A stretch of 64,000 nt of DNA from Micromonospora echinofusca (GTDB lineage: Bacteria; Actinomycetota; Actinomycetes; Mycobacteriales; Micromonosporaceae). The stretch is from positions 868,001 through 932,000 of the forward strand of contig NZ_LT607733.1 in NCBI RefSeq assembly GCF_900091445.1, written 5' to 3'. Position 1 is the first letter of the stretch; each line of letters starts with the position of its first letter. The notes under the pieces were generated by a model. It did not search any database. It was not told where the DNA came from and saw only the letters and a list, made by a program, of their open reading frames with translations. Below, in pieces: positions 1-64,000 of this stretch. The position numbers and the translations under genes were made by a program.

Positions 1-30
1 TGGCTGCACGACGAGGGCGCCCTGCTCTGA
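1..30 (+). CDS. 3' end of an unidentified CDS (last 9 codons)
   Basis: Nine sense codons ending WLHDEGALL then TGA run in from the left edge, in the frame 1-30. The composition is coding-like for this genome, but the fragment is too short to name a family. It is convergent with the truncated hemoglobin gene that follows on the minus strand. Confidence 0.4.
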   Translation, partial: WLHDEGALL

Positions 31-91
31 GCCGTCGTCCCGGCGGTGCCGGGCGCGGATCGGCGCACGACCCGGGTCGGGCCGACCGGGG

Positions 92-520
92 TCAGGCCGG
101 GCCCGCCGGGTTTTCCATCGCGTTGACCATGAAGAAGGCGGCCCGCTCCAGGTAGTCCCAGAGCGCGGTGGCGATCTCCGGCGGCAGGTCGAGACGGTCG
201 ACGGCGCGGCGCATGTGCAGCAGCCACGCATCCCGCTCGGCGGCACCGATCCGGTACGGCGCGTGGCGCATCCGCAGCCGCGGGTGCCCGCGCTGCGCCG
301 AGTACGTGTTGGGGCCGCCCCAGTACTGCATGAGGAACAGGGCCAGCCGGTCCGCAGCCGGGCCCAGATCCTCCTCGGGATACATGGGGCGCAGCAGCGG
401 GTCGGTGGCGACCCCGGCGTAGAACTCGTCCACCAGCTTGCGGAAGGTGGGCTCGCCGCCGACCGCTTCGAAGAGGGTCATCGACGCACCGGGCCGGTCG
501 GACTCACCTGCGGCATTCAC
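92..520 (-). CDS. glbO: Truncated hemoglobin, group II (GlbO type)
   Basis: A 142-residue globin of the short 2-over-2 class. The family binds heme and handles O2 or NO in the cytoplasm. The sequence shows the N-terminal FEAVGG helix start, FYAGV with the B10-region tyrosine, the conserved YWGGP turn, and RMRHAPYRIG carrying the proximal F8 histidine, followed by a Trp (DAWLLHM) expected at G8 of group II/O globins. The GTG start has a GGATGG-like RBS; an internal ATG at MTLFEAV would give a protein 13 residues shorter, closer to the usual length, but has no visible RBS. Stands alone, 58 bp from the MFS gene on the same strand, so co-transcription is possible. Confidence 0.9.
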   Translation of the reverse strand: MNAAGESDRPGASMTLFEAVGGEPTFRKLVDEFYAGVATDPLLRPMYPEEDLGPAADRLALFLMQYWGGPNTYSAQRGHPRLRMRHAPYRIGAAERDAWLLHMRRAVDRLDLPPEIATALWDYLERAAFFMVNAMENPAGPA

Positions 521-578
521 CGTTCCATCCTGCCAGGTGCCGCGCCGGCCGACCGGGGGGTGCCGGCTGTGGGCCGGG

Positions 579-1976
579 TCACCGTGTGCCGCTGCCGTCC
601 CGCCGTGCCGGGGCGACCGCCCAGCGACCCGCCGGCCCGCCGGCCGATTCCTCCCCGTGCCGGCCCGGCGTGCCAGGGCCCGCCTGCCGGGGGGCGGACG
701 CGCCCGGCTGCTGGGCCGCCTCGATGGCCGCGTCGATCGTCGAGCGGCTCGGCCAGTGCAGGGCGGCGAGCGTCATCAGCAGCACCCCGACCGCGCTCCA
801 CACCCCGACCACGACCGGGATGGAGAACCGCTCGGCCAGCAACCCGGTCACCAGGACGGCCAGGCCCTGGATGACCTGGACGCCGGTCGCCATCACGCCG
901 AAGGCGCGGGCCCGGAAACCGTCGGGCAGGGCCCGGACGAAGAGCCCGTTGGCCACCGGCAGCATGCCGGCGACGGCGAACCCGCAGGCGGCGGCGAGCA
1001 GCGCCACCACCAGCGGCGGCGGGTCGAGCAGGGCGGGCACCAGGGCCAGCGGCGAGAGCACCGCCAACGGCCGCATCAGACTCAGCCGGCGGTCCGGCCC
1101 GAACGCCCGGCTGACGATCAGCCCGCCGAGGATGAAGCCGACGGGGTTCGCGGCCATGATGATGGCCTGGGCGGCCCCGGCGTCCAACCGGCCGGCGTGC
1201 TCGCTCGCCCAGGCGGCGGCGAGGCCCTCCGGCACGACGGAGAAGAGCATGGCCGCGAAGACCAGCACGGCGATGGCCCGCAGCACCGGGGTGCCGAACA
1301 CGATCTGGAAGCCCTGCGCGGTCTCCCGCAGCAGGTGGCTGCGGTGCGCGGCGGTCATCGCCGTCGGCCTGTCGGTCACGCCGAAGCGCACCAGCGCGGC
1401 CGACAGGGCGAAGGTCGCCGCGTTCACCAGGAGCGCGGCGGTCGGATCGAACGCGGCGATGGCCGCGCCCGCCAGGTAGCCGACGACCTGCGCGGCCTGG
1501 CCGACGCTGCTGATCATCGACAGGCCGACCACCAGGCGGTCCCCGGTGAGGATCAGCGGGATCAGCGCCGACTTGGCGGCCTGGCTCGGTGGATTGGCCA
1601 GGGTCGTGGCGAAGAGCAGGGCCAGGATCATCGCGACGGGCATGCCGGGGATGGCGATGCACACCATCAGCAGCATCCGGACGAGATCGCAGATCACCAT
1701 GACCTGCCGGTAGCGGTGCCGCTCCGCGAGCGTGGCGAGCAGGGGGCCGCCGACCAGCCAGGGCAGGTAGCTCACCGCGAAGGCGGCGGCGGAGAGCGCG
1801 ACGGACCGGGTCTCCTCGTAGACCAGCAGGGTGACCGCGGCCTTGGCGATGTAGTCGCCGATCCAGGAGAGAGCGCTCGCTGTGAAGACGGCGCCGTACT
1901 CGCGATTGGCGAACACCTCGCGGAAGGTAGCCGGACCTTCCGGGGATGGTCGCTCGTCAGGCACCGTCGCCTCCAT
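579..1976 (-). CDS. MFS transporter, MFS_3 / enterobactin-exporter-like
   Basis: A 465-residue multi-spanning membrane protein. The N-terminal segment (FREVFANREYGAVF, then SWIGD) and the loop after TM2 (ERHRYRQVM) are typical of the MFS_3 group of proton-driven drug or siderophore exporters; about 12 hydrophobic segments are visible. The C-terminal 70 residues are hydrophilic and rich in Gly, Pro and Arg, unlike the core, and may be a poorly conserved tail. The ATG has an upstream AGGGGAA RBS. No partner gene suggests the substrate. Family assignment is firm; substrate unknown. Confidence 0.85.
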   Translation of the reverse strand: MEATVPDERPSPEGPATFREVFANREYGAVFTASALSWIGDYIAKAAVTLLVYEETRSVALSAAAFAVSYLPWLVGGPLLATLAERHRYRQVMVICDLVRMLLMVCIAIPGMPVAMILALLFATTLANPPSQAAKSALIPLILTGDRLVVGLSMISSVGQAAQVVGYLAGAAIAAFDPTAALLVNAATFALSAALVRFGVTDRPTAMTAAHRSHLLRETAQGFQIVFGTPVLRAIAVLVFAAMLFSVVPEGLAAAWASEHAGRLDAGAAQAIIMAANPVGFILGGLIVSRAFGPDRRLSLMRPLAVLSPLALVPALLDPPPLVVALLAAACGFAVAGMLPVANGLFVRALPDGFRARAFGVMATGVQVIQGLAVLVTGLLAERFSIPVVVGVWSAVGVLLMTLAALHWPSRSTIDAAIEAAQQPGASAPRQAGPGTPGRHGEESAGGPAGRWAVAPARRDGSGTR

Positions 1977-2206
1977 CGTTCCCCTGGGCGGGCCACTCGT
2001 GATGGACGGCCCGGGAACCGTCGTCAGATCTACGGATCAGCGAGGATGTGATCACGCTCCGGGGGAGCGCGTGCACCGGATTTTGCCCGATCGTCCGACG
2101 ACTGGCTAGGGCGAAGGGGTTGATCGTCGCATCCCCGACTGAACGAACGGACGATACCCGAGGGGCCGCCCGGCTCGCGACCCCCGCCGGCCGTCGCCCC
2201 GACGCC

Positions 2207-3259
2207 TCAGGTCGCGCCCCCCTGCCCGGTCTCGCCGGGGGCGCGGACCGGGATGCCGGGGTAGAGCCGGGCGGCGGCGATCTTCGCGGTGATACCGGAG
2301 TTCTCCAGCGCCTCGGCGAGCCGGCGGCGCAACTCCCGGCCGACGGCGAACTGCCCGTCGGCGCTCGTCTTCACGACCGTACGGATCACCGCGCCGTCGA
2401 CCGTCATCTGCTCGACGCCCAGCACCTCCGGCGCCTCGACGATCTCCGGCGCCAGGTCGGGGTCCATCGCCACCGACGCGGCGGCGGTCCGCAGCACGGC
2501 CGTGGCCTCCTCCGTGCCGGCGAAGCCGATCGGCAGGTCGACCACCACCAGGGCCCAGCCCTGGCTCTTGTTGCCCACCCGGACGATCTCGCCGTTGCGG
2601 ATGTACCAGAGCACGCCCCGCCCGTCGCGCACGGTGGTGACCCGTAGCCCCACCGACTCCACCACGCCGGTCGCCTCGCCGAGGTCCACGGTGTCGCCGA
2701 CGCCGTACTGGTCCTCGATCAGCATGAACAGGCCGGCGATCAGGTCCTTGACCAGGCTCTGCGCGCCGAAGCCCAGGGCCACGCCCGCGATGCCGGCGCT
2801 GGCCAGCAGCGGGGCCAGGTCGAAGCTGAACTCCTTGAGGATCATCAGCAGCGCGATGCCGAAGATGAACGCGGTGCTCAGGCTGCGCAGCACCGACCCG
2901 ATCGCCTCGGCCCGCTGCCGGCGTCGCTCCGGCACGAACTCGCCGGGGTCGACGGCGGCGGTGGGGATCCGCTCGCGCAGCGGACGCAGCATGGTCGGTA
3001 CGCCGGCGTCGGTGGTCGTCCGCACCAGCCGGCGGATCGTCCGGTGCACCAGCCACCGGGCGGCGACCGCCAGCAGCAGGATCATCACGATCCGCAGCGG
3101 CTTGAGCAGGATCCAGTAGCTGCCCTCGGCGAACCACACCGAGCCGGTCATGTCGTAGACGCTCTTGCAGAGGGCGTCGTCCAGGCAGGTCGGCGACGGA
3201 GCCGGGTCCGGCGCCTCGACGGCGGGCAGGGCGGGCAGCGTCAGGCTGGCAACGGTCAC
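2207..3259 (-). CDS. Mechanosensitive ion channel, MscS family
   Basis: The protein has an N-terminal extracytoplasmic stretch with two Cys, TM helices around ILLKPLRIVMILLL and FIFGIALLMILKEF, then the pore-lining TM3 region rich in Gly/Ala (LLASAGIAGVALGFGAQS), the hallmark of MscS, followed by the beta domain (VGDTVDLGEATGVVESVGLR) and the alpha/beta vestibule. The family opens under membrane tension and releases solutes at osmotic downshock. I place the start at GTG 3259 (VTVASLTLPAL); the frame stays open to a GTG at 3355, but the extra 32 residues are Arg-rich and look non-coding. Monocistronic; start uncertain, family certain. Confidence 0.88.
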   Translation of the reverse strand: MTVASLTLPALPAVEAPDPAPSPTCLDDALCKSVYDMTGSVWFAEGSYWILLKPLRIVMILLLAVAARWLVHRTIRRLVRTTTDAGVPTMLRPLRERIPTAAVDPGEFVPERRRQRAEAIGSVLRSLSTAFIFGIALLMILKEFSFDLAPLLASAGIAGVALGFGAQSLVKDLIAGLFMLIEDQYGVGDTVDLGEATGVVESVGLRVTTVRDGRGVLWYIRNGEIVRVGNKSQGWALVVVDLPIGFAGTEEATAVLRTAAASVAMDPDLAPEIVEAPEVLGVEQMTVDGAVIRTVVKTSADGQFAVGRELRRRLAEALENSGITAKIAAARLYPGIPVRAPGETGQGGAT

Positions 3260-3408
3260 GCTGTCTTCGTACCGCACCCGGCGGGGCCGGATCCCCTCGA
3301 CCCTCCGCGTCGTGACCCGGCCCCGGCTGGAGCGTGCCGGCGGGCGCGGGCGCACGGGTCAGGTGCGCCCCCGGGAATACGAGGTGACAGCGCGACTACC
3401 ATGATCAA

Positions 3409-4254
3409 ATGACAGCTTCCACCTTCGTCTTCGTGCCCGGTGCCGGCAGCAACTCGTTCACCTGGGCGCCAATGCAGCGGGAGCTGGCCCTGCGCGGGCA
3501 CCGCTCGCTGGCCGTCGACCTGCCCGGGCACGGCTTCGGCGCGACGTTCCCGGCGGCGTACCAGGCACCGCAGGACCTCGCCGCCCTGGCGACCACGCCG
3601 AGCGCGATGGCCGGCATCGGCCACGCCGACAACGTGGCGCACGTCCTGGACGTCGTGCGGCGGGTACGCGAGCACGGGCCCGTCATCCTGGTCGGGCACA
3701 GCCGGGGCGGGCTCACCCTGACCGGCGTCGCGAACGCCGCCCCCGAGCTGGTGGACCGCCTGGTCTACATCTCGGCGTGGTGCTGCGCCGCCGACACCCC
3801 GGCCGGCTACCAGGCCTCGGCGGAGAACGCGTCGAGCGCCCTGAACGACGTCGGCGGCCTGCTCGCCGCGAACCCGATGGAACTGGGCGCGCTGCGGTTC
3901 AACTGGCGCACGGCCGACCCGGCGCTGCTCGCCATCCTCCGGGAGGCGGTCCTGGCCGACGGCACCGACGACGAGTTCCACGGCTACCTCAACACCCTGG
4001 AGCCGGACGAGAGCCTGGACGCCGGCGAGGAGCGGGCCGACCCCGGGACCTGGGGGCGCGTCCCCCGCACCTACGTGCGGCTCACCGCCGACCGGGCGAT
4101 GCCGATCGCGCTCCAGGACCGGTTCATCGCCGACGCCGACGCGCTCACCCCGGACAACCCGTTCGACGTGCGGTCCCTCGACGTCAGCCACGCCGCCGTG
4201 CTGGTCCACCCCGAGGAGACCGCGGCACTGCTGTCCTCCCTGGTGCGGGTCTGA
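3409..4254 (+). CDS. Alpha/beta hydrolase
   Basis: A 281-residue single-domain alpha/beta-hydrolase. FVFVPGAGSNSFTW forms the first strand and the oxyanion-region loop, GHSRGG is the nucleophile elbow (Ser about residue 98), and SHAAVLVHP near the C-terminus supplies the catalytic His. The general fold resembles AB-hydrolase_6/EstE-like esterases. It is divergent from the MscS gene. No neighbour points to a substrate. I considered whether it could supply the N-formylkynurenine formamidase missing from the tryptophan operon; nothing in the sequence supports that specifically. Confidence 0.85.
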   Translation: MTASTFVFVPGAGSNSFTWAPMQRELALRGHRSLAVDLPGHGFGATFPAAYQAPQDLAALATTPSAMAGIGHADNVAHVLDVVRRVREHGPVILVGHSRGGLTLTGVANAAPELVDRLVYISAWCCAADTPAGYQASAENASSALNDVGGLLAANPMELGALRFNWRTADPALLAILREAVLADGTDDEFHGYLNTLEPDESLDAGEERADPGTWGRVPRTYVRLTADRAMPIALQDRFIADADALTPDNPFDVRSLDVSHAAVLVHPEETAALLSSLVRV

Positions 4255-4759
4255 CGGGGCCCGTGTCGACGCCCGGCGCGGCCGACGACGCGCGAAGGAG
4301 GCGGCACCGGGTCGCACCGCACGGCTGGTGATCGAATGCGGCCCGCCGTGGACGCCGGAAACGGCCTTCCTGGGCGTTTGCTCCCGCCGGCGTCTCATGG
4401 TGGATTCCCGCTTCACGTCAGCCACTCCAGCGATCGCGATTCTCCTTGATCGTGTTTATCGGCTTCAATGCGTAAACGTGATCATCGGATCGTGGTTCCG
4501 GGGCGGTGGGGCGCGGTGACGGGCGCCGGACGGCCGGCGACGTGGGAGGGGTCCGTCGCTGCTCAGCGGGCGGATCTGCCCGTTTCCGGGTGATGCCCGG
4601 TCGGCTTCCGACATTAGTGCGTGCAATCCGGGGGCCGATCAGGGACGATGGGCGCACGGACGTCGGTGATCCGGCCGGCGTCGGCCGTGGTGGGCGACCG
4701 CGCCCGTTTCCGGTCGGCGGTGGCGAGTAGGGGGCCGCTGAACCGGGAGGGTGAACGCG
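4255..4759. other. Intergenic region, no gene seen
   Basis: About 500 bp between the hydrolase and the HNH gene. Open frames here lack actinobacterial coding bias. An AT-richer patch around 4425-4495 is the likely promoter area for the HNH gene; no clean -35/-10 pair can be fixed by eye. Confidence 0.4.
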
Positions 4760-5293
4760 ATGCCTGACATACGACCCACGGTGGGCTCCGGTGCGCTGGT
4801 CCTCAACGCCACCTACGAGCCGCTGTGCGTCGTGTCGGTGCGTCGCGCCGCCATTCTCGTGCTCTCCGCCAAGGCGATCTGCGTCGCCGACGGGGACGGC
4901 ATCCTGCACAGCGCCCACGACGCGCTGCCGGTGCCGTCGGTCGTCCGGCTCACCCGCTTCGTGCGGGTGCCCTACCGCACCCACGTCGGGCTCTCCCGCC
5001 GCGCCATCTTCGCCCGCGACGGTTGGCGGTGCGCCTACTGCCGGGGGCCCGCCGAGACCATCGACCACGTCTTCCCCCGCAGCCGGGGCGGCCGGCACGC
5101 CTGGGAGAACGTCGTGGCCGCCTGCGCCCGGTGCAACCACACCAAGGGCGACAAGACCCCCGCCGAGCTGGGCTGGCGGCTGCACGCGCTGCCGGCGGCC
5201 CCGAGGGGCACGGCCTGGCGGGTGCTCGGGCACCGGGCGCCGGACCCCCGCTGGGCCGACTGGCTCGACCTGCGCGAGCCCGAGGCCGCCTGA
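4760..5293 (+). CDS. HNH endonuclease domain protein
   Basis: A 177-residue protein of a family found throughout actinobacteria. The N-terminal half (LNATYEPLCVVSVRRA) is a conserved beta-rich domain. The C-terminal half is an HNH/McrA-type nuclease: CAYC (first zinc pair), IDHVFPRSRGG (catalytic His), WENVVAACARCN (Asn plus second zinc pair) and KGDKTP. Start chosen at ATG 4760, nine bases after GGGAGG; the GTG at 4751 directly abuts the RBS and cannot use it. The stand-alone context and lack of a methylase suggest a housekeeping DNA-processing role rather than restriction (inference). Confidence 0.88.
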   Translation: MPDIRPTVGSGALVLNATYEPLCVVSVRRAAILVLSAKAICVADGDGILHSAHDALPVPSVVRLTRFVRVPYRTHVGLSRRAIFARDGWRCAYCRGPAETIDHVFPRSRGGRHAWENVVAACARCNHTKGDKTPAELGWRLHALPAAPRGTAWRVLGHRAPDPRWADWLDLREPEAA

Positions 5294-5428
5294 CCGTCAC
5301 CCCCCCGTCCCGCTGAACGCGACGGCGCCGCATGGCCCGGCCTCCGTGGCGTCGAGCGCCAGCAGGCCGCACCCGGCGGAGCCGCTCGCGGCCGGTGCCG
5401 ACGGTCGCCGAGGAGGCGCTGCCACCGG

Positions 5429-6277
5429 TCACGCCGTACGGGCCCGGACCAGGGACGCGAAGACCACCACGTTGTCGGCGTACCCGGTCTCGCCGCCCAC
5501 CCAGCGCCCGCCGCAGGTGATCAGGCGCAGCCGGGGGCGGCTGAAGTCCCCGAAGACCTCGTCCACCGGCAGCCGGTCCTTGCCGAAGCGTTCGACGGAG
5601 TCCACCTCGAAGACCGCCACCGAACGGTCCTGCCGGGCCACCTCGATGCGGTCGCCGTCCCGCAGGTCCCGCAGCTTGTGGAAGACCGCCGGCCCGGTGC
5701 TGGTGTCGACGTGTCCAACGATCACCGAGGGCCCGTACTGTCCGGGGGTCGGGCCCTGGTCGTACCAGCCGGCCTCCTGGGCGCGGGCGGCGTCGGGCAC
5801 CGCGATGCTGCCGTCCGGTGCGATGCCCACCGCGTGCACGGGTGCCCGGACGTCGATCGGGTCGATGGCGATGCCGACGGGCCGGCTGGCGGGCAGCACC
5901 GGGAACTTCTTCGGCGCGGGCCGCAGCCCGGCGAGGAACCGCTCCGGCAGCACGCTCACGCCCGCGATCCGCTCCACCCCGAGCATGGTGACGATGAGCG
6001 CCATGAGCGTGGCGATCACCAGGACCGGCAGGCCCGGCCCCCGGCCGGAAGCCAGCCGCCCGCCGGCCGGAATCCGGCGGTAGCGGGGTCGGGCGGGCAG
6101 CGGACCGGCGGCCGGGTCGGTGGTGGCGACGCTCGCCGACACCGCCTCCCCGGCCACCCGGCGCAGCCGGCGGGCCGTCGCGGCCGCCGCCTGGCGGGAC
6201 ACCCGCAGCGCCCGTCGGGTGGTCGCCCGGACCCGGTCCGGACCCGATCGCCTGGTACGCCTCTGGGAGCCGGCCAT
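5429..6277 (-). CDS. Class F sortase
   Basis: A 282-residue cysteine transpeptidase that would attach proteins to the cell envelope. A basic, Arg-rich N-terminus (residues 1-70) precedes one membrane anchor (about 84-102); the catalytic beta-barrel follows with His189 in VIVGHVDT and Cys255 in LITCGG, the actinobacterial class F pattern. Only 12 bp separate it from the upstream secreted protein gene, so the two form an operon and the neighbour is the obvious candidate substrate. Start ATG 6277. Confidence 0.9.
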   Translation of the reverse strand: MAGSQRRTRRSGPDRVRATTRRALRVSRQAAAATARRLRRVAGEAVSASVATTDPAAGPLPARPRYRRIPAGGRLASGRGPGLPVLVIATLMALIVTMLGVERIAGVSVLPERFLAGLRPAPKKFPVLPASRPVGIAIDPIDVRAPVHAVGIAPDGSIAVPDAARAQEAGWYDQGPTPGQYGPSVIVGHVDTSTGPAVFHKLRDLRDGDRIEVARQDRSVAVFEVDSVERFGKDRLPVDEVFGDFSRPRLRLITCGGRWVGGETGYADNVVVFASLVRARTA

Positions 6278-6289
6278 GGCGACGGCGGG

Positions 6290-6811
6290 TCAGGAACCGG
6301 ACCCGGTCCGGCGACGGTTGCCGAAGAATCCGAAGCCCACGGCCAGCGCCACCACCGCGAGGCCGCCGACCATCAGCATCGAGCCGGTGCCCGAGGCGCC
6401 GGCGGTGCCACCGCCCCCGGTGGCCGGGCCCTTGCTGGGCTGCTCCATGTTCAGCACCGTGAGCGTGGTGGTGGCGGTCTTCCCGTTGTCGCAGCGCAGG
6501 TCGACCGGGTAGTCGCCGGGCTCCTTGCTGCCCGGGATGGTGACCTGGCCGGTCAGGAAGCCGTTGTCCGGTCGCAGCATCACCCGCCCGAAGGCGTCGG
6601 AGTGTACGTCGGCCTGGCGGTTGTTCGCGTTGTCGCAACCGGCCCGGATGCTCACCCGGGTGCCGGCCTGCGCACTGTTGGGCACCACCTCGACGAAGGT
6701 GTTCTCTCCCGCCCACCCGGGCGCGACGGTCGTCAGGACGAATGCCGCGACCAGGCCCAACACGGTCAGGGCGCGGGTCAGGGCACGTTGGAACGCTGTG
6801 AGCACCGGCAT
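6290..6811 (-). CDS. Secreted wall- or membrane-anchored protein, candidate sortase substrate
   Basis: 173 residues. Signal peptide (about 1-34, ending PGWAG), an Ig-like beta domain with two cysteines (C59, C107) likely disulfide-bonded, a Gly/Thr-rich linker, a hydrophobic segment (143-163) and the basic tail NRRR. This is the architecture of a sortase substrate, yet no LPxTG is present; the closest element is GPATG at 128-132, which resembles LPATG with the Leu replaced. A strong AGGGGGG RBS precedes ATG 6811. It is translated just before the sortase gene. Function beyond being a surface protein is unknown. Confidence 0.75.
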   Translation of the reverse strand: MPVLTAFQRALTRALTVLGLVAAFVLTTVAPGWAGENTFVEVVPNSAQAGTRVSIRAGCDNANNRQADVHSDAFGRVMLRPDNGFLTGQVTIPGSKEPGDYPVDLRCDNGKTATTTLTVLNMEQPSKGPATGGGGTAGASGTGSMLMVGGLAVVALAVGFGFFGNRRRTGSGS

Positions 6812-6900
6812 GATCCCCCCTTCCGGTGACGATCACCGGAAATCCTCCCCGGGCAACAGGGCCTGCTTTCCCGCTGGCCGGGGGGCAAACCCGGGGCGGG

Positions 6901-7356
6901 TCAGCGGGGCCGGTCGGCGGGAGGCACGGGGGTCACGGGCTGCCACTGGAGCGGAGTGGAGAGCACCATCGTGCTGGACGGCTGGCCGTACGGGGCGAGC
7001 CGGTCGATGACCGCCTCGAAGTCGTCGATCGACCCGGCGGCCACCTTGAGCATGCTGCACGCGTCGCCGGTGATGCGGTGGATCTCCAGGATCTCGGGCC
7101 ACCCCGCCACGTCCGGGTCGTGCAGGATGCACCGCGACCCGTAGCAGGACATCCGGATCAGTGCGACCACGGTGCGGCCGGCCCGGGTCAGGTCGACGTG
7201 GGCGTGGTAGCCGGTGATCACGCCCGACTCCTCCAGCCGGCGAACCCGCTCGGCCACGGCCGGCGGCGACAGGTGCACCCGGCGGGAGAGTTCGCTGAAG
7301 GAGAGCCGCGCGTCGGCCTGCAGTTCCCGCAGCAGCGCCCAGTCCATGTCGTCCAT
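6901..7356 (-). CDS. Lrp/AsnC family transcriptional regulator
   Basis: A 151-residue feast/famine regulator: N-terminal winged helix-turn-helix (DWALLRELQADARLSFSELS, recognition helix near SPPAVAERVRRL) and a C-terminal RAM ligand-binding domain (ITGDACSMLKVAAG). Such proteins form multimers and sense amino acids. The gene is divergent from the tryptophan/kynurenine operon across 183 bp, which makes it the best candidate for control of that operon by tryptophan, kynurenine or another amino acid (inference from position). The intergenic DNA has loose GATC-centred repeats near 7434-7468 but no convincing single operator. Confidence 0.9.
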   Translation of the reverse strand: MDDMDWALLRELQADARLSFSELSRRVHLSPPAVAERVRRLEESGVITGYHAHVDLTRAGRTVVALIRMSCYGSRCILHDPDVAGWPEILEIHRITGDACSMLKVAAGSIDDFEAVIDRLAPYGQPSSTMVLSTPLQWQPVTPVPPADRPR

Positions 7357-7539
7357 GCGGCGACCTTACTTCCTCAAACCCGAATCCAGCTCATGCCTTC
7401 CGCGCCGCAGGTCAGAGGGCCTGCGTGCCGTTGATCCGGCATTCCGATCACGGGTTCCGCCGAGAGATCATGTCGGTCACCCCGAAAACGGCCGACCGTC
7501 GGTCGTCCCGGGTGACGCAGAGCAGAGGGAGGCCAACCG

Positions 7540-8439
7540 GTGGAGCAGACGGAGCTGCGGGCACCCGTCCAGGCGGCGGTGCGCCCGGCGACCCCGCGGC
7601 AGCGCGCCGCCCGCGCCGCCCGCAACGGCGGCGAACCGACGCTGGAGTTCGCCGAGCGGGTGCCGTACGACGCGTACGTGCACGCCAGCACGCTGCACCG
7701 GTTGCAGCAGCCGCTGAGCGACGACCCCGGCGAGATGTCCTTCCTGATGGTCAGCCAGATCATGGAGCTGTACTTCGGGCTGACCTGCCACGAGCTGCGC
7801 GAGACGCAGCGGCTGCTGCGGGCCGACCGGGTGTGGGACGCGCTGGCCCCGCTGCGCCGCGCCGCGCTGCACCTGGAAGGGCTGAACGCGGCCTGGAACG
7901 GGCTGCGCTGGATGACCCCGGCCGACTTCAACCGGTTCCGCAACCTGCTGGGCGAGGGCTCCGGCTTCCAATCGGCGATGTACCGCCACCTGGAGTTCCT
8001 GCTCGGCCTCCGCGACGAGACGCTGATCCGGCCGTTCCGGCGACAGACCGAGGTGCACGCCGAGCTGCGCGCCACCCTGGCGGCGCCGAGCCTCTGGGAC
8101 GACGTGCTCGCCCTGCTGGCCCGGCACGGCCACGACCTGCCGGGCGACCTGCTCGACCGGGAGTTCACCGCCGAGCACCAGCCGCACGCCGCCGTCGAGG
8201 CGGCCTGGGTACGGATCTACGCCGAGCCCGGCCCGGAGAACCACCTGCGGATGCTGGGCGAGGCGCTGACCGAGGTGGCCGAGCAGTTCGGCGACTGGCG
8301 GCAGCACCACGTCAAGGCCGTGCAGCGCACAATGGGCGCCAAGGTCGGCAGCGGCGGCTCCGCCGGACTGGCGTGGTTGCAGCGCAGCATGGCCCGGGTG
8401 GTCTTCCCCGAGCTGTGGTCGGCCCGGACAGCGATGTGA
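7540..8439 (+). CDS. kynA: Tryptophan 2,3-dioxygenase
   Basis: 299 residues; the heme enzyme that opens the indole ring of L-tryptophan to N-formylkynurenine, first step of the operon. Diagnostic blocks: EMSFLMVSQIMELYFGL (active-site helix), FNRFRNLLGEGSGFQS with the carboxylate-binding Arg, and HVKAVQRTMGAKVGSGGSAG with the proximal heme ligand His257. Two departures from classical TDO: the distal His (H55 of the Xanthomonas enzyme) aligns with Ser72, as in IDO, and the GTGGSSG loop is GSGGSAG. GTG start with AGGGAGG upstream. The next gene begins 20 bp downstream. Confidence 0.92.
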   Translation: MEQTELRAPVQAAVRPATPRQRAARAARNGGEPTLEFAERVPYDAYVHASTLHRLQQPLSDDPGEMSFLMVSQIMELYFGLTCHELRETQRLLRADRVWDALAPLRRAALHLEGLNAAWNGLRWMTPADFNRFRNLLGEGSGFQSAMYRHLEFLLGLRDETLIRPFRRQTEVHAELRATLAAPSLWDDVLALLARHGHDLPGDLLDREFTAEHQPHAAVEAAWVRIYAEPGPENHLRMLGEALTEVAEQFGDWRQHHVKAVQRTMGAKVGSGGSAGLAWLQRSMARVVFPELWSARTAM

Positions 8440-8459
8440 CCCGAGAGCGAGACAACCCC

Positions 8460-9770
8460 ATGAACACCGGAGCACCTGAGTCGTTCGGGCTCGCCGACGG
8501 CGAGGCCGAGGCACGCCGCCTCGACGCCGCCGATCCCGGGCACCGTCACCTGTTCCACGTGCCGCCGGCCGACGGCGGCCGGCACCCCGAGGCCGCCTAC
8601 CTGGCCGGCAACTCCCTCGGCCTGCAACCCCGGGCCACCCGCGACGAACTCGCCGCCGACCTGGCCGCGTGGAGCCGGCTCGGCGTCGAGGGCCACCTGG
8701 AGGGCGAGCGCCCCTGGCTGCCGTACCACGAGCTGCTGACGGCGCCGGCCGCGCGACTGGTCGGCGCCACCCCGGCGGAGGTCGTGGTGATGAACTCCCT
8801 GACCGTCAACCTGCACCTGCTGATGGTCAGCTTCTACCGGCCGGCCGGGGCGCGCACCAGGATCGTCATCGAGGACAGCACCTTCCCCTCGGACAGCTAC
8901 GCCGTGCGCAGCCAGGCCCGCTTCCACGGCCTCGACCCGGACACCACGGTCGTCCGGCTGCGGCCACGAGCCGGCGAGGACACCCTGCGCACCGAGGACG
9001 TGACCGCCTTCCTGGCCGCCGAGGGCGACACGGTGGCGCTGGTGCTGCTCGGCGGGGTCAACTACCTCACCGGCGAGCTGATGGACATCCCGGCGATCAC
9101 GGCCGCCGGCCGCGCGGCGGGGGCCGTGGTCGGCTGGGACCTGGCGCACGCCGCCGGCAACGTCCCGCTCGCGCTGCACGACTGGGACGTCGACTTCGCC
9201 GCCTGGTGTTCCTACAAGTACCTGAACTCCGGTCCCGGCGCGCTGGCCGGGGTCTTCGTGCACGAGCGGCACCTCGGCGACGCCGACCTGCCCCGCTTCG
9301 AGGGCTGGTGGAGCACCGAGGCGGCCACCCGGTTCGAGATGACCCCGGTCTCCCGGCCGCCGGCCACCGTGGAGGCCTGGCAGATCTCCAACCCGCCGAT
9401 CTTCGCGATGGGCCCGGTACGGACCTCGCTGGAGCTCTTCGACGCCGTCGGGATGCCCGCGCTGCGCGAGCGCAGCCTCCGGCTCACCGGCTACCTGGCG
9501 GGGCTGTTCGACGAGGTGACCGCGAACCGCCCGCTGACCGTGGTCACCCCGCGCGAGCCGGAGCGGCGCGGCTGCCAGCTCTCGGTGCGCATCGGCGCCG
9601 GCAGCGCGGCCGAGCTGGCCAAGAGGCTGCGGCACGAGCACGGGGTGATCGCCGACGCCCGGGAGCCGGACATCATCCGGTTCGCCCCGGTGCCGCTCTA
9701 TTCCACGTTCCACGACTGCTGGCGGGCCGCCGAGGCGCTGGCGGCCACGGTGGCGGAGGTGAACCGATGA
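8460..9770 (+). CDS. kynU: Kynureninase
   Basis: 436 residues, a PLP enzyme of aminotransferase fold type I that splits kynurenine or 3-hydroxykynurenine into (3-hydroxy)anthranilate and alanine. YLAGNSLGLQPR is the family N-terminal signature, GWDLAHAAGN carries the Asp (D227) contacting the PLP ring nitrogen, and SYKYLNSGPG carries the Schiff-base Lys253. Full family length. Start ATG 8460; an open frame extends upstream through the kynA region but is a shadow. Its TGA overlaps the ATG of the following monooxygenase (ATGA). Confidence 0.94.
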   Translation: MNTGAPESFGLADGEAEARRLDAADPGHRHLFHVPPADGGRHPEAAYLAGNSLGLQPRATRDELAADLAAWSRLGVEGHLEGERPWLPYHELLTAPAARLVGATPAEVVVMNSLTVNLHLLMVSFYRPAGARTRIVIEDSTFPSDSYAVRSQARFHGLDPDTTVVRLRPRAGEDTLRTEDVTAFLAAEGDTVALVLLGGVNYLTGELMDIPAITAAGRAAGAVVGWDLAHAAGNVPLALHDWDVDFAAWCSYKYLNSGPGALAGVFVHERHLGDADLPRFEGWWSTEAATRFEMTPVSRPPATVEAWQISNPPIFAMGPVRTSLELFDAVGMPALRERSLRLTGYLAGLFDEVTANRPLTVVTPREPERRGCQLSVRIGAGSAAELAKRLRHEHGVIADAREPDIIRFAPVPLYSTFHDCWRAAEALAATVAEVNR

Positions 9771-11110
9771 CCGAGACCGAGGAACGCAACGAGATCGCGG
9801 TGGTGGGCGCGGGCCTGGCCGGCTGCCTGCTGGCCTGCTTCCTGGCCCGGCGCGGCTACCCGGTGGCGCTCTACGAGCGGCGGCCCGACCCGCGTACCGG
9901 CACCGCCGAGCGGGGCCGCTCCATCAACCTGGCGCTCTCCGAGCGGGGCCTGGACGCGCTGCGCCGCATCGGGCTCGACGAGCAGGTGCTGGCGGACGGG
10001 CTGCCGATGCGCGGCCGGATGATCCACCCCGTGGACGGCGAGGCACAGTTCCAGTCGTACAGCGCCTCCGGCGACCGGGCGATCAACTCGATCAGCCGGG
10101 GCGCGCTGAACAACGCGCTGCTGGACGCGGCCACCAGCCTGCCGGGGGTGCGGGTCGCCTTCGACCACCGGCTCGTCGGGCTCGATGCGACCAGCGGCGA
10201 GATGACCTTCGAGACCCCGCAGGGCACGGTCGCGGCCGCCGCGTCGGTCGTGCTCGGCGCCGACGGCGCCGGCTCCGCGGTGCGCGGGCAGTTGCTGGCG
10301 TACGGGCTGCTGACCGAGAGCGTGGACTTCCTCGACTACGGCTACAAGGAGCTGACGATTCCGCCGCTGGGCGGGGAGTTCGCCCTCGACCCGCAGGCGC
10401 TGCACATCTGGCCGCGCGGCACCTCGATGATGATCGCGCTGCCCAACCCGGACCGCTCGTTCACCTGCACGCTCTTCTGGCCCACCCACGGCACCGCCAG
10501 CTTCGCCTCGCTGGGCAGCCCGGCGGCCATCGAGCGGCACTTCGCCGAGCACTACCCGGACCTGCCCCCGCTCGCCCCGGGCCTCGTCGACGACTACCAG
10601 CACAACCCGGTGGGCGTGCTCGGCACCGTCCGCTGCACCCCGTGGCAGGCGTACGGGAAGGTGGGCCTGCTCGGCGACGCGGCGCACGCCATCGTCCCGT
10701 TCTACGGCCAGGGCGCGAACTGCGCCTTCGAGGACGTGGTCGAGCTGGACCGCTGCCTGGACGAGTGCGCCGACGACTGGTCGGAGGCGCTGCCGCTGTT
10801 CCAGCAGCGACGGCAGGAGAACGCCGAGGCCATCGCGCAGATGGCGTTGGCGAACTTCGTGGAGATGCGGGACAAGGTCGCCTCGCCGCTGTTCCAGGCC
10901 GGCCGCAAGGTCGAGCACGCGCTGGAGCGGCTGCTGCCGGGCCGGTACGTCTCCCGCTACGAGCTGGTGTCCTTCTCGACCACCCCGTACGCCCAGGTGC
11001 GTCGCCGGGTCCGCCGCCAGCACCGGATGCTCGGGGCGGTGGCCGCCGGTGCGGCCGCGCTGCTGGCCGGGGCGGTCGGCCTCACGATCAGCCGAGGGAG
11101 GCGTCGATGA
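9767..11110 (+). CDS. kmo: Kynurenine 3-monooxygenase
   Basis: 447 residues, FAD-dependent aromatic hydroxylase making 3-hydroxykynurenine with NADPH and O2. Seen: VVGAGLAGCLLACFLARRG (FAD Rossmann), the KMO-specific GRSINLALSERGLDAL, the inner GADGAGSAVR motif, and GDAAHAIVPFYGQGANCAFED (FAD ribityl binding). The C-terminus has a predicted membrane helix (AAGAAALLAGAVGL), as the mitochondrial enzymes do. Its presence together with the 3-hydroxyanthranilate dioxygenase shows the route runs via 3-hydroxyanthranilate, not anthranilate. ATGA overlaps at both ends. Confidence 0.94.
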   Translation: MTETEERNEIAVVGAGLAGCLLACFLARRGYPVALYERRPDPRTGTAERGRSINLALSERGLDALRRIGLDEQVLADGLPMRGRMIHPVDGEAQFQSYSASGDRAINSISRGALNNALLDAATSLPGVRVAFDHRLVGLDATSGEMTFETPQGTVAAAASVVLGADGAGSAVRGQLLAYGLLTESVDFLDYGYKELTIPPLGGEFALDPQALHIWPRGTSMMIALPNPDRSFTCTLFWPTHGTASFASLGSPAAIERHFAEHYPDLPPLAPGLVDDYQHNPVGVLGTVRCTPWQAYGKVGLLGDAAHAIVPFYGQGANCAFEDVVELDRCLDECADDWSEALPLFQQRRQENAEAIAQMALANFVEMRDKVASPLFQAGRKVEHALERLLPGRYVSRYELVSFSTTPYAQVRRRVRRQHRMLGAVAAGAAALLAGAVGLTISRGRRR

Positions 11111-12615
11111 CCGTGACCTGGGATCCCCGGTTGATGACCGGGCGGGCGCCCGACGGCCCGGGCCTGCTGCGCAACTTCGTCGGTGGTGAGTTCGTCGGGG
11201 GTGGGCGGCGGTTCGTCAAGCGCAGTCCGGTGACGGGTGAGCCGGTGTTCGAGGTGGTGGAGGCGGATCGGGGGTGTGTGGACGATGCGGTCGCGGCGGC
11301 GCGGGGGGCGTTGCGGGGGCCGTGGGGTCGGATGGGGGAGCGGGAACGTGCGGAGGTGTTGCGTCGGGTCGCCGAGGAGTTGGAGCGTCGTTTCGATGAT
11401 CTGGTGACCGCTGAGGTGGCGGATACGGGTAAGTCGATTTCGCAGGCGCGGACGTTGGATGTTCCGCGTGGTGCGGCGAATTTCCGGGCGTTCGCGGAGA
11501 TTGTGGCGACGGCGTCGACGGAGTCGTTCACGACGGTGACGCCGTCGGGTGGGCGGGCGTTGAACTATGCGGTGCGTAAGCCGGTGGGTGTGGTGGCGGT
11601 GATCGTGCCGTGGAACCTGCCGCTGCTGCTGCTGACGTGGAAGGTCGCTCCTGCCCTTGCCTGCGGCAATGCGGTGGTGGTGAAGCCGAGTGAGGAGACG
11701 CCGGCGTCGGCGACGTTGTTGGCGGAGGTGATGGCGGCTGCCGGTGTGCCGGAGGGTGTGTTCAATCTGGTGCACGGTTTCGGTCCGGATTCGGCGGGTG
11801 AGTTCCTGACCCGGCATCCGGGGGTGGACGCGATCACGTTCACCGGTGAGTCGTCGACGGGCAGCACGATTATGCGGGCGGCGGCTGATGGGGTGCGGCC
11901 GGTGTCGTTCGAGTTGGGTGGCAAGAACGCGGGGCTGGTGTTCGCCGACGCGGATCTGGACGTGGCGGTGGCCGGTTCGGTGCGCTCCAGCTTCACCAAC
12001 GGCGGTCAAGTCTGCCTCTGCACGGAGCGGATCTACGTGCAGCGGCCGGTGTTCGAGGAGTTCACGGCGCGGCTTGCGCGGGAGGCCGGCGGGTTGCGGT
12101 TCGGGTGGCCTGCGGATGAGGCGACGGTGAACATGCCGTTGATTTCGCGTCAGCATCGGGACAAGGTGCTGGGCTATTACGACGTGGCTCGGGGTGAGGG
12201 TGCGCAGGTGTTGGCCGGGGGTGGGGTGCCGGCGTTTGGTGATGCGCGTGATGGTGGCGCGTATGTGCAGCCGACGGTGTTGACGGGGTTGGCTGCGGGG
12301 GCGCGGACGAATACGGAGGAGATCTTCGGGCCGGTGGTGCATGTGGCGCCGTTCGATGATGAGGAGGAGGCGTTCGCGTTGGCCAACGGCACGGAGTATG
12401 GGTTGGCGGCGGCGGTGTGGACGCGGGATGTGGGTCGGGCGCATCGGGCGGGGGCGCGGTTGGATGCGGGGATCGTGTGGGTGAACACGTGGTTCTTGCG
12501 GGATCTGCGGACGCCGTTTGGTGGGGTGAAGGCGTCGGGTATCGGGCGTGAGGGTGGCGTGCACTCCCTGGATTTCTATTCCGAGCTGACCAACGTCTGC
12601 GTGGACCTGACATGA
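11107..12615 (+). CDS. nbaE: 2-aminomuconate-6-semialdehyde dehydrogenase
   Basis: A 502-residue NAD-dependent aldehyde dehydrogenase of the AmnC/NbaE/DmpC/XylG branch. Catalytic set visible: VPWN (N170), ELGG (E269) and GQVCL (C303), plus the NAD loop FTGESSTGS. In this operon it should oxidise 2-aminomuconate semialdehyde, formed by the decarboxylase at the operon's end, to 2-aminomuconate. The coding strand from about 11200 is strikingly G- and T-rich (many GTG, TTG, GGT codons) compared with the preceding kyn genes, so this segment may have a different origin. It overlaps kmo by ATGA. Confidence 0.88.
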   Translation: MTVTWDPRLMTGRAPDGPGLLRNFVGGEFVGGGRRFVKRSPVTGEPVFEVVEADRGCVDDAVAAARGALRGPWGRMGERERAEVLRRVAEELERRFDDLVTAEVADTGKSISQARTLDVPRGAANFRAFAEIVATASTESFTTVTPSGGRALNYAVRKPVGVVAVIVPWNLPLLLLTWKVAPALACGNAVVVKPSEETPASATLLAEVMAAAGVPEGVFNLVHGFGPDSAGEFLTRHPGVDAITFTGESSTGSTIMRAAADGVRPVSFELGGKNAGLVFADADLDVAVAGSVRSSFTNGGQVCLCTERIYVQRPVFEEFTARLAREAGGLRFGWPADEATVNMPLISRQHRDKVLGYYDVARGEGAQVLAGGGVPAFGDARDGGAYVQPTVLTGLAAGARTNTEEIFGPVVHVAPFDDEEEAFALANGTEYGLAAAVWTRDVGRAHRAGARLDAGIVWVNTWFLRDLRTPFGGVKASGIGREGGVHSLDFYSELTNVCVDLT

Positions 12616-12682
12616 GCGGGCGTGGCGAGCACATGGGTGTCGCGGAGTGTCGTGGCGGCGGCGAGCGGAGCGGAAGGCTGAC

Positions 12683-13477
12683 ATGAGCGTCGATTACGAG
12701 GCGGCGGCCCGGGAGTTGGTCGAGGCGCGGGAGAGCGGCAAGCCGTGCCCGCCGCTGCGGGGGCGGTTGTTGCCCGAGGGCGACGTCACCTCTGCGTACC
12801 TCGTCCAGCAGCTCCAGGTGCGGCAGTGGTTGCAGCGCGGCCACCGGCGGGTGGGTGCGAAGGTCGGGTTGACGTCGCGGGCGGTGCAGGAGAGCTTCGG
12901 TGTGTTCCAGCCGGACTTCGGGGTGCTGCTCGACGACATGGCGGTGCCCGACGGGGCCGAGGTGGAGATGGACCGGCTGTTGCAGCCTCGGGTGGAGGCG
13001 GAGGTCGCGTTCGTGCTGGGTGCGGATCTGCCCGACGAGCGGATCACGAGCGTGGATGTGATCCGGGCGGTGGATCACGTGTTGCCGGCGATCGAGATCG
13101 TGGATTCGCGGGTGGCGGGTTGGGACATCTCGATCGTGGACACGGTGGCGGACAACGCCTCCAGCGGTCTGTTCGTGCTCGGTACCGCGCCGCGTCGGCT
13201 GGCGGATGTGGACCTGCGGTTGTGCGGGATGGTCCTGGAGCGGGCTGGTGAGCCGGTGTCGGTGGGGGCGGGCGCGGCGTGCCTGGGTAACCCGTTGCAC
13301 GCGGTGCAGTGGTTGGCGCAGACGATGGCCCGCTCCGGTGATCCGTTGCGTGCCGGGGATGTGGTGCTGTCCGGGGCGCTCGGCCCGATGGTGCCGGTGA
13401 CGCCTGGTGCGGCGTACGAGGCGCGCATCTCGGGGCTGGGTTCGGTGCGTACCTGTTTCTCGGGGGAGGCGTCGTGA
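12683..13477 (+). CDS. nbaH: 2-oxopent-4-enoate hydratase
   Basis: 264 residues, metal-dependent hydratase/decarboxylase family (MhpD/DmpE fold). GAKVGLTSRAVQESFGV, PRVEAEVAFVLG (metal-binding Glu cluster) and PAIEIVDSRVAGWD are the family blocks. It would hydrate 2-oxopent-4-enoate to 4-hydroxy-2-oxovalerate. A second paralogue lies three genes downstream; I assign hydratase here and decarboxylase there from the nba gene order, so the two could be swapped. Start ATG 12683 behind GGAAGG; 67 bp gap to the previous gene, the largest within the operon. Confidence 0.8.
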   Translation: MSVDYEAAARELVEARESGKPCPPLRGRLLPEGDVTSAYLVQQLQVRQWLQRGHRRVGAKVGLTSRAVQESFGVFQPDFGVLLDDMAVPDGAEVEMDRLLQPRVEAEVAFVLGADLPDERITSVDVIRAVDHVLPAIEIVDSRVAGWDISIVDTVADNASSGLFVLGTAPRRLADVDLRLCGMVLERAGEPVSVGAGAACLGNPLHAVQWLAQTMARSGDPLRAGDVVLSGALGPMVPVTPGAAYEARISGLGSVRTCFSGEAS

Positions 13478-13529
13478 CCGTGCGGGGTGGGTTGGCGACC
13501 GGTGTGGTCCTCGGTGACAGGGGTGTGGT

Positions 13530-14471
13530 GTGAGCGTTGGGGTGGCGGTGATCGGGTCGGGCAACATCGGTACCGATCTGATGATCAAGGTGCTGCGGTT
13601 GAGTGACAGCCTGCGGATGGTGGCGATGGTGGGCATCGACCCCGAGTCCGACGGGTTGGCGCGGGCGCGCCGGTTGGGTGTGGCGACCACCGCCGATGGT
13701 GTCGACGGCCTCGTCGCGATGCCGGAGTTCGCCGAGGTGGAGTTGGTGTTCGATGCCACGTCGGCGGGTGCGCATCGGCGCAACGACGCGGTGTTGGCGG
13801 CGCATGGTCGGCTGGTGGTGGATTTGACGCCGGCGGCGGTCGGTCCGTATGTGGTGCCGCCGGTGAACCTGGACGAGCATCTGGGCGAGCGCAACGTGAA
13901 CATGGTGACGTGTGGTGGGCAGGCGACGGTGCCGATCGTCGCCGCCGTGGGTCGGGTGACGCCGGTGGTGTACGGGGAGATCGTGGCGTCGATCGCGTCG
14001 CGGTCGGCGGGGCCGGGTACGCGGGCGAACATCGACGAGTTCACCGAGACCACGGCGCGGGCGATCGAGGTCGTCGGTGGCGCGCAGCGGGGTAAGGCGA
14101 TCATCGTGTTGAACCCGGCGGATCCGCCGCTGTTGATGCGCGACACGGTGTACTGCCTGTGTGAGGACGCCGACGCGGATCGGGCGGCGATCGCCGGGTC
14201 GGTGGCGGCGATGGTGGCGGCGGTGCAGGAGTACGTGCCGGGGTATCGGTTGAAGCAGGACGTGCAGTTCGACCGTGTCGACACCTTTGTGCCGTCGTTG
14301 GGTCGGCATCTGCGCGGGTTGCAGGTGTCGGTGTTCCTGGAGGTCTCCGGCGCGGGCCATTACCTGCCGGCGTACGCGGGGAACCTGGACATCATGACGT
14401 CGGCGGCGCTGCGCACGGCGGAGCGGCTGGTGGCGTTGCGTTCCGAGGCTGCTTCGGAGGTCCTGTCGTGA
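13530..14471 (+). CDS. nbaJ: Acetaldehyde dehydrogenase (CoA-acylating)
   Basis: 313 residues, DmpF/MhpF family. [15 protein letters not shown] binds [15 protein letters not shown] contains the catalytic Cys that forms the acyl-enzyme, and the C-terminal [18 protein letters not shown] block is family-specific. It converts acetaldehyde channelled from the aldolase to acetyl-CoA. These enzymes form a heterotetramer with the aldolase encoded next, and the genes overlap by GTGA, in keeping with stoichiometric production. GTG start. Confidence 0.93.
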
Positions 14472-15523
14472 CTGATCTGTACATCCAGGACGTGACGTTG
14501 CGCGACGGCATGCACGCCGTGGCGCACCGCTACACGGTGGAGCAGGTCCGCACCATCGCCGCTGCGCTCGACGCGGCGGGGGTGGCCGCGATCGAGGTCG
14601 CCCACGGTGACGGGCTGGCCGGCTCCAGCGTGAACTACGGCCATGGTGCGGCCAGCGACGCCGACTGGATCGCGGCGGCGGCCGAGGTCATGACGAACGC
14701 GAAGCTCACCACGTTGCTGCTGCCCGGTATCGGCACGATCGCCGACCTCAAGGCGGCGAAGGCCCTCGGCGTGACGAGTGTGCGCATCGCGACGCACTGC
14801 ACGGAGGCCGATATTTCGGCGCAGCACATCGCGTGGGCGCGGGAGAACGGCATGGACGTCTCCGGGTTCCTGATGATGTCGCACATGAACGACCCCGCCG
14901 GCCTCGCCGGACAGGCGAAGTTGATGGAGTCGTACGGGGCGCACTGCGTCTACGTCACCGACTCCGGAGGCCGGTTGCTGATGTCGGATGTGGCGCAGCG
15001 GGTGGATGCGTACCGGCAGGTGTTGGAGCCGAGCACGCAGATCGGTATCCATGCCCACCACAACCTGTCCCTCGGCGTCGCCAACAGCGTCGTCGCGGTC
15101 GAGCACGGCCGCATCGCCGGCGACGGTCCGCTCGGCTCGCCGTCGGGGCGCACCGTGCGGGTGGACGCGTCGTTGGCCGGGCAGGGTGCCGGTGCCGGTA
15201 ACGCGCCGTTGGAGGTGTTCGTGGCGGTCGCGGAGTTGCACGGCTGGGAGCACGGTTGTGACGTGTTCGCCCTGATGGATGCCGCCGACGACATCGTGCG
15301 GCCGTTGCAGGACCGGCCCGTGCAGGTCGACCGCGAAACCCTCTCCCTCGGCTATGCCGGGGTGTATTCGAGTTTCCTGCGCCACGCCGAGCGGGCCTCG
15401 GACAAGTACGGGGTGGACGTGCGCTCGATCCTGGTCGAGCTGGGCCGCCGCCGCATGGTCGGCGGGCAGGAGGACATGATCGTGGACGTGGCACTGGACC
15501 TCGCCGGCAAGGAGACCTCATGA
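14468..15523 (+). CDS. nbaI: 4-hydroxy-2-oxovalerate aldolase
   Basis: 351 residues, DmpG/MhpE family, a divalent-metal pyruvate aldolase. [17 protein letters not shown] supplies the Arg and Asp of the active site, [15 protein letters not shown] the metal-binding HxH and Asn, and the C-terminal [21 protein letters not shown] the small communication domain that docks to the dehydrogenase. Product: pyruvate plus acetaldehyde, the latter handed to the partner. GTG start overlaps the previous stop. Confidence 0.94.
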
Positions 15524-16293
15524 TCGGCCCGGACACCGCCGGTATCGCCGAACGCCTCGGCGTGGCGGCCGACACCGCCACCGCGATCGCACAGTTGGCC
15601 GCCGAGACCGGCCTGGACGTGGATGCGGCGTACGCGGTGCAGACCGCGCTGATCCAGCGTCGCCTCGACCGGGGCGAGCGTGTGGTCGGGTTGAAGATGG
15701 GCCTGACCAGCAAGGCGAAGATGGCGCAGGTCGGCGTGGACGAGGTCATCTGGGGCCGGCTCACCGACACCATGCGCATCCCCGACGGCGGCACCCTCGA
15801 CCCCACCGCGTTCATCCACCCCCGCGTCGAGCCCGAAGTGGCGTTCCTCCTCGACCGCCTCCCCGAACCCGGCGAACCGGTGGGCGACTTCACCGACGCG
15901 GTCCGGGCAGTCGCACCCGCGATCGAGGTCATCGACTCCCGCTACGCGAACTTCAGCTTCTCCCTGCCGGACGTGATCGCGGACAACACCTCCGCCGCCG
16001 CCTTCGTCATCGGCGCCTGGTCGCCGGTCCCCGACGGCCTGGACAACCTGGGTGTGCTGCTGGAGATCGACGGACGCGTCGCGCAGGTCGGCTCGACCGC
16101 CGCGATCCTCGGCGACCCCCGCCGCGCACTCGACGAAGGCATCCGCCTCGCCGGCCGCCACGGCGTACGCCTACGCGAAGGCTGGGTGTTCCTCGCCGGC
16201 GCCGCCACCGCCGCCGTCCCCCTGAAACCCGGCGCCCACGTCCGCGCCGTCGTCGAACACCTCGGCACCACCACCCTACGAGCAGCAGCATGA
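15520..16293 (+). CDS. nbaG: 4-oxalocrotonate (2-oxo-3-hexenedioate) decarboxylase
   Basis: 257 residues, same fold as the hydratase at 12683. Blocks [29 protein letters not shown] (metal Glu pair) and [13 protein letters not shown]. By position between the aldolase and the 2-aminomuconate deaminase it matches NbaG, which decarboxylates oxalocrotonate to 2-oxopent-4-enoate; in related pathways it complexes with the hydratase. ATGA overlaps at both ends. From about 15780 the coding strand becomes C-rich, the reverse of the G-rich genes upstream. Confidence 0.82.
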
Positions 16294-16790
16294 CCACAAA
16301 CCACGGCACGACCGCCGGCCAGGATACGACCGCAAGCCAGGGCACACCAGCAGCCCACGGCACGGGCGCGCGGGCGCACGTCGTCGCCGGCAAGGCCACA
16401 CCGCGTGGCGCGTTTCCCCACGTCAAGGTCGCCGGCGGCTTCGTCTACGTCTCCGGCACCTCCAGCCGCCGACCCGACAACACCTTCGCCGGCGTGCAGG
16501 TCGACGAGTACGGCACCACCAACCTCGACATCCGCGCACAGACCCGAGCCGTCATCGACAACATCCGAGACCTGCTACGGACGGTCGGCGCGGACCTGAG
16601 CGACCTCGTGCAGGTCACCACCTACCTCGTCAACATGAACGACTTCGGCGGCTACAACCAGGTCTGGGCCGAATACTTCGACGCCACCGGCCCCACCCGC
16701 ACCACCGTCGCCGTACACCAACTACCCCACCCGCACCTGCTCATCGAAATCCAGGCCGTGGCCCTTCTTCCGTCAGGAGGTCAGTCGTGA
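16290..16790 (+). CDS. nbaF: 2-aminomuconate deaminase, RidA/YjgF family
   Basis: 166 residues. Residues about 30-166 form a RidA-type trimeric chorismate-mutase-like domain ([52 protein letters not shown]). In this setting it should release ammonia from 2-aminomuconate to give 4-oxalocrotonate, the role of AmnD/NbaF. Odd: residues 1-29 are a low-complexity run rich in Thr, Gly, Ala, His and Gln with loosely repeated GT-x(2)-G units, absent from ordinary RidA proteins. Overlaps both neighbours (ATGA, GTGA). Confidence 0.85.
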
Positions 16791-17311
16791 GTGAGATCGC
16801 GGAGCCGTTCAGCTTCCCGGGCTGGATCGCGGAGAACCAGCACCTGCTCAAGCCGCCGGTCGGCAACAAGGAGATGTTCCCGGGCGGGGACGACTTCATC
16901 GTGATGGTGGTGGGCGGCCCCAACCAGCGCACCGACTTCCACGTCGACCCGTACGAGGAGTTCTTCTACCAGGTCAAGGGCAACATGCACATCAACCTGA
17001 TGCTCCCGGAGGGGCCGCGTACGGTGCACGTGCGCGAGGGTCAGATGTGGATGCTGCCGCGCAACACCCCGCACTCGCCGCAGCGTCCCGAGGCCGGCTC
17101 GATCGGCGTGGTCGTGGAGCGGGTCCGCGAGGAGGGCACGCTGGAGAAGTTCCAGTGGTACTGCGCCGAGTGCGGGCACAAGGTGCACGAGGTCGAGTTG
17201 CAGGTCCGGGACATCGCCGCCGACCTGCCCCCGGTCTTCGCGGCGTTCTACGCCGACGAGGCCGCGCGGACCTGCGCGAACTGCGGCGCGCTGCACCCGG
17301 GCAAGGGCTGA
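16787..17311 (+). CDS. nbaC: 3-hydroxyanthranilate 3,4-dioxygenase
   Basis: 174 residues, cupin-fold Fe(II) extradiol dioxygenase that opens 3-hydroxyanthranilate to 2-amino-3-carboxymuconate semialdehyde. Metal ligands H52 and E58 ([12 protein letters not shown]) and H96 (NTPHSPQRP) are present, and the C-terminus has the second, rubredoxin-like iron site of bacterial enzymes: C126/C129 and C163/C166. Length and blocks match bacterial NbaC closely. Starts GTG, overlapping the deaminase stop. Confidence 0.95.
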
Positions 17312-18336
17312 TGCGCGGTCCCGGGCCGGCCCGGCCGCCGGTGGTCGACGTGCACACGCACGTCGTACCGAAGGGATGGCCGGACCTCGGCGCGGCGTGC
17401 GGCGGGTCTGACTGGCCCCGGCTGCGGGTCGACTCCGAGCGGGCCGCCATGATCATGGTGGGGGAGACGGAGTTCCGCCCCGTCGGGGCGGAGTGCTGGG
17501 ACGCGCCGACCCGGCTCGGCGACATGGACGCCGACGGCGTGGACGTGCAGGTCGTCTCGCCCACCCCGGTCTTCTTCAGCTACGACCGCCCCGCCGAGCA
17601 GGCGGTGAAGGTGGCGCGGATATTCAACGACCTGACCCTGGAGGTCACCGCCGCCGGTGGCGACCGGCTGGTGCCGTTCTGTCAGGTGCCGTTGCAGGAC
17701 CCGGAGGCGGCCTGCGCCGAGCTGGACCGCTGCCTCGCGGCCGGGCACGCCGGGGTGGAGATCGGCAACCACGTCGGCGACCGCGACCTGGACGACGCCG
17801 GGATCGTGGAGTTCCTGACGCACTGCGCCGAGGTGGGCGCACCGGTCTTCGTCCATCCGTGGGACATGCCGGGCGGCCCCCGGCTGGACCGGTGGATGGC
17901 CCGCTGGCTCGCCGGGATGCCCGCCGAGACGCACCTGTCGGTGCTGGCGCTGATCCTCGGCGGCGTCTTCGACCGGGTGCCCGACACACTGCGGATCTGC
18001 TTCGCGCACGGCGGCGGCAGCTTCCCGTTCTGGCTGGGCCGGGCCGACAACGCCTGGCACCGCCGTGGCGACCTGGTACGCGGTGCCTCCACCGTCCCGC
18101 CCAGCTCGTACGTCGACCGGTTCTGCGTCGACTCGGTGGTCTTCTCCGCGCCCGCCCTGCGGCTGCTGGTCGACACGATGGGTGCCGAGCGGGTGCTCGT
18201 CGGCAGCGACTACCCGTACCCGCTGGGGGAACGGCCGGTCGGCCGGGTGGTGCGCGAGGCGGACTTCCTCACCGGCGAGCAGCGCGACCTGCTGCTGGGC
18301 GGCAACGCGCTGCGGTTCCTCGGCACCCGCTCCTGA
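17311..18336 (+). CDS. nbaD: 2-amino-3-carboxymuconate-6-semialdehyde decarboxylase (ACMSD)
   Basis: 341 residues, amidohydrolase superfamily. H15 and H17 (DVHTHVV) start the zinc site, VFVHPWDM and CFAHGGGSFPF supply further His, and GSDYPYP the Asp. ACMSD diverts the ring-cleavage product away from quinolinate/NAD synthesis and into catabolism, so its presence marks the operon as degradative. One-base overlap (TGATG) with the dioxygenase. It is the last gene; an inverted repeat at 18416-18457 follows. Confidence 0.94.
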   Translation: MRGPGPARPPVVDVHTHVVPKGWPDLGAACGGSDWPRLRVDSERAAMIMVGETEFRPVGAECWDAPTRLGDMDADGVDVQVVSPTPVFFSYDRPAEQAVKVARIFNDLTLEVTAAGGDRLVPFCQVPLQDPEAACAELDRCLAAGHAGVEIGNHVGDRDLDDAGIVEFLTHCAEVGAPVFVHPWDMPGGPRLDRWMARWLAGMPAETHLSVLALILGGVFDRVPDTLRICFAHGGGSFPFWLGRADNAWHRRGDLVRGASTVPPSSYVDRFCVDSVVFSAPALRLLVDTMGAERVLVGSDYPYPLGERPVGRVVREADFLTGEQRDLLLGGNALRFLGTRS

Positions 18337-18415
18337 CCCGCGCCGCCGCGCGGCGCCACGGTCAGCCGGCACCCGCCGGCCGGCGGCGTCCCACGCCCGG
18401 CCCGCGGGAATGGAA

Positions 18416-18457
18416 TCCGGAGCCGTCGCGGCCCCCAGTGCGCGCGACGGCTCCGGA
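18416..18457. terminator. Bidirectional hairpin terminator
   Basis: A perfect 15-bp inverted repeat (18416-18430 with 18443-18457, 12-nt loop) lies between the convergent ends of the kynurenine operon and the cutinase gene. Confidence 0.75.
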
Positions 18458-18466
18458 GCTGTGGGT

Positions 18467-19405
18467 TCAGGAGTGCGGGCAGGTGTCCCGGTACTCCTCG
18501 ATCGTCGTGCCCCGGGGGGCCGGGCAGAGGAACTGCTCGTAGCGGGTGTCGTCGTCGACGAACCGCTTCAGCCAGGAGATGCTGTACTTCGCCACCGTCA
18601 CGTTGGACGAGGTGGGCGCCGAGTGGCTGGCCGCGTTCAGCTCCAGGTACGCCTTGTCCAGCGTGGCCGGCAGGCTGGTGTAGAACGGCTCCGAGTGCGA
18701 CGAGACGGGGGCCACCGTGTCGTTCTCGGCCCCGATGACCAGGGTCGGTACGCGCACCGACGACCAGCTCTTCTGGGTGTGCCAGCCGGTCAGCGGGATC
18801 GCCGCCTGCAACGCGGGCCGCGTGCTGGCCGCCGACAGGCTGCCCCCGCCGCCCATCGAGTGGCCCATCACGGCGAGCCGGTTCCGGTCGATGCGGGTGC
18901 GGACGGTGCTCGTGTTGGTCAGGTAGTCCAGGGCGGCCAGCAGTTGGGTGCCCCGGCTGGCCGGCTGGTCCCACACGGACCGGGTGTCGATGGTGATGAC
19001 GACGAAGCCCTGCGAGGCCAGGCGGGGGCCGAGCCACGCGACGGAGGTCTGGCGCGCGGTGAAGCCGGGGGAGATGGCGACTGCGCCGAAGGTGCCCTCG
19101 GCGGTGCTGGTCGGGTAGTAGATCGTTCCGCCGCCGAAGCCGCTGACGCTGCTGGCGGCGACGGTGGTCTGCGCGGTGGCGAACGGGCCGCGGGTGGCCT
19201 CGATGCTCGCCACGGTGGGCGCCGGACCCCGCTCGTACGGGTTGGCGGCGAGCGGCGCGGCCGTAGGCAGGTCCTGGGCGCCGGCCGGTGCGGCGGGCGT
19301 GACCGTCAGGCTCGCGCCGACCAGGACGAGGGCCAGCAGCGGCCGGGTGGCGCGCGAGGACCAGCGACGGCGGGGGACGGGGTGCAGAGCGGGTAGGGGT
19401 TGCAC
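18467..19405 (-). CDS. Secreted cutinase / polyester hydrolase (PET-hydrolase-type)
   Basis: 312 residues. Signal peptide about 1-43, mature start near [18 protein letters not shown]. The body matches actinobacterial cutinases such as TfCut2 and [32 protein letters not shown], nucleophile elbow GHSMGGGG (S183), AENDTVAPV (D229), and ASHSAP (H261), with the terminal Cys pair C294/C309. At the position after the catalytic His, TfCut2 and LCC have Phe; this enzyme has Ser262, as IsPETase does (S238), while the residue before the catalytic Ser is the cutinase-type His rather than IsPETase's Trp. The IsPETase-specific second disulfide is absent (A226, A263). GTG start with GGGAG RBS. Acts outside the cell on cutin-like polyesters or triglycerides; activity on synthetic polyester is inference. 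Confidence 0.92.
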
Positions 19406-19617
19406 GGCGACACTCCCTGCGGGGGTGGGGGGTCGGTGGCGGCGTTGCGGGGGCCACCGGGTGGACGGTGATCGCCATCGATCGGATCCATCCTGCGTGC
19501 CGGGTGCCGGTGGGCGGTCATCCCGATGTGGTCATGTCAGGGGGATATGGCGCGCGTCGCACCGCGGGCCGGCCGTGTCGTACGGCACAGTGGCGGCCGG
19601 GCGGGCAGGATGAGGGG

Positions 19618-21081
19618 ATGGCCGAGCCGCACGACCTGACCGCGCTGGAGCAGGCCGTCGCGATCGCCCGCGGCGAGCTGTCCAGCGTCGAACTGGTCGA
19701 GCACCACCTGACCCGGGTCGACGCGCTCGGCGACACCGTCGGCGCGTTCGTCACGGTCACCGGCGAGCGGGCCCGCGCGGCGGCCCGTGCCGCCGACGCC
19801 GTACCGGCCGAGGAGCGCGGCCCGTTGCACGGCGTGCCGACCGCGATCAAGGACCTCACCCTCACCGCCGGGGTGCGCACCACGTTCGGCTCGGCGGCGT
19901 TCGCCGACTTCGTGCCGCCGGTGGACGCCGACGTGGTCCGGTTCATGGCGCAGGCCGGGCTGGTGAGCCTGGGCAAGACCACGACCTCCGAGCTGGGCTG
20001 CTCGCTCTACTCCGAGGGGCTGGTCGCGCCGCCGGCCCGCAACCCGTGGGGCCTGGCGTACACCGCCGGCGGCTCCAGCGGAGGGGCGGCGGCGGCCGTC
20101 GCGGCCGGGCTGGTCCCGGTCGCCCAGGGCTCCGACGGCGGCGGCTCGCTGCGCATCCCCGCCTCGCTGTGCGGCCTGGTCGGCTACAAGCCGAGCCGGG
20201 GCCTGGTCTCCGGCGGGCCGGTGGGCTCCGGCGCCTACGGCCTGCCGACCAACGGACCGATCGGGCGTACGGTCGCCGACGTGGCGGCGCTGCTCGACGT
20301 GCTGGCCCGGCCCGTTCCCGGCGAGCCCTACCTGGCGCCCGCCCCGCCCGAGGGTGGTTGGCTCGGCGCGGCCCGGCGGGCCGACCCGGGGCGGCTGCGG
20401 GTCGGACGGTTCACCGCCCCGATGCTCGCCGACGAGCCGGTGCACCCCGACTGCCTCGCCGCAGTGGACCGGGCCGCGGCGCTGCTCACCGCCGCCGGCC
20501 ACGAGGTGGTCGACGTCCCCGCGCCCATCGGGCCCGCCGTGTGGCCGCTGTTCGAGATCGTCTGGTACGTGCTGGCGCTCGCGCCCGTGCCGCCCGAGCG
20601 GGAGGCCGACCTGCTGCCGCTGACCCGCCACCTGCGCGCCCGGGGCGCGGAGATCTCCGCCGGCACCCTCACCGCCACGCTCGGCGAACTCCAGGCGCAG
20701 GTACGCCTCGGCGTACGCCGTACCGCCGGCTGTGACCTGCTGCTCTGCCCCACCCTCGCCGCGCCGCAGGCGCCGCTGGGCTGGTTCGCTGAGGGTGGCG
20801 ACCCGGCCGAGGACTTCGACCGGCAACGCCGGTTCTCACCGTACTGCGCGGTCTTCAACGTCACGGGCGATCCGTCGGTTTCGCTGCCGGTGGGTGTCAC
20901 CGCCGAGGGGCTGCCCGTGGGGGTCCTGCTGACCGGTCGGTACGGCGACGACGCGAGGTTGATCGCCACGGCTGCGCAACTGGAGCACTCCAGTGGCGGA
21001 TGGGATCGCCACCCCGCAATCTGGCGGGCCGTGGGCTCCGCTAACGTGAATGGCAGCGGTGTCGGGCGGTCGGCGCCATGA
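19618..21081 (+). CDS. Amidase (amidase-signature family)
   Basis: 487 residues, GatA-like amidase-signature hydrolase. The Ser-cisSer-Lys triad is carried by AIKDLT (Lys), [14 protein letters not shown] (cis-Ser) and [13 protein letters not shown] (nucleophile). Substrate cannot be read from sequence; many members hydrolyse aryl or peptide amides. The start is ATG 19618 behind a purine-rich stretch; upstream the frame stays open but looks non-coding. No gatB/gatC nearby, so it is not the tRNA amidotransferase. Confidence 0.88.
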
Positions 21082-21136
21082 TCGTCCACCCGACCCGGAT
21101 CCTTGAGGTCTCTTCTTCCGCCTGGGGGCGTTGGGA

Positions 21137-21442
21137 TTGTCTGTAACCGAGACGTTGCTGGTCTTCGTCGGCATCCCGGCGGCCGCGGTGCTGGTGATCG
21201 CCGGTCTGGCGTACGCCGGTAACCGTGGTGGCGGCGGTGGCGGCGCGAAGCGCTACCGACCGGGCCGGCGCTTCGACTTCACTCCGGTCTGGTTCCTGGG
21301 CCGGCCGGAGCAGCTGGCCGACTCGGCCGGCACCGCCCTGGCAGCGGGCGCGCAGGCGCCGGCGCTGACCAGCCACAAGCTCGAGCGGGCCGGCGTCGAG
21401 GCGCCGGCCGGTGGAACCGGAGGCGCAAGTGACCGTTGGTGA
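21137..21442 (+). CDS. Small single-pass membrane protein
   Basis: About 101 residues. One N-terminal TM helix (LLVFVGIPAAAVLVIAGLAYA), a Gly-rich hinge, then a basic cytoplasmic segment (KRYRPGRRFDFTPVWFLG) and an Ala-rich tail. A conserved actinobacterial hypothetical that usually sits directly before the DUF5130 gene, as here, where it overlaps that gene by 14 bp. Start likely TTG 21137 (SVTETLLVF); another TTG lies at 21131. Function unknown. Confidence 0.7.
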   Translation: MSVTETLLVFVGIPAAAVLVIAGLAYAGNRGGGGGGAKRYRPGRRFDFTPVWFLGRPEQLADSAGTALAAGAQAPALTSHKLERAGVEAPAGGTGGASDRW

Positions 21443-21830
21443 GAAGCAGGCCGGGACTCCGCCCGAGGTGCTGGACGGGCCGTTCTCGACCCGCCAGCTG
21501 CTGCGCATCGACGAGGCCCTGCGCCTGGCCGACCAGGGCACCGGCCTGGTCTTCTCCGTCTTCGTCGGCGGCCTCGACGAGCCGATCCGGGAGCACGCCG
21601 AGCGGCTGCACCGCCAGCTCGCCGAGCCCGACCGGTCGGTCCTGATCGCGGTGTCGCCCAACCAGCGGCAGCTGGAGATCGTCACCGGTCGGCACGCCCG
21701 CAAGCGCATCCCCGACACGTACGCCCGACTCGCCGCGCTCTCCATGGTGGCGGCGTTCGGCGGCGGCGACCTGGCCGGCGGCATCATCAACGGCCTCGAC
21801 CAGCTCGCCAGCCACGCCGGCAAGGGCTGA
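21429..21830 (+). CDS. DUF5130 family protein
   Basis: 133 residues. Recognisable as the actinobacterial DUF5130/TPM-like family: FSTRQLLRIDEALRLAD, TGLVFSVFVGGL, RSVLIAVSPNQRQLEIVTG and RIPDTYARLAALSMVAAF. Start is GTG 21429, five bases after GGAGG, inside the end of the preceding membrane-protein gene, implying translational coupling. No enzymatic motif; function unknown, probably envelope-associated together with its partner. Confidence 0.75.
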   Translation: MTVGEKQAGTPPEVLDGPFSTRQLLRIDEALRLADQGTGLVFSVFVGGLDEPIREHAERLHRQLAEPDRSVLIAVSPNQRQLEIVTGRHARKRIPDTYARLAALSMVAAFGGGDLAGGIINGLDQLASHAGKG

Positions 21831-21856
21831 CCGACCCGAGCCCACCCGACGTCCAA

Positions 21857-21897
21857 ACGGTGAAGCCCGGTCCGCACAGCGGACCGGGCTTCACCGT
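21857..21897. terminator. Strong bidirectional terminator
   Basis: A perfect 19-bp stem (21857-21875 with 21879-21897) and a 3-nt loop between the convergent DUF5130 and pepN genes. The longest perfect hairpin in the window. Confidence 0.9.
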
Positions 21898-21909
21898 GTC
21901 GGGCGTACG

Positions 21910-24468
21910 TCAGGCGCTGCGGGCGTCCCGCTCGCGGGCCCGCAGGGCGCGCACGACGCCGTCGCGGCCCTCCGCCACCAGCCGGCGCAGCGACGCCGGG
22001 TGGCCGTCGCCGGCAAGCCAGGCGTCGGTGGCCGCCACCGTCTCCTCGTCCACCAGGAACATCGGGTACGCCAGCTGCGCGAACTCCTGCGCCGGCTCGC
22101 TGTCCCGGCTGCCCCAGACCTGGCCCACCACGGCGAAGTACTTCTCCCGGTAGGGCGCGGTCAGCTCCGTCTGGGCCGGGTGGGTGAAGCCCTGCAACAG
22201 CGCCCGGTTGCGCCAGTTCGGCAGCGCCTCCGGCCCGGTCAGCTCGGCCCAGACGGCGGCCTTGTTCTCCGCCGTCGGCACCAGCGCGTGCGCGTACGCG
22301 GCCTCCCGCTCGCCGCTGGCCGTCCGGTCCCCGGCCAGCTCGGCCTCGATCTCGGCGGTGCCGGCCGCGCCGTTGGCGACCAGGGCGTCCAGCACGGCCC
22401 AGCGCAGCTCGGTGTCGATGGCCAGGCCGGCCGGCACGTCGTTGCCGGCCAGCCAGCCGCGCAGGGTGGCGAGGTCCTCGGCCGAGCGGGCCGCCTGGGC
22501 GTACGCGCGGGCCCAGGTGAGCTGGAAGCCGCTGCCCGCCTCCGCCGCCGCCAGCGCCGTACGCGCGGTGCGCGCCAGCTCCGCCCAGCCGGTCGGCGCC
22601 CAGGCCGGGTCGGCGTAGTAGGTGAGCGTCGTGTTGGCCTGGCGCAGGGCCGCGTTGACCAGGTTGATGTCGGTCTCGGCCGGCAGCCCCGCCAGCACCA
22701 GCGCCACGTAGTCGCGGGCGGCCAGCTCGGCGTCGCGGGTCATGTCCCAGGCGGCGGTCCAGCACAGCGCGCGGGCCAGCGACGACTCGAAGCCGGCGAT
22801 GTGCTGCACGACGGTGGCCATCGACCGCTCGTCGAGGCGCAGCTTGGTGTAGGTGAGGTCGTCGTCGTTGAGCAGCAGCACGTCGGCGGCGGGCACGCCG
22901 CGCAGCGCGGACACCTCGGTGCGGTCGCCGGTGACGTCGACCTCGTGGCGCTCGCGGCGGACCAGCCGGCCGTCGGTCAGGTCGTAGAGGCCGACCCCGA
23001 TCCGGTGGGTCCGCAGCGTCGGGTGCCCGGCGGGCGCCTCCTGGAGCACGACCACCTGCTCGTAGGTGCCGTCCGCGCCGATCGTCAGCTCCGGGCGCAG
23101 GGTGTTGACCTGCGCCGTCTCCAGCCACTGGGCGGCGAACTTGCGCAGCTCCCGGCCGGAGGCCGCCTCCAGCTCGGAGAGCAGGTCGTCGAAGGTGGCG
23201 TTGCCCCAGGCGTGCTTGGCGAAGTAGGCGCGCAGCCCGGCCAGGAACGGCTCCTCGCCGACGTACGCGACGAGCTGCTTGAGCACGCTCGCGCCCTTGG
23301 CGTAGGTGATGCCGTCGAAGTTGACCTCGACCGCCTCCAGGTCCGGCATCTCGCAGTAGACCGGGTGGGTGGAGGAGAGCTGGTCCTGGCGGTAGCCCCA
23401 GTTCTTGCGGATGGACAGGAACGTCGTCCAGGCCTCGGTGAAGCGGGTGGCGTGGGTGTTGCACCAGTGGCTGGCCCACTCGGCGAACGACTCGTTGAGC
23501 CACAGGTCGTTCCACCAGCGCATGGTGACCAGGTCACCGAACCACATGTGCGCCAGCTCGTGCAGGATCGTGTTGGCCCGCTGCTCGTACTCGTAGTCGG
23601 TCACCTGCGAGCGGAAGAGGTAGTGCGCCTCGGCGTGCGTGACGCAGCCGAAGTTCTCCATCGCGCCGGCGTTGAAGTCGGGTACCCACAGCTGGTCGTA
23701 CTTGGGCAGCGGGTAGCGCACGCCGAACTGCTCGTGGAAGAAGTCGAAGCCCTGCTTGGTGACCAGGAAGAGGTCGTCCGAGTCGAGGTGCGGCGCCATC
23801 GAGGCCCGGCAGAACGCGCCCAGGTCGATGCCGTCGTGGCTGTCGCGCACCTCGTGGTACGGCCCGGCGCAGAGGGCGGTGATGTAGGTGCTCATCCGCA
23901 CCGAGGTGGTGAAGTGGACCGTCTTCAGGCCCTCGCCCGCCGCCTCCTCCCGCTCCACCGGCATGTTGGAGATCACCTTCCAGTGCTCCGGGACGGTGGC
24001 GTGCCAGGTGTAGACGCTCTTCAGGTCGGGCTGGTCGAAGCAGGCGTAGACCCGCTGGGCGTCGGCCGTCTCGAACTGGCTGTAGAGGTAGGTCTCACCG
24101 TCGACGGGGTCGACGGCGCGGTGCAGCCCCTGCCCGCTGTTCGAGTACGCGAAGTCCGCCTCGACGACGAGCGTGTTGTCGCTGTCCAGTCCCGACAGGG
24201 TCAGGCCCTTCTCGGCCGACCAGTCGCCCAGGTCCACCGGTGCGCCGTTGAGCGTGGCGGAGCGTACGGAGTCGGCGGCCAGCTCGATGAAGGTGCTCGC
24301 ACCGGGCTCCGTGCACCGGAACCGGACCTCGGTCCTCGACCGGAAGGTGCGAGCCTCGGCCGCCCGTACGGCGGACGAGAGGTCCAGACTGATGTCGTAT
24401 CCGGTCACGTCGAGCAGGCGGGCCCGCTCCGTGGCCTCGACCTGCGTCAGGTTGCGCACTCCCGGCAC
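21910..24468 (-). CDS. pepN: Aminopeptidase N (M1 family)
   Basis: 852 residues, zinc metallopeptidase that trims N-terminal residues from peptides in the cytoplasm. GAMENFG (substrate N-terminus recognition), HELAHMWFG (zinc HExxH) and NESFAEW (third zinc ligand Glu) occur in order, followed by the ERAP1-like helical C-terminal domain. Length matches actinobacterial PepN. The protein ends RERDARSA next to the strong terminator at 21857-21897. Divergent from the DsbA-like gene. Confidence 0.95.
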   Translation of the reverse strand: MPGVRNLTQVEATERARLLDVTGYDISLDLSSAVRAAEARTFRSRTEVRFRCTEPGASTFIELAADSVRSATLNGAPVDLGDWSAEKGLTLSGLDSDNTLVVEADFAYSNSGQGLHRAVDPVDGETYLYSQFETADAQRVYACFDQPDLKSVYTWHATVPEHWKVISNMPVEREEAAGEGLKTVHFTTSVRMSTYITALCAGPYHEVRDSHDGIDLGAFCRASMAPHLDSDDLFLVTKQGFDFFHEQFGVRYPLPKYDQLWVPDFNAGAMENFGCVTHAEAHYLFRSQVTDYEYEQRANTILHELAHMWFGDLVTMRWWNDLWLNESFAEWASHWCNTHATRFTEAWTTFLSIRKNWGYRQDQLSSTHPVYCEMPDLEAVEVNFDGITYAKGASVLKQLVAYVGEEPFLAGLRAYFAKHAWGNATFDDLLSELEAASGRELRKFAAQWLETAQVNTLRPELTIGADGTYEQVVVLQEAPAGHPTLRTHRIGVGLYDLTDGRLVRRERHEVDVTGDRTEVSALRGVPAADVLLLNDDDLTYTKLRLDERSMATVVQHIAGFESSLARALCWTAAWDMTRDAELAARDYVALVLAGLPAETDINLVNAALRQANTTLTYYADPAWAPTGWAELARTARTALAAAEAGSGFQLTWARAYAQAARSAEDLATLRGWLAGNDVPAGLAIDTELRWAVLDALVANGAAGTAEIEAELAGDRTASGEREAAYAHALVPTAENKAAVWAELTGPEALPNWRNRALLQGFTHPAQTELTAPYREKYFAVVGQVWGSRDSEPAQEFAQLAYPMFLVDEETVAATDAWLAGDGHPASLRRLVAEGRDGVVRALRARERDARSA

Positions 24469-24671
24469 TTTTCGTCTCCATCCCGTCTCGCCGCACGCCC
24501 CGTTGGCGCCGTGATCGGCCGCTCGTGACGGCCGGATTCGAGTCTTCCATGCACGAACACCCCTTGGTGGGCGAGGTCACGCTCTCATTCCGCTGTCGGT
24601 CGATACCCGCCGGGGTGAAGATCGCAGGAGGCGTCGGGAGGCCGGCGCACCCCGTTTCGAAGGGACCAGCC

Positions 24672-25295
24672 GTGAGCGAGCGTGCCGCCGTAGACATGTT
24701 CTTCGACCCCCTCTGCCCGTGGGCGTGGATCACCTCCCGTTGGCTGCTGGAGGTGGAGAAGGTCCGGGACGTGGACGTCCGGTTCCGCGTGATGAGCCTG
24801 TCGGTGCTCAACGAGGGCCGGGAGCTGCCCGAGGAGTACCAGGAGCTGATGCGGACCGGCTGGGGCCCGGTGCGGGTCTGCATCGCGGTGGAGCAGCGGT
24901 ACGGCCAGGACGCCGTCCGGAAGCTCTACACCGCGCTCGGCACCCGGATCCACCTCGGGCGGGAGAAGCTCACGCGGGAGCTGTTCGTGGCCGCGCTGAC
25001 CGACGTCGGGCTCGACCCGGCGCTGGCCGACGTCGCCGAGGGCAGCGACCACGACGAGGCGCTGCGGGCCAGCCACGAGGCCGGCATGCGCCCGGTCGGC
25101 ACCGACGTCGGCACCCCGGTGATCCACGCTCCCGGTCCCGAGGGCGGCACGGTCGCCTTCTTCGGCCCGGTGATCACCCCGGCCCCCAAGGGCGAGGCCG
25201 CCGGCCGGCTCTGGGACGGCGTCCTGCTCGTCGCCTCCACCCCCGGCTTCTACGAGCTCAAGCGCTCCCGGGACCTCGACCCGATCTTCGACTGA
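24672..25295 (+). CDS. DsbA-family oxidoreductase, mycothiol-dependent (Rv2466c-like)
   Basis: 207 residues, thioredoxin fold with the DsbA helical insert. DMFFDPLCPWAWITSRW and FRVMSLSVLNEGRELP are the signature of the actinobacterial Rv2466c group of mycothiol-linked reductases/nitroreductases. Only the first cysteine of the CxxC-type motif is present (C15-P-W-A), so a monothiol mechanism with mycothiol is likely (inference). GTG start at 24672. It is divergent from pepN, an arrangement often seen in related genomes from memory. Confidence 0.85.
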   Translation: MSERAAVDMFFDPLCPWAWITSRWLLEVEKVRDVDVRFRVMSLSVLNEGRELPEEYQELMRTGWGPVRVCIAVEQRYGQDAVRKLYTALGTRIHLGREKLTRELFVAALTDVGLDPALADVAEGSDHDEALRASHEAGMRPVGTDVGTPVIHAPGPEGGTVAFFGPVITPAPKGEAAGRLWDGVLLVASTPGFYELKRSRDLDPIFD

Positions 25296-25309
25296 CCGTC
25301 CTCCCGCCG

Positions 25310-25354
25310 ACCCGAGGAGTCCGGCGCCGGATGCCCGGCCCGGACCCCTCGGGT
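25310..25354 (+). terminator. Hairpin terminator
   Basis: A 15-bp inverted repeat with one mismatch (25310-25324 with 25340-25354), 14 bp after the stop of the DsbA-like gene. Confidence 0.65.
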
Positions 25355-25490
25355 GGAGCCACGGGACGGGGGTGAGCAGGGGCGGGAAGGGTGTGCGGGG
25401 CGTCACCGGGACGGCGGCGGGATCGTTGGCCTCGGTGTCCGCCGCAGCGACCCGCAGGGCCGCACCCCGCAGCTCGTGGAGGCAAAACCG

Positions 25491-25922
25491 ATGGCCAAGC
25501 ACCGTGTGCCCGGTGACGATCCGTCGACCCGGGAGGGGGTGACCGAGCGCCCGGACACGGCGTACTGGTCGGTCGACGACTCCCGCTGGCCGACGCTCCG
25601 TCCCGACCTTCCCGCCCACATGGTGGACCTGCTCGCCCCGCCGATCGTGGTCGGCGTCGCCCGCGTGCCGGCCACCTCCCGGCTGACCCCGCCGGCCGAG
25701 CATCGGCCCGTCGCGGCGGCGGAGCACCGGCCCGCCCTGCCCGCCGACCGGCCCGTGGCGCCCGTCCTGCCCGCCGAGCATCGGCCGGTGCCGGCGGCGT
25801 CGGCCGGGTCCCGCAGGATCGTTCCCGCCGGGCCGGGTGTGCCGGGCCGGCGACCGGCGGGCGCTCCCACGCCGGGCGGTCGGCACCGCCGGGCGGCGGG
25901 ACAGCCCGACCGCACCGTCTGA
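25491..25922 (+). CDS. Proline-rich hypothetical protein with AEHRP repeats
   Basis: 143 residues, start ATG 25491 after GTGGAGG. Residues 1-60 are moderately conserved-looking (TAYWSVDDSRWPTLRPDLP, then MVDLLAPPIVVGVARVP); residues 65-110 contain AEHRP or ADRP units spaced by Pro/Ala/Val runs, and the tail is basic and Pro/Gly-rich. No domain is recognised and no TM helix is present; probably disordered. Third-position GC supports coding. Isolated between two unrelated genes. Confidence 0.55.
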   Translation: MAKHRVPGDDPSTREGVTERPDTAYWSVDDSRWPTLRPDLPAHMVDLLAPPIVVGVARVPATSRLTPPAEHRPVAAAEHRPALPADRPVAPVLPAEHRPVPAASAGSRRIVPAGPGVPGRRPAGAPTPGGRHRRAAGQPDRTV

Positions 25923-26013
25923 ACCCGGCGCCCGCCCGGTAGCTCTTTCATCTGGTGGACCACGCGCGGGTCCCGCGTCGGCGGGACCCGCGCCGCCGGT
26001 AGCGTCTTCGCAC

Positions 26014-27213
26014 ATGACGGTCGTGCATCCGATCGCCCGGGCCTGGATCACCACTGGCGGCACCGGCGCGCAGAACTACGACGAGTTCGCCGACGACGCG
26101 GAGATCACCGCGATCATCGAGGCGAACCCGCACAGTGCCCTCGGCATCGAGATGCCGCATCGGGCGCCGGAGAGCCTGGGCAAGTCCTTCCTCGACGCCC
26201 TGCCGGACGCGGTGACCCGGCTCGCCGAGGCGAAGGCCGACGGCAGCTACACCCCGGCCGAGCAGGTCGTGGTCCTCTACCGGATCAGCGCGCCGGGGGA
26301 GGAGAACGCGTACGGGCTCTTCGCCATGGTCGACACCGACCAGATCTCCACCCGCGCCGACGAGCCCGGTCTGGTCATCCGCAACGAGGACGTCTTCATC
26401 GCCAAGGTGCGGGAGCGGGTGGCCCTCGCCGAGGCGCTGGGCCACCTGCTGTCGCCCGTACTCCTGCTCCAGACCGGGCGCGGCGACGAGCTGCACGCCG
26501 CCCTCGCGGCGGCGACCGAGGCGGCCGGCGCGCCGGCGGCGACCGACACCGACCAGGCGGGGCGCACCCACGCCATCTGGCTGCTCGGCCCGGGCCCGCG
26601 CCAGGACGAGCTGACCGCCCTGGCGGGCGGCGGCGAGCTGGTCGTGGCCGACGGCAACCACCGCAGCCTCGCCGCCCAGACCGGCGGGCTGCCGCGCTTC
26701 CTGTCGGTGATCACGACTCCGGCGTCGGTGGCGATCCAGCCCTACAACCGGCTGGTCAGCGAGCTGACCACCACCGCCGACGACCTGCTCGCCCGGCTCC
26801 GCGCCGCCGGCGCGGAGATCAGCCCGATCGACGGCCCGGTCGAGGTCCCGGAGGCTGGCGGCACCGTCCACCTGCGCCTCGCCGGCCAGGGGTACGCGGT
26901 CACCCTGCCGCACGTCGGCGACAACCGGCTGGAGAACCTGGACCACGCCCTGGTCGAGCGGCTGCTGCTGCGCGACGCGCTCGGGCTCGACCCGGGCGAC
27001 AAGCGGATCACCTACGTCGGCGGCGACTACCCGGCTAGCTGGCTGACCGGCGAGGTCGACGCGGGGCGGGCCGAGCTGGCGGTGCTGGTGGCGCCGGTGA
27101 CGGTGGACGACTTCGTCGCGGTCAACCTGGCGCGGGAGAAGATGCCGCGCAAGAGCACCTGGTTCACCCCGAAGGCGCGCGGCGGCCTGGTGGTCGCCGA
27201 GCTGTCCCGCTGA
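26014..27213 (+). CDS. DUF1015 family protein
   Basis: 399 residues. DGNHRSLAA and the preceding LVVADG block are the hallmark of the DUF1015 family, with the N-terminal HPIARAWITTGGTGAQNYDEFADDAEI typical of its actinobacterial branch. The family is widespread and undefined biochemically; in some bacteria it is linked to serine/phosphoserine metabolism, which I cannot test here. Start ATG 26014. A terminator hairpin follows at 27227-27266. Confidence 0.8.
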   Translation: MTVVHPIARAWITTGGTGAQNYDEFADDAEITAIIEANPHSALGIEMPHRAPESLGKSFLDALPDAVTRLAEAKADGSYTPAEQVVVLYRISAPGEENAYGLFAMVDTDQISTRADEPGLVIRNEDVFIAKVRERVALAEALGHLLSPVLLLQTGRGDELHAALAAATEAAGAPAATDTDQAGRTHAIWLLGPGPRQDELTALAGGGELVVADGNHRSLAAQTGGLPRFLSVITTPASVAIQPYNRLVSELTTTADDLLARLRAAGAEISPIDGPVEVPEAGGTVHLRLAGQGYAVTLPHVGDNRLENLDHALVERLLLRDALGLDPGDKRITYVGGDYPASWLTGEVDAGRAELAVLVAPVTVDDFVAVNLAREKMPRKSTWFTPKARGGLVVAELSR

Positions 27214-27226
27214 CCCTGTGACGAAT

Positions 27227-27266
27227 CCGCCTCCGGGGCGCCGCCCGCGCGCCGCCCCGGAGGCGG
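27227..27266 (+). terminator. Hairpin terminator
   Basis: A perfect 14-bp inverted repeat (27227-27240 with 27253-27266, 12-nt loop) just after the DUF1015 gene; the rpiB start follows 20 bp later. Confidence 0.7.
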
Positions 27267-27285
27267 GCCTGACAGACTGCGCGGT

Positions 27286-27753
27286 ATGCGCGTCTACCTG
27301 GGATCCGACCACGCCGGTTTCGAGTTGAAGGTGCACCTGGTCAACCACCTGACCAAGGAGGGCTACGACGTGGTCGACGTCGGCCCGCACGCCTTCGACC
27401 CGGACGACGACTACCCGGCCTTCTGCCTGCATACCGGCGACCGGGTGGTGGCTGACGGCGGCAGCCTCGGGGTGGTCATCGGCGGCTCGGGCAACGGCGA
27501 GCAGATCGCCGCGAACAAGGTGGCCGGCGTCCGGGCGGCCCTCGCCTGGAGCATCGACACCGCCCAACTGGCCCGCGAGCACAACGACGCGAACGTCGTG
27601 GCGGTCGGCGCCCGTCAGCACACGCTGGACGAGGCGACCGCCATCGTCGAGGCGTTCCTGACCACCCCGTTCTCGGGCAACGAGCGGCACGCCCGCCGGA
27701 TCGCCCAGGTGGCCGACTACGAGGGCACCCGCCAGCTCCCCCCGCTGCCCTGA
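27286..27753 (+). CDS. rpiB: Ribose-5-phosphate isomerase B
   Basis: 155 residues, LacAB/RpiB family; interconverts ribose 5-phosphate and ribulose 5-phosphate. GSDHAGFELK, VVIGGSGNGEQIAANKV and REHNDANVVAVGARQH are diagnostic. Like the mycobacterial enzyme it has Gly-Ser rather than Cys in the GSGNGE loop, so the catalytic base is expected to be the Glu of that loop. Complete, start ATG 27286, own terminator downstream. Confidence 0.95.
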   Translation: MRVYLGSDHAGFELKVHLVNHLTKEGYDVVDVGPHAFDPDDDYPAFCLHTGDRVVADGGSLGVVIGGSGNGEQIAANKVAGVRAALAWSIDTAQLAREHNDANVVAVGARQHTLDEATAIVEAFLTTPFSGNERHARRIAQVADYEGTRQLPPLP

Positions 27754-27774
27754 CCGCCCGACCGGTCGTCCCGA

Positions 27775-27794
27775 CGCCCGGATGACTCCGGGCG
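27775..27794. terminator. Hairpin terminator
   Basis: A perfect 8-bp stem with a 4-nt loop (27775-27782 with 27787-27794), 22 bp after rpiB and facing a convergent minus-strand gene. Confidence 0.65.
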
Positions 27795-27847
27795 CCGCCA
27801 GGCTGGTTCGTGCCCCGGGGAGGGCCGGTTCCCGCCACGGTCCGCCG

Positions 27848-28168
27848 TCAGCGGCGGGGGAGGTCCTCGCGGGGCGTCCAGTTGCGGCGGATGATCACCA
27901 CGCGTTCCTCGGCCGCGGCCAGGTCCTCGTCCGTGGGGCGGGCGGCGTCGCGGGCCCGCATCGCGGCGGTCACGCTCACCTGGGAGGAGCCGGGGCCGAC
28001 GAGCCCCCGCAGGCCGCGGTCGCCCTCGTCGCCCGGCCCGCTGCGGCGGGCACGCGGCGGCTCGGGGCCGTCGTGCACCCCGGCGGTCGTCGCGTTCGGG
28101 CCGCCGGCCCCGCCCGTATCACCGGTCGGGTGCCGCAGCCGGCGCCGGCGGCGCTCCGTGTCCCCCAT
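27848..28168 (-). CDS. Conserved actinobacterial hypothetical protein
   Basis: 106 residues. The N-terminal 60 are basic and low-complexity; the C-terminal part (VTAAMRARDAARPTDEDLAAAEERVVIIRRNWTP) is of a kind I have seen conserved in Micromonosporaceae, so the true protein may start later than 28168, for example near the residue-60 region. No TM segment or catalytic motif. Function unknown. Confidence 0.55.
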   Translation of the reverse strand: MGDTERRRRRLRHPTGDTGGAGGPNATTAGVHDGPEPPRARRSGPGDEGDRGLRGLVGPGSSQVSVTAAMRARDAARPTDEDLAAAEERVVIIRRNWTPREDLPRR

Positions 28169-28488
28169 CAGCCGACCGTACCGCCCCGGCCCGATCCGCG
28201 CCGGCTCGCGCGTCCGCCGTCGGTCGAGCGCTGGCCCTGCTCCGGAAGGCGCGGTGGGGCGGGTGACGAGCCGGGTGGCGCGGTGGGGGCGGGTGGCCAG
28301 GCGGGTCGGCGGTGACCTCGGTCACGGCGCCACGGCCCTGAGCCCGGCGTAGGCCCGGCCAGTCCGTGCACCGGGGCCCGCGGTTCGGGTGCCGTGCCCC
28401 GGTGCGGCCTCGGCGTCCGGTTTGCCGGCTGGCTACCCTCGGAACGGACGGCGGCCGGTGGTCGCCGTCGGTCCAGGGGAGGGACGAG
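28169..28488. other. Divergent intergenic region, nothing specific seen
   Basis: 320 bp between two divergent unknown genes. Very GC-rich; no repeats or clear promoter could be identified by eye. Confidence 0.35.
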
Positions 28489-29034
28489 ATGGTCGACCAG
28501 ACGCAGCCGTGGGCCGAGCGGACCGTCGAGGTGCCGCCGCAGCCCGGTGTCGGGGTGCCGCCGCAGCGCGACGCGTTCCAGCGGGGGGTGGCCTCGGTCG
28601 GGCAGTCCCGTACGTCGCGCACGGAGCCGTTCCCCGTCGTCGAGCACGAGCCGACGGGCACGGGCTGGCCGGACGCGCCGGCCCCGCGCCGGCCGCTGAG
28701 CTGGCACGTCGAGCAGTTGAAGCGCGGCGGCGAGTGGAGTGCCGCCGGCGGACTCTTCGCCTTCGTCTGCTGGGGGATCTGGGCCATCTCGGGCGGCGGC
28801 GATCTCGCCGGCCCGTTCCTGATCTTCCTGCTGAGCCTGCTGGTGGCCGCCGGCCTGTTCGCGTTGGCCCGCCTGCTCGGTCGGGTGGTGCTGGAGCGGC
28901 AGTTGGGCCGGGTGCGGCGCAGCGCGCGCGGGGCGCACCTGGTGACGGCGGTCTTCCTGGCCGGTCTCGGGATCGCCTACCTCCAGCAGACCGAGTGGGT
29001 CGTGTCGGCCTGGAACTGGATCAGCAACAACTGA
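28489..29034 (+). CDS. Hypothetical membrane protein
   Basis: 181 residues. Residues 1-75 are hydrophilic and Pro-rich; then RPLSWHVEQLKRGGEWSAAG leads into three hydrophobic segments (LFAFVCWGIWAI, FLIFLLSLLVAAGLFALARLL, TAVFLAGLGIAYL). The Pro-rich cytoplasmic tail plus small membrane domain is common among actinobacterial proteins of unknown role. Start ATG 28489 behind GGGGAGGG. A hairpin at 29044-29072 follows immediately. Confidence 0.7.
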   Translation: MVDQTQPWAERTVEVPPQPGVGVPPQRDAFQRGVASVGQSRTSRTEPFPVVEHEPTGTGWPDAPAPRRPLSWHVEQLKRGGEWSAAGGLFAFVCWGIWAISGGGDLAGPFLIFLLSLLVAAGLFALARLLGRVVLERQLGRVRRSARGAHLVTAVFLAGLGIAYLQQTEWVVSAWNWISNN

Positions 29035-29043
29035 CCGTACGCC

Positions 29044-29072
29044 CGGGCGGGCCGGCCTGCGCCGCCCGCCCG
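29044..29072 (+). terminator. Hairpin terminator
   Basis: A perfect 9-bp inverted repeat (29044-29052 with 29064-29072) starting 10 bp after the membrane-protein stop codon. Confidence 0.55.
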
Positions 29073-29179
29073 CGCGTCCGGTCGCGGGGTCTCGCGACCT
29101 CCGGTCGTTCCACCAGGTCGAGGGCTGCTTACCCGGCCGGACGCGGTTCATCCGTGCCCGGCCGGGGCTGATCCGCAGC

Positions 29180-29446
29180 TCAGTGCTTTCCGCCGTGGCC
29201 CTCCGCGTCCGCCTTCGGGGAGGCCACCCGGGCCTCCGGGTCCTCGACGCCGGGCTCCCCGCCGTCCGGGGCCACCATTCCGTCGTAGTTGTAGACCGTG
29301 CCGTCCTCGCCGTGCTGCTTGGTGGTCCGGACATAGCGGTGCATCATGCCGTCGATCTCCACCTCGAGGAGGGCGTCGCCGCCCGTGTCGATGGTGCTGC
29401 CGTCGCGGGGGCCGCCAACGAGGTTTGCCTTCGTGTTCGTGTCCAT
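29180..29446 (-). CDS. Small hypothetical protein
   Basis: 88 residues beginning MDTNTKANLVGGPRDGS. The NLVGGPxDGS opening, an acidic-hydrophobic core (LLEVEIDGMMHRYVRTTKQHG) and YNYDG are reminiscent of small proteins found singly across Streptomyces and Micromonospora; the C-terminus is acidic then His/Gly-rich. No known domain. The ATG has only a weak upstream purine stretch. Confidence 0.55.
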   Translation of the reverse strand: MDTNTKANLVGGPRDGSTIDTGGDALLEVEIDGMMHRYVRTTKQHGEDGTVYNYDGMVAPDGGEPGVEDPEARVASPKADAEGHGGKH

Positions 29447-29528
29447 GCCAAGGCCCTACCCGGGCGGTCCCGGTGCAAAACGGGCGGCGTCCGGTCGGGC
29501 GGTCGGATCCCGTCGGGCGACGGTATGA

Positions 29529-30437
<909 letters not shown>

Positions 30438-30451
30438 ACCGCGACGCCCCT

Positions 30452-30484
30452 GGGGGCCCGGCCGGCTCGTCCGGCCGGGCCCCC
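30452..30484 (+). terminator. Hairpin terminator
   Basis: A perfect 14-bp GC stem (30452-30465 with 30471-30484) and 5-nt loop, 15 bp after the trypsin stop codon. Confidence 0.8.
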
Positions 30485-31108
30485 GCACGCGTGCTCCGGC
30501 TGGCCCTTGCCCCTGCGCCCGCCCGGTCGCCGGGCGTGCTGCTGGACCGATTGGTCGCCCGGGCCCCGCGGGGCCGGTTCTCCCACTGTTGCCGGGAGAT
30601 GGACACGCGCTGATTACGTTCAGGTCGCGCTCGCGCACAAGGGGGAGTGGCGACGACGGCATCGCCGAGGGCGGCACGCCCCGCGCCTGGGATGGGGTCG
30701 GTCCGGCGGCCAGCGCGTCGCCGGCTACCGCCCGTCATCGTGCCTGCTCGTCCGCGCGGCGGGGCCGGTCCGTCCGCCCGTCGGTCCGCCTCCACCAACG
30801 CTCGACGGTCCAGCGTGGAACTTCCGCGTACGCCGGCCTGCGGGCGAAGGATTCCCTGGTGGGAGGCCGGTCCGCCGGACGGGCGGCGCGCGGCGGGCCG
30901 CCCGCTGGCGCGGTCGCCAATTCCAAGTGACAGGAATCGATGTAGCAGAAAGTTGCATATTCCCTCGCTTCGATCAGCCCTCTAATGTCCTTGACCAGCA
31001 GCCAGGGCATCGACCGGTGCCGATAACTACCCTTGCTGTGCGTCGGGTCGGATTCGTCCCTTCCGCGGCGGGACGACAGGCCTGGCGGGCACGGGGACAG
31101 GAGGCGTG
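30485..31108. other. Long upstream region of the encapsulin-associated cluster
   Basis: About 620 bp with no convincing gene. The first 430 bp are GC-rich; 30915-31000 is distinctly AT-richer and is the likely promoter/regulatory zone for the five-gene cluster that follows. A short purine tract and GGAGG at 31100-31104 form the ribosome binding site of the first gene. Confidence 0.45.
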
Positions 31109-34100
31109 ATGAGGGCGGGCGACACCGTATCCGTGGCGGCGGTTCCCGTCTCCGACGGGCCCACCTGCCGGTGCACCGCCACCCCTGCGGCGGCCGCCGT
31201 CGGGACGCCGTACGACGACCGGCCCTTCCTGGCCGTGTCCGGCATGGTGGAAGAGCGCGTCGACCGGCACCCGCACCGCCGGGCGGTGTCGTTCCGGGGC
31301 CGCTCGCTGACGTACCGCGAACTCGACGACCTGGCCAACGGCGTCGCCGCCGCCCTGGCCGGGCGGGGCGTCCGGCGGGGCGACGTGGTGCCCGTCCTGC
31401 TCGCCGACGGGCTCGAACTGCCCGTCGTCGACCTGGCGTTGATGAAGCTCGGCGCGGCCTTCGTACCCGTCGACCCCGGCTGGCCGGCGGACCGGCTGCA
31501 CGCCTCGCTGCGGGTGGTCCGGCCCCGGCTCGCGGTGGTACGCGGCACCGGCCCGCGCCCCGACACCGGAGACGTCCCCTGCCTGCCCGTCGACCTCGAC
31601 GAGATCACCCCGACCCGCCGCCGGCCCGGCGTGCCGATCGGCCCGGCCGACCTGATCTACGGCATCTTCACCTCCGGCACCACCGGCACCCCGAAGTGCG
31701 CGCTGAACCGGCACGACGGCATCGCCAACCGGCTGCGGTTCATGACCCGTCACTTCGCGGCGACCGGTGACGAGGTGGTGCTCCAGAACAGCCGGCACAC
31801 CTTCGACTCGTCGGTGTGGCAGATGTTCTGGCCGCTGACCACCGGCGGTCGGACGGTGGTGCCGGTCGAGGGCGGGTTCCTCGACGTCGAGCGGACCGTC
31901 CGGACCATCGCCGACGAGACCGTCACGATGACCGACTTCGTGCCGAGCGTGCTCGGCGCGCTGGTGTCGGTCCTGGACCGGGACCCGGCGGCCCGGCGCG
32001 CGGTCGCCTCGCTGCGCAACGTGATCGTCGGCGGCGAGGAGATCGACCCCTGGGCGGTGCACCGGCTGGTCGAACTGGTGCCGGGCGTGGCGGTCACCAA
32101 CGGCTACGGTCCGACCGAGGCGTCGATCGGAATGATCTTCCACACCGTCGTCCGCAGCGACGGCGACGTCATCCCCATCGGTCGACCCATCGACAACTGC
32201 TACGCCGCTGTCGTGGACGACGAACTGCGGCCCCTGCCGCCGGGCGAGACCGGCGAGATCGTCATCGGCGGGGTGTGCCTGGGCGAGGGGTACCTCGGCG
32301 ACTCGGCCCGCACCGCCGAGGTGTTCGTGCCCAACCCGCTGCCCGCCATTCCGGGTGTCCGGCTCTACCGCACCGGCGACCTCGGCCGGGTCGCCCCCGA
32401 CGGCCGGCTGCACTTCGCCGGCCGCCGCGACCACCAGCTCAAGGTCAACGGCGTCCGGATCGAGGCGGGCGAGATCGAGACCGCCGCCACCCGGCTGGCC
32501 GGCGTACGGCAGGCGAAGGTCCTGCTCGCCCGCGAGCACCGGGGCAGGTCGCTGGCCCTCTTCCTCGCCGCCGACCCCGAGGTGACCGAGCCGCAGGTGC
32601 GGGCGCACCTGCGGCGGCTGCTGCCCCGGACCCACGTGCCCCGGCACGTCGTCGTGCGCGACGCGCTGCCGCTGACCGGCAACGGCAAGGTCGACCGGCA
32701 GGCGCTGGAGGCGTGGCTGGACCATACGTTCGCCGACCGGACACGTCCGTCGGCCGCGCCCGCCGAGGCGCGGACGCTGCCCGAGCGTGTGCTGGGGGTG
32801 TTCCGGACGGTCCTCGGCCGGCCAGACCTCGACCCCGACACCGACTTCCTCGACGCCGGGGGCGACTCGCTCCAGGCCCTCGACGTGGTCACCGCCCTCG
32901 GCGCGGACCAGAGCCTGCGCGTCGGCGTGCAGGACCTGTTCACCCACCGCAGCGCCGCCCGGCTCGCCCGGGCGCTCGCCGTACGGCTGCGTGCGGCCGA
33001 CCCCGCCGAGACCGAGGACGAGCTGGTGGAGCGGGACGCGAAGATCCCGGCCGACCTGCCCGTACGCCCCGTCGGCCGGCGCCGGGCGCCGCGTACGGTC
33101 CTGGTCACCGGGGCCACCGGATTCGTCGGCGCGCGCCTGGTGCACGAGCTGCTCGCCACCACCGACGTCCGGGTGTTGTGCCTGGCCCGCGCGGCCGACG
33201 ACGCCGAGGCCACCGCCCGCGTCGTGCGCGCGCTGGCCGAGCGGGGCCTGTGGCGGCCCGGCCACGACCTGCGCCTGCACGGGTACGCGGCCGACCTCGG
33301 CCGCCCGGCCCTCGGCCTGACGCCGCAGGCGTGGGACCGGCTGGCCCACGACTGCGACCTCGTGCTGCACGCCGGGGCGCTGGTCAACTTCCTGTTCGAC
33401 TACCGGGCCCACCGCGCCGCGAACGTCCTCGGCACCGCCGAGCTGCTGCGGCTGTGCCTGACGGGCCGGCCGAAGCCGCTGCACCACGTCTCCACCCTCG
33501 GCGTCCTCGACAGCGAGGCCGCCCGCCATCCGCAGCCGCTGCCCGAGACGTACGACCCGGCCCTCGCCGTCCCGCCGACGAGCGGCTACAGCCGGTCGAA
33601 GTGGGTGGCGGAGCGGTACCTCGACGACGCCCGGCGGCGGGGCGCGACCATCACGGTGCTGCGCCTCGGCGAGGTGATGCCCGCGGCCGACGACGGCCAC
33701 CCCAACCCCCGGGCCCTGACCCACCTGCTGCTGGCGGCCTGCCATCGGCTGCGGATGCGGCCCGACGCGCCCGTGCGCTCCGACTGGACGCCGGTGGACT
33801 GGGCCGCCCGGCGGATCGTCGCCACGGTCGTCGACCCGCGCCAGTGGGGCGGCACGCTGCACGTCCTGCACCCGGTGAGCGTCGACTTCACCGACCTGCC
33901 GCTGGGCGGCGCGGACGCCCTGCCCCGGGTGAGCTGCGGGCGGTTCCTGGCGGGGCTGCGCGAGGCGGCGGGCGAGGGCGACCGCGACGCCGCCGTGCTG
34001 CTGGCCCTCTTCCCGCCCGGCGCGGGCGCCGACGAGGAGCGGCTGCGCGCGGTCTTCGCGACGCTGCTCACCGACAACCCCCGGCTCTTCCGGCGCGACG

Positions 34101-34237
34101 GCTGCGCCGAGCTGGAACGGCGCCGGGGCTTCACCGACCACCGGCTCGGCCCGTCCGTCGGCGCCTACCGTGCCTGGCTGGGCGAGCACGAGGGGCGGGA
34201 GGCCGACCGGCTGCTGCTGCCGGCGGGACCAGGGTGA
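31109..34237 (+). CDS. NRPS-like enzyme: adenylation, carrier, thioester reductase (A-T-R)
   Basis: 1042 residues. A domain about 45-540 (SGTTGTPK at 189-196, NGYGPTE at 331-337, hinge/A8 around 438-457, catalytic Lys527 in NGKVDR); carrier domain about 555-630 with Ser587 in DAGGDSLQ; NAD(P)H thioester reductase about 660-1042 (TGATGFVG at 667-674, Tyr827 and Lys831 in YSRSK). No condensation domain. It should activate one amino acid, hold it as a thioester and release it by reduction to an aldehyde or alcohol. My hand-read specificity code is D-S-W-D-I-G-G-I-G-K; the leading Asp fits an alpha-amino acid, the rest matches nothing I know. Start ATG 31109, four bases after GGAGG. First gene of the cluster. 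Confidence 0.9.
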   Translation: MRAGDTVSVAAVPVSDGPTCRCTATPAAAAVGTPYDDRPFLAVSGMVEERVDRHPHRRAVSFRGRSLTYRELDDLANGVAAALAGRGVRRGDVVPVLLADGLELPVVDLALMKLGAAFVPVDPGWPADRLHASLRVVRPRLAVVRGTGPRPDTGDVPCLPVDLDEITPTRRRPGVPIGPADLIYGIFTSGTTGTPKCALNRHDGIANRLRFMTRHFAATGDEVVLQNSRHTFDSSVWQMFWPLTTGGRTVVPVEGGFLDVERTVRTIADETVTMTDFVPSVLGALVSVLDRDPAARRAVASLRNVIVGGEEIDPWAVHRLVELVPGVAVTNGYGPTEASIGMIFHTVVRSDGDVIPIGRPIDNCYAAVVDDELRPLPPGETGEIVIGGVCLGEGYLGDSARTAEVFVPNPLPAIPGVRLYRTGDLGRVAPDGRLHFAGRRDHQLKVNGVRIEAGEIETAATRLAGVRQAKVLLAREHRGRSLALFLAADPEVTEPQVRAHLRRLLPRTHVPRHVVVRDALPLTGNGKVDRQALEAWLDHTFADRTRPSAAPAEARTLPERVLGVFRTVLGRPDLDPDTDFLDAGGDSLQALDVVTALGADQSLRVGVQDLFTHRSAARLARALAVRLRAADPAETEDELVERDAKIPADLPVRPVGRRRAPRTVLVTGATGFVGARLVHELLATTDVRVLCLARAADDAEATARVVRALAERGLWRPGHDLRLHGYAADLGRPALGLTPQAWDRLAHDCDLVLHAGALVNFLFDYRAHRAANVLGTAELLRLCLTGRPKPLHHVSTLGVLDSEAARHPQPLPETYDPALAVPPTSGYSRSKWVAERYLDDARRRGATITVLRLGEVMPAADDGHPNPRALTHLLLAACHRLRMRPDAPVRSDWTPVDWAARRIVATVVDPRQWGGTLHVLHPVSVDFTDLPLGGADALPRVSCGRFLAGLREAAGEGDRDAAVLLALFPPGAGADEERLRAVFATLLTDNPRLFRRDGCAELERRRGFTDHRLGPSVGAYRAWLGEHEGREADRLLLPAGPG

Positions 34238-34281
34238 ACGGCCGCGCGCGACGCGATGACCGGCACGGATGAGGGAGTGGA

Positions 34282-35265
34282 ATGCGATACCGCAGGATGG
34301 GTCGGCTCGGCTGGCAGGTCAGCGAGGTCGGGTACGGGATGTGGGGCATCGGCGGTGGACCCGGCGGCTTCACCGGCTGGGACTACGACACCGCACCGGC
34401 CTGCCTGGACGAGGCGGTGGAACGGGGCTGCAACTTCTTCGACACCGCCTGGGTCTACGGGCGGGGCGTCAGTGAGCAGCTCCTCGGCGGCCTGGTACGC
34501 CGGCACCCGGACCGCCGGCTGTACCTGGCCACCAAGATCCCGCCGAAGAACCGCGAGTGGCCGCCCGGCCCCCAGGACACCCTGGACGACGTCTTCCCGG
34601 CCGAGCACATCCGCGAGTTCACCCACCGCAGCCTCGAGAACCTCGGCGTGGACCGGATCGACCTGCTCCAGTTCCACGTCTGGGAGGACCGGTGGGCCGC
34701 TGACGGCCGCTGGCAGGAGGCCGTCGCGGACCTCAAGCGGGAGGGCGTGGTCGACGGCGTCGGGATCAGCGTCAACCGCTGGGAGCCGACGAACTGCCAC
34801 GCCGCCCTCGACACCGGCCTGATCGACGTCGTGCAGGTCATCTACAACGTCTTCGACCAGGCGCCGGAGGACGAGCTGTTCCCGCGCGCCCAGCGCGACG
34901 ACATCGCGATCATCGCCCGGGTCCCGTTCGACGAGGGGACGCTGACCGGCACGCTGACCGCCGACAGCACCTGGCCGGAGGAGGACTGGCGCAGCACGTA
35001 CTTCGGGCCGGAGAACCTGCTGCCCAGCGTGGAGCGCGCCGAGCGGCTGGCCGCCGACGTGCCGGCGGGGATGACCATGCCGGAGCTGGCGCTGCGGTTC
35101 ATCCTGCACCACCCGGCGGTGAGCACGGTGATCCCCGGCATGCGCCGCGTCGAGCACGTGCGCGCCAACCTGGCCGTCAGCGACGGCGTACCGCTGGACG
35201 CCGGGGTGCTGGACACGCTGCGCGGCCACCGGTGGGACCGCAAGCCCACGTCGTGGTCGCAGTGA
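34282..35265 (+). CDS. Aldo/keto reductase
   Basis: 327 residues, NADPH-dependent (beta/alpha)8 reductase of the YajO/PdxI-like branch. FFDTAWVYGRG holds the catalytic Asp and Tyr, ATKIPP the Lys, LLQFHVW the His; the C-terminal STVIPGMRRVEHVRANL block binds the cofactor. 44 bp after the reductase-terminated NRPS gene and with a good GAGGGAG RBS. The obvious role is to reduce the released aldehyde or another carbonyl on the product (inference from context). Confidence 0.9.
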   Translation: MRYRRMGRLGWQVSEVGYGMWGIGGGPGGFTGWDYDTAPACLDEAVERGCNFFDTAWVYGRGVSEQLLGGLVRRHPDRRLYLATKIPPKNREWPPGPQDTLDDVFPAEHIREFTHRSLENLGVDRIDLLQFHVWEDRWAADGRWQEAVADLKREGVVDGVGISVNRWEPTNCHAALDTGLIDVVQVIYNVFDQAPEDELFPRAQRDDIAIIARVPFDEGTLTGTLTADSTWPEEDWRSTYFGPENLLPSVERAERLAADVPAGMTMPELALRFILHHPAVSTVIPGMRRVEHVRANLAVSDGVPLDAGVLDTLRGHRWDRKPTSWSQ

Positions 35266-35305
35266 GCGCGGCGCAGCACCGGGCGACGCGGTACGGGAGG
35301 CCGAC

Positions 35306-36043
35306 ATGCCGGTGATCGCCATGTGGGCGCACCCCCGGGCGCTCTCCACCGCGTTCCTGCGCATGATGATCGCCCGCGGCGACGTCACCGTCGTCCACGA
35401 GCCCCTGGTCACCCTCGTCGACGAGGGGCACGTGGAGCTGCCCGGCGTGGACGGCGGCACCGTCACCGTGACCGACGCGACCGAGGTCGGCACGCACCTG
35501 CGGAAGCTGGGCCGGGACCGGACGGTCTTCGTCAAGGACACTCTGGAGTACCGCTACGAGCACCTGTTCGCCGATCCCGGGGCGATCACGGACGTCACGC
35601 ACACCTTCATCGTCCGGGAACCGGCCCGCACGATCAGCTCGCACTACGCGATCAAGCCGACGGTGACCTGCCCGGAGATCGGCTTCGAGCACCAGTGGGA
35701 GTTGTTCGACCTGGTCAGCCGGACCGCGCTCCGGCCGCCGGTGGTGATCCGGGCCGAGGACCTGCTGCGGCACCCGGGCGAGACGGTGTCGGCCTGGTGC
35801 GAGGCCGTGGGGCTGCCGTTCCTGCCGGAGGCGCTGAACTGGGCGCCGGGGGAGCGCACCGAGTGGCGGCGTACCCGCAAGTGGCACCTCGACGTCGAAC
35901 GCACCTCGGGGTTCTCGCCGGTCGAGAAGTCCTTCGAGGTGACCGTCGCCAACAACGACACCCTGCGGTCGTACCACGACCACCACCAGCCCTTCTACCA
36001 GCGGCTGATCCGGCACGCCATCTGCATCGGGGAGGACTCATGA
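35306..36043 (+). CDS. Sulfotransferase family protein
   Basis: 245 residues. MWAHPRALSTAFLRMM is the 5'-phosphosulfate-binding loop of PAPS sulfotransferases, and FIVREPARTISSHYA the 3'-phosphate motif; the C-terminal half (WHLDVERTSGFSPVEKSF) is less typical, matching the divergent sulfotransferases found in secondary-metabolite clusters. It would transfer sulfate to a hydroxyl, plausibly the alcohol produced by the reductases. Its stop overlaps the shell-protein start (ATGA), tying the two products together. A non-transferase scaffold role cannot be excluded. Confidence 0.82.
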   Translation: MPVIAMWAHPRALSTAFLRMMIARGDVTVVHEPLVTLVDEGHVELPGVDGGTVTVTDATEVGTHLRKLGRDRTVFVKDTLEYRYEHLFADPGAITDVTHTFIVREPARTISSHYAIKPTVTCPEIGFEHQWELFDLVSRTALRPPVVIRAEDLLRHPGETVSAWCEAVGLPFLPEALNWAPGERTEWRRTRKWHLDVERTSGFSPVEKSFEVTVANNDTLRSYHDHHQPFYQRLIRHAICIGEDS

Positions 36044-36897
36044 CCACCACCGCCGCGCCGCCAGTGACCGCGTCGTCGACGCTGTCGCCCGGTGAGCTGT
36101 TCGCCCGCGCGTACGCCGACGATCCCGCCGGCGCCGAGGTGCGCTTCGACTACACCATCACGGACGCCTTCCAGCCGACCAAGGAACGCCCCCGGGTGAC
36201 CGTGCGCAACCTGTTCCGCAAGCGGCCGGTCGGCATGGAGCCGGTCCGGTTCTGGTCCGAGGGCCGGCCCGACGCGGGCGGGGCCGCCGCCGTGCACGAG
36301 TCGGGCCTGCGCCGGGAGGCCGCCTTCCGGTTCGGCACCGCCTCCGCCGGGGTGCACCCGATCCGCGCCTGGGTGCGCATCCCCGAGGAACTCGCCGACG
36401 ACCCGGAGGCGGTGGCCTCCTTCATCGACTACCGGCTGCTGGTCCGCCTCGCCACGGCCGAGAACCAGGCGCTGACCATCGGCGAGGGCGGTCTGTTGCG
36501 GCATCCGGAGATCGGGCGGCTGCCGTACCGGCACGACTGGCTCAGCGGCCTGCTCGCCGCCTGCGACGAGATCGAGCAGACCGGGGCCACCCCGCACGCG
36601 ATGATCGTCAACCCGAGGGACTACTACACCCACCTGCTCGGCAAGGGCTCCCTCCTGACGGACCTGACCCGCAACGGCGTCCAGATCAGCCGTACGCGGA
36701 TGGTGGCGCCGGGCGAGGCGGTGGTGGGGGACTTCGCGATGGCGGCCCGCCTGCTGGACGCGGGGCGGTCCGCGATCCGCGTCGGCACCCCGCCGCCCGG
36801 TACCCTGTCCATCGATGGACCGGCCGTCTGTGCCGAGATCCACGAGGGGCTGGCCGTGCACCTGCCGACCCACTTCTTCCACGTAGTACCGGCCTAG
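36040..36897 (+). CDS. HK97-fold shell protein, candidate family 3 (natural product) encapsulin
   Basis: 285 residues, sequence unlike any enzyme but with the layout of an HK97-type major capsid protein: flexible N-terminal arm (1-45), elongated E-loop region (about 50-105), spine helix with DPEAVASFIDYRLLVRLATAENQ (121-143), IGEGGLL loop, A-domain helix (LSGLLAACDEIEQTG), the capsid-typical AMIVNPRDYYTHLLGKGS, VAPGEAVVGDFAMAARLLDAGRS, and the terminal strand AEIHEGLAVHLPTHFFHV. No protease, portal, terminase or tail genes are nearby, so this is not a prophage; instead it sits in a biosynthetic cluster next to a sulfotransferase, the setting reported for family 3 encapsulins. No classical cargo-loading peptide is evident at the neighbours' C-termini. 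Predicted to self-assemble into a cytoplasmic nanocompartment. Confidence 0.78.
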   Translation: MTTTAAPPVTASSTLSPGELFARAYADDPAGAEVRFDYTITDAFQPTKERPRVTVRNLFRKRPVGMEPVRFWSEGRPDAGGAAAVHESGLRREAAFRFGTASAGVHPIRAWVRIPEELADDPEAVASFIDYRLLVRLATAENQALTIGEGGLLRHPEIGRLPYRHDWLSGLLAACDEIEQTGATPHAMIVNPRDYYTHLLGKGSLLTDLTRNGVQISRTRMVAPGEAVVGDFAMAARLLDAGRSAIRVGTPPPGTLSIDGPAVCAEIHEGLAVHLPTHFFHVVPA

Positions 36898-36915
36898 GAG
36901 CGTCGTCGCAAAGCC

Positions 36916-38094
36916 ATGACCGGCGGAAAACTGTTGACCGGCGAGAAACTGTCGTTCTACCGGCCCATCGTGCCGCTCTTCGCCGCGATCTTCCTGTGCC
37001 TGCTCGGCGTCGGCGCGTCCCTGGCCGTGCTGCCGTTCTACGTGCTCGACGAACTGGACGGCAACCGGGTCGAGGTGGGGGTGGTGATCGCCGCGATTGC
37101 GGTCTCCGCCGTGATCGCCCGGCCCATCGCCGGCCGGATCGGCGACCGGCACGGGTACCGGACGGTGATGCTGGGCGGGGCGGTGGTGTGTGCCGCCGCC
37201 GGGGCGGCCTACCTGGTGGCCGGCAACGTCGGCGTGCTGGTCGGCGTCCGGGTCCTGCACGGGATCGGTGAGGCGGCCGTCTACACCGCCGGCGCGGCCT
37301 GGCTGGTGGCGCTGGCGCCGGCCGACCGGCGGGGCCGCGTCGTCGGCCTGTACGGCATCCACATGTGGCTGGGCATCACGCTGGGCGCCCTGCTCGGCGC
37401 GGTGCTGCTGCGTACCTCCGGTTATCCGGCGGTGTGGCTGTTCGCGATCCTGGCGGCGGCCGCCGGGGCCGCGCTCGTCGCCGCCCGACCGGGGCCGCAG
37501 CAGGCGAGCCCGGCGGGCCGGGCCGGCCTCCTGCCGCGCAGTACGTGGGCGCCCGGCGTCGCGCTCTCCCTGGCCGGGTTCGGCTACGCCGCGCTGGCCG
37601 CGTTCGTGGCCCTGCACATGGCCGAGCGGGGCGTCGAGAACGGCATCGCCGCGTTCAACGCGTTCGGCTTCACCTACGTGGGGGTCCGGCTCTTCGTGGG
37701 CGGGCTGCCCGACAAGCTCGGCGCCGGCCGGGTGGCCGTGGGGTCGGCCCTGGTGGAGGCGGTGGGGCTGCTCCTCGTCGCGGTCGCGCCGAACCTGCTG
37801 GTCGCGGTCCTCGGCGGGCTGGTGATCGGCGCTGGGCTCTCGCTGCTCTTCCCGGCGCTGGCCCTGTTGGTCATCAACCGCACGGACCCGGCCCACCAGG
37901 GGGCGGCGCTCGGCGCGTTCACCTCGTTCTGGGACATCGGCCTGGTGGCCGGGGCACCGCTGGCCGGCCTGGTCGCCAGCGTGGCCGGCTACCCGGCGGT
38001 CTTCCAGGTGATGCTGCTGGCGGCGCTGGTGTCGGCGGCCCTCTCGGCGTGGACGATGCTGCCCCGTCGCTCCCGTGACCAACACCCCGGCTGA
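36916..38094 (+). CDS. MFS transporter (exporter of the encapsulin cluster)
   Basis: 392 residues, about 12 TM helices. The loop RIGDRHGYRTVML after TM2 is the MFS signature; the N-terminal half shows the regular Gly/Ala spacing of drug:H+ antiporters. It follows the shell gene by 18 bp and ends the cluster, so export of, or self-resistance to, the cluster's product is the likely role. Downstream lies an 18-bp inverted repeat. Confidence 0.88.
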   Translation: MTGGKLLTGEKLSFYRPIVPLFAAIFLCLLGVGASLAVLPFYVLDELDGNRVEVGVVIAAIAVSAVIARPIAGRIGDRHGYRTVMLGGAVVCAAAGAAYLVAGNVGVLVGVRVLHGIGEAAVYTAGAAWLVALAPADRRGRVVGLYGIHMWLGITLGALLGAVLLRTSGYPAVWLFAILAAAAGAALVAARPGPQQASPAGRAGLLPRSTWAPGVALSLAGFGYAALAAFVALHMAERGVENGIAAFNAFGFTYVGVRLFVGGLPDKLGAGRVAVGSALVEAVGLLLVAVAPNLLVAVLGGLVIGAGLSLLFPALALLVINRTDPAHQGAALGAFTSFWDIGLVAGAPLAGLVASVAGYPAVFQVMLLAALVSAALSAWTMLPRRSRDQHPG

Positions 38095-38120
38095 CCTCCC
38101 ACCCACCTCCATGCCCCACT

Positions 38121-38175
38121 GATCATGAGGTTGGCGGCGAAGTCGGTCTCCCCGGCTGCCGCCAACCTCATGATC
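38121..38175. terminator. Large inverted repeat, likely bidirectional terminator
   Basis: Perfect 18-bp arms (38121-38138 with 38158-38175) around a 19-nt loop, between the convergent MFS and flavoenzyme genes. The arms are not GC-only and the loop is long, so this could also be a member of a dispersed palindromic repeat family. Confidence 0.65.
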
Positions 38176-38197
38176 GACGCGGGGTGGCCGGGTGGGG

Positions 38198-39295
38198 TCA
38201 GGGGAAGCGGGAGGGGGAGAAGGGGGTGGGGTCGACCGGGGGCGGGGCGTCGACCGTCAGCGCGGCGAGCAGGGCGCCCGCCGCCGGGGAGGTCTGGACG
38301 CCGTAGCCGCCGAGCCCCGCCATCCAGAGGAAGCCCGGCGCGTCGGTCGCCGGGCCGATCACGGGCACGTCGTCCGGGGCGGCGGTCCGCAGCCCGGCCC
38401 AGGGCTGGTGGACGCGGCGGATCTCCAGTGTGGTCGCCGCCTGCACCCGGTCTGCGCCGATCGCCACGTCGAGGTCGTCGGGGCGGGCGTCACCGGGCGG
38501 CGCCGGGGTGGTGTCGCACGGGGAGACCAGCAGGCGTCCCGACTCCGGCTTGAAGTAGAAGCTGCCGTCGACGTCGTTGACCATCGGCCAGTCTCCCGCC
38601 GGGACGCCGGCCGGCGCGTCCACCAGGAAGGCGGTGCGCCGCAGGGGCGTCAACCCCACCGGTCGTACGCCGGCCGCCGCCGCGACCTCGTCGGCCCAGG
38701 CACCCGCGGCGTTGACGACGACCCGGGCGGTGAACTCGCCGGCATCCGTGGTGACCTGCCATCCGCCGCCGCTCCGCCGCAGCCGGCGCACCCGCGCGCC
38801 GCACACGACCCGGCCGCCGGCCGCTCGGACGCCCCGCAGGTACCCCTGGTGCAGCGCGGCGACGTCCAAGTCCCGTACGGCCGGCTTCACCATCGCCCGC
38901 CGGCACCACTCGGGCCGCACGACGGGGCAGTGCCGGGGCAGGTCGGCGACGTCGATCTCGCGGGCCGGCGGGTCCACCTCGGCCCCGTCGCGCAGCGCCT
39001 CCTCGAAGGCGTCCTCGCTGCCGGGTGGGCAGAGGCTGAGCACGCCGCGCGGGGTGAGCAGCGGGTGCTCGGCGAATCCCGTTGGCGGCGCGGTGAGGAA
39101 GCCTCGGCTGGCCCGGGTCAGCGCGCGCACCGCCGACCCGCCGTAGTACTCGGAGAACACGGCGGCCGAACGGCCGGTGGAGTGCTGGCCGGGGACCTGC
39201 TCCATCTCCAGCAGCACCACGGTCCCGTACGCGGCGAGGTGGTGTCCGGCGCTGGCGCCCGCGATACCCCCGCCGATGACCAGATAGTCGATCAT
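38198..39295 (-). CDS. FAD-dependent amine/D-amino-acid dehydrogenase (DauA-like)
   Basis: 365 residues, DAO-fold flavoprotein. YLVIGGGIAGASAGHHLA binds FAD; the following HSTGRSAAVFSEYYG and GFAEHPLLTPRG are close to the corresponding blocks of Pseudomonas D-arginine dehydrogenase (from memory), including the active-site Glu of the latter. VVNAAGAWAD and GFLWMAGLGGYGVQTSPAAG complete the FAD site. It would oxidise a D-amino acid or cyclic amine to the imino acid. Convergent with the encapsulin cluster, so probably independent of it, though an amino-acid-oxidising neighbour is suggestive. Start ATG 39295. Confidence 0.85.
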   Translation of the reverse strand: MIDYLVIGGGIAGASAGHHLAAYGTVVLLEMEQVPGQHSTGRSAAVFSEYYGGSAVRALTRASRGFLTAPPTGFAEHPLLTPRGVLSLCPPGSEDAFEEALRDGAEVDPPAREIDVADLPRHCPVVRPEWCRRAMVKPAVRDLDVAALHQGYLRGVRAAGGRVVCGARVRRLRRSGGGWQVTTDAGEFTARVVVNAAGAWADEVAAAAGVRPVGLTPLRRTAFLVDAPAGVPAGDWPMVNDVDGSFYFKPESGRLLVSPCDTTPAPPGDARPDDLDVAIGADRVQAATTLEIRRVHQPWAGLRTAAPDDVPVIGPATDAPGFLWMAGLGGYGVQTSPAAGALLAALTVDAPPPVDPTPFSPSRFP

Positions 39296-39429
39296 CGATC
39301 GAACGGTAGTCGGCGGGCCCTGCGCGGACAAGGGTCGACAAGAATCGATCTTCCAGCCGCAGCCCGTGGCCGCGGGTGGTCCGCGCGGCCCGCCGGTGCG
39401 ACGGGCCGCGCGGAGCAGGGTCGCGCGGG

Positions 39430-40653
39430 TCAGGGGCCGCAGTAGAGCAGGCGGTTCGGCGTGCCGCTGACCACGCCCGTCACCACCCCGATCGTCGCCC
39501 GGCCGGTCAGGTGGGCCGCGACCTGGGCGGGACTCCAGGTCGGGTTGGCCGAGAGGGCGAGCGCGGCGCAGCCGGCGACGTGCGCCGCGGCCATCGAGCC
39601 GCCGCTGATGGTGACCGCCGCCGCGTCGCCGGTGTGCCAGGTGGAGGTGATGTTGGCACCGGGGGCGTACAGGTCGAGGCAACTGCCGTAGTTGCCGCTC
39701 GGCATCCGGGCGTCGGTGATGGTGGTTCCGGCCACGGTGAGCGCCGCCGCTATCCGGGCGGGGGAGTAGTTGCAGGCGTTGGCGTTCGAGCTGCCGGCCG
39801 TGACGACGTAGGTCACCCCGGACGCGATCGACCGGTTCACCGCGGCGTCCAGCGCCGTGCTCGCGCCGCCGCCGAGCGCCAGCAGCGCCACCGCCGGCCG
39901 GACGGCGTTCGCCGTGACCCAGTCCACCCCGGCGATCACCTGGGAGAACGTGCCGCTGCCCGCGCAGTTGAGCACCCGCACCGGCCGCAGCCGGACCTCC
40001 TTGGCCACCCCGTGCAGGGTGCCGCCGACGGTCCCGGCGAGGTGGGTGCCGTGGCCGTTGCAGTCGTCCGCCGGGCCGCCGTCGACCAGGTCGACCCCGC
40101 CGCCGGCCCGGACGCCGAAGTCGCCGTGCGTGCTCCGGATGCCCGTGTCGATGACGTACGCGTGCACGTTGTGCGCGGTGTTCGGGTAGGCGTACCGGCC
40201 GTCGAGCGGGAGGCGGCGCTGGTCGATCCGGTCCAGCCCCCACGACGGCGGGTTGAGCTGCACGCCCGGCCCGACGAGGGTCACCACGCGGTCCCGTTCC
40301 ACGTACGCCACGGTCGGGTCGGCGGCGAGCCGTCGGGCCGCCCGCTCGGGCAGGTGCGCCACGAATCCGCTGAGCGCGTGCCCGTAGACGCGGCCGACGG
40401 TGGCCCCGTAGCGGTCGGCCAGCCGGCCGGCGGCGTCCGTGACGGCGGCCCGCCGACCGTCGGGGTGCCCGAGCGCGTCGTCCCTGAGCACCACCACGTA
40501 TGCGTCGGTCACGGCGCTCGCGGCGTCGGCGTGCAGGATCCCGCCGGTGGCCGGGTTCGCCGCCGCGGGGGTGCCCATCGCGGCGACGACCGTGGCGGCG
40601 GCGAGTACGCCCACCGCGCGGGCGCGCCATCGCCGGGTACGGGGAAGTGTCAT
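39430..40653 (-). CDS. Secreted subtilisin-like protease (S8, proteinase K type) with altered active-site surroundings
   Basis: 407 residues: signal peptide (1-32), I9 inhibitor propeptide (about 50-125, [10 protein letters not shown] to AYVERDR), peptidase S8 domain (about 135-407). Triad D169 (VIDTGI), H201 (NGHGTHLAG) and S353 are present. However the oxyanion-hole Asn of the AGN-N/S-NA motif is Ser288 ([13 protein letters not shown]), and the usual GTSMA-T/S-PHVAG reads [11 protein letters not shown]; the normally polar NMSLGG strand is LLALGG. Activity may be weak or specificity changed. ATG 40653 with AGGAGGA RBS. Confidence 0.9.
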
Positions 40654-40734
40654 CTGCCGGTCCTCCTCCTGTCGACCCCGCGCCGGCTCGTGACCGACGC
40701 GAAGCTGCCTGGCCGTTGAGAGGAGGCTATCGGC

Positions 40735-40761
40735 TATATAGATCCTTATGAATCGCTGTCG
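40735..40761 (-). promoter_or_regulatory. Candidate promoter of the S8 protease gene
   Basis: On the minus strand CGACAG (40761-40756) and TATATA (40740-40735) lie 15 bp apart upstream of the protease start, in the most AT-rich patch of the neighbourhood. Spacing is short for a sigma-70-type promoter. Confidence 0.35.
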
Positions 40762-40768
40762 GGAACGG

Positions 40769-43700
40769 CTACTCGGCGAACCGGTAGAGCACGAATCCGT
40801 ACGGGGACTGCGCCCCGGCGTCCCCGCTCTGTCTTCCGGCGCCGCAGACGATCACGCTGGTGTTCCACGAGCAGCTGTCGCTGCGTACGTCCTTCAACTG
40901 GCCCAGCTCGGCCACCTCGCCCGAGCCCACCGACATCCCGGCGACGCTGCGGTCGTCCTCGATCGAGCTCGGCGGGTCGGCGAGGAGGAGCACGTTGCCC
41001 GCGTCGAGTCGGACCGCCACCCCGCCGCGCTCGGAGAGCACGGCGCGACCGTCGGGGCCGAACAGCGTGCCGGCCGCCTCCGGGGTGGTCCGTCGGGCGA
41101 GCAGGTGCTCACCGAGCGGCACCAGCAGGGTCGCCTCCGGCGCCTTCCAGCGGGTCCACTTCTCCTCGGTCGCCGCCACGACCTCGGCGGTCTCGCCGTC
41201 GCCCCCGGTCACCTCCAGGAGGCACGCCCGGTGCTCGCCGCAGGGCACCAGCGACTTCGGCCGGCGCCGGTCGTCCTCCGCGGTGTAGAGCACCTTCGGC
41301 TGGGCGTCGCTCGTCAGGTCGTACGCCAGCAGCTGGTAGCCGGCGTCGTCGCGCGCCACGTAGAGCCGGTCCTCGTGCGCCACCACCAGGTCGTCGTGGT
41401 CGGCCACCCCGGCTCGGGTGGAGACCACCCGGCCGCTGCCCATCTCGATCAGCCGGACGGACCGGTCCGCGCCCACCTGCACGATCCGGCTGACGTCCCC
41501 GCGCCACGGATCGCGCGGGGAACCGTCGAGGAAGGCCGGGCCGGCCAGCGCCTTGTCGGTGGTCACCGGGTGGACGGCGGTGCGCGTGTTGTCGTACTCG
41601 TCGCGCGGGCTGGGCTGCGCCCAGATCTCCCCGCCGTCGCGCAGACGCAGCCCGACGAGCCGCTTGCCGGTGCGGTCGACCTGCACCGCGACGCCGTCGC
41701 CGAAGAGGACGTCGTCGTCGCCCAGGATCGGCCGGCGCCACCGCTGGTCGCCAGAGGCGCCGTCGAGCAGCACCAGGTCGCGGGGGGTGTCGTCGCCGAT
41801 GGCGTCGGCGACGACCGCGACCGCGCCGGGCAGCGCGACGATCCGCTCCCACCGCTCGGAGGTCGCCGCCGTCTGTCTGCGCCACTTCACCGCGCCGGTG
41901 CCGGCGTCGAGCGCCACCACCTCCAGCCGCCCGTCGTCGAGCGGATATCCGAGGTACGCCCGGTCGCCGAGGACGGCGGTGAACATGTCCGCCGGGCGCT
42001 GCGTGCCGGCGGGCACCCGGGTCAGCTGGTCGACGGTGCGGAACTCCAGGGCCGGGTAGCGGTCCCGGGTCAGGTACAGCAGGGCCGCGGTCGCCACGCC
42101 GGCCAGCGCGAGGACGGCGGCGAGCGAGATCCAGAGCGCCCGGCGTCGGGGGAGCGCCAGCCCGCTCCGGCCGCCGCCGGGCGACGGCGACACCGGCGTC
42201 CCGGAGACGGGTACGCCTGAAGGCGCCCCGGCAGGACCGCCCGGCGTCGCGTGGGACGCCCCGCCTCCGGCCGGTGCGCCCGGGGCCGGCGTCCCCGACG
42301 GGACGTACGGCACCGCGCCCGCGGACGACGACGCAGCCGGCGCCCACGGCGACGGGCCTGTGCCCGGCGGCGCGAACGAGGCCGGTCCCGCGCCCGGCGG
42401 TGCGAACGGCGAGGGGCCTGCGCCCGGCGGCGCGAACGAGGCCGGACCCGCGCCCGGCGGTGCGAAGGGAGTGGCCGGTGCCGGTGCGGCGGGCACGGTC
42501 GGGGCGGTCGGCGCCAGCCCGGCGGGCATGACCGGTGTGACGCCCTCCGGTCCGGCGACGGCGGTCGGCGTGGGGGCCGAGCCGGCGGGCACGGTCGGCG
42601 CACTGCCGTCCCGGCCGCCGACGCCGTCGTCCGGCACGTCGGGCGCTGCTGGGGCGGCGGCCTGTGGCGCCGGCGCGAGGGGACCCGGTCGTGGTGCTCC
42701 GGCCGGTTGCGCCGGTGCGACGGCGGGTGCGGCGAAGGCGTCGGCGGCCCGGGCGCGCCGGGGCAGGGGCAGGTCGGTCAGCGCCCCCTCGGCCACGGGC
42801 AGCTCCGGCTGCTCCAGCACGGTCGGGGCGACGGCCAGCTCGGCGTGCAGCAGCCGGGCCACCATCGGCATCCGGGTGGCGCCGCCGACCAGGAACAGGC
42901 CGGAGAGCTGCTGCGCGTCGAGGCCGGCCGACGCGATCACCTCCCGGGTCACCGCCACCGCCCGACCCAGCAGCGGCGCGGCCACCCGCTCCAGGTCGGC
43001 CCGGGTGAGCGTGACCGCCGCCTCCACCCCCGGTACGGCCACCGGCGCGGCCGGCACCCGCGACAGCATCTCCTTGGCGCCCCGGACGTTCTCCCAGAGT
43101 TCGTGGCGCTCCCGCCACTGGGTCGCGGACTCCGGACGGGTCAGCCGCTCCCACCGGTCGGGGTGCGCCTCGGCCACCAGCTCACCGAGGCGACCCAGCA
43201 GGGCGGCGTCCACGTCCAGGCCACCGAGGTCGTCGGCGCCGCCCGCCGTGACGACCGTGAACCCGGAGTCGCCCCACGGGTCCGCGCCCTCGTTGCGCAG
43301 CACCGCGACGTCCAGCGTCCCGGCGCCGAAGTCGAAGACCGCGATCGTCCCGCCCACCGGCACCGGGCGGCGCAGCACCTGGGTGTAGTAGCGGGCGGCG
43401 GCCACCGGCTCCCGCAGCAGCCGGGTGCCCGGCGGCGTGGGACCGGAGAGCGTGTGCTCGGCCGCCGACGGCCAGCCGGCCGCCGCCAGGGCGTCGGCCA
43501 GCACCTGGCGCCGGGCCGCGTCCCAGGTCGCCGGGCAGGTGAGCACCGCCGGAGGCAGGAACCCGACCGCCTCGACGGCCGCCCGGGCCACCGCGTGCAG
43601 CGTCGCGGCCAGCAGCTCGGCTGGCGGGTAACGGCGATCGCCCAGCAGCACCGTGGGCTCGTCGATGCGCCGCTTCGGGTTGGGCTCGTACCGGCCCGGG

Positions 43701-43897
43701 TCGGTCCGGGCCAGCCGCTGGGCGTCCCGGCCGGCGTGCAGCAGCCCGTCCGCGTCGGCGTACACGCCCGAGGGGATGATCGGCTGCCCGTCCACGAGCA
43801 GCGGGCGGGTGTGCCCGTCGGGCCGGCGCAGCACGGCGACGGTGTGGGACGTGCCGAGGTCGACGCCGAGGGCGTACCCCTCGTGCTGGCCTGCCAT
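40769..43897 (-). CDS. Hsp70/DnaK-like ATPase fused to a membrane-anchored beta-propeller
   Basis: 1042 residues. Residues 1-370 are an actin/Hsp70 nucleotide-binding domain ([37 protein letters not shown]). Residues about 390-580 are a Pro/Ala/Gly linker containing tandem 10-residue [12 protein letters not shown] units (about 472-511). A single TM helix (about 586-608) leads to a PQQ/WD-like propeller outside the cell ([17 protein letters not shown] and similar blades, to 1042). The DnaK substrate-binding domain is missing. Such fusions are typical of Micromonosporaceae and may couple cytoplasmic ATP-dependent state to an external sensor (inference). ATG 43897. Confidence 0.85.
42363..42482 (-). 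repeat. Four 30-bp tandem repeats inside the Hsp70-fusion gene
   Basis: A 30-bp unit starting CCCGGCGG recurs at 42363, 42393, 42423 and 42453 with few changes, encoding the FAPPGAGP(S/A) repeats of the extracatalytic linker. Prone to copy-number variation by slippage. Confidence 0.85.
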
Positions 43898-44003
43898 CTG
43901 CCGTTACCTCCGCGGGACGAGGGGATGCCCGGCCCCGCATGGTACGCAGCAGCCGCACCGGCGCCGATCCCGCCCTGACGGGCGGCTCAGGCTGCGCGGG
44001 CCG

Positions 44004-44927
44004 TCAGCCGACGATCAGGTCCAGGCCGGCGATCTGGTCCGGGTCGGCGACCACCTCGATGCCGAGGATCCGGTCGGTAACCACGAAGCTGAGCACCAGG
44101 CGCGTACGGCCGTCGACGAGCACCACCGCTCCCGGCGCGCCGTCGACGAACGCCGGCACCGCCCCCTGCGCCTTGCCGGAGAAGAAGTCGGCCACCGTGG
44201 CCGAGCCGCGAGCCTCGCCGGCCCCGCCCATCCGCACGGCCGCCGCGTCGGAACGCAGGACGACGTGCGGGTCGAGCAGGGCGAGCAGGTCGTCGAAACG
44301 CCCCTCGCGGGACGCGGCGAGGAACGCCTGGACGACCCCTCGCTGCCGCGCCCGGTCGGCCTCCGGCGCCGGCGACCCGCCCTGCACGCGTCGGCGGGCC
44401 CGGCTGGCGATCTGCCGTACGGCGGCCGGGCTGCGGTCGACCACGGGCGCGAGCTCGTCGAAGGAGACCGCGAACATGTCGTGCAGCACGAACACCAGCC
44501 GCTCGGTGGGGCCGAGGGTCCGCAGCACCACGTCCAGCGCGCGCCCGACCGACTCCGTGAGCATCGCCTCCCGCTCCGGGTCGGCCTCGCCGGCCGCGGC
44601 CGTGGTCGACTCGTCGGCGGCCACGTCGGTGGGCCGCTCGTGCCGCACGGCGCTGGAGCCCAGCCGGTCGAGGCAGACCCGCCCGACGGTGGTGGTGAGC
44701 CAGCCCGGCAGGTTCTCGATGCCGTCGACGTCGGCGCGGCTGAGCCGCAGCCAGGTGTCCTGGACCGCGTCGTCGGCCTCCGCCCCGGAGCCGAGCATCC
44801 GTCGGGCCACGGAGCGCAGCCGTTGGCGCTGCTCCTCGAAGCGCTCGGCGAGCAGGTCGGTGTCGCTCACGGCACCGCCATCCCGGTCGGCCTCCGGCCC
44901 TCGTGTGGCCGGGGTCACATCTGTCAC
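44004..44927 (-). CDS. sigJ: ECF41-type RNA polymerase sigma factor (SigJ-like) with SnoaL-like C-terminus
   Basis: 307 residues. Region 2 (DDAVQDTWLRLSRAD, LPGWLTTTVGRVCLDRL) and region 4 (ERLVFVLHDMFAVSFDELAPVVDRSPAAVRQIASRARRRV, quoted here in parts as the helix-turn-helix) are followed by an NTF2/SnoaL-like domain (about 190-307), which in ECF41 proteins regulates the sigma factor in place of an anti-sigma. GTG 44927 has a strong GGAGGGG RBS. Divergent from an AhpD-like CMD gene, the standard ECF41 partner and target. Confidence 0.9.
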   Translation of the reverse strand: MTDVTPATRGPEADRDGGAVSDTDLLAERFEEQRQRLRSVARRMLGSGAEADDAVQDTWLRLSRADVDGIENLPGWLTTTVGRVCLDRLGSSAVRHERPTDVAADESTTAAAGEADPEREAMLTESVGRALDVVLRTLGPTERLVFVLHDMFAVSFDELAPVVDRSPAAVRQIASRARRRVQGGSPAPEADRARQRGVVQAFLAASREGRFDDLLALLDPHVVLRSDAAAVRMGGAGEARGSATVADFFSGKAQGAVPAFVDGAPGAVVLVDGRTRLVLSFVVTDRILGIEVVADPDQIAGLDLIVG

Positions 44928-44948
44928 ATCGCCCCTCCGGCTGTCGAC
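44922..44948 (+). promoter_or_regulatory. Candidate ECF41 promoter for the AhpD-like gene
   Basis: TGTCACA at 44922-44928, then 16 bp, then CGAC at 44945-44948. The ECF41 consensus as I recall it is TGTCACA, about 16 bp, CGTC. Transcription would start near 44955 and read the CMD gene at 45017. The -35 box overlaps the sigma gene's own start codon. Confidence 0.55.
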
Positions 44949-45016
44949 AGCAGGGTGACGAAGAAGGAAGCGCTGCGGCGGGGGCGTCGGCAGCGTAACA
45001 GGAAGGACGGCACGCG

Positions 45017-45481
45017 ATGTCCGTACAGGCCCGTATGCAGAACCCCACGACCCTGCTTCCCGATGCCGTGAAGGCGATCAATCTGCTCTACAAGGCGGCC
45101 CACTCGGCCGGGGTCCCGGGCAGCACCCTGGAACTGGTCCACCTGCGGGCCAGCCAGATCAACGGGTGCAGCGCCTGCGTCGATTCCGGTGCCCGCAACG
45201 CCCGGAAGGCGGGGGAGACCGAGGAGCGGCTGTTCGCGCTGGCCGCCTGGCGGGAGACCCCGTACTTCACCGACGCGGAGCGGGCCGCGCTCGCGCTCGC
45301 CGAGTCCGCCACGCGGCTCGCCGACCGGGCCGACCCCGTGCCGGACGAGGTGTGGAACGAGGCCGCCCGGCACTTCGAGGAGAAGGAGCTGGCCGCGCTG
45401 GTGCTCTGGCTCGCCACCACCAACTTCTTCAACCGGTTGAACGCGACCACCCGCCAGCCCGCCCCGCAGCACTGGGGCTGA
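45017..45481 (+). CDS. AhpD-like / carboxymuconolactone decarboxylase family protein
   Basis: 154 residues, all-helical CMD domain with the redox pair in CSAC (LRASQINGCSACVDSGARNA) and the downstream His-less helix EERLFALAAWRETPYFTDAERAALALAE. This family uses the CxxC in peroxide or disulfide reduction. It is the classical neighbour and target of ECF41 sigma factors and here lies divergently with a matching promoter. ATG 45017 with GGAAGGA. Confidence 0.9.
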   Translation: MSVQARMQNPTTLLPDAVKAINLLYKAAHSAGVPGSTLELVHLRASQINGCSACVDSGARNARKAGETEERLFALAAWRETPYFTDAERAALALAESATRLADRADPVPDEVWNEAARHFEEKELAALVLWLATTNFFNRLNATTRQPAPQHWG

Positions 45482-45544
45482 GCGGCCGCCGACCCGGGCG
45501 TACGGCGGTACGCCACCGCACGCCCGGGTCGCCGCGTACGGTCG

Positions 45545-45964
45545 TCAGACGGTGTGCAGCAGCCGGAAGCACTGGAGCAGCACCGGGGTGTCGTCGTCGA
45601 CGGTGAAGCCCGGATCGCCCAGCTCCGCGCGCACCTCCGCGCTGTGCCAGAACGTCTCGTGCCCGGCCCGCCACTGCGCCACCGACTCGTACCCCTCGCC
45701 CTCGTCGAGGGCGTGTCGCAGATCGACGTCGCCGAGCCGGACCGCCCGCACGTCGGTCGTCTCGATCACCGCGACCCGCCGGCCCGCCGAGTCGACCACC
45801 GCCGATCGCTGCCCGACCTCGGGCAGCGGCTCGTCCGTCCGCTCGTAGCCGAGCACGAGGCTGGACGTCGAGGTCTTCGCGCCGGACAGGATCGCGGCCA
45901 CCAACTGGTCCCGCAGCGGCCCCGGGAAGGCGAACTCCGCAGCCGGAAGGTCATCGAGTTCCAC
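45545..45964 (-). CDS. ASCH domain protein
   Basis: 139 residues. AILSGAKTSTSSLVLGYE contains the G-x-K-x-S/T motif of the ASCH (PUA-like) RNA-binding fold, followed by VVDSAGRRVAVIETTDVRAVRLGDVD and a C-terminal strand pair. Bacterial single-domain ASCH proteins can act as RNA-binding proteins or small-molecule amidohydrolases (YqfB type); no substrate can be inferred. GTG start. This is the last clearly chromosomal gene before the integrated DNA. Confidence 0.85.
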   Translation of the reverse strand: MELDDLPAAEFAFPGPLRDQLVAAILSGAKTSTSSLVLGYERTDEPLPEVGQRSAVVDSAGRRVAVIETTDVRAVRLGDVDLRHALDEGEGYESVAQWRAGHETFWHSAEVRAELGDPGFTVDDDTPVLLQCFRLLHTV

Positions 45965-46158
45965 GTCGACAGGCTAACCACGTCGCACGGCGGTCGCCTT
46001 CCGATCGTCGTGGCGTCGCTCGCCGACCGGTACCCGAGGACTCACCTGGCGGTGGTGCGGCTTGGGCTGCGCAGATCACCGTCCGTCAGGGGCGCTCGAT
46101 CGTCGGGGCCGGCGATGGCGAAAACGCCTGTCAGTCGGCCTCGGCCCTGCGACGAGAA

Positions 46159-46196
46159 CGGCCCAGGTGCGGCGAGAACGCCGGCGACCTGGGCCG
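46159..46196 (-). terminator. tRNA-Gly terminator, left (decayed) copy
   Basis: Nested inverted repeat: outer 10-bp stem 46159-46168 with 46187-46196, inner 5-bp stem around an AGAA loop. Same structure as the copy at 52440-52477, directly adjacent to the tRNA-derived segment. Confidence 0.7.
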
Positions 46197-46203
46197 GAAG
46201 CTG

Positions 46204-46245
46204 TGGAGCAGACGACGGGATGGAACCTGCACCGTCAGGTCGAAG
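46204..46245 (-). other. Decayed tRNA-Gly(UCC) 3' fragment, remnant attachment site
   Basis: On the minus strand this 42-nt segment aligns over its length with the intact 44-nt tRNA-Gly 3' half at 52485-52528, with several substitutions and a 2-nt loss; the T-loop and acceptor end remain recognisable. Together with the flanking terminator copy it forms a direct repeat of the right-hand site, the trace of an older integration. Confidence 0.7.
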
Positions 46246-46292
46246 AGCGCCTCCCGGCGCTGCGATGCACCGGCCACCAACGGCCCTCGACG

Positions 46293-46736
46293 CTAACTAC
46301 CCTTGATGTACGCGATCGTGGGCTTCTCCGAGTTGTACCGGACAAAATGGTCGGTATTGCTGAAGGTGTTGCACCGGTAACTGTCGCCTTCCTGGTCGAA
46401 GAAGTCGTAGTCGTAGTGCTCTTCGTTGGAGAATTCCAGCCGATAGGCATAGCCGCCGACTTCTTCCCCCGGCGTGTCGGTATTGGAGTGCAGCTTGTAC
46501 CGCGAGATGGCCGTCGTGGTCTTGAAACTGGCCTCGGTGGTTATCCAGTCGTTTCCACCAACGGGCCAGTCGCAGCTGATGCCGAAGTCGGTCTTCCCCT
46601 CGGGCGCAGCCGATCCGCCCTGGTCCGCGTCGGGTTCGCCGAGGTAGCCCACCTCGTACTTCTTCCCCTTGGCGCTGGTGAACTCCTTCCAGACGATGGC
46701 ATCCTCGTTTACTTTGACGGCAACCTTCTTCGCCAT
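46293..46736 (-). CDS. Hypothetical protein
   Basis: 147 residues, start ATG 46736 with AGGTGGGAA before it. Strikingly poor in Ala and Arg for this genome and rich in Lys, Asp, Glu, Tyr, Asn and Thr (for example NEDAIVWKEFTSAKGKKYEV, EHYDYDFFDQEGDSYRC). Three Trp and two Cys; pattern suggests an all-beta cytoplasmic or unconventional-export protein without signal peptide. No family recognised. It directly abuts the left attachment remnant and its composition differs from chromosomal neighbours, consistent with horizontal acquisition. Confidence 0.65.
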   Translation of the reverse strand: MAKKVAVKVNEDAIVWKEFTSAKGKKYEVGYLGEPDADQGGSAAPEGKTDFGISCDWPVGGNDWITTEASFKTTTAISRYKLHSNTDTPGEEVGGYAYRLEFSNEEHYDYDFFDQEGDSYRCNTFSNTDHFVRYNSEKPTIAYIKGS

Positions 46737-47191
46737 TTCCCACCTTTTCGACAGGGCGGTTGTTGCTCCGCCTCGACATTCCTGGTGCGCGATCAATGGC
46801 CACGATAGGTGAGCGATCGGCAAAGCGACCTGATTTGCTCACTACCGCCTCGGCCTGGCGGTGTTTCGGTACCATGTCCCGGTGCCGTACCGCCCGATCG
46901 TGACCGCTGCCGACGGCTGGCGGGCCGAGGTCAGGCGCACGGGATGACCCCTCGGTGGGTGTAGCGACCCTGACCATGACGTCCGGGCCGGGCGCCGCCC
47001 AGGTGATCGGCGGGGCACCCGATGGGCGTACCGACGGACGATCCCGCTGTCCGAACCGACCTGGGCACTTACCGTGAGCCGGCGGGCCTCGGGCGTCGCA
47101 GTCCCGAGCGTTCGACAGGTGTCGAGTTGCTCGACAGGTGTCGAGTTGCTCGACCGGGGGCGTTTCCCCGACAAGAGACGGGAGATGGAGC
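46737..47191. other. Divergent promoter region of the unknown and SDR genes
   Basis: 455 bp without a supported gene. It holds two adjacent 19-bp direct repeats at 47113-47150 upstream of the SDR gene; elsewhere nothing specific is seen. Confidence 0.45.
47113..47150 (+). repeat. Two tandem 19-bp repeats with palindromic core, candidate operator
   Basis: The unit CGACAGGTGTCGAGTTGCT occurs at 47113-47131 and 47132-47150, and a third unit begins at 47151. Each contains the palindrome CGACA-GG-TGTCG. Position about 45-80 bp before the SDR start codon suits an operator array. Confidence 0.6.
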
Positions 47192-47971
47192 GTGCGCGGA
47201 CTGACAGACAAGGTCGTGCTCGTCACCGGGGGCGGATACAGCCCCGATCAGGTCGGTTCCGGCCTCGGTCAATCCATGTGCGCGGAGCTTGCCAAGGAAG
47301 GGGCGAAGGTCGTCGTGTCCGACCTCTCCCTGGAACGCGCCAACGCGACGGTCGACCGGATCCGTGACGCCGGGGGAGACGCGATCGGGGTGGCGGCGGA
47401 CGTCACCGACGAGGCTTCGGTCCACGGCATGGTGAGCGCCGCCGTCGACGCGTACGGCCACGTCGACGTGCTGGTGAACAACGCCGGCGTGTTCGGCGCC
47501 TACCTACCGCTGCTCGACATCGAGACCAGCCAGTGGGAGCGCGTCATGGAGGTCGACCTGAAGGGCGTCTTCCTCGCGACGAAGGCCACGCTTCCCCACA
47601 TGCTGGAGCGCGGGAGCGGCGTCGTGATCAACGTTTCCTCAGCATCCGGGCTGGTCGCCAGCGAAGTCGGGGCCGAATACACCACGGCCAAGCACGGCGT
47701 CATCGGGCTGACGAAGCAGATCGCCTACGACTACGGCCACCGGGGCATCCGCGCCGTGGGCATCGGACCCGGCGTCATCAAGACGGCAGCGTTCGAGGGC
47801 GCGGAGATCACCAGCGACTTCCCGTTCTACGACCTGACGATGCAGGCCCCCGCGGGCCGGTACGGCGAACCCCACGAGGTGGCCCGGGCGGTCTGTTTCC
47901 TCGCGAGCGACGACGCCTCCTTCATCCACGGCCACACCATCCCGGTGGACGGCGGTTCCCCGATCAGGTGA
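47192..47971 (+). CDS. Short-chain dehydrogenase/reductase (SDR)
   Basis: 259 residues, classical SDR: VLVTGGG cofactor loop, VNNAG, VSSASG catalytic Ser region, Tyr/Lys in YTTAKHG, and the C-terminal GHTIPVDGGSP. The nucleotide loop carries an insertion (GGGYSPDQVGSGLGQ instead of TGxxxGxG spacing), seen in some SDRs annotated as mycofactocin- or 3-oxoacyl-type. GTG start at 47192 with GGAGATGGAG RBS. Substrate unknown; candidate operator repeats upstream suggest regulated expression. Confidence 0.88.
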   Translation: MRGLTDKVVLVTGGGYSPDQVGSGLGQSMCAELAKEGAKVVVSDLSLERANATVDRIRDAGGDAIGVAADVTDEASVHGMVSAAVDAYGHVDVLVNNAGVFGAYLPLLDIETSQWERVMEVDLKGVFLATKATLPHMLERGSGVVINVSSASGLVASEVGAEYTTAKHGVIGLTKQIAYDYGHRGIRAVGIGPGVIKTAAFEGAEITSDFPFYDLTMQAPAGRYGEPHEVARAVCFLASDDASFIHGHTIPVDGGSPIR

Positions 47972-48146
47972 TCCCACCGGCCGGCGCGGTCTGCGGCGCC
48001 GCTGCTGCCGGGCCGAGACAGCTGGCTGCGCCCTGCCGGGTCCGGAGCACCGGGATCGTTGCGGGCACCGCAACGGCCGGCAGCGTCGAAGGCTACGACT
48101 GCGGCGAGGGCCATGCTGGCGGGGTCGGGTGACTAGCCTGACCGCC

Positions 48147-48317
48147 GTGACGACCGTCGAGCAGCTTGAGCGGGACATGTGGCCGGACCCCGGCCCCGAC
48201 GGCACCTCTCTCGTCCGCCGCTGCACCGAGCTACGACGCAAGCCGGTGGCAGAGTTCACGATCGAGGATCTGCGCGTCATGCTCGGCCAGCGTGCGCGGA
48301 TGGACAACGAACTGTGA
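48147..48317 (+). pseudogene. Truncated CDI-immunity-like protein
   Basis: 56 residues: MTTVEQLERDMWPDPGPDGTSLVRRC followed by LRRKPVAEFTIEDLRVMLGQ, then an abrupt unrelated RARMDNEL and stop. The first 48 residues match the start of contact-dependent-inhibition immunity-like proteins that normally run well over 100 residues, so the gene looks cut off at the GQ motif. No RBS is visible. Either a remnant or a short derivative. Confidence 0.5.
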
Positions 48318-48832
48318 CGCGGTGACGACCTGACCGTACGGCCTCCCGGGCGACCGGTTCCGTGGACGCGCTGCTGCACAAGGATCACTCCTGGCTGCCG
48401 AAGCCTTGGCCACCTTCCTCGCGGCCCCGCACCAGCGGGCTCCCAGCGGCGCGCCCACCGCCGCGACCGCGGCGGCGAACTGATCGACCACGCCGACCGG
48501 TTTGCCGAGGGGCGCGCTCACGCCGCGCGGCCCACCAGCCGGCCCCGAACGCCGCCACCGTGCGCCGAAGCCCGCGGCTGGGCGACGGTACGCGCCCTCA
48601 GCGGCATCCTCATCGGCGACAACGGCGTCCATGGCAGCCCGGGTCCTGGGAGCCTGGGGACCTTGGAACGGGCGGGTGGGACGGAGAGCGCCTCGGCGAC
48701 GCGTAGCGACGGCCGGATCCGTGGGTGACGCTCTGACGGTCTGCGGGGAGCTGCGACCTTCGGTCAACCTTTTCCGCCAGTCCAGGGTCTCTCTTTTCGT
48801 CGGTGACGCCTAGCCAGGACTGGAGAGTGCAG
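48318..48832. other. Region without an intact gene
   Basis: About 500 bp after the truncated immunity-like gene. Short frames in several registers have coding-like composition but are repeatedly broken, suggesting decayed coding DNA rather than a regulatory region. The last 100 bp, AT-richer around 48765-48800, should hold the promoter of the sigma factor gene. Confidence 0.4.
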
Positions 48833-49432
48833 GTGACGGATGACGGGTTCCGCGCGTTCGTCGAGGTCCGGTACGCGGATCTGCTACGGACTGCGTACCT
48901 GCTGACCGGTTCGCGGCACGCGGCCGAAGATCTGGTGCAGAGCGCGCTGATGCGGTTGATGCGCCGCTGGCAGCAGGTCAACGACCCGATGGCCTACGTC
49001 CGCCGGACCATGGCCAACGAGCGGATCAGCTTGTGGCACCGGTTCGGTTCCCGGGAGTTGCTGGCCGGGATGACCGACGCCTGGCGGCTGCACGCCGAGC
49101 GGGGCCGGAGTTCAGACGTAGCGCACGACATCGCGGTACGGGACGAGGTACTCACCGCATTGCAGGGCCTGCCACCCCGTATGCGGGCTGTGCTGGTGCT
49201 GCGCTACTGGGAGGACCTCCCCGAGGCACAGATCGCCCAGGCGCTCGGATGCTCGATCGGCACGGTGAAGAGCCAGGCGTCGCGTGGGATCGCCCGGCTA
49301 CGTGCGGTGCTGCAGGTCTCGCCGGTCGGTTCATTTCCGTCGGATTGCCAGGCGCTGCCGCTCGACAGCCAGGCGCCGTTGGATGTGGCACCCGTAGCGA
49401 CGAAATGGAGAGGTGTGAACGATGGACGATGA
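48833..49432 (+). CDS. SigE-family ECF RNA polymerase sigma factor
   Basis: 199 residues. Region 2: FRAFVEVRYADLLRTAYLLTG, AEDLVQSALMRLMRRW and PMAYVRRTMANERISLWHR; region 4: PRMRAVLVLRYWEDLPEAQIA and CSIGTVKSQASRGIARLR. Typical of the many SigE-type ECF factors of Micromonospora and Streptomyces. I choose GTG 48833 after GGAGAG over GTG 48803. The 3' end overlaps the next gene by 11 bp; that gene is likely its membrane regulator. Confidence 0.88.
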   Translation: MTDDGFRAFVEVRYADLLRTAYLLTGSRHAAEDLVQSALMRLMRRWQQVNDPMAYVRRTMANERISLWHRFGSRELLAGMTDAWRLHAERGRSSDVAHDIAVRDEVLTALQGLPPRMRAVLVLRYWEDLPEAQIAQALGCSIGTVKSQASRGIARLRAVLQVSPVGSFPSDCQALPLDSQAPLDVAPVATKWRGVNDGR

Positions 49433-50828
49433 GATCAAGCAAGCGTTGGCTCGGCTTGCCGAGCCGGTGGTGCCGCGCCCTGACCCGTACCAGCGGTTGC
49501 TGGTCCGCGTTCGTCGGCGTCGGCAGCGGCGGGCGGCATTGACCTGCGTGACCGGCCTGATGGCGGTGGCGATGGCGCTGCCGCTCTTCGGTGCGGCCGG
49601 GCGGTCGACGCTCACTGGCGTGGCGTCCTCGCCGCCGCCGGCGGCCGGGACATTCCAGCCGGCAAGCTGGATCGACAAGCCGACGGTGCGGCAGTTGCTC
49701 AACTCGCCGACCCGAGGGAACCTGGCCGGCGACAAGGCACTGATCGCCGACATCGAGCGGCAGTACCGGAAGGCCCGCGCTGAGCTGCTGGTCGACCCGG
49801 CGCTCGATGAGGTGAAGGTGCTGCTCGCACACGACGCACCGGGTGCGCGGGTCGTGGTGGTGGTCTTCCTGGACGAGTCGCACGGACTGCTCCGCCATGG
49901 CAGCGGGCAGGCCGGGGCGTCCGTACGGGAACTGCTGAACAAGACCGGCACCCCGGTCGAGCCGCAACCTCTGGAACCGTTGGTCTTTTTCGGCCGACGC
50001 ATGCCGGTGAACGGTGGCCACATTGCTGATCTCACCGTCGGGCTCGCACCGGCCGGGTGTCTCGTCGAGGCGTCCGCTGACGGTCGGATCCAGCCGGACG
50101 GGTCAGTCAGGCGGACCTGGCAGGTGGTCAGTGCCGAAGGTTTTGTGGTCCGGGGGGCGGGCCGCGCGGCCGAACGGTGGCGGTTCACCTGCGACGGTGC
50201 GGTGCGGTACGCCGGTCCGGCAGGTGGTGGTCTGGGTGTGATCATCCCGACGGAGCCCGGCACGCCGGTCTCCACCGCCGGTGCGCGCGGTTCGGTGGAC
50301 GCCACGCTTGCCGCCGCCGCGGTGCACGACCTGCGCAGGGAACTCGATCACCACGGACTCACCGGAGGATCACCTGAGGTGATCTGGGGCGGGCGGCTAC
50401 CTGCCTGGGTTGCCGGCGCGCCGGTGGCCGCACTGGTGAGTTCCTGCTCGGCCGACGGTGGCTGCGCCGCATTGCTCAAGACCGAGGCCAAAGCACCACC
50501 GCGGATGGACTCGGGGTCCCCGCCCGACTACTGGACCGCCACGGGGAGTCCGGCGCTGGCCGTCGTCCAGGTGCCGGGAAAGACAGGCGGCGTGCTGGTC
50601 GTGGGGCCGGAACCGGCGGTCCGCGTCGAGTTGCTCGACGGAAAGGGGCGGACGATCGCCAGTGGCCGGCTCGAGACCGGGGTGGGCGCGGTGCGCGTCG
50701 ATCCTCGAAAGGTAACCAAGGTGAAGATCTTTGACAGGGAGGGCCGGTTCCTACGAACCGAGGCCACACCACGCCTCGACGTCAACCTCGGCGAGCGGTT
50801 GGGTGAGCCGACCGTACGGGCCTGGTGA
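49422..50828 (+). CDS. Membrane protein, probable regulator partner of the SigE-type sigma factor
   Basis: 468 residues. Cytoplasmic N-terminus of about 38 residues (DDEIKQALARLAEPVV, then a basic RVRRRRQRR stretch), one TM helix (about 39-58) and a large external beta-rich domain with Cys pairs. This layout and the 11-bp overlap with the sigma gene are those of the sigma-regulating partners usually encoded after SigE-type factors, though no zinc anti-sigma motif is present. The external domain resembles nothing I recognise and may be the signal sensor. Confidence 0.7.
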   Translation: MDDEIKQALARLAEPVVPRPDPYQRLLVRVRRRRQRRAALTCVTGLMAVAMALPLFGAAGRSTLTGVASSPPPAAGTFQPASWIDKPTVRQLLNSPTRGNLAGDKALIADIERQYRKARAELLVDPALDEVKVLLAHDAPGARVVVVVFLDESHGLLRHGSGQAGASVRELLNKTGTPVEPQPLEPLVFFGRRMPVNGGHIADLTVGLAPAGCLVEASADGRIQPDGSVRRTWQVVSAEGFVVRGAGRAAERWRFTCDGAVRYAGPAGGGLGVIIPTEPGTPVSTAGARGSVDATLAAAAVHDLRRELDHHGLTGGSPEVIWGGRLPAWVAGAPVAALVSSCSADGGCAALLKTEAKAPPRMDSGSPPDYWTATGSPALAVVQVPGKTGGVLVVGPEPAVRVELLDGKGRTIASGRLETGVGAVRVDPRKVTKVKIFDREGRFLRTEATPRLDVNLGERLGEPTVRAW

Positions 50829-51213
50829 TGACAATCCGTCTGGTCCTCCGTCGACAGATGTGCGACGTGCCTCCACCAACTGATCTGCAACACCTCAGCG
50901 CGCTGGCTGCGTGAGATCCGGATGCGGAGGGCATACGGCATCGGGCGGTGATGGGTGCCGGCATGCCGAACCTTCTCTGTCCGGACAGACCACACCTCGG
51001 TTCAGCCGCTGAATCAACCGGCCTCCCGTGATTGATGGACGCCGGGAGGCTATGCCCTGCTCCAACGTGTCGTCGGCGGGCAGCCATGGACGTCGTTCGA
51101 GCCATAGGATCACCGGCACTGCGCCGCCGAGGCAGCAGGGACGCATCCCGGCACGACGCCGTGGAGACAAGGGCGCGGGGTCTTGCAACGCCGTGCCGAA
51201 CGGGGAGGTACGA
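50829..51213. other. Intergenic region with one hairpin
   Basis: 385 bp. An 8-bp inverted repeat at about 51023-51051 may terminate the sigma operon. No other feature seen; the propeller gene RBS (GGGGAGG) is at 51202-51208. Confidence 0.4.
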
Positions 51214-52377
51214 GTGAAGCCTTTAGTGAAGGTGCTGACCGCTGCCGCGGTGCTCGCGGCGACGGTGGCGATGCCGGCAGCGCCGGCCGCCGCGGGGGGC
51301 ACGGGCTGGTGGGCCATGTCCGGCTACCTGGTCAGCAACAGCGGATTCAATCCCAACGAGTCGAACGTGACGGTGCCGACCGTCCCGAACCTCAAGCTCA
51401 CGTACACCGGCACCCCGGCCCGGACCGGCCAGCGTGCACCGGTCGTCGCCGACGGACTCGTGTACACGCAGGATGACACTGGCGTCACGGCCACCGACGA
51501 GGGGACCGGCGCGCAGAAGTGGCGCTTCGAGCCGGACCTCGAGAGGTTCGGGTCGCCTTCGCAGCTCGTCCACACGGCCGGCCGGATCGTCTGGGCGGTG
51601 AACGACAGCCCTGCCATGCCTGGCGCCGATTCCACCAAGATCTTCGTGCTCGACGCTGCGACCGGAACGGTGGTCCGGGACTTCCACGACGAGGGCGTGG
51701 TCACGCAGATCCTCGTCGACCGGGATGTCGTCGTGGTCTCCGGCGAAAGCCGCTACAGCAGTGACACGCGTGCCTACCGCCTCACCGACGGACAGCTGCT
51801 GTGGCAGCGCAACCAGTACATGAAACAGCCGGTCTCGGCTAACGGTCGCGTCCTTGTCTCCGGAACCGGAATGGGCGCCGGACCCCTGACGAGCACCATC
51901 GTCGACATCGGCACCGGCAGCATCATCCACACCACTCAGGACCGTGACTACCGGCCGCTCGCGGCGGACGAGACGGGGACCAAGTTCTACGTCGCATGGG
52001 GGCACAGCCTGCAGGTCCTCGACGCGACGACCGGCACCCTGACCTGGCTCGCGTCGGGCCTGTACCCGAGGTTCGTGGTGGTCACCCCGACCAGGCTGTA
52101 TGTCACCTCGACCGAGGGCACCGTCTCCGCGTTGAACCGCAGCACCGGCGCAACGATCTGGAGCCGGAGCATTCCGGAAAGCCAGCACCAGCGGGCGATC
52201 ATCGCGGGTGGCGTCTTGTACGTCACCGCCAAGAGCGACCGGGTGTACACCCTGAACCCGGTCGACGGCGCCCCGCTGAAAGCGCCGGCGTTCACCGGCG
52301 CGGTCGGCCAGCTCGTGGTCACCTACGGCAGGGTGTATGTCACCGACGGCACGAAGCTGACCGTCTACGGCCTCTAG
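51214..52377 (+). CDS. Secreted PQQ-like beta-propeller protein
   Basis: 387 residues. Signal peptide about 1-28 (AMPAAPAAAG), then six to seven repeats of about 45 residues of the PQQ/YVTN type (DGLVYTQDDTGVTATDEGTG, FVLDAATGTVVRDF, LQVLDATTGTLTWL, LYVTSTEGTVSALNRSTGATIW). No catalytic or quinone-binding residues are obvious, so a binding or scaffolding role outside the cell is likely. GTG 51214 nine bases after GGGGAGG. Last gene before the right tRNA-Gly site. Confidence 0.85.
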   Translation: MKPLVKVLTAAAVLAATVAMPAAPAAAGGTGWWAMSGYLVSNSGFNPNESNVTVPTVPNLKLTYTGTPARTGQRAPVVADGLVYTQDDTGVTATDEGTGAQKWRFEPDLERFGSPSQLVHTAGRIVWAVNDSPAMPGADSTKIFVLDAATGTVVRDFHDEGVVTQILVDRDVVVVSGESRYSSDTRAYRLTDGQLLWQRNQYMKQPVSANGRVLVSGTGMGAGPLTSTIVDIGTGSIIHTTQDRDYRPLAADETGTKFYVAWGHSLQVLDATTGTLTWLASGLYPRFVVVTPTRLYVTSTEGTVSALNRSTGATIWSRSIPESQHQRAIIAGGVLYVTAKSDRVYTLNPVDGAPLKAPAFTGAVGQLVVTYGRVYVTDGTKLTVYGL

Positions 52378-52439
52378 CCTCCGGTCCACGGCACGGCCGG
52401 CGCCGCTGGCCCTCAAGATCGGTACGGTTGGAACAAGAA

Positions 52440-52477
52440 CGGCCCAGGCTCGGCGACAACGCCGCTGACCTGGGCCG
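52440..52477 (-). terminator. tRNA-Gly terminator, right copy
   Basis: Outer 9-bp stem 52440-52448 with 52469-52477 and an inner 5-bp stem with an ACAA loop, placed 8 bp beyond the CCA end of the tRNA-Gly fragment on the minus strand. Confidence 0.75.
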
Positions 52478-52484
52478 TTACTGC

Positions 52485-52528
52485 TGGAGCGGGCGACGGG
52501 AATCGAACCCGCACCGTCAGTTTGGAAG
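52485..52528 (-). other. tRNA-Gly(UCC) 3' half, att site of the AICE
   Basis: Read on the minus strand, the segment runs from the anticodon loop CTTCCAA through the variable region, the T-arm GCGGGTTCGATTCCCGT and acceptor strand CGCCCGC to a T discriminator and CCA, exactly as in glycine tRNAs. The 5' half is missing and the bases before the anticodon loop cannot pair with the 3' anticodon stem (ACTGA), so this is not a functional tRNA but the attachment core left by a tyrosine integrase that uses the anticodon loop to 3' end. Confidence 0.85.
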
Positions 52529-52867
52529 ATCGTTCTCGGCTGACCTGATCTGTCCGGAACGCCTGGCCAGCGGTGTTGTTGTGCTGCCCGATCATGACCG
52601 CTACAGACCGTCTGGGACACCGGTTACTGGCACGTAGCTGGCACGGCTACGCATGGGCACGCGGTTGTCCCGGCGGCATGCGGCTTACCGCCCTCAGATG
52701 GCATTTTGGCTGATCTTCGAGGTGCCCCCGGCTGATCCCAGCGAGAACGCATCCAGCGCTGCTTCCGGGCAGAGCAGGTACGCCACAGGTACCGCAAGTT
52801 GTGGCTCACGCCATACTTGCCCTCTGCTGCCAGATGAGCGACGAAATGAGGAGGGGAGACACTAGCC
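52529..52867. other. Element end region with short repeats
   Basis: 340 bp, no gene. Contains two CTGGCACG repeats near 52627-52645, spaced as integrase arm sites might be, and the first copy of a 33-bp repeat (52661-52693) found again at 53400. Confidence 0.4.
52661..52693 (+). repeat. 33-bp direct repeat, copy 1
   Basis: Begins GCGGTTGTCC and ends GGCTTACCGCCC; about 29 of 33 positions match copy 2 at 53400-53431. The GGCGG/CCGCC ends could pair as a small hairpin. Confidence 0.65.
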
Positions 52868-53368
52868 GTGGCCAGGCGCAGGTACCGCAAGTCCCAGCCG
52901 GTGGAGTTACCAATCCCGCCCCTGATGCCCCGCACGCTCATGGGCAGGTTCCTACGCGAGAGCATGCTGCGCCAGTCATCGGAGAGCGGACCACTCACGG
53001 CAAGGTTTTCAGAGTTCAGCTCGCTCGGCTCCGTCCATGTCATGATCGCCGCCTTCCAAATCGCAGTGGATCGACTCTTCGAACCCAACAACGGGCTCAA
53101 AGACGTCGGCCTCCTCATATCTGCCATGCAGCGCGCATTCGGCCTGGAGCTGCCTTGGCCGGAGACCGAGGCCCTCATCCGCTTCGAGATGGGTGAGGAC
53201 GTTGCGATCGAAGACCTCTCGGTTCGCGCCAAGACTTCCGCCATGATCTTGACCCTTGGGGCCTATGCCGACTTCGTGGAGCGGAACGAAGCAGAGGTAG
53301 ACGCTCTCCTCATCGAAGCCGAGCGAAGAGCCTTCGACCGCGGGCACCATCCGGAGCTTGCGGAGTAG
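52868..53368 (+). CDS. Hypothetical AICE protein
   Basis: 166 residues, GTG 52868 preceded by AGGAGGGGA. Basic N-terminus (ARRRYRKSQPVELP), then mostly helical (VHVMIAAFQIAVDRLF, DVGLLISAMQRAFGL, AKTSAMILTLGAYADFVERNEAEVDALL). Codon third positions are less GC-rich than in the chromosome. The gene is bracketed by two 33-bp direct repeats. No domain recognised. Confidence 0.6.
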   Translation: MARRRYRKSQPVELPIPPLMPRTLMGRFLRESMLRQSSESGPLTARFSEFSSLGSVHVMIAAFQIAVDRLFEPNNGLKDVGLLISAMQRAFGLELPWPETEALIRFEMGEDVAIEDLSVRAKTSAMILTLGAYADFVERNEAEVDALLIEAERRAFDRGHHPELAE

Positions 53369-53399
53369 CAGCGGCTGCCGACCGGCGGTACCGGTGGAT

Positions 53400-53431
53400 G
53401 CGGTTGTCCGGCGGCGTACGGCTTACCGCCC
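53400..53431 (+). repeat. 33-bp direct repeat, copy 2
   Basis: Second copy of the repeat at 52661-52693, one base shorter, just downstream of the hypothetical gene at 52868-53368. Confidence 0.65.
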
Positions 53432-53633
53432 CCGGCCTCTCGGGCCGGGGACGGCTTGCCGTGTCGACGGCTCTCCTGCGCCTGGTCCCTGGTACCCGGT
53501 GGCAAGCCGCGAAGCGGCGCGGCAGCGATCGCCCCGCCCTCGACGGTGGCCAGCCACCCTCGCGATCGTCACGGCCTGGCGGTGGCCGTGTACGGCTGAC
53601 AGGATGTCGAAATGAACGCTATCCGAAGGGGCT

Positions 53634-54044
53634 ATGCCGCGTAGAAGACCGGCATCGCTTCGACTGCGGGAGCGGACCTGGCGACGACCGTGTTTGCGCT
53701 ATCGCAGCACTGCCAGCCTTTCCGGAGCAACCAACGCGGCGATTCGGCAGCTCGAAGGCGCGCGACTGATGCCAGGGGCCGTGGCTGCGGCAATCAACGT
53801 CTGGTCCGTGCACGTACGTGGGATACGACGTTCGTGGAAGCAGTGGGAGGCCGAGTTCACCTGTTCCTGCTGCGGTGCGGGCTGGGCCCGCGACCTGCTC
53901 GAAGACGTCGTGATGATGCTTCCACCGCACGCCGGGAGTGAAGTGCGCGCCCTCGTTGATGCCCTGGACGCCGTCCTGCTGCGCCGGAGCCTTCATGATC
54001 CGCGGACCTCGCCCGAACTACCGTGGTGGCACCGCCGATGCTAA
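53634..54044 (+). CDS. Conserved hypothetical protein with CxxC motif
   Basis: 136 residues, ATG 53634 with AAGGGG upstream. Core MPGAVAAAINVWSVHVRG, then WKQWEAEFTCSCCGAGWARDLLEDV, and a C-terminal LHDPRTSPELPWWHRRC. This pattern recurs in actinobacterial mobile elements; TCSCCG suggests a zinc-binding knuckle completed by the final Cys or by dimerisation. The first 40 Arg-rich residues could be upstream of the true start. Followed by a hairpin terminator. Confidence 0.6.
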   Translation: MPRRRPASLRLRERTWRRPCLRYRSTASLSGATNAAIRQLEGARLMPGAVAAAINVWSVHVRGIRRSWKQWEAEFTCSCCGAGWARDLLEDVVMMLPPHAGSEVRALVDALDAVLLRRSLHDPRTSPELPWWHRRC

Positions 54045-54118
54045 CCCAGCCGAACGATCGGCCCGCCGTGCCGGCCGATGCCGGCCGGAGGCCGCCAGCA
54101 GGCCGAGTGCGGCGGGCT

Positions 54119-54138
54119 GCGCCGCGCTTGCGCGGCGC
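54119..54138 (+). terminator. Hairpin terminator
   Basis: 9-bp inverted repeat (54119-54127 with 54130-54138) followed by CTTGATC, the same tail as the hairpin at 59362-59380. Confidence 0.6.
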
Positions 54139-54371
54139 CTTGATCCTAATGAGAACGTTTCGGCAGTGGCGTCGCTGGCAGGGTCCATCCGACGTCTCGT
54201 CTACAAGAACCGTGCGCTTCGTCTGCCTGCGTCCGCATCCGTCGCCCGCCTCGGCCGACCGTCACGCGACGCCGGGCGTGGGCGTCTTTGTTCCGGCTCG
54301 TAGCTGTCACCGTTGCTGTCGACAGTCCGCGCGGGCCAACGCCAGCGCCGATGAGGTGATTTCATTCGATC

Positions 54372-55154
54372 ATGATGCAGCCCATACGCCGTGGCGCCTA
54401 CCGGTTCTACGCCCATCGCCTCCGCGCCCAGCTGGCTGGGAAGTCGCTGCCACGGCACGTAGCAATGGTGATGGACGGGAACCGCCGGTGGGCCAGGCAG
54501 GCGGGCTTCGATGACCCCGGGGTGGGCCACCGGTACGGCGCGGAACACGTCCACGAGGTACTGGGCTGGTGTGCCGACATGGGCATCCATCACGTCACTC
54601 TGTTCATCGCCTCCGTCGACAACATGCGTAAACGGGCATCCGAAGAGGTGGAGAACCTGATGCGGATGATCGAGGAGGTCGTCGCGGAGCCGCTCCTCCG
54701 CCCGGCCAATCCCTGGCAGCTTCACCTGGCCGGCCGCGCGGACGTCCTACCCGACTCGACACGCCACGCCCTGAAACTCGCGGAAGACGCCACCCGCGAA
54801 CGCGGTGCCGAGTTCCATCTCACAGTCGCCATCGGCTACGACGGCCGCGAGGAAATCGTCAGTGCAGTTCGTTCCCTGCTGGAACAGGAGGCACGAGCGG
54901 GCGCCACACTCGACGACGTCGCACAACGACTAACCGCCGACGCTCTCGCGGCGCACCTGTACACCGGCGGCCAACCCGACCCTGATCTGGTCATCCGCAC
55001 GAGCGGAGAACGCCGCATGTCCGGGTTTCTGCTCTGGCAGGCCGCCTACTCCGAACTGTACTTCTGCGACGTGTACTGGCCCGGCTTCCGGAAGATCGAC
55101 TTCCTGCGCGCCCTGCGCTCCTACTCGGCCCGCAGCCGACGATTCGGAGCGTGA
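54372..55154 (+). CDS. uppS: Cis-prenyltransferase (undecaprenyl diphosphate synthase family)
   Basis: 260 residues. VAMVMDGNRRWARQ with the catalytic Asp35, GAEHVHEVLGWCADMGI, and RTSGERRMSGFLLWQAAYSELYF are the conserved regions of (Z)-polyprenyl diphosphate synthases; substrate-binding Arg/Ser and Glu are intact. The enzyme condenses isopentenyl units into the lipid carrier for wall polymers. Located in the mobile element, so it is presumably an additional copy to the chromosomal gene, kept as cargo. No strong RBS; two adjacent ATG codons at 54372/54375. Followed by 340 bp of non-coding DNA. Confidence 0.92.
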   Translation: MMQPIRRGAYRFYAHRLRAQLAGKSLPRHVAMVMDGNRRWARQAGFDDPGVGHRYGAEHVHEVLGWCADMGIHHVTLFIASVDNMRKRASEEVENLMRMIEEVVAEPLLRPANPWQLHLAGRADVLPDSTRHALKLAEDATRERGAEFHLTVAIGYDGREEIVSAVRSLLEQEARAGATLDDVAQRLTADALAAHLYTGGQPDPDLVIRTSGERRMSGFLLWQAAYSELYFCDVYWPGFRKIDFLRALRSYSARSRRFGA

Positions 55155-55498
55155 CAACCACATCCCCCTGCTCCCGGTTCCGTGGCACAACCGCAAAGAC
55201 CGGCGACCGTCAGACGTTGAAGCGGAACTAAGTCCCCCGGCACGTCTACCTGCGGCAACAGCGGCTGACGCCTGCTCACATGCAGTCTTACGCTGCCATG
55301 GTTGGCCACTGTTTGACGACGTTTGACGGTGTCTCGTGCCCCCTGTGTGCCCCACGCCGCCATCACCGGCCCGCGACGCGGTCGAGCCTCGCCAGCCTGC
55401 CGTCGAGAGCCAACCAGACCTTCTCGCCAGCCAACCGACGGGCTCCCGGTGGATCTTCGGCCCTATTGCTGTCCGTGTGGGTGATATACCCTGCTGTG
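55155..55498. other. Upstream region of the nuclease pair
   Basis: 344 bp, no supported gene although a frame stays open into the nuclease gene. Two GTTTGACG repeats occur at about 55312-55329, and TGATATAC at 55482-55489 resembles an extended -10 element about 10 bp before the start codon, suggesting a nearly leaderless mRNA. Confidence 0.4.
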
Positions 55499-56110
55499 AT
55501 GGTGGCGGGCGAGCTACGGCAGCAGACCGGCAGCATTGGCGTAGATAGAGCTAAGCGGTGGCTGAACTACTCGACCCGCGTCGCGTCGATCTACACAAAC
55601 ACTGACAAAGTGTTTAAAGACCTGCTGCATTTCCAGTGGCCCTATGGCGGTCAAGGCTTCAGCTTTGACATAGGGGGCAAGTTGCGCGGCGGCGATCTGC
55701 ATGACAAGTCATTCATGGCGGAAGTCAAGGCATATCGCTACGAGATGGACTCAGCAACAGAGTATCGGAAATTCATCGCCGAATGCTACGTAGCATTTCA
55801 AGAAAAGCCCGACCGATGCGATAATCTGATATGGCTATCCTGGGCTCCCTTTCAAGCGCAGAGTTGGCACAAGCATCGGAGTGCAGAGTCCATCAAAAAA
55901 CACCTTCTTCACGCCGACAACACCTTTCGGGTATTTGGAACAGAGTCAGCCGAGGAAGCGCATGGAAAATTAGACACGCAAGTAATATACGAATTAACCA
56001 ATCGCTTGTGGCTGCTGACGCTCTGCGATGAGCAGGAGGGCCTAGTAATCACGAGCGACCACTACCAGCGGGTTATGGCGTTCATGGGCATCGGGGAGGA
56101 GTCCCAATGA
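55499..56110 (+). CDS. Predicted PD-(D/E)XK nuclease-like protein (defence pair, gene 1)
   Basis: 203 residues, ATG 55499. SFDIGGKLRGGDLHDKSFMAEVKAYR offers D57 and E75-V-K77 with hydrophobic strands on either side, the arrangement of PD-(D/E)XK nucleases; IWLSWAPFQ follows as a typical core strand. GC content is clearly lower than in surrounding DNA and rare codons such as AAA, ATA and TTA-type A/T-ending codons are common, marking foreign origin. ATGA overlap with gene 2 makes a two-gene unit. No family name can be given; a role in phage or plasmid defence is inference. Confidence 0.7.
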   Translation: MVAGELRQQTGSIGVDRAKRWLNYSTRVASIYTNTDKVFKDLLHFQWPYGGQGFSFDIGGKLRGGDLHDKSFMAEVKAYRYEMDSATEYRKFIAECYVAFQEKPDRCDNLIWLSWAPFQAQSWHKHRSAESIKKHLLHADNTFRVFGTESAEEAHGKLDTQVIYELTNRLWLLTLCDEQEGLVITSDHYQRVMAFMGIGEESQ

Positions 56111-57513
56111 GCGGCGAATTCAGCGCGGCTCTGCGTCATGCGCTAGATTTCGACACACCGGATCGGCGCATCGACTCCTTGAAAACCAGCGTCAGCAACT
56201 TCCTGCGATCCGGCGACCCGTCTGCCCGGGTCAGGAAGACTGAGTACTTCAACCACACTTTCGCGCCAGACCTAGTACTGACCTGGCCGGAGGAGAATCG
56301 GGAGAGGCTCGTCTTTCTGCGCACCGATCCAAACCCAGAATGGCTAGCAGCTGACCTTAAAATCATCGCACCCAGTCACCCAATCATGCTCACTCTGGAC
56401 GACTCCGGATCCGGACAGGATTCAGCCGCTCACGAACGCTTGGTGATGGCTGCGAAAGAGGCTCGGGCCCTTATTACGAATCCGGATGCGATCGAGGAAT
56501 TTGTGTCCCCTCGCGTCCCGATTACTTCGGTGCTTACGAACGCCGTCATCCGTGGTGGCCTGGGCCTAGTAGATGAGCAGGCCGCGAGGGGTGCGGCCGA
56601 ATCAGCCATCGCGGGGTTCTCTGCTGCGGAGCATTTGGAGGCGGAGCCGATCAGGTCGGCGCTCGTAGCAGCCGAAGGCATGTTGGACGACGAGCAGGCC
56701 AACCGGTTCAGTCGTCTTTACCGGGCAGTCTGGGAGGGACAGGGCGGGACTCCTGAAAATTTCCCGTCCCATCGCAACCTGGCCGGCCCACTAACAGGCA
56801 GAGACCTTTCCCTTCTTCTTGCAACCCTCACAACTGATGATGTGCAATTCTGGCGCAGGATCGGGCGTAGCGTCCGACTCGAACAAGTAGTAGCCCTGGG
56901 GCCAGAATCAGGACCGAATCTAGGCCACCTAGTCGAAGCGAATTTGGATCGGTTGCTAGCACGTGGAGCGCGTGTCTTCGGCCAGAGCGGCGCGTCGAGC
57001 TCCGAGGGCCAGCGTGCGAACTGGGGAGTAGAAAAGGACTGTCTAGCACTGCGCGGTGACGGCTGGATTGCCTACTTCGCCGCCAGGTCTAACGACTTGC
57101 CTCCGCATGAGACACGACGCGGCGTGTCGGTTACTACCCTGATTGATGGCATCCGCCAGCTAGGAGTTCGCATGACGGATGTCAAAGTGCAGCAGGCCAA
57201 CTTCGCCATCTCGATCCAAGCTGTAGGCAATGCCGACGTCGTCGACAGTCCAGACTTCGGCCAACTAGTGGCTCGTGGCGACTCCGTGGCGCAGACGGCC
57301 GCAATAGCGATGTCTAGCGGACGTAATCTAATAGCGGATTTCGTTACTGGAACGGCCATGGGCCACACCAACGCCTCTTTTCCACTTCACGAACTAGCGC
57401 AAGCCGCAGTTCGACTTCTACTTGAGTTGAGCCATCGGAATGTGCCCGATGCTGACGTGAGGCTAGTCTCTGGCCGTGATCCAGTAGTAATTCAGGACCC
57501 GCTCTGGGAATGA
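56107..57513 (+). CDS. Unknown 468-residue partner protein (defence pair, gene 2)
   Basis: Starts ATG 56107 within the stop of gene 1. No TM segments, P-loop, helicase or toxin motifs can be seen. N-terminal part (VRKTEYFNHTFAPDLVLTWPEENRERLVFLRT region) looks like an alpha/beta segment that could itself be nuclease-like; the middle is helical and Ala/Glu-rich (DEQAARGAAESAIAGFSAAEHL); the C-terminal part mixes strands and helices to the end at DPLWE. Same lowered GC as gene 1. Likely the specificity, sensor or regulatory subunit of the pair (inference). A strong hairpin terminator follows 20 bp later. Confidence 0.65.
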   Translation: MSGEFSAALRHALDFDTPDRRIDSLKTSVSNFLRSGDPSARVRKTEYFNHTFAPDLVLTWPEENRERLVFLRTDPNPEWLAADLKIIAPSHPIMLTLDDSGSGQDSAAHERLVMAAKEARALITNPDAIEEFVSPRVPITSVLTNAVIRGGLGLVDEQAARGAAESAIAGFSAAEHLEAEPIRSALVAAEGMLDDEQANRFSRLYRAVWEGQGGTPENFPSHRNLAGPLTGRDLSLLLATLTTDDVQFWRRIGRSVRLEQVVALGPESGPNLGHLVEANLDRLLARGARVFGQSGASSSEGQRANWGVEKDCLALRGDGWIAYFAARSNDLPPHETRRGVSVTTLIDGIRQLGVRMTDVKVQQANFAISIQAVGNADVVDSPDFGQLVARGDSVAQTAAIAMSSGRNLIADFVTGTAMGHTNASFPLHELAQAAVRLLLELSHRNVPDADVRLVSGRDPVVIQDPLWE

Positions 57514-57533
57514 CGTCCCCCTAAGCCACCCTG

Positions 57534-57607
57534 CCATCCCGTCTGCCCTCGACCCGCCCTCCTGGGGAGCAGGCCGCGGCCCTCCGGGTCGAGGGCAGGC
57601 GGGATGG
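57534..57607 (+). terminator. Long inverted repeat terminating the defence pair
   Basis: 22-bp arms with a single G-T-compatible mismatch (57534-57555 with 57586-57607) enclose a 30-nt loop, beginning 20 bp after the stop codon. Confidence 0.7.
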
Positions 57608-57762
57608 ACTACCGCAACCACCCACGGACCGTGACCCGCCGACGGAGCCCCGGCCATCCTGGAGCCCGAGCGCCCCCGCCGGAGGCGCTCTAACCGCAAC
57701 CCTGCGACCACCGCCAGCTCGCCGACGCGGCCGGCGTGGGTCACGTCCGCGCGAGTGGTGTG

Positions 57763-59098
57763 GGAGACGGCCATCGCGGATCCGATCTGATGTTATGCGG
57801 CGATCGGGGTGGGGTCGGGCTGGTCGGTGTCGTGTCGGCCGGTCTCGACGGTGATCATGCGGGCTTTGGCGAGTAGTTCCAGGCCCATGTAGCGGCGACC
57901 TTCGGTCCACTCGTCGGTTTGCTCGGCCAGGACGGCGCCGACGAGGCGGATGATCGCTGGCCGGTTGGGGAAGATCCCGACGACATCGGTGCGGCGGCGG
58001 ATCTCCTTGTTCAGCCGCTCCTGCGGGTTGTTGGACCAGATCTGGCGCCAGATCTCACGCGGGAAGCCGGTGAACGCGAGCAGGTCGTCGCGGGCGGCGT
58101 CGAGGTGTTCGGCCGCGGCCGGGAACCTCGCCTCGATCGTGGCCACGACCCGCTGGAACTGGGCCCGGACGGCGTCGGCGTCGGGCTGGTCGAAGACCGT
58201 GCGCACCAGGGTCGCGATCCAGGGCTGCGCCGACTTCGGCACCTTCGTCAGCAGGTTGCGCAGGTAGTGGGTCCTGCACCGCTGCCACGATGCGCCGGGC
58301 AGGGCCGCGCCGATGGCGGCCACGAGGCCGGCGTGTGCGTCGGAGATGACCAGACGGACTCCGGACAGGCCGCGGGCCGTCAGCGACCGCAGGAACGCCA
58401 ACCAGCCGGCCCCATCCTCTTCAGAGGCGACGTCCACGCCCAACACTTCGCGTTGGCCGTCGGCGTTGACGCCCACGGCGATCAGCGCGTGGACGTTGAC
58501 GGTTCGTCCGGCTTCGCGGACCTTCATCGTCAGCGCGTCCATCCACACGAACGTGTAATGCCCGGAATCGAGGGGCCGGTTGCGGAACGCCTCCACCTGG
58601 ACGTCGAGGTGGGCGGCCATCTCTGAGACCTGCGACTTCGACAGCTGCCGGATGCCGAGTTGCTCGACCAGCTTCTCCACCCGCCGCGTCGAAACCCCGA
58701 GCAGATAGGAGGTGGCCACGACCGACACCAACGCTTGTTCGGCCCGCCGCCGGTGCGTCAGCAGCCAGTCGGGGAAGTAGCTGCCGTGGCGCAGCTTCGG
58801 GATCGCCAGGTCGATCGTCCCGGCCCGGGTGTCCCACTCCCGCTGCCGGTAACCGTTACGCGAATTGACCCGCTCGTCGCTGCGCTGCCCGTATACGGCG
58901 CCGCAGATCGCGTCGGCCTCAGCGGACATCACGGCCTGCGCGAACGTCTTGATCATCGCCTGCAACATGTCCGGCGACGCGCCCGCGATCTGCTCGCACA
59001 GCAGGTCAACAGGGTTCACACTCTCAGATGCGGCCATCGCGCTTCACTCTCCTTCGTTGGACTTAGCCGTCTCGAAGGATCGCGCGGTGGCCGTCTCC
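57763..59098 (-). mobile_element. IS256-family insertion sequence
   Basis: Terminal inverted repeats GGAGACGGCCA-t/c-CGCG...GATCC at about 57763-57784 and 59077-59098 enclose one transposase gene; total about 1.34 kb, normal for the family. The flanking 8-9 bases on the two sides do not match, so no target duplication is visible and the copy may be the product of recombination or adjacent deletion. Confidence 0.8.
57793..59037 (-). CDS. IS256 family transposase
   Basis: 414 residues, full length. DDE triad: D167 (FVWMDALTMKV), D233 (LVISDAHAGL) and E340 (NNPQERLNKEI); the C-x2-H-like RCRTHYLRN motif of the family follows the second Asp, and the N-terminal SRNGYRQREWDTRAG is the conserved DNA-binding block. 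No frameshift or stop, so it is probably active or recently active. Inserted between the nuclease pair and the Nudix gene. Confidence 0.95.
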   Translation of the reverse strand: MAASESVNPVDLLCEQIAGASPDMLQAMIKTFAQAVMSAEADAICGAVYGQRSDERVNSRNGYRQREWDTRAGTIDLAIPKLRHGSYFPDWLLTHRRRAEQALVSVVATSYLLGVSTRRVEKLVEQLGIRQLSKSQVSEMAAHLDVQVEAFRNRPLDSGHYTFVWMDALTMKVREAGRTVNVHALIAVGVNADGQREVLGVDVASEEDGAGWLAFLRSLTARGLSGVRLVISDAHAGLVAAIGAALPGASWQRCRTHYLRNLLTKVPKSAQPWIATLVRTVFDQPDADAVRAQFQRVVATIEARFPAAAEHLDAARDDLLAFTGFPREIWRQIWSNNPQERLNKEIRRRTDVVGIFPNRPAIIRLVGAVLAEQTDEWTEGRRYMGLELLAKARMITVETGRHDTDQPDPTPIAA

Positions 59099-59361
59099 TA
59101 TCTACGCAACACGCCCATCACAGGCAAGTCGTACACCACTACCGTGGACGCAACCGCCGGCGTGCGCTCCCCTACGCCGCGCGGGCTCGTGGCCGCGCGG
59201 CCCGGCCGGCTGCCGGCCCACCCCTCACCGGTCAACGCTGCTGTCGTCATGCGGCGGCCCCTCCGGGCTTCCCGCCCTCCGCGCCAGCCGCCGGGCGTGT
59301 TGCGGGGGCCGGAGTCGGAGCGCCAGCGGAGCGACGGACGCGCGCCTAGGCGGCGGCGCGT
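59099..59361. other. Non-coding stretch next to the IS
   Basis: Very GC-rich sequence between the IS right end and the Nudix terminator. Short open frames lack support; nothing else seen. Confidence 0.35.
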
Positions 59362-59380
59362 GCGGCCCGTCAAGGGCCGC
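59362..59380 (-). terminator. Hairpin terminator of the Nudix gene
   Basis: Perfect 7-bp GC stem (59362-59368 with 59374-59380) with a GTCAA loop, 25 bp beyond the Nudix stop on the minus strand. Confidence 0.65.
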
Positions 59381-59405
59381 CTTGATCGTGTATCGAAACT
59401 GTGCT

Positions 59406-59873
59406 CTAGATTGCGCTGCCGTATTCGGCGTACGCAGAGCTGCCAGTACTACGCGCTGCAATCGCCGAACGGATCCTGCGGGCGAGCCGGGCCGGGCCGT
59501 ACTGGTCCAAGGACTCTGCGCCCACGTAGCGCCATTCGGTGAGTTCACCATCGGCGAAGCGGATGTCACGCTCTTGCTTGGCGCCGAGTGAACCGCCGTC
59601 GAAGATGAACAAGAGCTTGTCGCCCTCGTGTTCGGCGGGCGCCCAGTCAACGACCAGCATCGGTCCGAGCGCGGGCGTGAGGCCGAGTTCCTCTTGGACC
59701 TCGCGTACGCATGCGCCTCGTGGTGACTCGCCGGGTTCGACGTAGCCGCCGGGGATGTCCCAGTGCTCCTTGTAGCTCGGGCGTACGAGGAGCACGCGGC
59801 CTTCGTTATCGAAGAAGAGGGCGCCTGCGGCGACGCGTGGGGTTGCCATGGGTGGCATCTCGTTGGCCGTCAC
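59406..59873 (-). CDS. Nudix hydrolase (Pif-like AICE protein)
   Basis: 155 residues. Complete Nudix box at 43-65 (G-x5-E49, R57-E58, E61-E62-x-G64), so it should hydrolyse a nucleoside diphosphate linked to another moiety in an Mg-dependent way. In pSAM2 the Pif protein, which carries a Nudix motif, blocks redundant transfer between donor cells; position beside the regulators of an AICE suggests the same immunity role here (inference). The frame begins at 59873; ATG codons at residues 6 and 9 are alternatives. 24 bp downstream of the XRE regulator gene on the same strand. Confidence 0.85.
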   Translation of the reverse strand: MTANEMPPMATPRVAAGALFFDNEGRVLLVRPSYKEHWDIPGGYVEPGESPRGACVREVQEELGLTPALGPMLVVDWAPAEHEGDKLLFIFDGGSLGAKQERDIRFADGELTEWRYVGAESLDQYGPARLARRIRSAIAARSTGSSAYAEYGSAI

Positions 59874-59897
59874 CAGGGCAGCCTAGATGGGCTGGGT

Positions 59898-61121
59898 TCA
59901 GTCGAGCACCTTGAGCCGCCGGGCCAGTCCGACTAGTTCGGCTGAGGGCTTGCCGCGCTGCCGGCGTACCCAGGTCAGGGCGAGTTGTCGGCTGAGGAAG
60001 TGGTGTCGGACCTGTTCGGGTGCCATCTGCTCGGCGTCGAGCAGGACGGCCTGGGCGTCGTTAACGCGGTTCCAGGAGCTGTAGGCGCGGGCGACTTCGA
60101 GGGCGTGCCGTACGCGGCGTTCCATCGGTAGGCCGGCGGTGTCGACGCGCGGGCCGAGGTCGATGGCGACTTGCAGGTTGCCCAGCTCGGCGGCGGTGGC
60201 GACGCGGTGGATGGCGACGTTGGTCGGGCCGAATGCGGTCCAGAGGTGGTTGGCGTCGGCTCCGAGTTGGCCGGCGGCGTGGTCGGCGGCGGTGAGAAAG
60301 GTGCGGGTGGTGGCGGCGTCGTTGGAGCGGGCGGCGGCCATCGAGCCGGACAGGAACAGGGTTCCGTAGACGGAGAGCAGCGCTGGTGTGGCGTGCTTGA
60401 GGTGGGGCTCCAGGTAGCCGGCGGCGTCTTCGGTGAGGCGTACTGCTTCGGCGTAGCGGCCGGTGGCGTGCAGGGCGTGGCCGACGGAGCGGAACAGTGA
60501 GCCGGTGATGAGCGAGTCGCCGGTGGGGCGGACGGCGGTCAAGCCGCGGTCGGCGGCGATCCAGGCGAGGTCGCTCTCCCCGAGTTTGGTGAGCTGGGTC
60601 GCGGCGAGCTGGTACGCGAGGCCGAGTAGGCGGCGGGCCTGGTCCTGGTCGTCGCCGTCGTGGTGGTCGGCGGCGGCCTGGGCGCGGTGGAGCAGGTCGG
60701 GCAGGCGGCCGGTGACGTATCCGAATCGTGAGTCCTGGTAGGCGTCCCAGAGGGCGCCCACCTCCTTCTTGAGCACGGCGACGCTCGGCGGCTCCGCGTG
60801 CGTGCCGCCGCCGAACGGGGCGATAGCGCAGTAGTTCATCAGGGCGGCGCGGAGGGCGGGCACGGTTTCGGTGCCGCTGTCGCCGGTCCAGTCGAGCAGC
60901 GAGGGTTCGCCGAGCAGGTCTCCGAGGGAGATGTCCAGGACTTCGGCGAGGGACTTGATGACGGAGAGCCGGTCCAGCTCGATCCGGTTGTTCTCGATCT
61001 TGCCCAGCCAGTCGGCGGTACGGCCGATGAGCCCGGCTAGGACCTCTTGGGACAGGCCGCGTCGCCGGCGGTACCAGGCGACGCGCTCGCCGATGGTCAG
61101 GGTGTTGGTTGTCCCGCGCAC
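59898..61121 (-). CDS. XRE-family transcriptional regulator with TPR-like C-terminus
   Basis: 407 residues. N-terminal HTH_3 (TIGERVAWYRRRRGLSQEVL, TADWLGKIENNRI), then about 300 residues of helical repeats (LLGLAYQLAATQLTKLGESDLAW, GHALHATGRYAEAVRLTEDAAGYL) of the type found in actinobacterial XRE regulators linked to secondary metabolism or mobile elements. GTG 61121 is chosen; the frame extends further upstream without coding character. Likely co-transcribed with the Nudix gene and a regulator of AICE functions. Confidence 0.85.
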   Translation of the reverse strand: MRGTTNTLTIGERVAWYRRRRGLSQEVLAGLIGRTADWLGKIENNRIELDRLSVIKSLAEVLDISLGDLLGEPSLLDWTGDSGTETVPALRAALMNYCAIAPFGGGTHAEPPSVAVLKKEVGALWDAYQDSRFGYVTGRLPDLLHRAQAAADHHDGDDQDQARRLLGLAYQLAATQLTKLGESDLAWIAADRGLTAVRPTGDSLITGSLFRSVGHALHATGRYAEAVRLTEDAAGYLEPHLKHATPALLSVYGTLFLSGSMAAARSNDAATTRTFLTAADHAAGQLGADANHLWTAFGPTNVAIHRVATAAELGNLQVAIDLGPRVDTAGLPMERRVRHALEVARAYSSWNRVNDAQAVLLDAEQMAPEQVRHHFLSRQLALTWVRRQRGKPSAELVGLARRLKVLD

Positions 61122-61186
61122 CGGTTCACTGTCTCCCCTCGGTCGACTGCGACCCCGGAAGGATTTTCCGGGTCGCCGGGCGGTAT

Positions 61187-61378
61187 ATGCCACAACCTGT
61201 CTGCATGACGGGGCTGAACGTATCGAGCAACTGCCAATCCTGCTCGGGCGCGGGCTGGAAGTACACCCTCGCCCGCACCGCCATCCGGGGGATAGGGCGC
61301 GGGTCGGAGCGGACCCGTTCCCTGGCCCGGCGGTCCTGCCTGGACTGCGCGGGTTCCGGTCGCGCAGCGACCTGCTGA
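61187..61378 (+). CDS. Small zinc-ribbon-like protein
   Basis: 63 residues from ATG 61187 (57 from ATG 61205). Two Cys pairs, CQSC and CLDC, each followed by a short Gly-rich turn (CQSCSGAGWKYT, CLDCAGSG), as in DnaJ-type zinc knuckles. A recurrent small gene of AICE regulatory regions. Divergent from the XRE gene; no clear RBS, possibly leaderless. Confidence 0.55.
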   Translation: MPQPVCMTGLNVSSNCQSCSGAGWKYTLARTAIRGIGRGSERTRSLARRSCLDCAGSGRAATC

Positions 61379-61390
61379 GGCTGGCCCGGG

Positions 61391-61762
61391 GTGGGTGCTG
61401 GCGTGGGACCGCGACCCGAACGACGGCCCGTGAATGGCCCGCCCACCCCGGCGCTTCGCACACCAGCGCCGCGCCGGCCGGGTGTCCCGGCACCGGGCGA
61501 CCTGGTGCTCATCGGCGGCCGGGCCTCGGTGCAGTTCGGCGGCGACCGCGCGCTGTGGCTGCGGGTTACCTCGGTCTGCGACAAGCCGACGTACCACGGC
61601 TGGGTGTGGCTCACCGGCTACTCCATCAACCCAGCCACCGGTAAGGCGCTGGCGCGGCGTGAGGTCTTCGCGCAGATCGCCGGCCTTCAGATCCAGCCAC
61701 GCACTACCAACAACGCGCCGCCTCGCAACGTGGCGCCGGTGATGAGGAGACGCGGTGTTTGA
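61391..61762 (+). CDS. Small conserved AICE protein
   Basis: About 123 residues. Conserved-looking core: PGDLVLIGGRASVQFGGDRALWLRVTSV, quoted here in shorter blocks as PGDLVLIGGRAS and LWLRVTSVCDKPTYHGWVWL, then GYSINPATGKALARREVFAQ. A paralogous theme (WxWVEG/WVWLTG) recurs in the next gene, so both may be small OB- or SH3-like proteins. GTG 61430 is an alternative start. Overlaps the next gene by 8 bp. Confidence 0.55.
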   Translation: MGAGVGPRPERRPVNGPPTPALRTPAPRRPGVPAPGDLVLIGGRASVQFGGDRALWLRVTSVCDKPTYHGWVWLTGYSINPATGKALARREVFAQIAGLQIQPRTTNNAPPRNVAPVMRRRGV

Positions 61763-61997
61763 CGTTCGGGTACGACTCGGCGCGGTGCTGACGATCGATG
61801 CAACAGATCGTCTCCTGCCATCGGACGGGCCGGTGACGTTGTGGGTGACCGGGGTTCGGCTGGTGGCCAACCGTCCGCCGCAGGATGAGTGGATCTGGGT
61901 CGAGGGATTTAGGCTCGGTCCGTCCGGCCGGCATGGTCGGCAGGCGCAGATCCTGGTACGCGCGAGCAAGCTCCCGCCAGATGGGGCGGCCCGGTGA
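61755..61997 (+). CDS. Small conserved AICE protein, related to its upstream neighbour
   Basis: 80 residues, GTG 61755 with GAGGAGA at ideal spacing. VTLWVTGVRLVANRP and DEWIWVEGFRLG echo LWLRVTSV and HGWVWLTGYSIN of the previous protein, indicating duplication of one small beta-rich fold. Overlaps both neighbours, so the three genes are translated as one unit. Function unknown. Confidence 0.6.
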   Translation: MFDVRVRLGAVLTIDATDRLLPSDGPVTLWVTGVRLVANRPPQDEWIWVEGFRLGPSGRHGRQAQILVRASKLPPDGAAR

Positions 61998-62269
61998 GTA
62001 CCTACCTGTCCAGTGCGGTGCGCGACCAGCTCCGGGCGGCACAGGCGCAGCTTGACCAGCACACCCCGTCGAGCGCGGACGGGCGCTGCGCCACCTGTGG
62101 AGAGGAGGGGCCGTGCCCGCAGCGTCAGGCAGCGTTGCGGGTATTCGGCCGGTACAGGTGCCTGCCGCGTCGGTGGCCGGGTGCGACTCGTCCGGAGTCG
62201 GTGGGAGCGCCGTCGTCGTGGTCGGGGTGGCTTGCCGCAGCGGTGGAGCATGTGACGCCGAACGGCTGA
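61994..62269 (+). CDS. Small hypothetical protein with Cys cluster
   Basis: 91 residues, GTG 61994 overlapping the previous stop. An N-terminal helix (SAVRDQLRAAQAQLDQH) and a CATCGEEGPCPQR knuckle with three Cys, then a basic, Trp-containing tail. Similar small Cys proteins accompany AICE regulators. Function unknown. Confidence 0.55.
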   Translation: MSTYLSSAVRDQLRAAQAQLDQHTPSSADGRCATCGEEGPCPQRQAALRVFGRYRCLPRRWPGATRPESVGAPSSWSGWLAAAVEHVTPNG

Positions 62270-62274
62270 CCTTA

Positions 62275-62300
62275 CTTGTCCTGTCATGCAAACAACTCAT
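62275..62300 (+). promoter_or_regulatory. Upstream region of gntR with CTTGT half-site
   Basis: An AT-rich stretch, 45-75 bp before the gntR start, contains CTTGT (62275-62279) and ACAA (62292-62295), half-sites also found in the operator-like cluster at 63623-63651. Candidate for autoregulation by the GntR protein. Confidence 0.4.
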
Positions 62301-62345
62301 AAGCTGCTGAGATTCATGCAGCGTTCCTAGGTGGGGTGGCCCGCG

Positions 62346-63071
62346 ATGGCGTACGAGATTCCGACGCCGAAATACCTGCGCGTGTTGAACACGCTGCGGA
62401 AGCGCATCGAGGACGGCGACTACGCCCCCGGTGCGGCACTGCCATCGGAAAACCAGCTCTGTACGGAGTTCGGGGTGTCCCGCCCGACGGTCCTCAAGGC
62501 GCTTGGCATCCTCAAGCAGGACGGATGGATCGAGTCGCAGCAGGGCAAGGGCAGCTTCGTACGCGGCCGGCCCGCCTCAGGGCGTACCTCTCCCGACTAC
62601 GCCCGCGACGCGGTCGAGCTGGACGAGACCGGGGAGACGGAGATCCTACATGTCGGCCCGGTGCTCGCGTCACCGCGGATCGCGGCGGAGTTGAAGATCC
62701 CGGAGGGTACGCCGGTCTACGAACGGCGCCGCCGGACCGTCTCGGAGGCAGGGCCGGTGGACCTGGTCGCCACGTTCGTGCCGGTGGACATCGCGGTCGG
62801 TACCGACATCACCAGGCCGGACCCGATCGCTGGCGGCCTGCTCGACCTCATCGCCCGCCGCAAGGGCCTACGACCGGACTACGCCACCGAGCGGATGACC
62901 GCCCGCCGGGTGAGCGACGTCGAGGCTGAGGCGTTGGACGTGCCGGCCGACGAGTCGGTGATGAGCGTCGTCATCACAGTGCACCAGGCATCCGGCGACC
63001 CGATCATGACGTCGGTGCTGGTGATGCCGGGCAGCCGCCACGAAATCGAGGACACCTACGCCCTGTCCTGA
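62346..63071 (+). CDS. GntR-family regulator with UTRA domain (KorSA-like)
   Basis: 241 residues. Winged HTH (LNTLRKRIEDGDYAPGAALPSE, VSRPTVLKALGILKQDGWIE) at about 8-75, UTRA/HutC effector domain about 90-235 (PEGTPVYERRRRTVS, VFVPV-like strands, LDVPADESVMSVV). In pSAM2 the GntR protein KorSA represses the replication/transfer activator; the location in this element fits that role. ATG 62346 chosen; GTG 62331 possible. Confidence 0.88.
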   Translation: MAYEIPTPKYLRVLNTLRKRIEDGDYAPGAALPSENQLCTEFGVSRPTVLKALGILKQDGWIESQQGKGSFVRGRPASGRTSPDYARDAVELDETGETEILHVGPVLASPRIAAELKIPEGTPVYERRRRTVSEAGPVDLVATFVPVDIAVGTDITRPDPIAGGLLDLIARRKGLRPDYATERMTARRVSDVEAEALDVPADESVMSVVITVHQASGDPIMTSVLVMPGSRHEIEDTYALS

Positions 63072-63080
63072 GATCGCAGG

Positions 63081-63104
63081 GGGCGCACCAGGGGAGGTGC
63101 GTCC
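63081..63104. terminator. Hairpin terminator
   Basis: 9-bp stem with one wobble pair (63081-63089 with 63096-63104) between the convergent gntR and repeat-protein genes. Confidence 0.55.
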
Positions 63105-63122
63105 TTCGCTGCTTTCCGGTAA

Positions 63123-63596
63123 TCATCGTCGTGCCGCGAGTGCGCGGCCCACGCCTCGGCGCATCCGTCTCGACGCGCCAGGAAGGCGCTGCAAGCGAAG
63201 CACCTCATGAGGCGTCAGCTCGCGGCGGCTGGCTAGCGCAATCGCTGCGGCGTAGGGCCTCGAAGTCAGCCGGTCGAGATGGACGGCGATCTCCTCCAGG
63301 ACCTTGAGCAGGACATCTCGGTCTGCCTGCGGATGCTGAGCGACGAGCCGTAGCAGGCAGTTGCGGTCCCACTCGGAGAACTCGCCACCAAGCAACTCGC
63401 TTAGGGCTGCTGCGTCCGTGCGGGCGTCTTGGGCGACGGCCAGCCGCACGAAAGAGTAGGGACTGCGGGCGAGTAAGCGCATCCCGGCTGAGTCGACGCG
63501 CGGGTCTGCCACCAGGTCCAGGTAGTCCCGTGGTGTTCGCGACCGTGGAAGCAATGCTTCGATCTCCAACCACCGCTCCTCACTGGGTCTCCACAT
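63123..63596 (-). CDS. HEAT/LRV-like repeat hypothetical protein
   Basis: 157 residues made of short helical repeats: LVADPRVDSAGMRLLARSPYSFVRLAVAQD, split as DSAGMRLLARSPYSFVRLAV and RNCLLRLVAQHPQADRDVLL, with a recurring L-A-x-S/H-P-x2-x-V/D pattern typical of variant HEAT or leucine-rich-variant repeats. Cytoplasmic scaffold or inhibitor; exact role unknown. Divergent from the gene at 63704 across an operator-like region. Confidence 0.6.
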   Translation of the reverse strand: MWRPSEERWLEIEALLPRSRTPRDYLDLVADPRVDSAGMRLLARSPYSFVRLAVAQDARTDAAALSELLGGEFSEWDRNCLLRLVAQHPQADRDVLLKVLEEIAVHLDRLTSRPYAAAIALASRRELTPHEVLRLQRLPGASRRMRRGVGRALAARR

Positions 63597-63622
63597 TGTG
63601 CAACCCGCTCACCTTCGACCTT

Positions 63623-63651
63623 GCTTGTGCTTACAAGCTGACGTAACTTGT
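63623..63651 (+). promoter_or_regulatory. Clustered CTTGT/ACAAG palindromes, candidate GntR operator
   Basis: GCTTGT-4 bp-ACAAGC (63623-63638) forms a perfect palindrome, and a further CTTGT at 63647-63651 makes an overlapping second one, between two divergent genes of the AICE. Confidence 0.5.
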
Positions 63652-63703
63652 TAGCTCAACCGGTTGTCAGATAGATGACTGGTGAGGCTAGGAGGCTGTC
63701 CAG

Positions 63704-64000
63704 GTGGTTCCGATGACGTTGAAGGTGCCCGTCCCCTCCGAGTACGTGTTCCCCGCCGGGGCGTTGTGCCTGGGTGTGTCGCCGCAGATCGATTTTGAGC
63801 GGCGTGGTGAGGCGGATAACCAGGCGCGGGACAAGGAGACCGGGGAGCGGGTCTGGGTGGTGCGGGTGATGGACCTGGACCCGGAGGCCGGGAAGTTCGG
63901 TCGGTCGACCGAGGTGAAGGTGAAGGTGGTCGCGCCGCAGCAGCCGGTGCCGCCGCCGTCGACGGTGCCGGGTTACCCGCCGGCGGTGGAGTTCGAGGGC
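63704..64000 (+). CDS. AICE hypothetical protein, 5' part
   Basis: 99 codons, continuing beyond the window. GTG 63704 stands eight bases after AGGAGG (ATG 63713 is in frame). Sequence LKVPVPSEYVFPAGALCLG, then RDKETGERVWVVRVMDLDPEAGKFGRSTEVKVKVV, quoted in parts as ETGERVWVVRVMDLD and KFGRSTEVKVKVV, then a Pro-rich stretch. This is the small beta-rich protein usually first in the replication/transfer gene row of pSAM2-like elements; its biochemical role is unknown. Confidence 0.7.
   Translation, partial: MVPMTLKVPVPSEYVFPAGALCLGVSPQIDFERRGEADNQARDKETGERVWVVRVMDLDPEAGKFGRSTEVKVKVVAPQQPVPPPSTVPGYPPAVEFEG

Follow-up and report, generated by a model that had tools for sequence, protein, structure and literature searches.

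Encapsulin shells of family 3 have been surveyed by Andreas and Giessen (2021). In its sections on this family, the survey counts 132 systems in six classes, names sulfotransferases, SDRs and NRPSs as common partners of the shell, and calls the role of the family unknown, no structure having been solved by 2021 (PMC8346489). Sequestered aldehydes and sulfated products were already suggested in the same sections (PMC8346489), so that the idea advanced for the present locus in a preliminary description, one amino acid reductively released, further reduced and possibly sulfated in or on a nanocompartment, is not new in outline. In Myxococcus sp. MCy10608 the chloromyxamide cluster, to which the locus is likened by description only, combines a family 3 shell with an amino-acid-derived aza-ring, 6-chloromethyl-5-methoxypipecolic acid, and makes peptides, unlike the locus, as far as the survey treats it (PMC8346489).

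The locus resides in Micromonospora echinofusca, in a stretch of 64,000 nucleotides analysed as a whole (the window). It resembles family 3 systems, as outlined in the survey, in the shell family, the phage capsid annotation, the placement in an actinobacterial biosynthetic cluster, and the sulfotransferase and NRPS-type partners (PMC8346489; NF041188). In contrast to the described clusters, called large in the same outline, the window holds about six conserved genes and a single A-T-R module (PMC8346489). The operon may belong to one of the published six classes.

A second group of relatives are the azabicycle pathways of the azinomycin, vazabitide and ficellomycin type (AziU2/AziU3; PDB 7wuw, 7wux, 8gs1), which share with the window a homologous PF19798 sulfotransferase. 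According to the parts of three reports that concern the aziridine of ficellomycin and azinomycin, the hydroxyl beside an amine is sulfated and the sulfate is then displaced (PMC12559475, PMC9570651, PMC8713700); as far as such accounts go, the AziU2/AziU3 aziridine synthase of azinomycin biosynthesis acts via sulfate elimination. Unlike these pathways, the window lacks AziU2/U3, amino-group carrier (LysX/LysZ/ArgC-like) genes and a DegT aminotransferase, and carries instead the shell, A-T-R, AKR and DAO genes. Family 3 shells are known already; the link of the sulfotransferase to aziridine pathways is new as far as the literature search shows, an encapsulin–aziridine link not having been found in print in the literature searched. 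The term 'family 3 encapsulin' is itself rarely used there.

Gene content of the locus

Five genes follow one another on the + strand, as the preliminary description had it. They encode an A-T-R synthetase (31106-34237), an aldo-keto reductase (AKR; 34282-35265), a PAPS-type sulfotransferase (35306-36043), the family 3 encapsulin shell protein (36040-36897) and an MFS exporter (36916-38094). An ATG is found at 31109, formerly given as the start of the A-T-R gene, but the ORF opens 3 bases earlier, with a GTG at 31106. A sixth conserved member, a FAD-dependent oxidoreductase of the DAO family, resides on the - strand (38198-39295) and is convergent in the window. A trypsin gene, recognized by Pfam scan, is a neighbour (29541-30437).

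In domain scans the A-T-R protein matches AMP-binding (252.6 bits), PP-binding (46.2 bits) and NAD_binding_4 (175.6 bits), and its thioester reductase also TIGR01746 (243.3 bits, cut-off 213.35). The AKR matches Aldo_ket_red (171.1 bits), the sulfotransferase Sulfotransfer_5 (PF19798, 54.3 bits) and the exporter MFS_1 (153.1 bits). The shell scores 358.4 bits on the NCBIfam model NF041188 (encap_f3; cut-off 180), and 35 bits on Phage_capsid (PF05065; cut-off 24.2). This score and the A-T-R, AKR, sulfotransferase, MFS and DAO partners bear out the earlier assignment to family 3 shells of biosynthetic clusters; close homologues already carry the family 3 encapsulin name at NCBI. Each of the A-T-R, AKR, sulfotransferase and DAO products carries active-site or cofactor motifs. 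Going by these motifs, we take the key residues to be Ser587 of the carrier protein and Y828/K832 of the thioester reductase in the A-T-R protein, the catalytic tetrad D54, Y59, K85 and H132 in the AKR, and a presumed PSB-loop-like HPRxxSTAF from residue 9, with R104/S111, in the sulfotransferase.

The sulfotransferase and shell genes share a 4-base ATGA overlap, as previously noticed. The overlap recurs in 10 of the 18 shell loci compared; gaps of 10-56 bases separate the two genes in 7, and the remaining locus was mis-called owing to a frameshift. The shell is probably produced by translational coupling with the sulfotransferase. A promoter and terminator scan of the locus, uninformative at this G+C content, gave no match.

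Window-type loci were compared in 19 instances (the window, L002-L006, L044, L058, L112, L122-L131); six more (G496, G462, G567, G720, G715, G751), in slices of about 3 kb, lie outside this set. All 19 contain the A-T-R, AKR and sulfotransferase genes; 18 contain the shell, 17 the DAO gene and 13 the MFS exporter. In the remaining 18 loci the AKR shares 67-99% identity with that of the window. Because the DAO gene is kept in 17/19 loci, the cluster is made of six genes, not of the five of the 'minimal' cluster first proposed, and the exporter is the less conserved member. Against a six-gene set stands L123, devoid of both DAO and MFS genes. L005 is truncated by a contig end. The AKR and shell genes of L127 are each split into two frames by a 4-base step, and their aligned starts are wrong.

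The gene order of the cluster recurs in other genera; with the recurrent overlap and the purifying selection on the shell (see below), this speaks for more than a chance arrangement. In L003, L004, L006, L044, L058, L112 and L131 the DAO gene precedes the A-T-R gene in the same direction. It follows the exporter convergently in the window, L002, L122, L124-L128 and L130, and in L129 it lies upstream and is divergent. The trypsin gene adjoins the cluster in the Micromonospora loci L002, L122, L125, L126 and L128; next to the clusters fetched from other genera none was found. In L002 and L123-L125 a 551-residue acyl ligase gene precedes the A-T-R gene, but it was discarded as a core member, being absent in the window, L122, L126 and L128.

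The pairing of shell and sulfotransferase, for which a synteny search had been proposed, is tight. Sulfotransferase matches of at least 59% identity mark 20 places in 350 genomes of the family (one match spans residues 43-171 only), and 18 of them adjoin a shell. The two exceptions are found in genomes G449 and G721. In G449 (locus L112) the DAO, A-T-R, AKR and sulfotransferase genes are present and the shell is absent, the 1.6 kb of contig past the sulfotransferase carrying other genes on the opposite strand; the shell is thus not strictly required in cis. A shell of a different type is found elsewhere in the same genome (L108). G721 features a remnant, in which partial sulfotransferase and DAO genes abut beside the trypsin gene, and the other cluster genes were not found within 19 kb. 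Family 3 shells above the cut-off were identified in 55/350 genomes of the family, in 13/61 close and order-level relatives, and in 9/394 genomes sampled from the class.

At the ten adenylation specificity positions, defined after GrsA and located by motif, all 19 window-type loci read DSWD[I/V]G[G/A]IGK. The code is nearly invariant even though whole A-T-R proteins are down to 51% identical, which makes a single substrate likely: judged by their code, window-type clusters likely share one amino acid. The code strings were not found in the literature searched.

Sulfotransferase relatives and other shell types

Relatives of the sulfotransferase with 50% identity or less have no shell within 50 kb, as denoted by comparing place lists from the 350 genomes. 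AziU3 was found in 12 of 21 loci of non-window-type sulfotransferases fetched with at least 3 kb, the AziU-linked ones having been hand-picked from a longer match list by similarity to the window sulfotransferase; none is present in the stretch fetched for the other 9. AziU2 comes next after the sulfotransferase, in the same direction and at less than 200 bases, in 9 of the 12 AziU3 loci. In window-type loci, the shell gene takes this position. Two sulfotransferase neighbours were compared with the PDB, and match the azinomycin proteins AziU2 (7wuw, E 1.8e-49) and AziU3 (E 2.7e-73). Five loci of 20 kb (L116, L117, L119-L121) also carry azabicycle genes of amino-group carrier type. The window sulfotransferase is 40-47% identical to those of the 12 AziU3 loci, and 43-47% to those of the five 20-kb loci. 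A PDB search with the same protein gave, in the best 60 of 85 matches, mostly antibodies and one marginal sulfotransferase (CurM, E 0.027).

A tree of 52 sulfotransferases, midpoint-rooted for drawing only, unites the window-type enzymes in one clade (support 98/88), which includes the shell-less L112 and five rows (P ids) placed by sequence alone. All 12 AziU-linked enzymes fall in a neighbouring clade of 14 rows (95/87), together with L118 and L154. Six generic PF19798 enzymes, among which L137 on a long branch, are outside both. L113, L114, L144 and L152 are the branches nearest to the window type, and no shell is found in the stretches fetched; L113 has, besides its related sulfotransferase, an A-T-R-like gene.

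AziU2 and AziU3 are missing from the window and from all 34 shell loci, which are not independent, several being closely related, and which have short flanks in L005, L044, L049, L053 and L058. AziU3 was not found anywhere in the genome of the window (G000). It occurs in 2 of 43 shell-bearing genomes searched whole (G735, G008), at a separate locus near another sulfotransferase. Queries for amino-group carrier genes (LysX, LysZ, ArgC-like, transketolase) match nothing in the window. The mutual exclusion of shell and AziU genes could merely mirror different end products, as the DegT query, which picks up the aminotransferase in the five large AziU loci, has no match in third-type shell loci (see below).

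Shells of two other types were identified. The second type, in 10 loci (L045-L051, L054, L056, L057; L049 is cut short), is 45-48% identical to the window shell, and resides with a DegT aminotransferase (9/10), an MFS exporter, a sulfotransferase, an SDR, a methyltransferase (9/10), a DAO enzyme and a racemase-like protein; the exporter is homologous to that of the window in 10/10 (44-57% identity). The third type, in 6 loci (L041-L043, L052, L053, L055), is 34-37% identical to the window shell and is accompanied by an SDR, a PF13469 sulfotransferase, a transketolase, an amino-acid kinase/M20, LysX-like and ArgC-like proteins, and in 4/6 by a CysN-like protein. Shell and sulfotransferase are common to all three types. 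The representative third-type sulfotransferase belongs to PF13469, not to PF19798, and those of the second type match it at 40-45%. The window A-T-R query has no best match in second- or third-type loci.

Putative pathway and alternative readings

The kinship of the sulfotransferase to AziU-linked enzymes led to the sulfotransferase step being taken as the heart of the system. The reading favoured here, with a probability of roughly 40%, is that the six genes turn an amino acid into an aldehyde, an alcohol and an O-sulfate, that a ring closes by sulfate loss in or on the shell, and that the product is exported. The A-T-R protein would activate one specific amino acid and release it reductively as an amino aldehyde, which the AKR would convert to an amino alcohol. 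The sulfotransferase would place a sulfate on the hydroxyl of the amino alcohol, or on a side-chain hydroxyl; a nearby amine would attack, the sulfate depart, and an aziridine or a larger aza-ring close. The FAD oxidoreductase may oxidise an amine at some stage, and the MFS pump would move the product out of the cell. The shell, if assembled, would most likely enclose or scaffold sulfation and cyclisation, shielding the cytoplasm from the electrophile. That it encloses the sulfation step, or replaces an aziridine synthase, we infer from gene position and company. A role of the shell in leaving-group chemistry is called into question by L112 and L113, which are shell-less, by the 9/21 loci of relatives whose fetched stretch shows no AziU3, and by the sulfotransferases of a different Pfam family used by the other shell types. 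Displacement in the window is suggested indirectly, by the relatives, AziU2/U3 and amino-group carrier genes being absent from it.

Alternatively, the sulfate may be kept, the product being a stable sulfated amino alcohol and the shell merely organising the enzymes. Sulfated hydroxyls are what Andreas and Giessen, in the part of their survey on products, predict for family 3 systems with an SDR and a sulfotransferase (PMC8346489), and neither an AziU-type cyclising enzyme in the cluster nor AziU3 in the genome is at hand to displace the group. The neighbouring sulfotransferase clade is nonetheless encoded next to aziridine synthase genes, and a kept sulfate is regarded as possible, if on the unlikely side. 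Of the two readings, the preliminary description with its 'possibly sulfated' product stands for one; a leaving group, to which the relatives of the sulfotransferase point, appears somewhat likelier than a kept sulfate.

Aldehydes are the release products of A-T-R enzymes, and the shell might confine a reactive amino aldehyde, with the A-T-R protein or the AKR as cargo and sulfation following later, outside. Sequestered aldehydes or ketones were proposed, in the corresponding section, by Andreas and Giessen (PMC8346489). The gene coupled to the shell by the 4-base overlap is however that of the sulfotransferase, and it is a sulfotransferase that accompanies the other two shell types, in whose loci the A-T-R query finds no best match. 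Confinement of the aldehyde is rated as rather improbable. Aligned over 13-19 loci, the termini of the A-T-R, sulfotransferase, DAO and MFS proteins feature no convincing cargo peptide. The C-terminal [hydrophobic][STA]PxR of DAO proteins was rejected as such, since it resembles what we take to be a general motif of DAO enzymes.

A broader version of the favoured reading is a long shot. Family 3 shells at large would be containers of sulfate-leaving-group chemistry; in window-type loci the shell would replace AziU2/U3, as position and mutual exclusion suggest, and sulfation and ring closure would occur in or on it, one amino acid giving rise to a small electrophile with an aziridine or a larger aza-ring. 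If true, this would also account for the aza-ring amino acid of chloromyxamide.

Nature and origin of the shell

By curated model the shell gene product is confirmed as a family 3 encapsulin, and the HK97 layout noticed at first is supported by structure prediction, which gives an HK97 fold (mean pLDDT 91.5, pTM 0.87) whose best Foldseek match is 8fqk (E 5.1e-18). NF041188 finds a single match in the whole single-contig genome of 7.0 Mb. Over aligned residues, the shell is only 21% identical to family 1 encapsulins such as EncA of Myxococcus xanthus, and only 12% to gp5 of HK97. A PDB sequence search with the shell found no family 3 encapsulin structure, and none is listed in VIA-align, whose silence is weak evidence. 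The protein could adopt the HK97 fold and yet form no closed container, serving as a scaffold or as a cargo-free helper derived from a capsid, as one related cluster that lives without a shell might suggest. The predicted fold, the purifying selection (dN/dS 0.10-0.29 in six comparisons) and the 26 residues invariant across 53 sequences of the three shell types make this a distinctly improbable option.

Pfam and PHROGs group the shell with phage capsid families, but a prophage remnant adjoining an unrelated cluster is hardly credible, and a prophage origin of the locus is rejected: a Pfam scan of the cluster genes and of 8 flanking frames (trypsin, DUF1015, RpiB, subtilase, HSP70/PQQ, three without Pfam match), covering about 25.8-45.1 kb of the window, found no portal, terminase or tail family, gene order is identical in several genera, and relatives in phages are remote. 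The surroundings are therefore free of phage genes in the frames scanned, as first reported. Nor are shell homologues mainly phage-borne. Only 44 of 50,697 phage records match the shell, every one below 60% identity (21.9-23.1% among the ten matches listed), and viral contigs gave one weak match of 24 residues.

A small size, a nearly single substrate by code and recurrence with a sharp boundary make the cluster a tractable place to learn the role of family 3. The kinship of its sulfotransferase to aziridine pathways recasts the purpose of the shell as a question of whether the sulfate is kept or displaced, and of whether the shell holds this step. If displacement happens there, domestication would have turned a capsid of viral descent into a container for an alkylating electrophile during its synthesis.

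Variation among clusters of the window type

Clusters related to that of the window (A-T-R synthetase, AKR, sulfotransferase, family 3 encapsulin shell, MFS exporter, DAO-family FAD oxidoreductase) vary in gene content. In some Micromonospora loci (L002, at 2943-4598, and L123-L125) an acyl-CoA ligase-like gene of 551 residues lies directly upstream of the A-T-R gene, and no such gene precedes the A-T-R gene in the window. The cluster at L123 (genome G725) lacks both the MFS and the DAO genes within the 19 kb surrounding it, and is otherwise intact. On the minus strand of the window, 40772-43897 encodes a protein in which an HSP70 domain precedes a PQQ-repeat region; a subtilase gene (39433-40653) adjoins it.

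Interrupted and reduced clusters

The cluster at L112 (genome G449; 7506-14871) includes DAO, A-T-R, AKR and sulfotransferase genes, but not the shell; in its stead, a putative luciferase-like oxidoreductase gene and a peroxiredoxin-like gene, both predicted from sequence, are found on the opposite strand. At L127 the AKR (8778-9757) and shell (10549-11402) genes of the same cluster are each split over two frames, separated in both by a 4-base step, reflecting either sequencing error or decay. At L155 (genome G721) a remnant is found (8343-10392), in which, adjoining the trypsin gene, a partial sulfotransferase gene continues directly into a partial DAO gene. The 19 kb fetched yielded no match to the A-T-R, AKR, shell or MFS genes.

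Other loci matching the shell model

Matches to the family 3 model (NF041188) in L019, L020 and L028-L040 are weak (19–58 bits, below the 180-bit cut-off), and probably correspond to phage capsids. Four of the six third-type shell clusters, which combine SDR, PF13469 sulfotransferase, shell and LysX-like/ArgC-like genes, also feature a CysN-like gene (L041-L043, L055), at most a few kb from the sulfotransferase and shell genes; this gene could help in the supply of activated sulfate.
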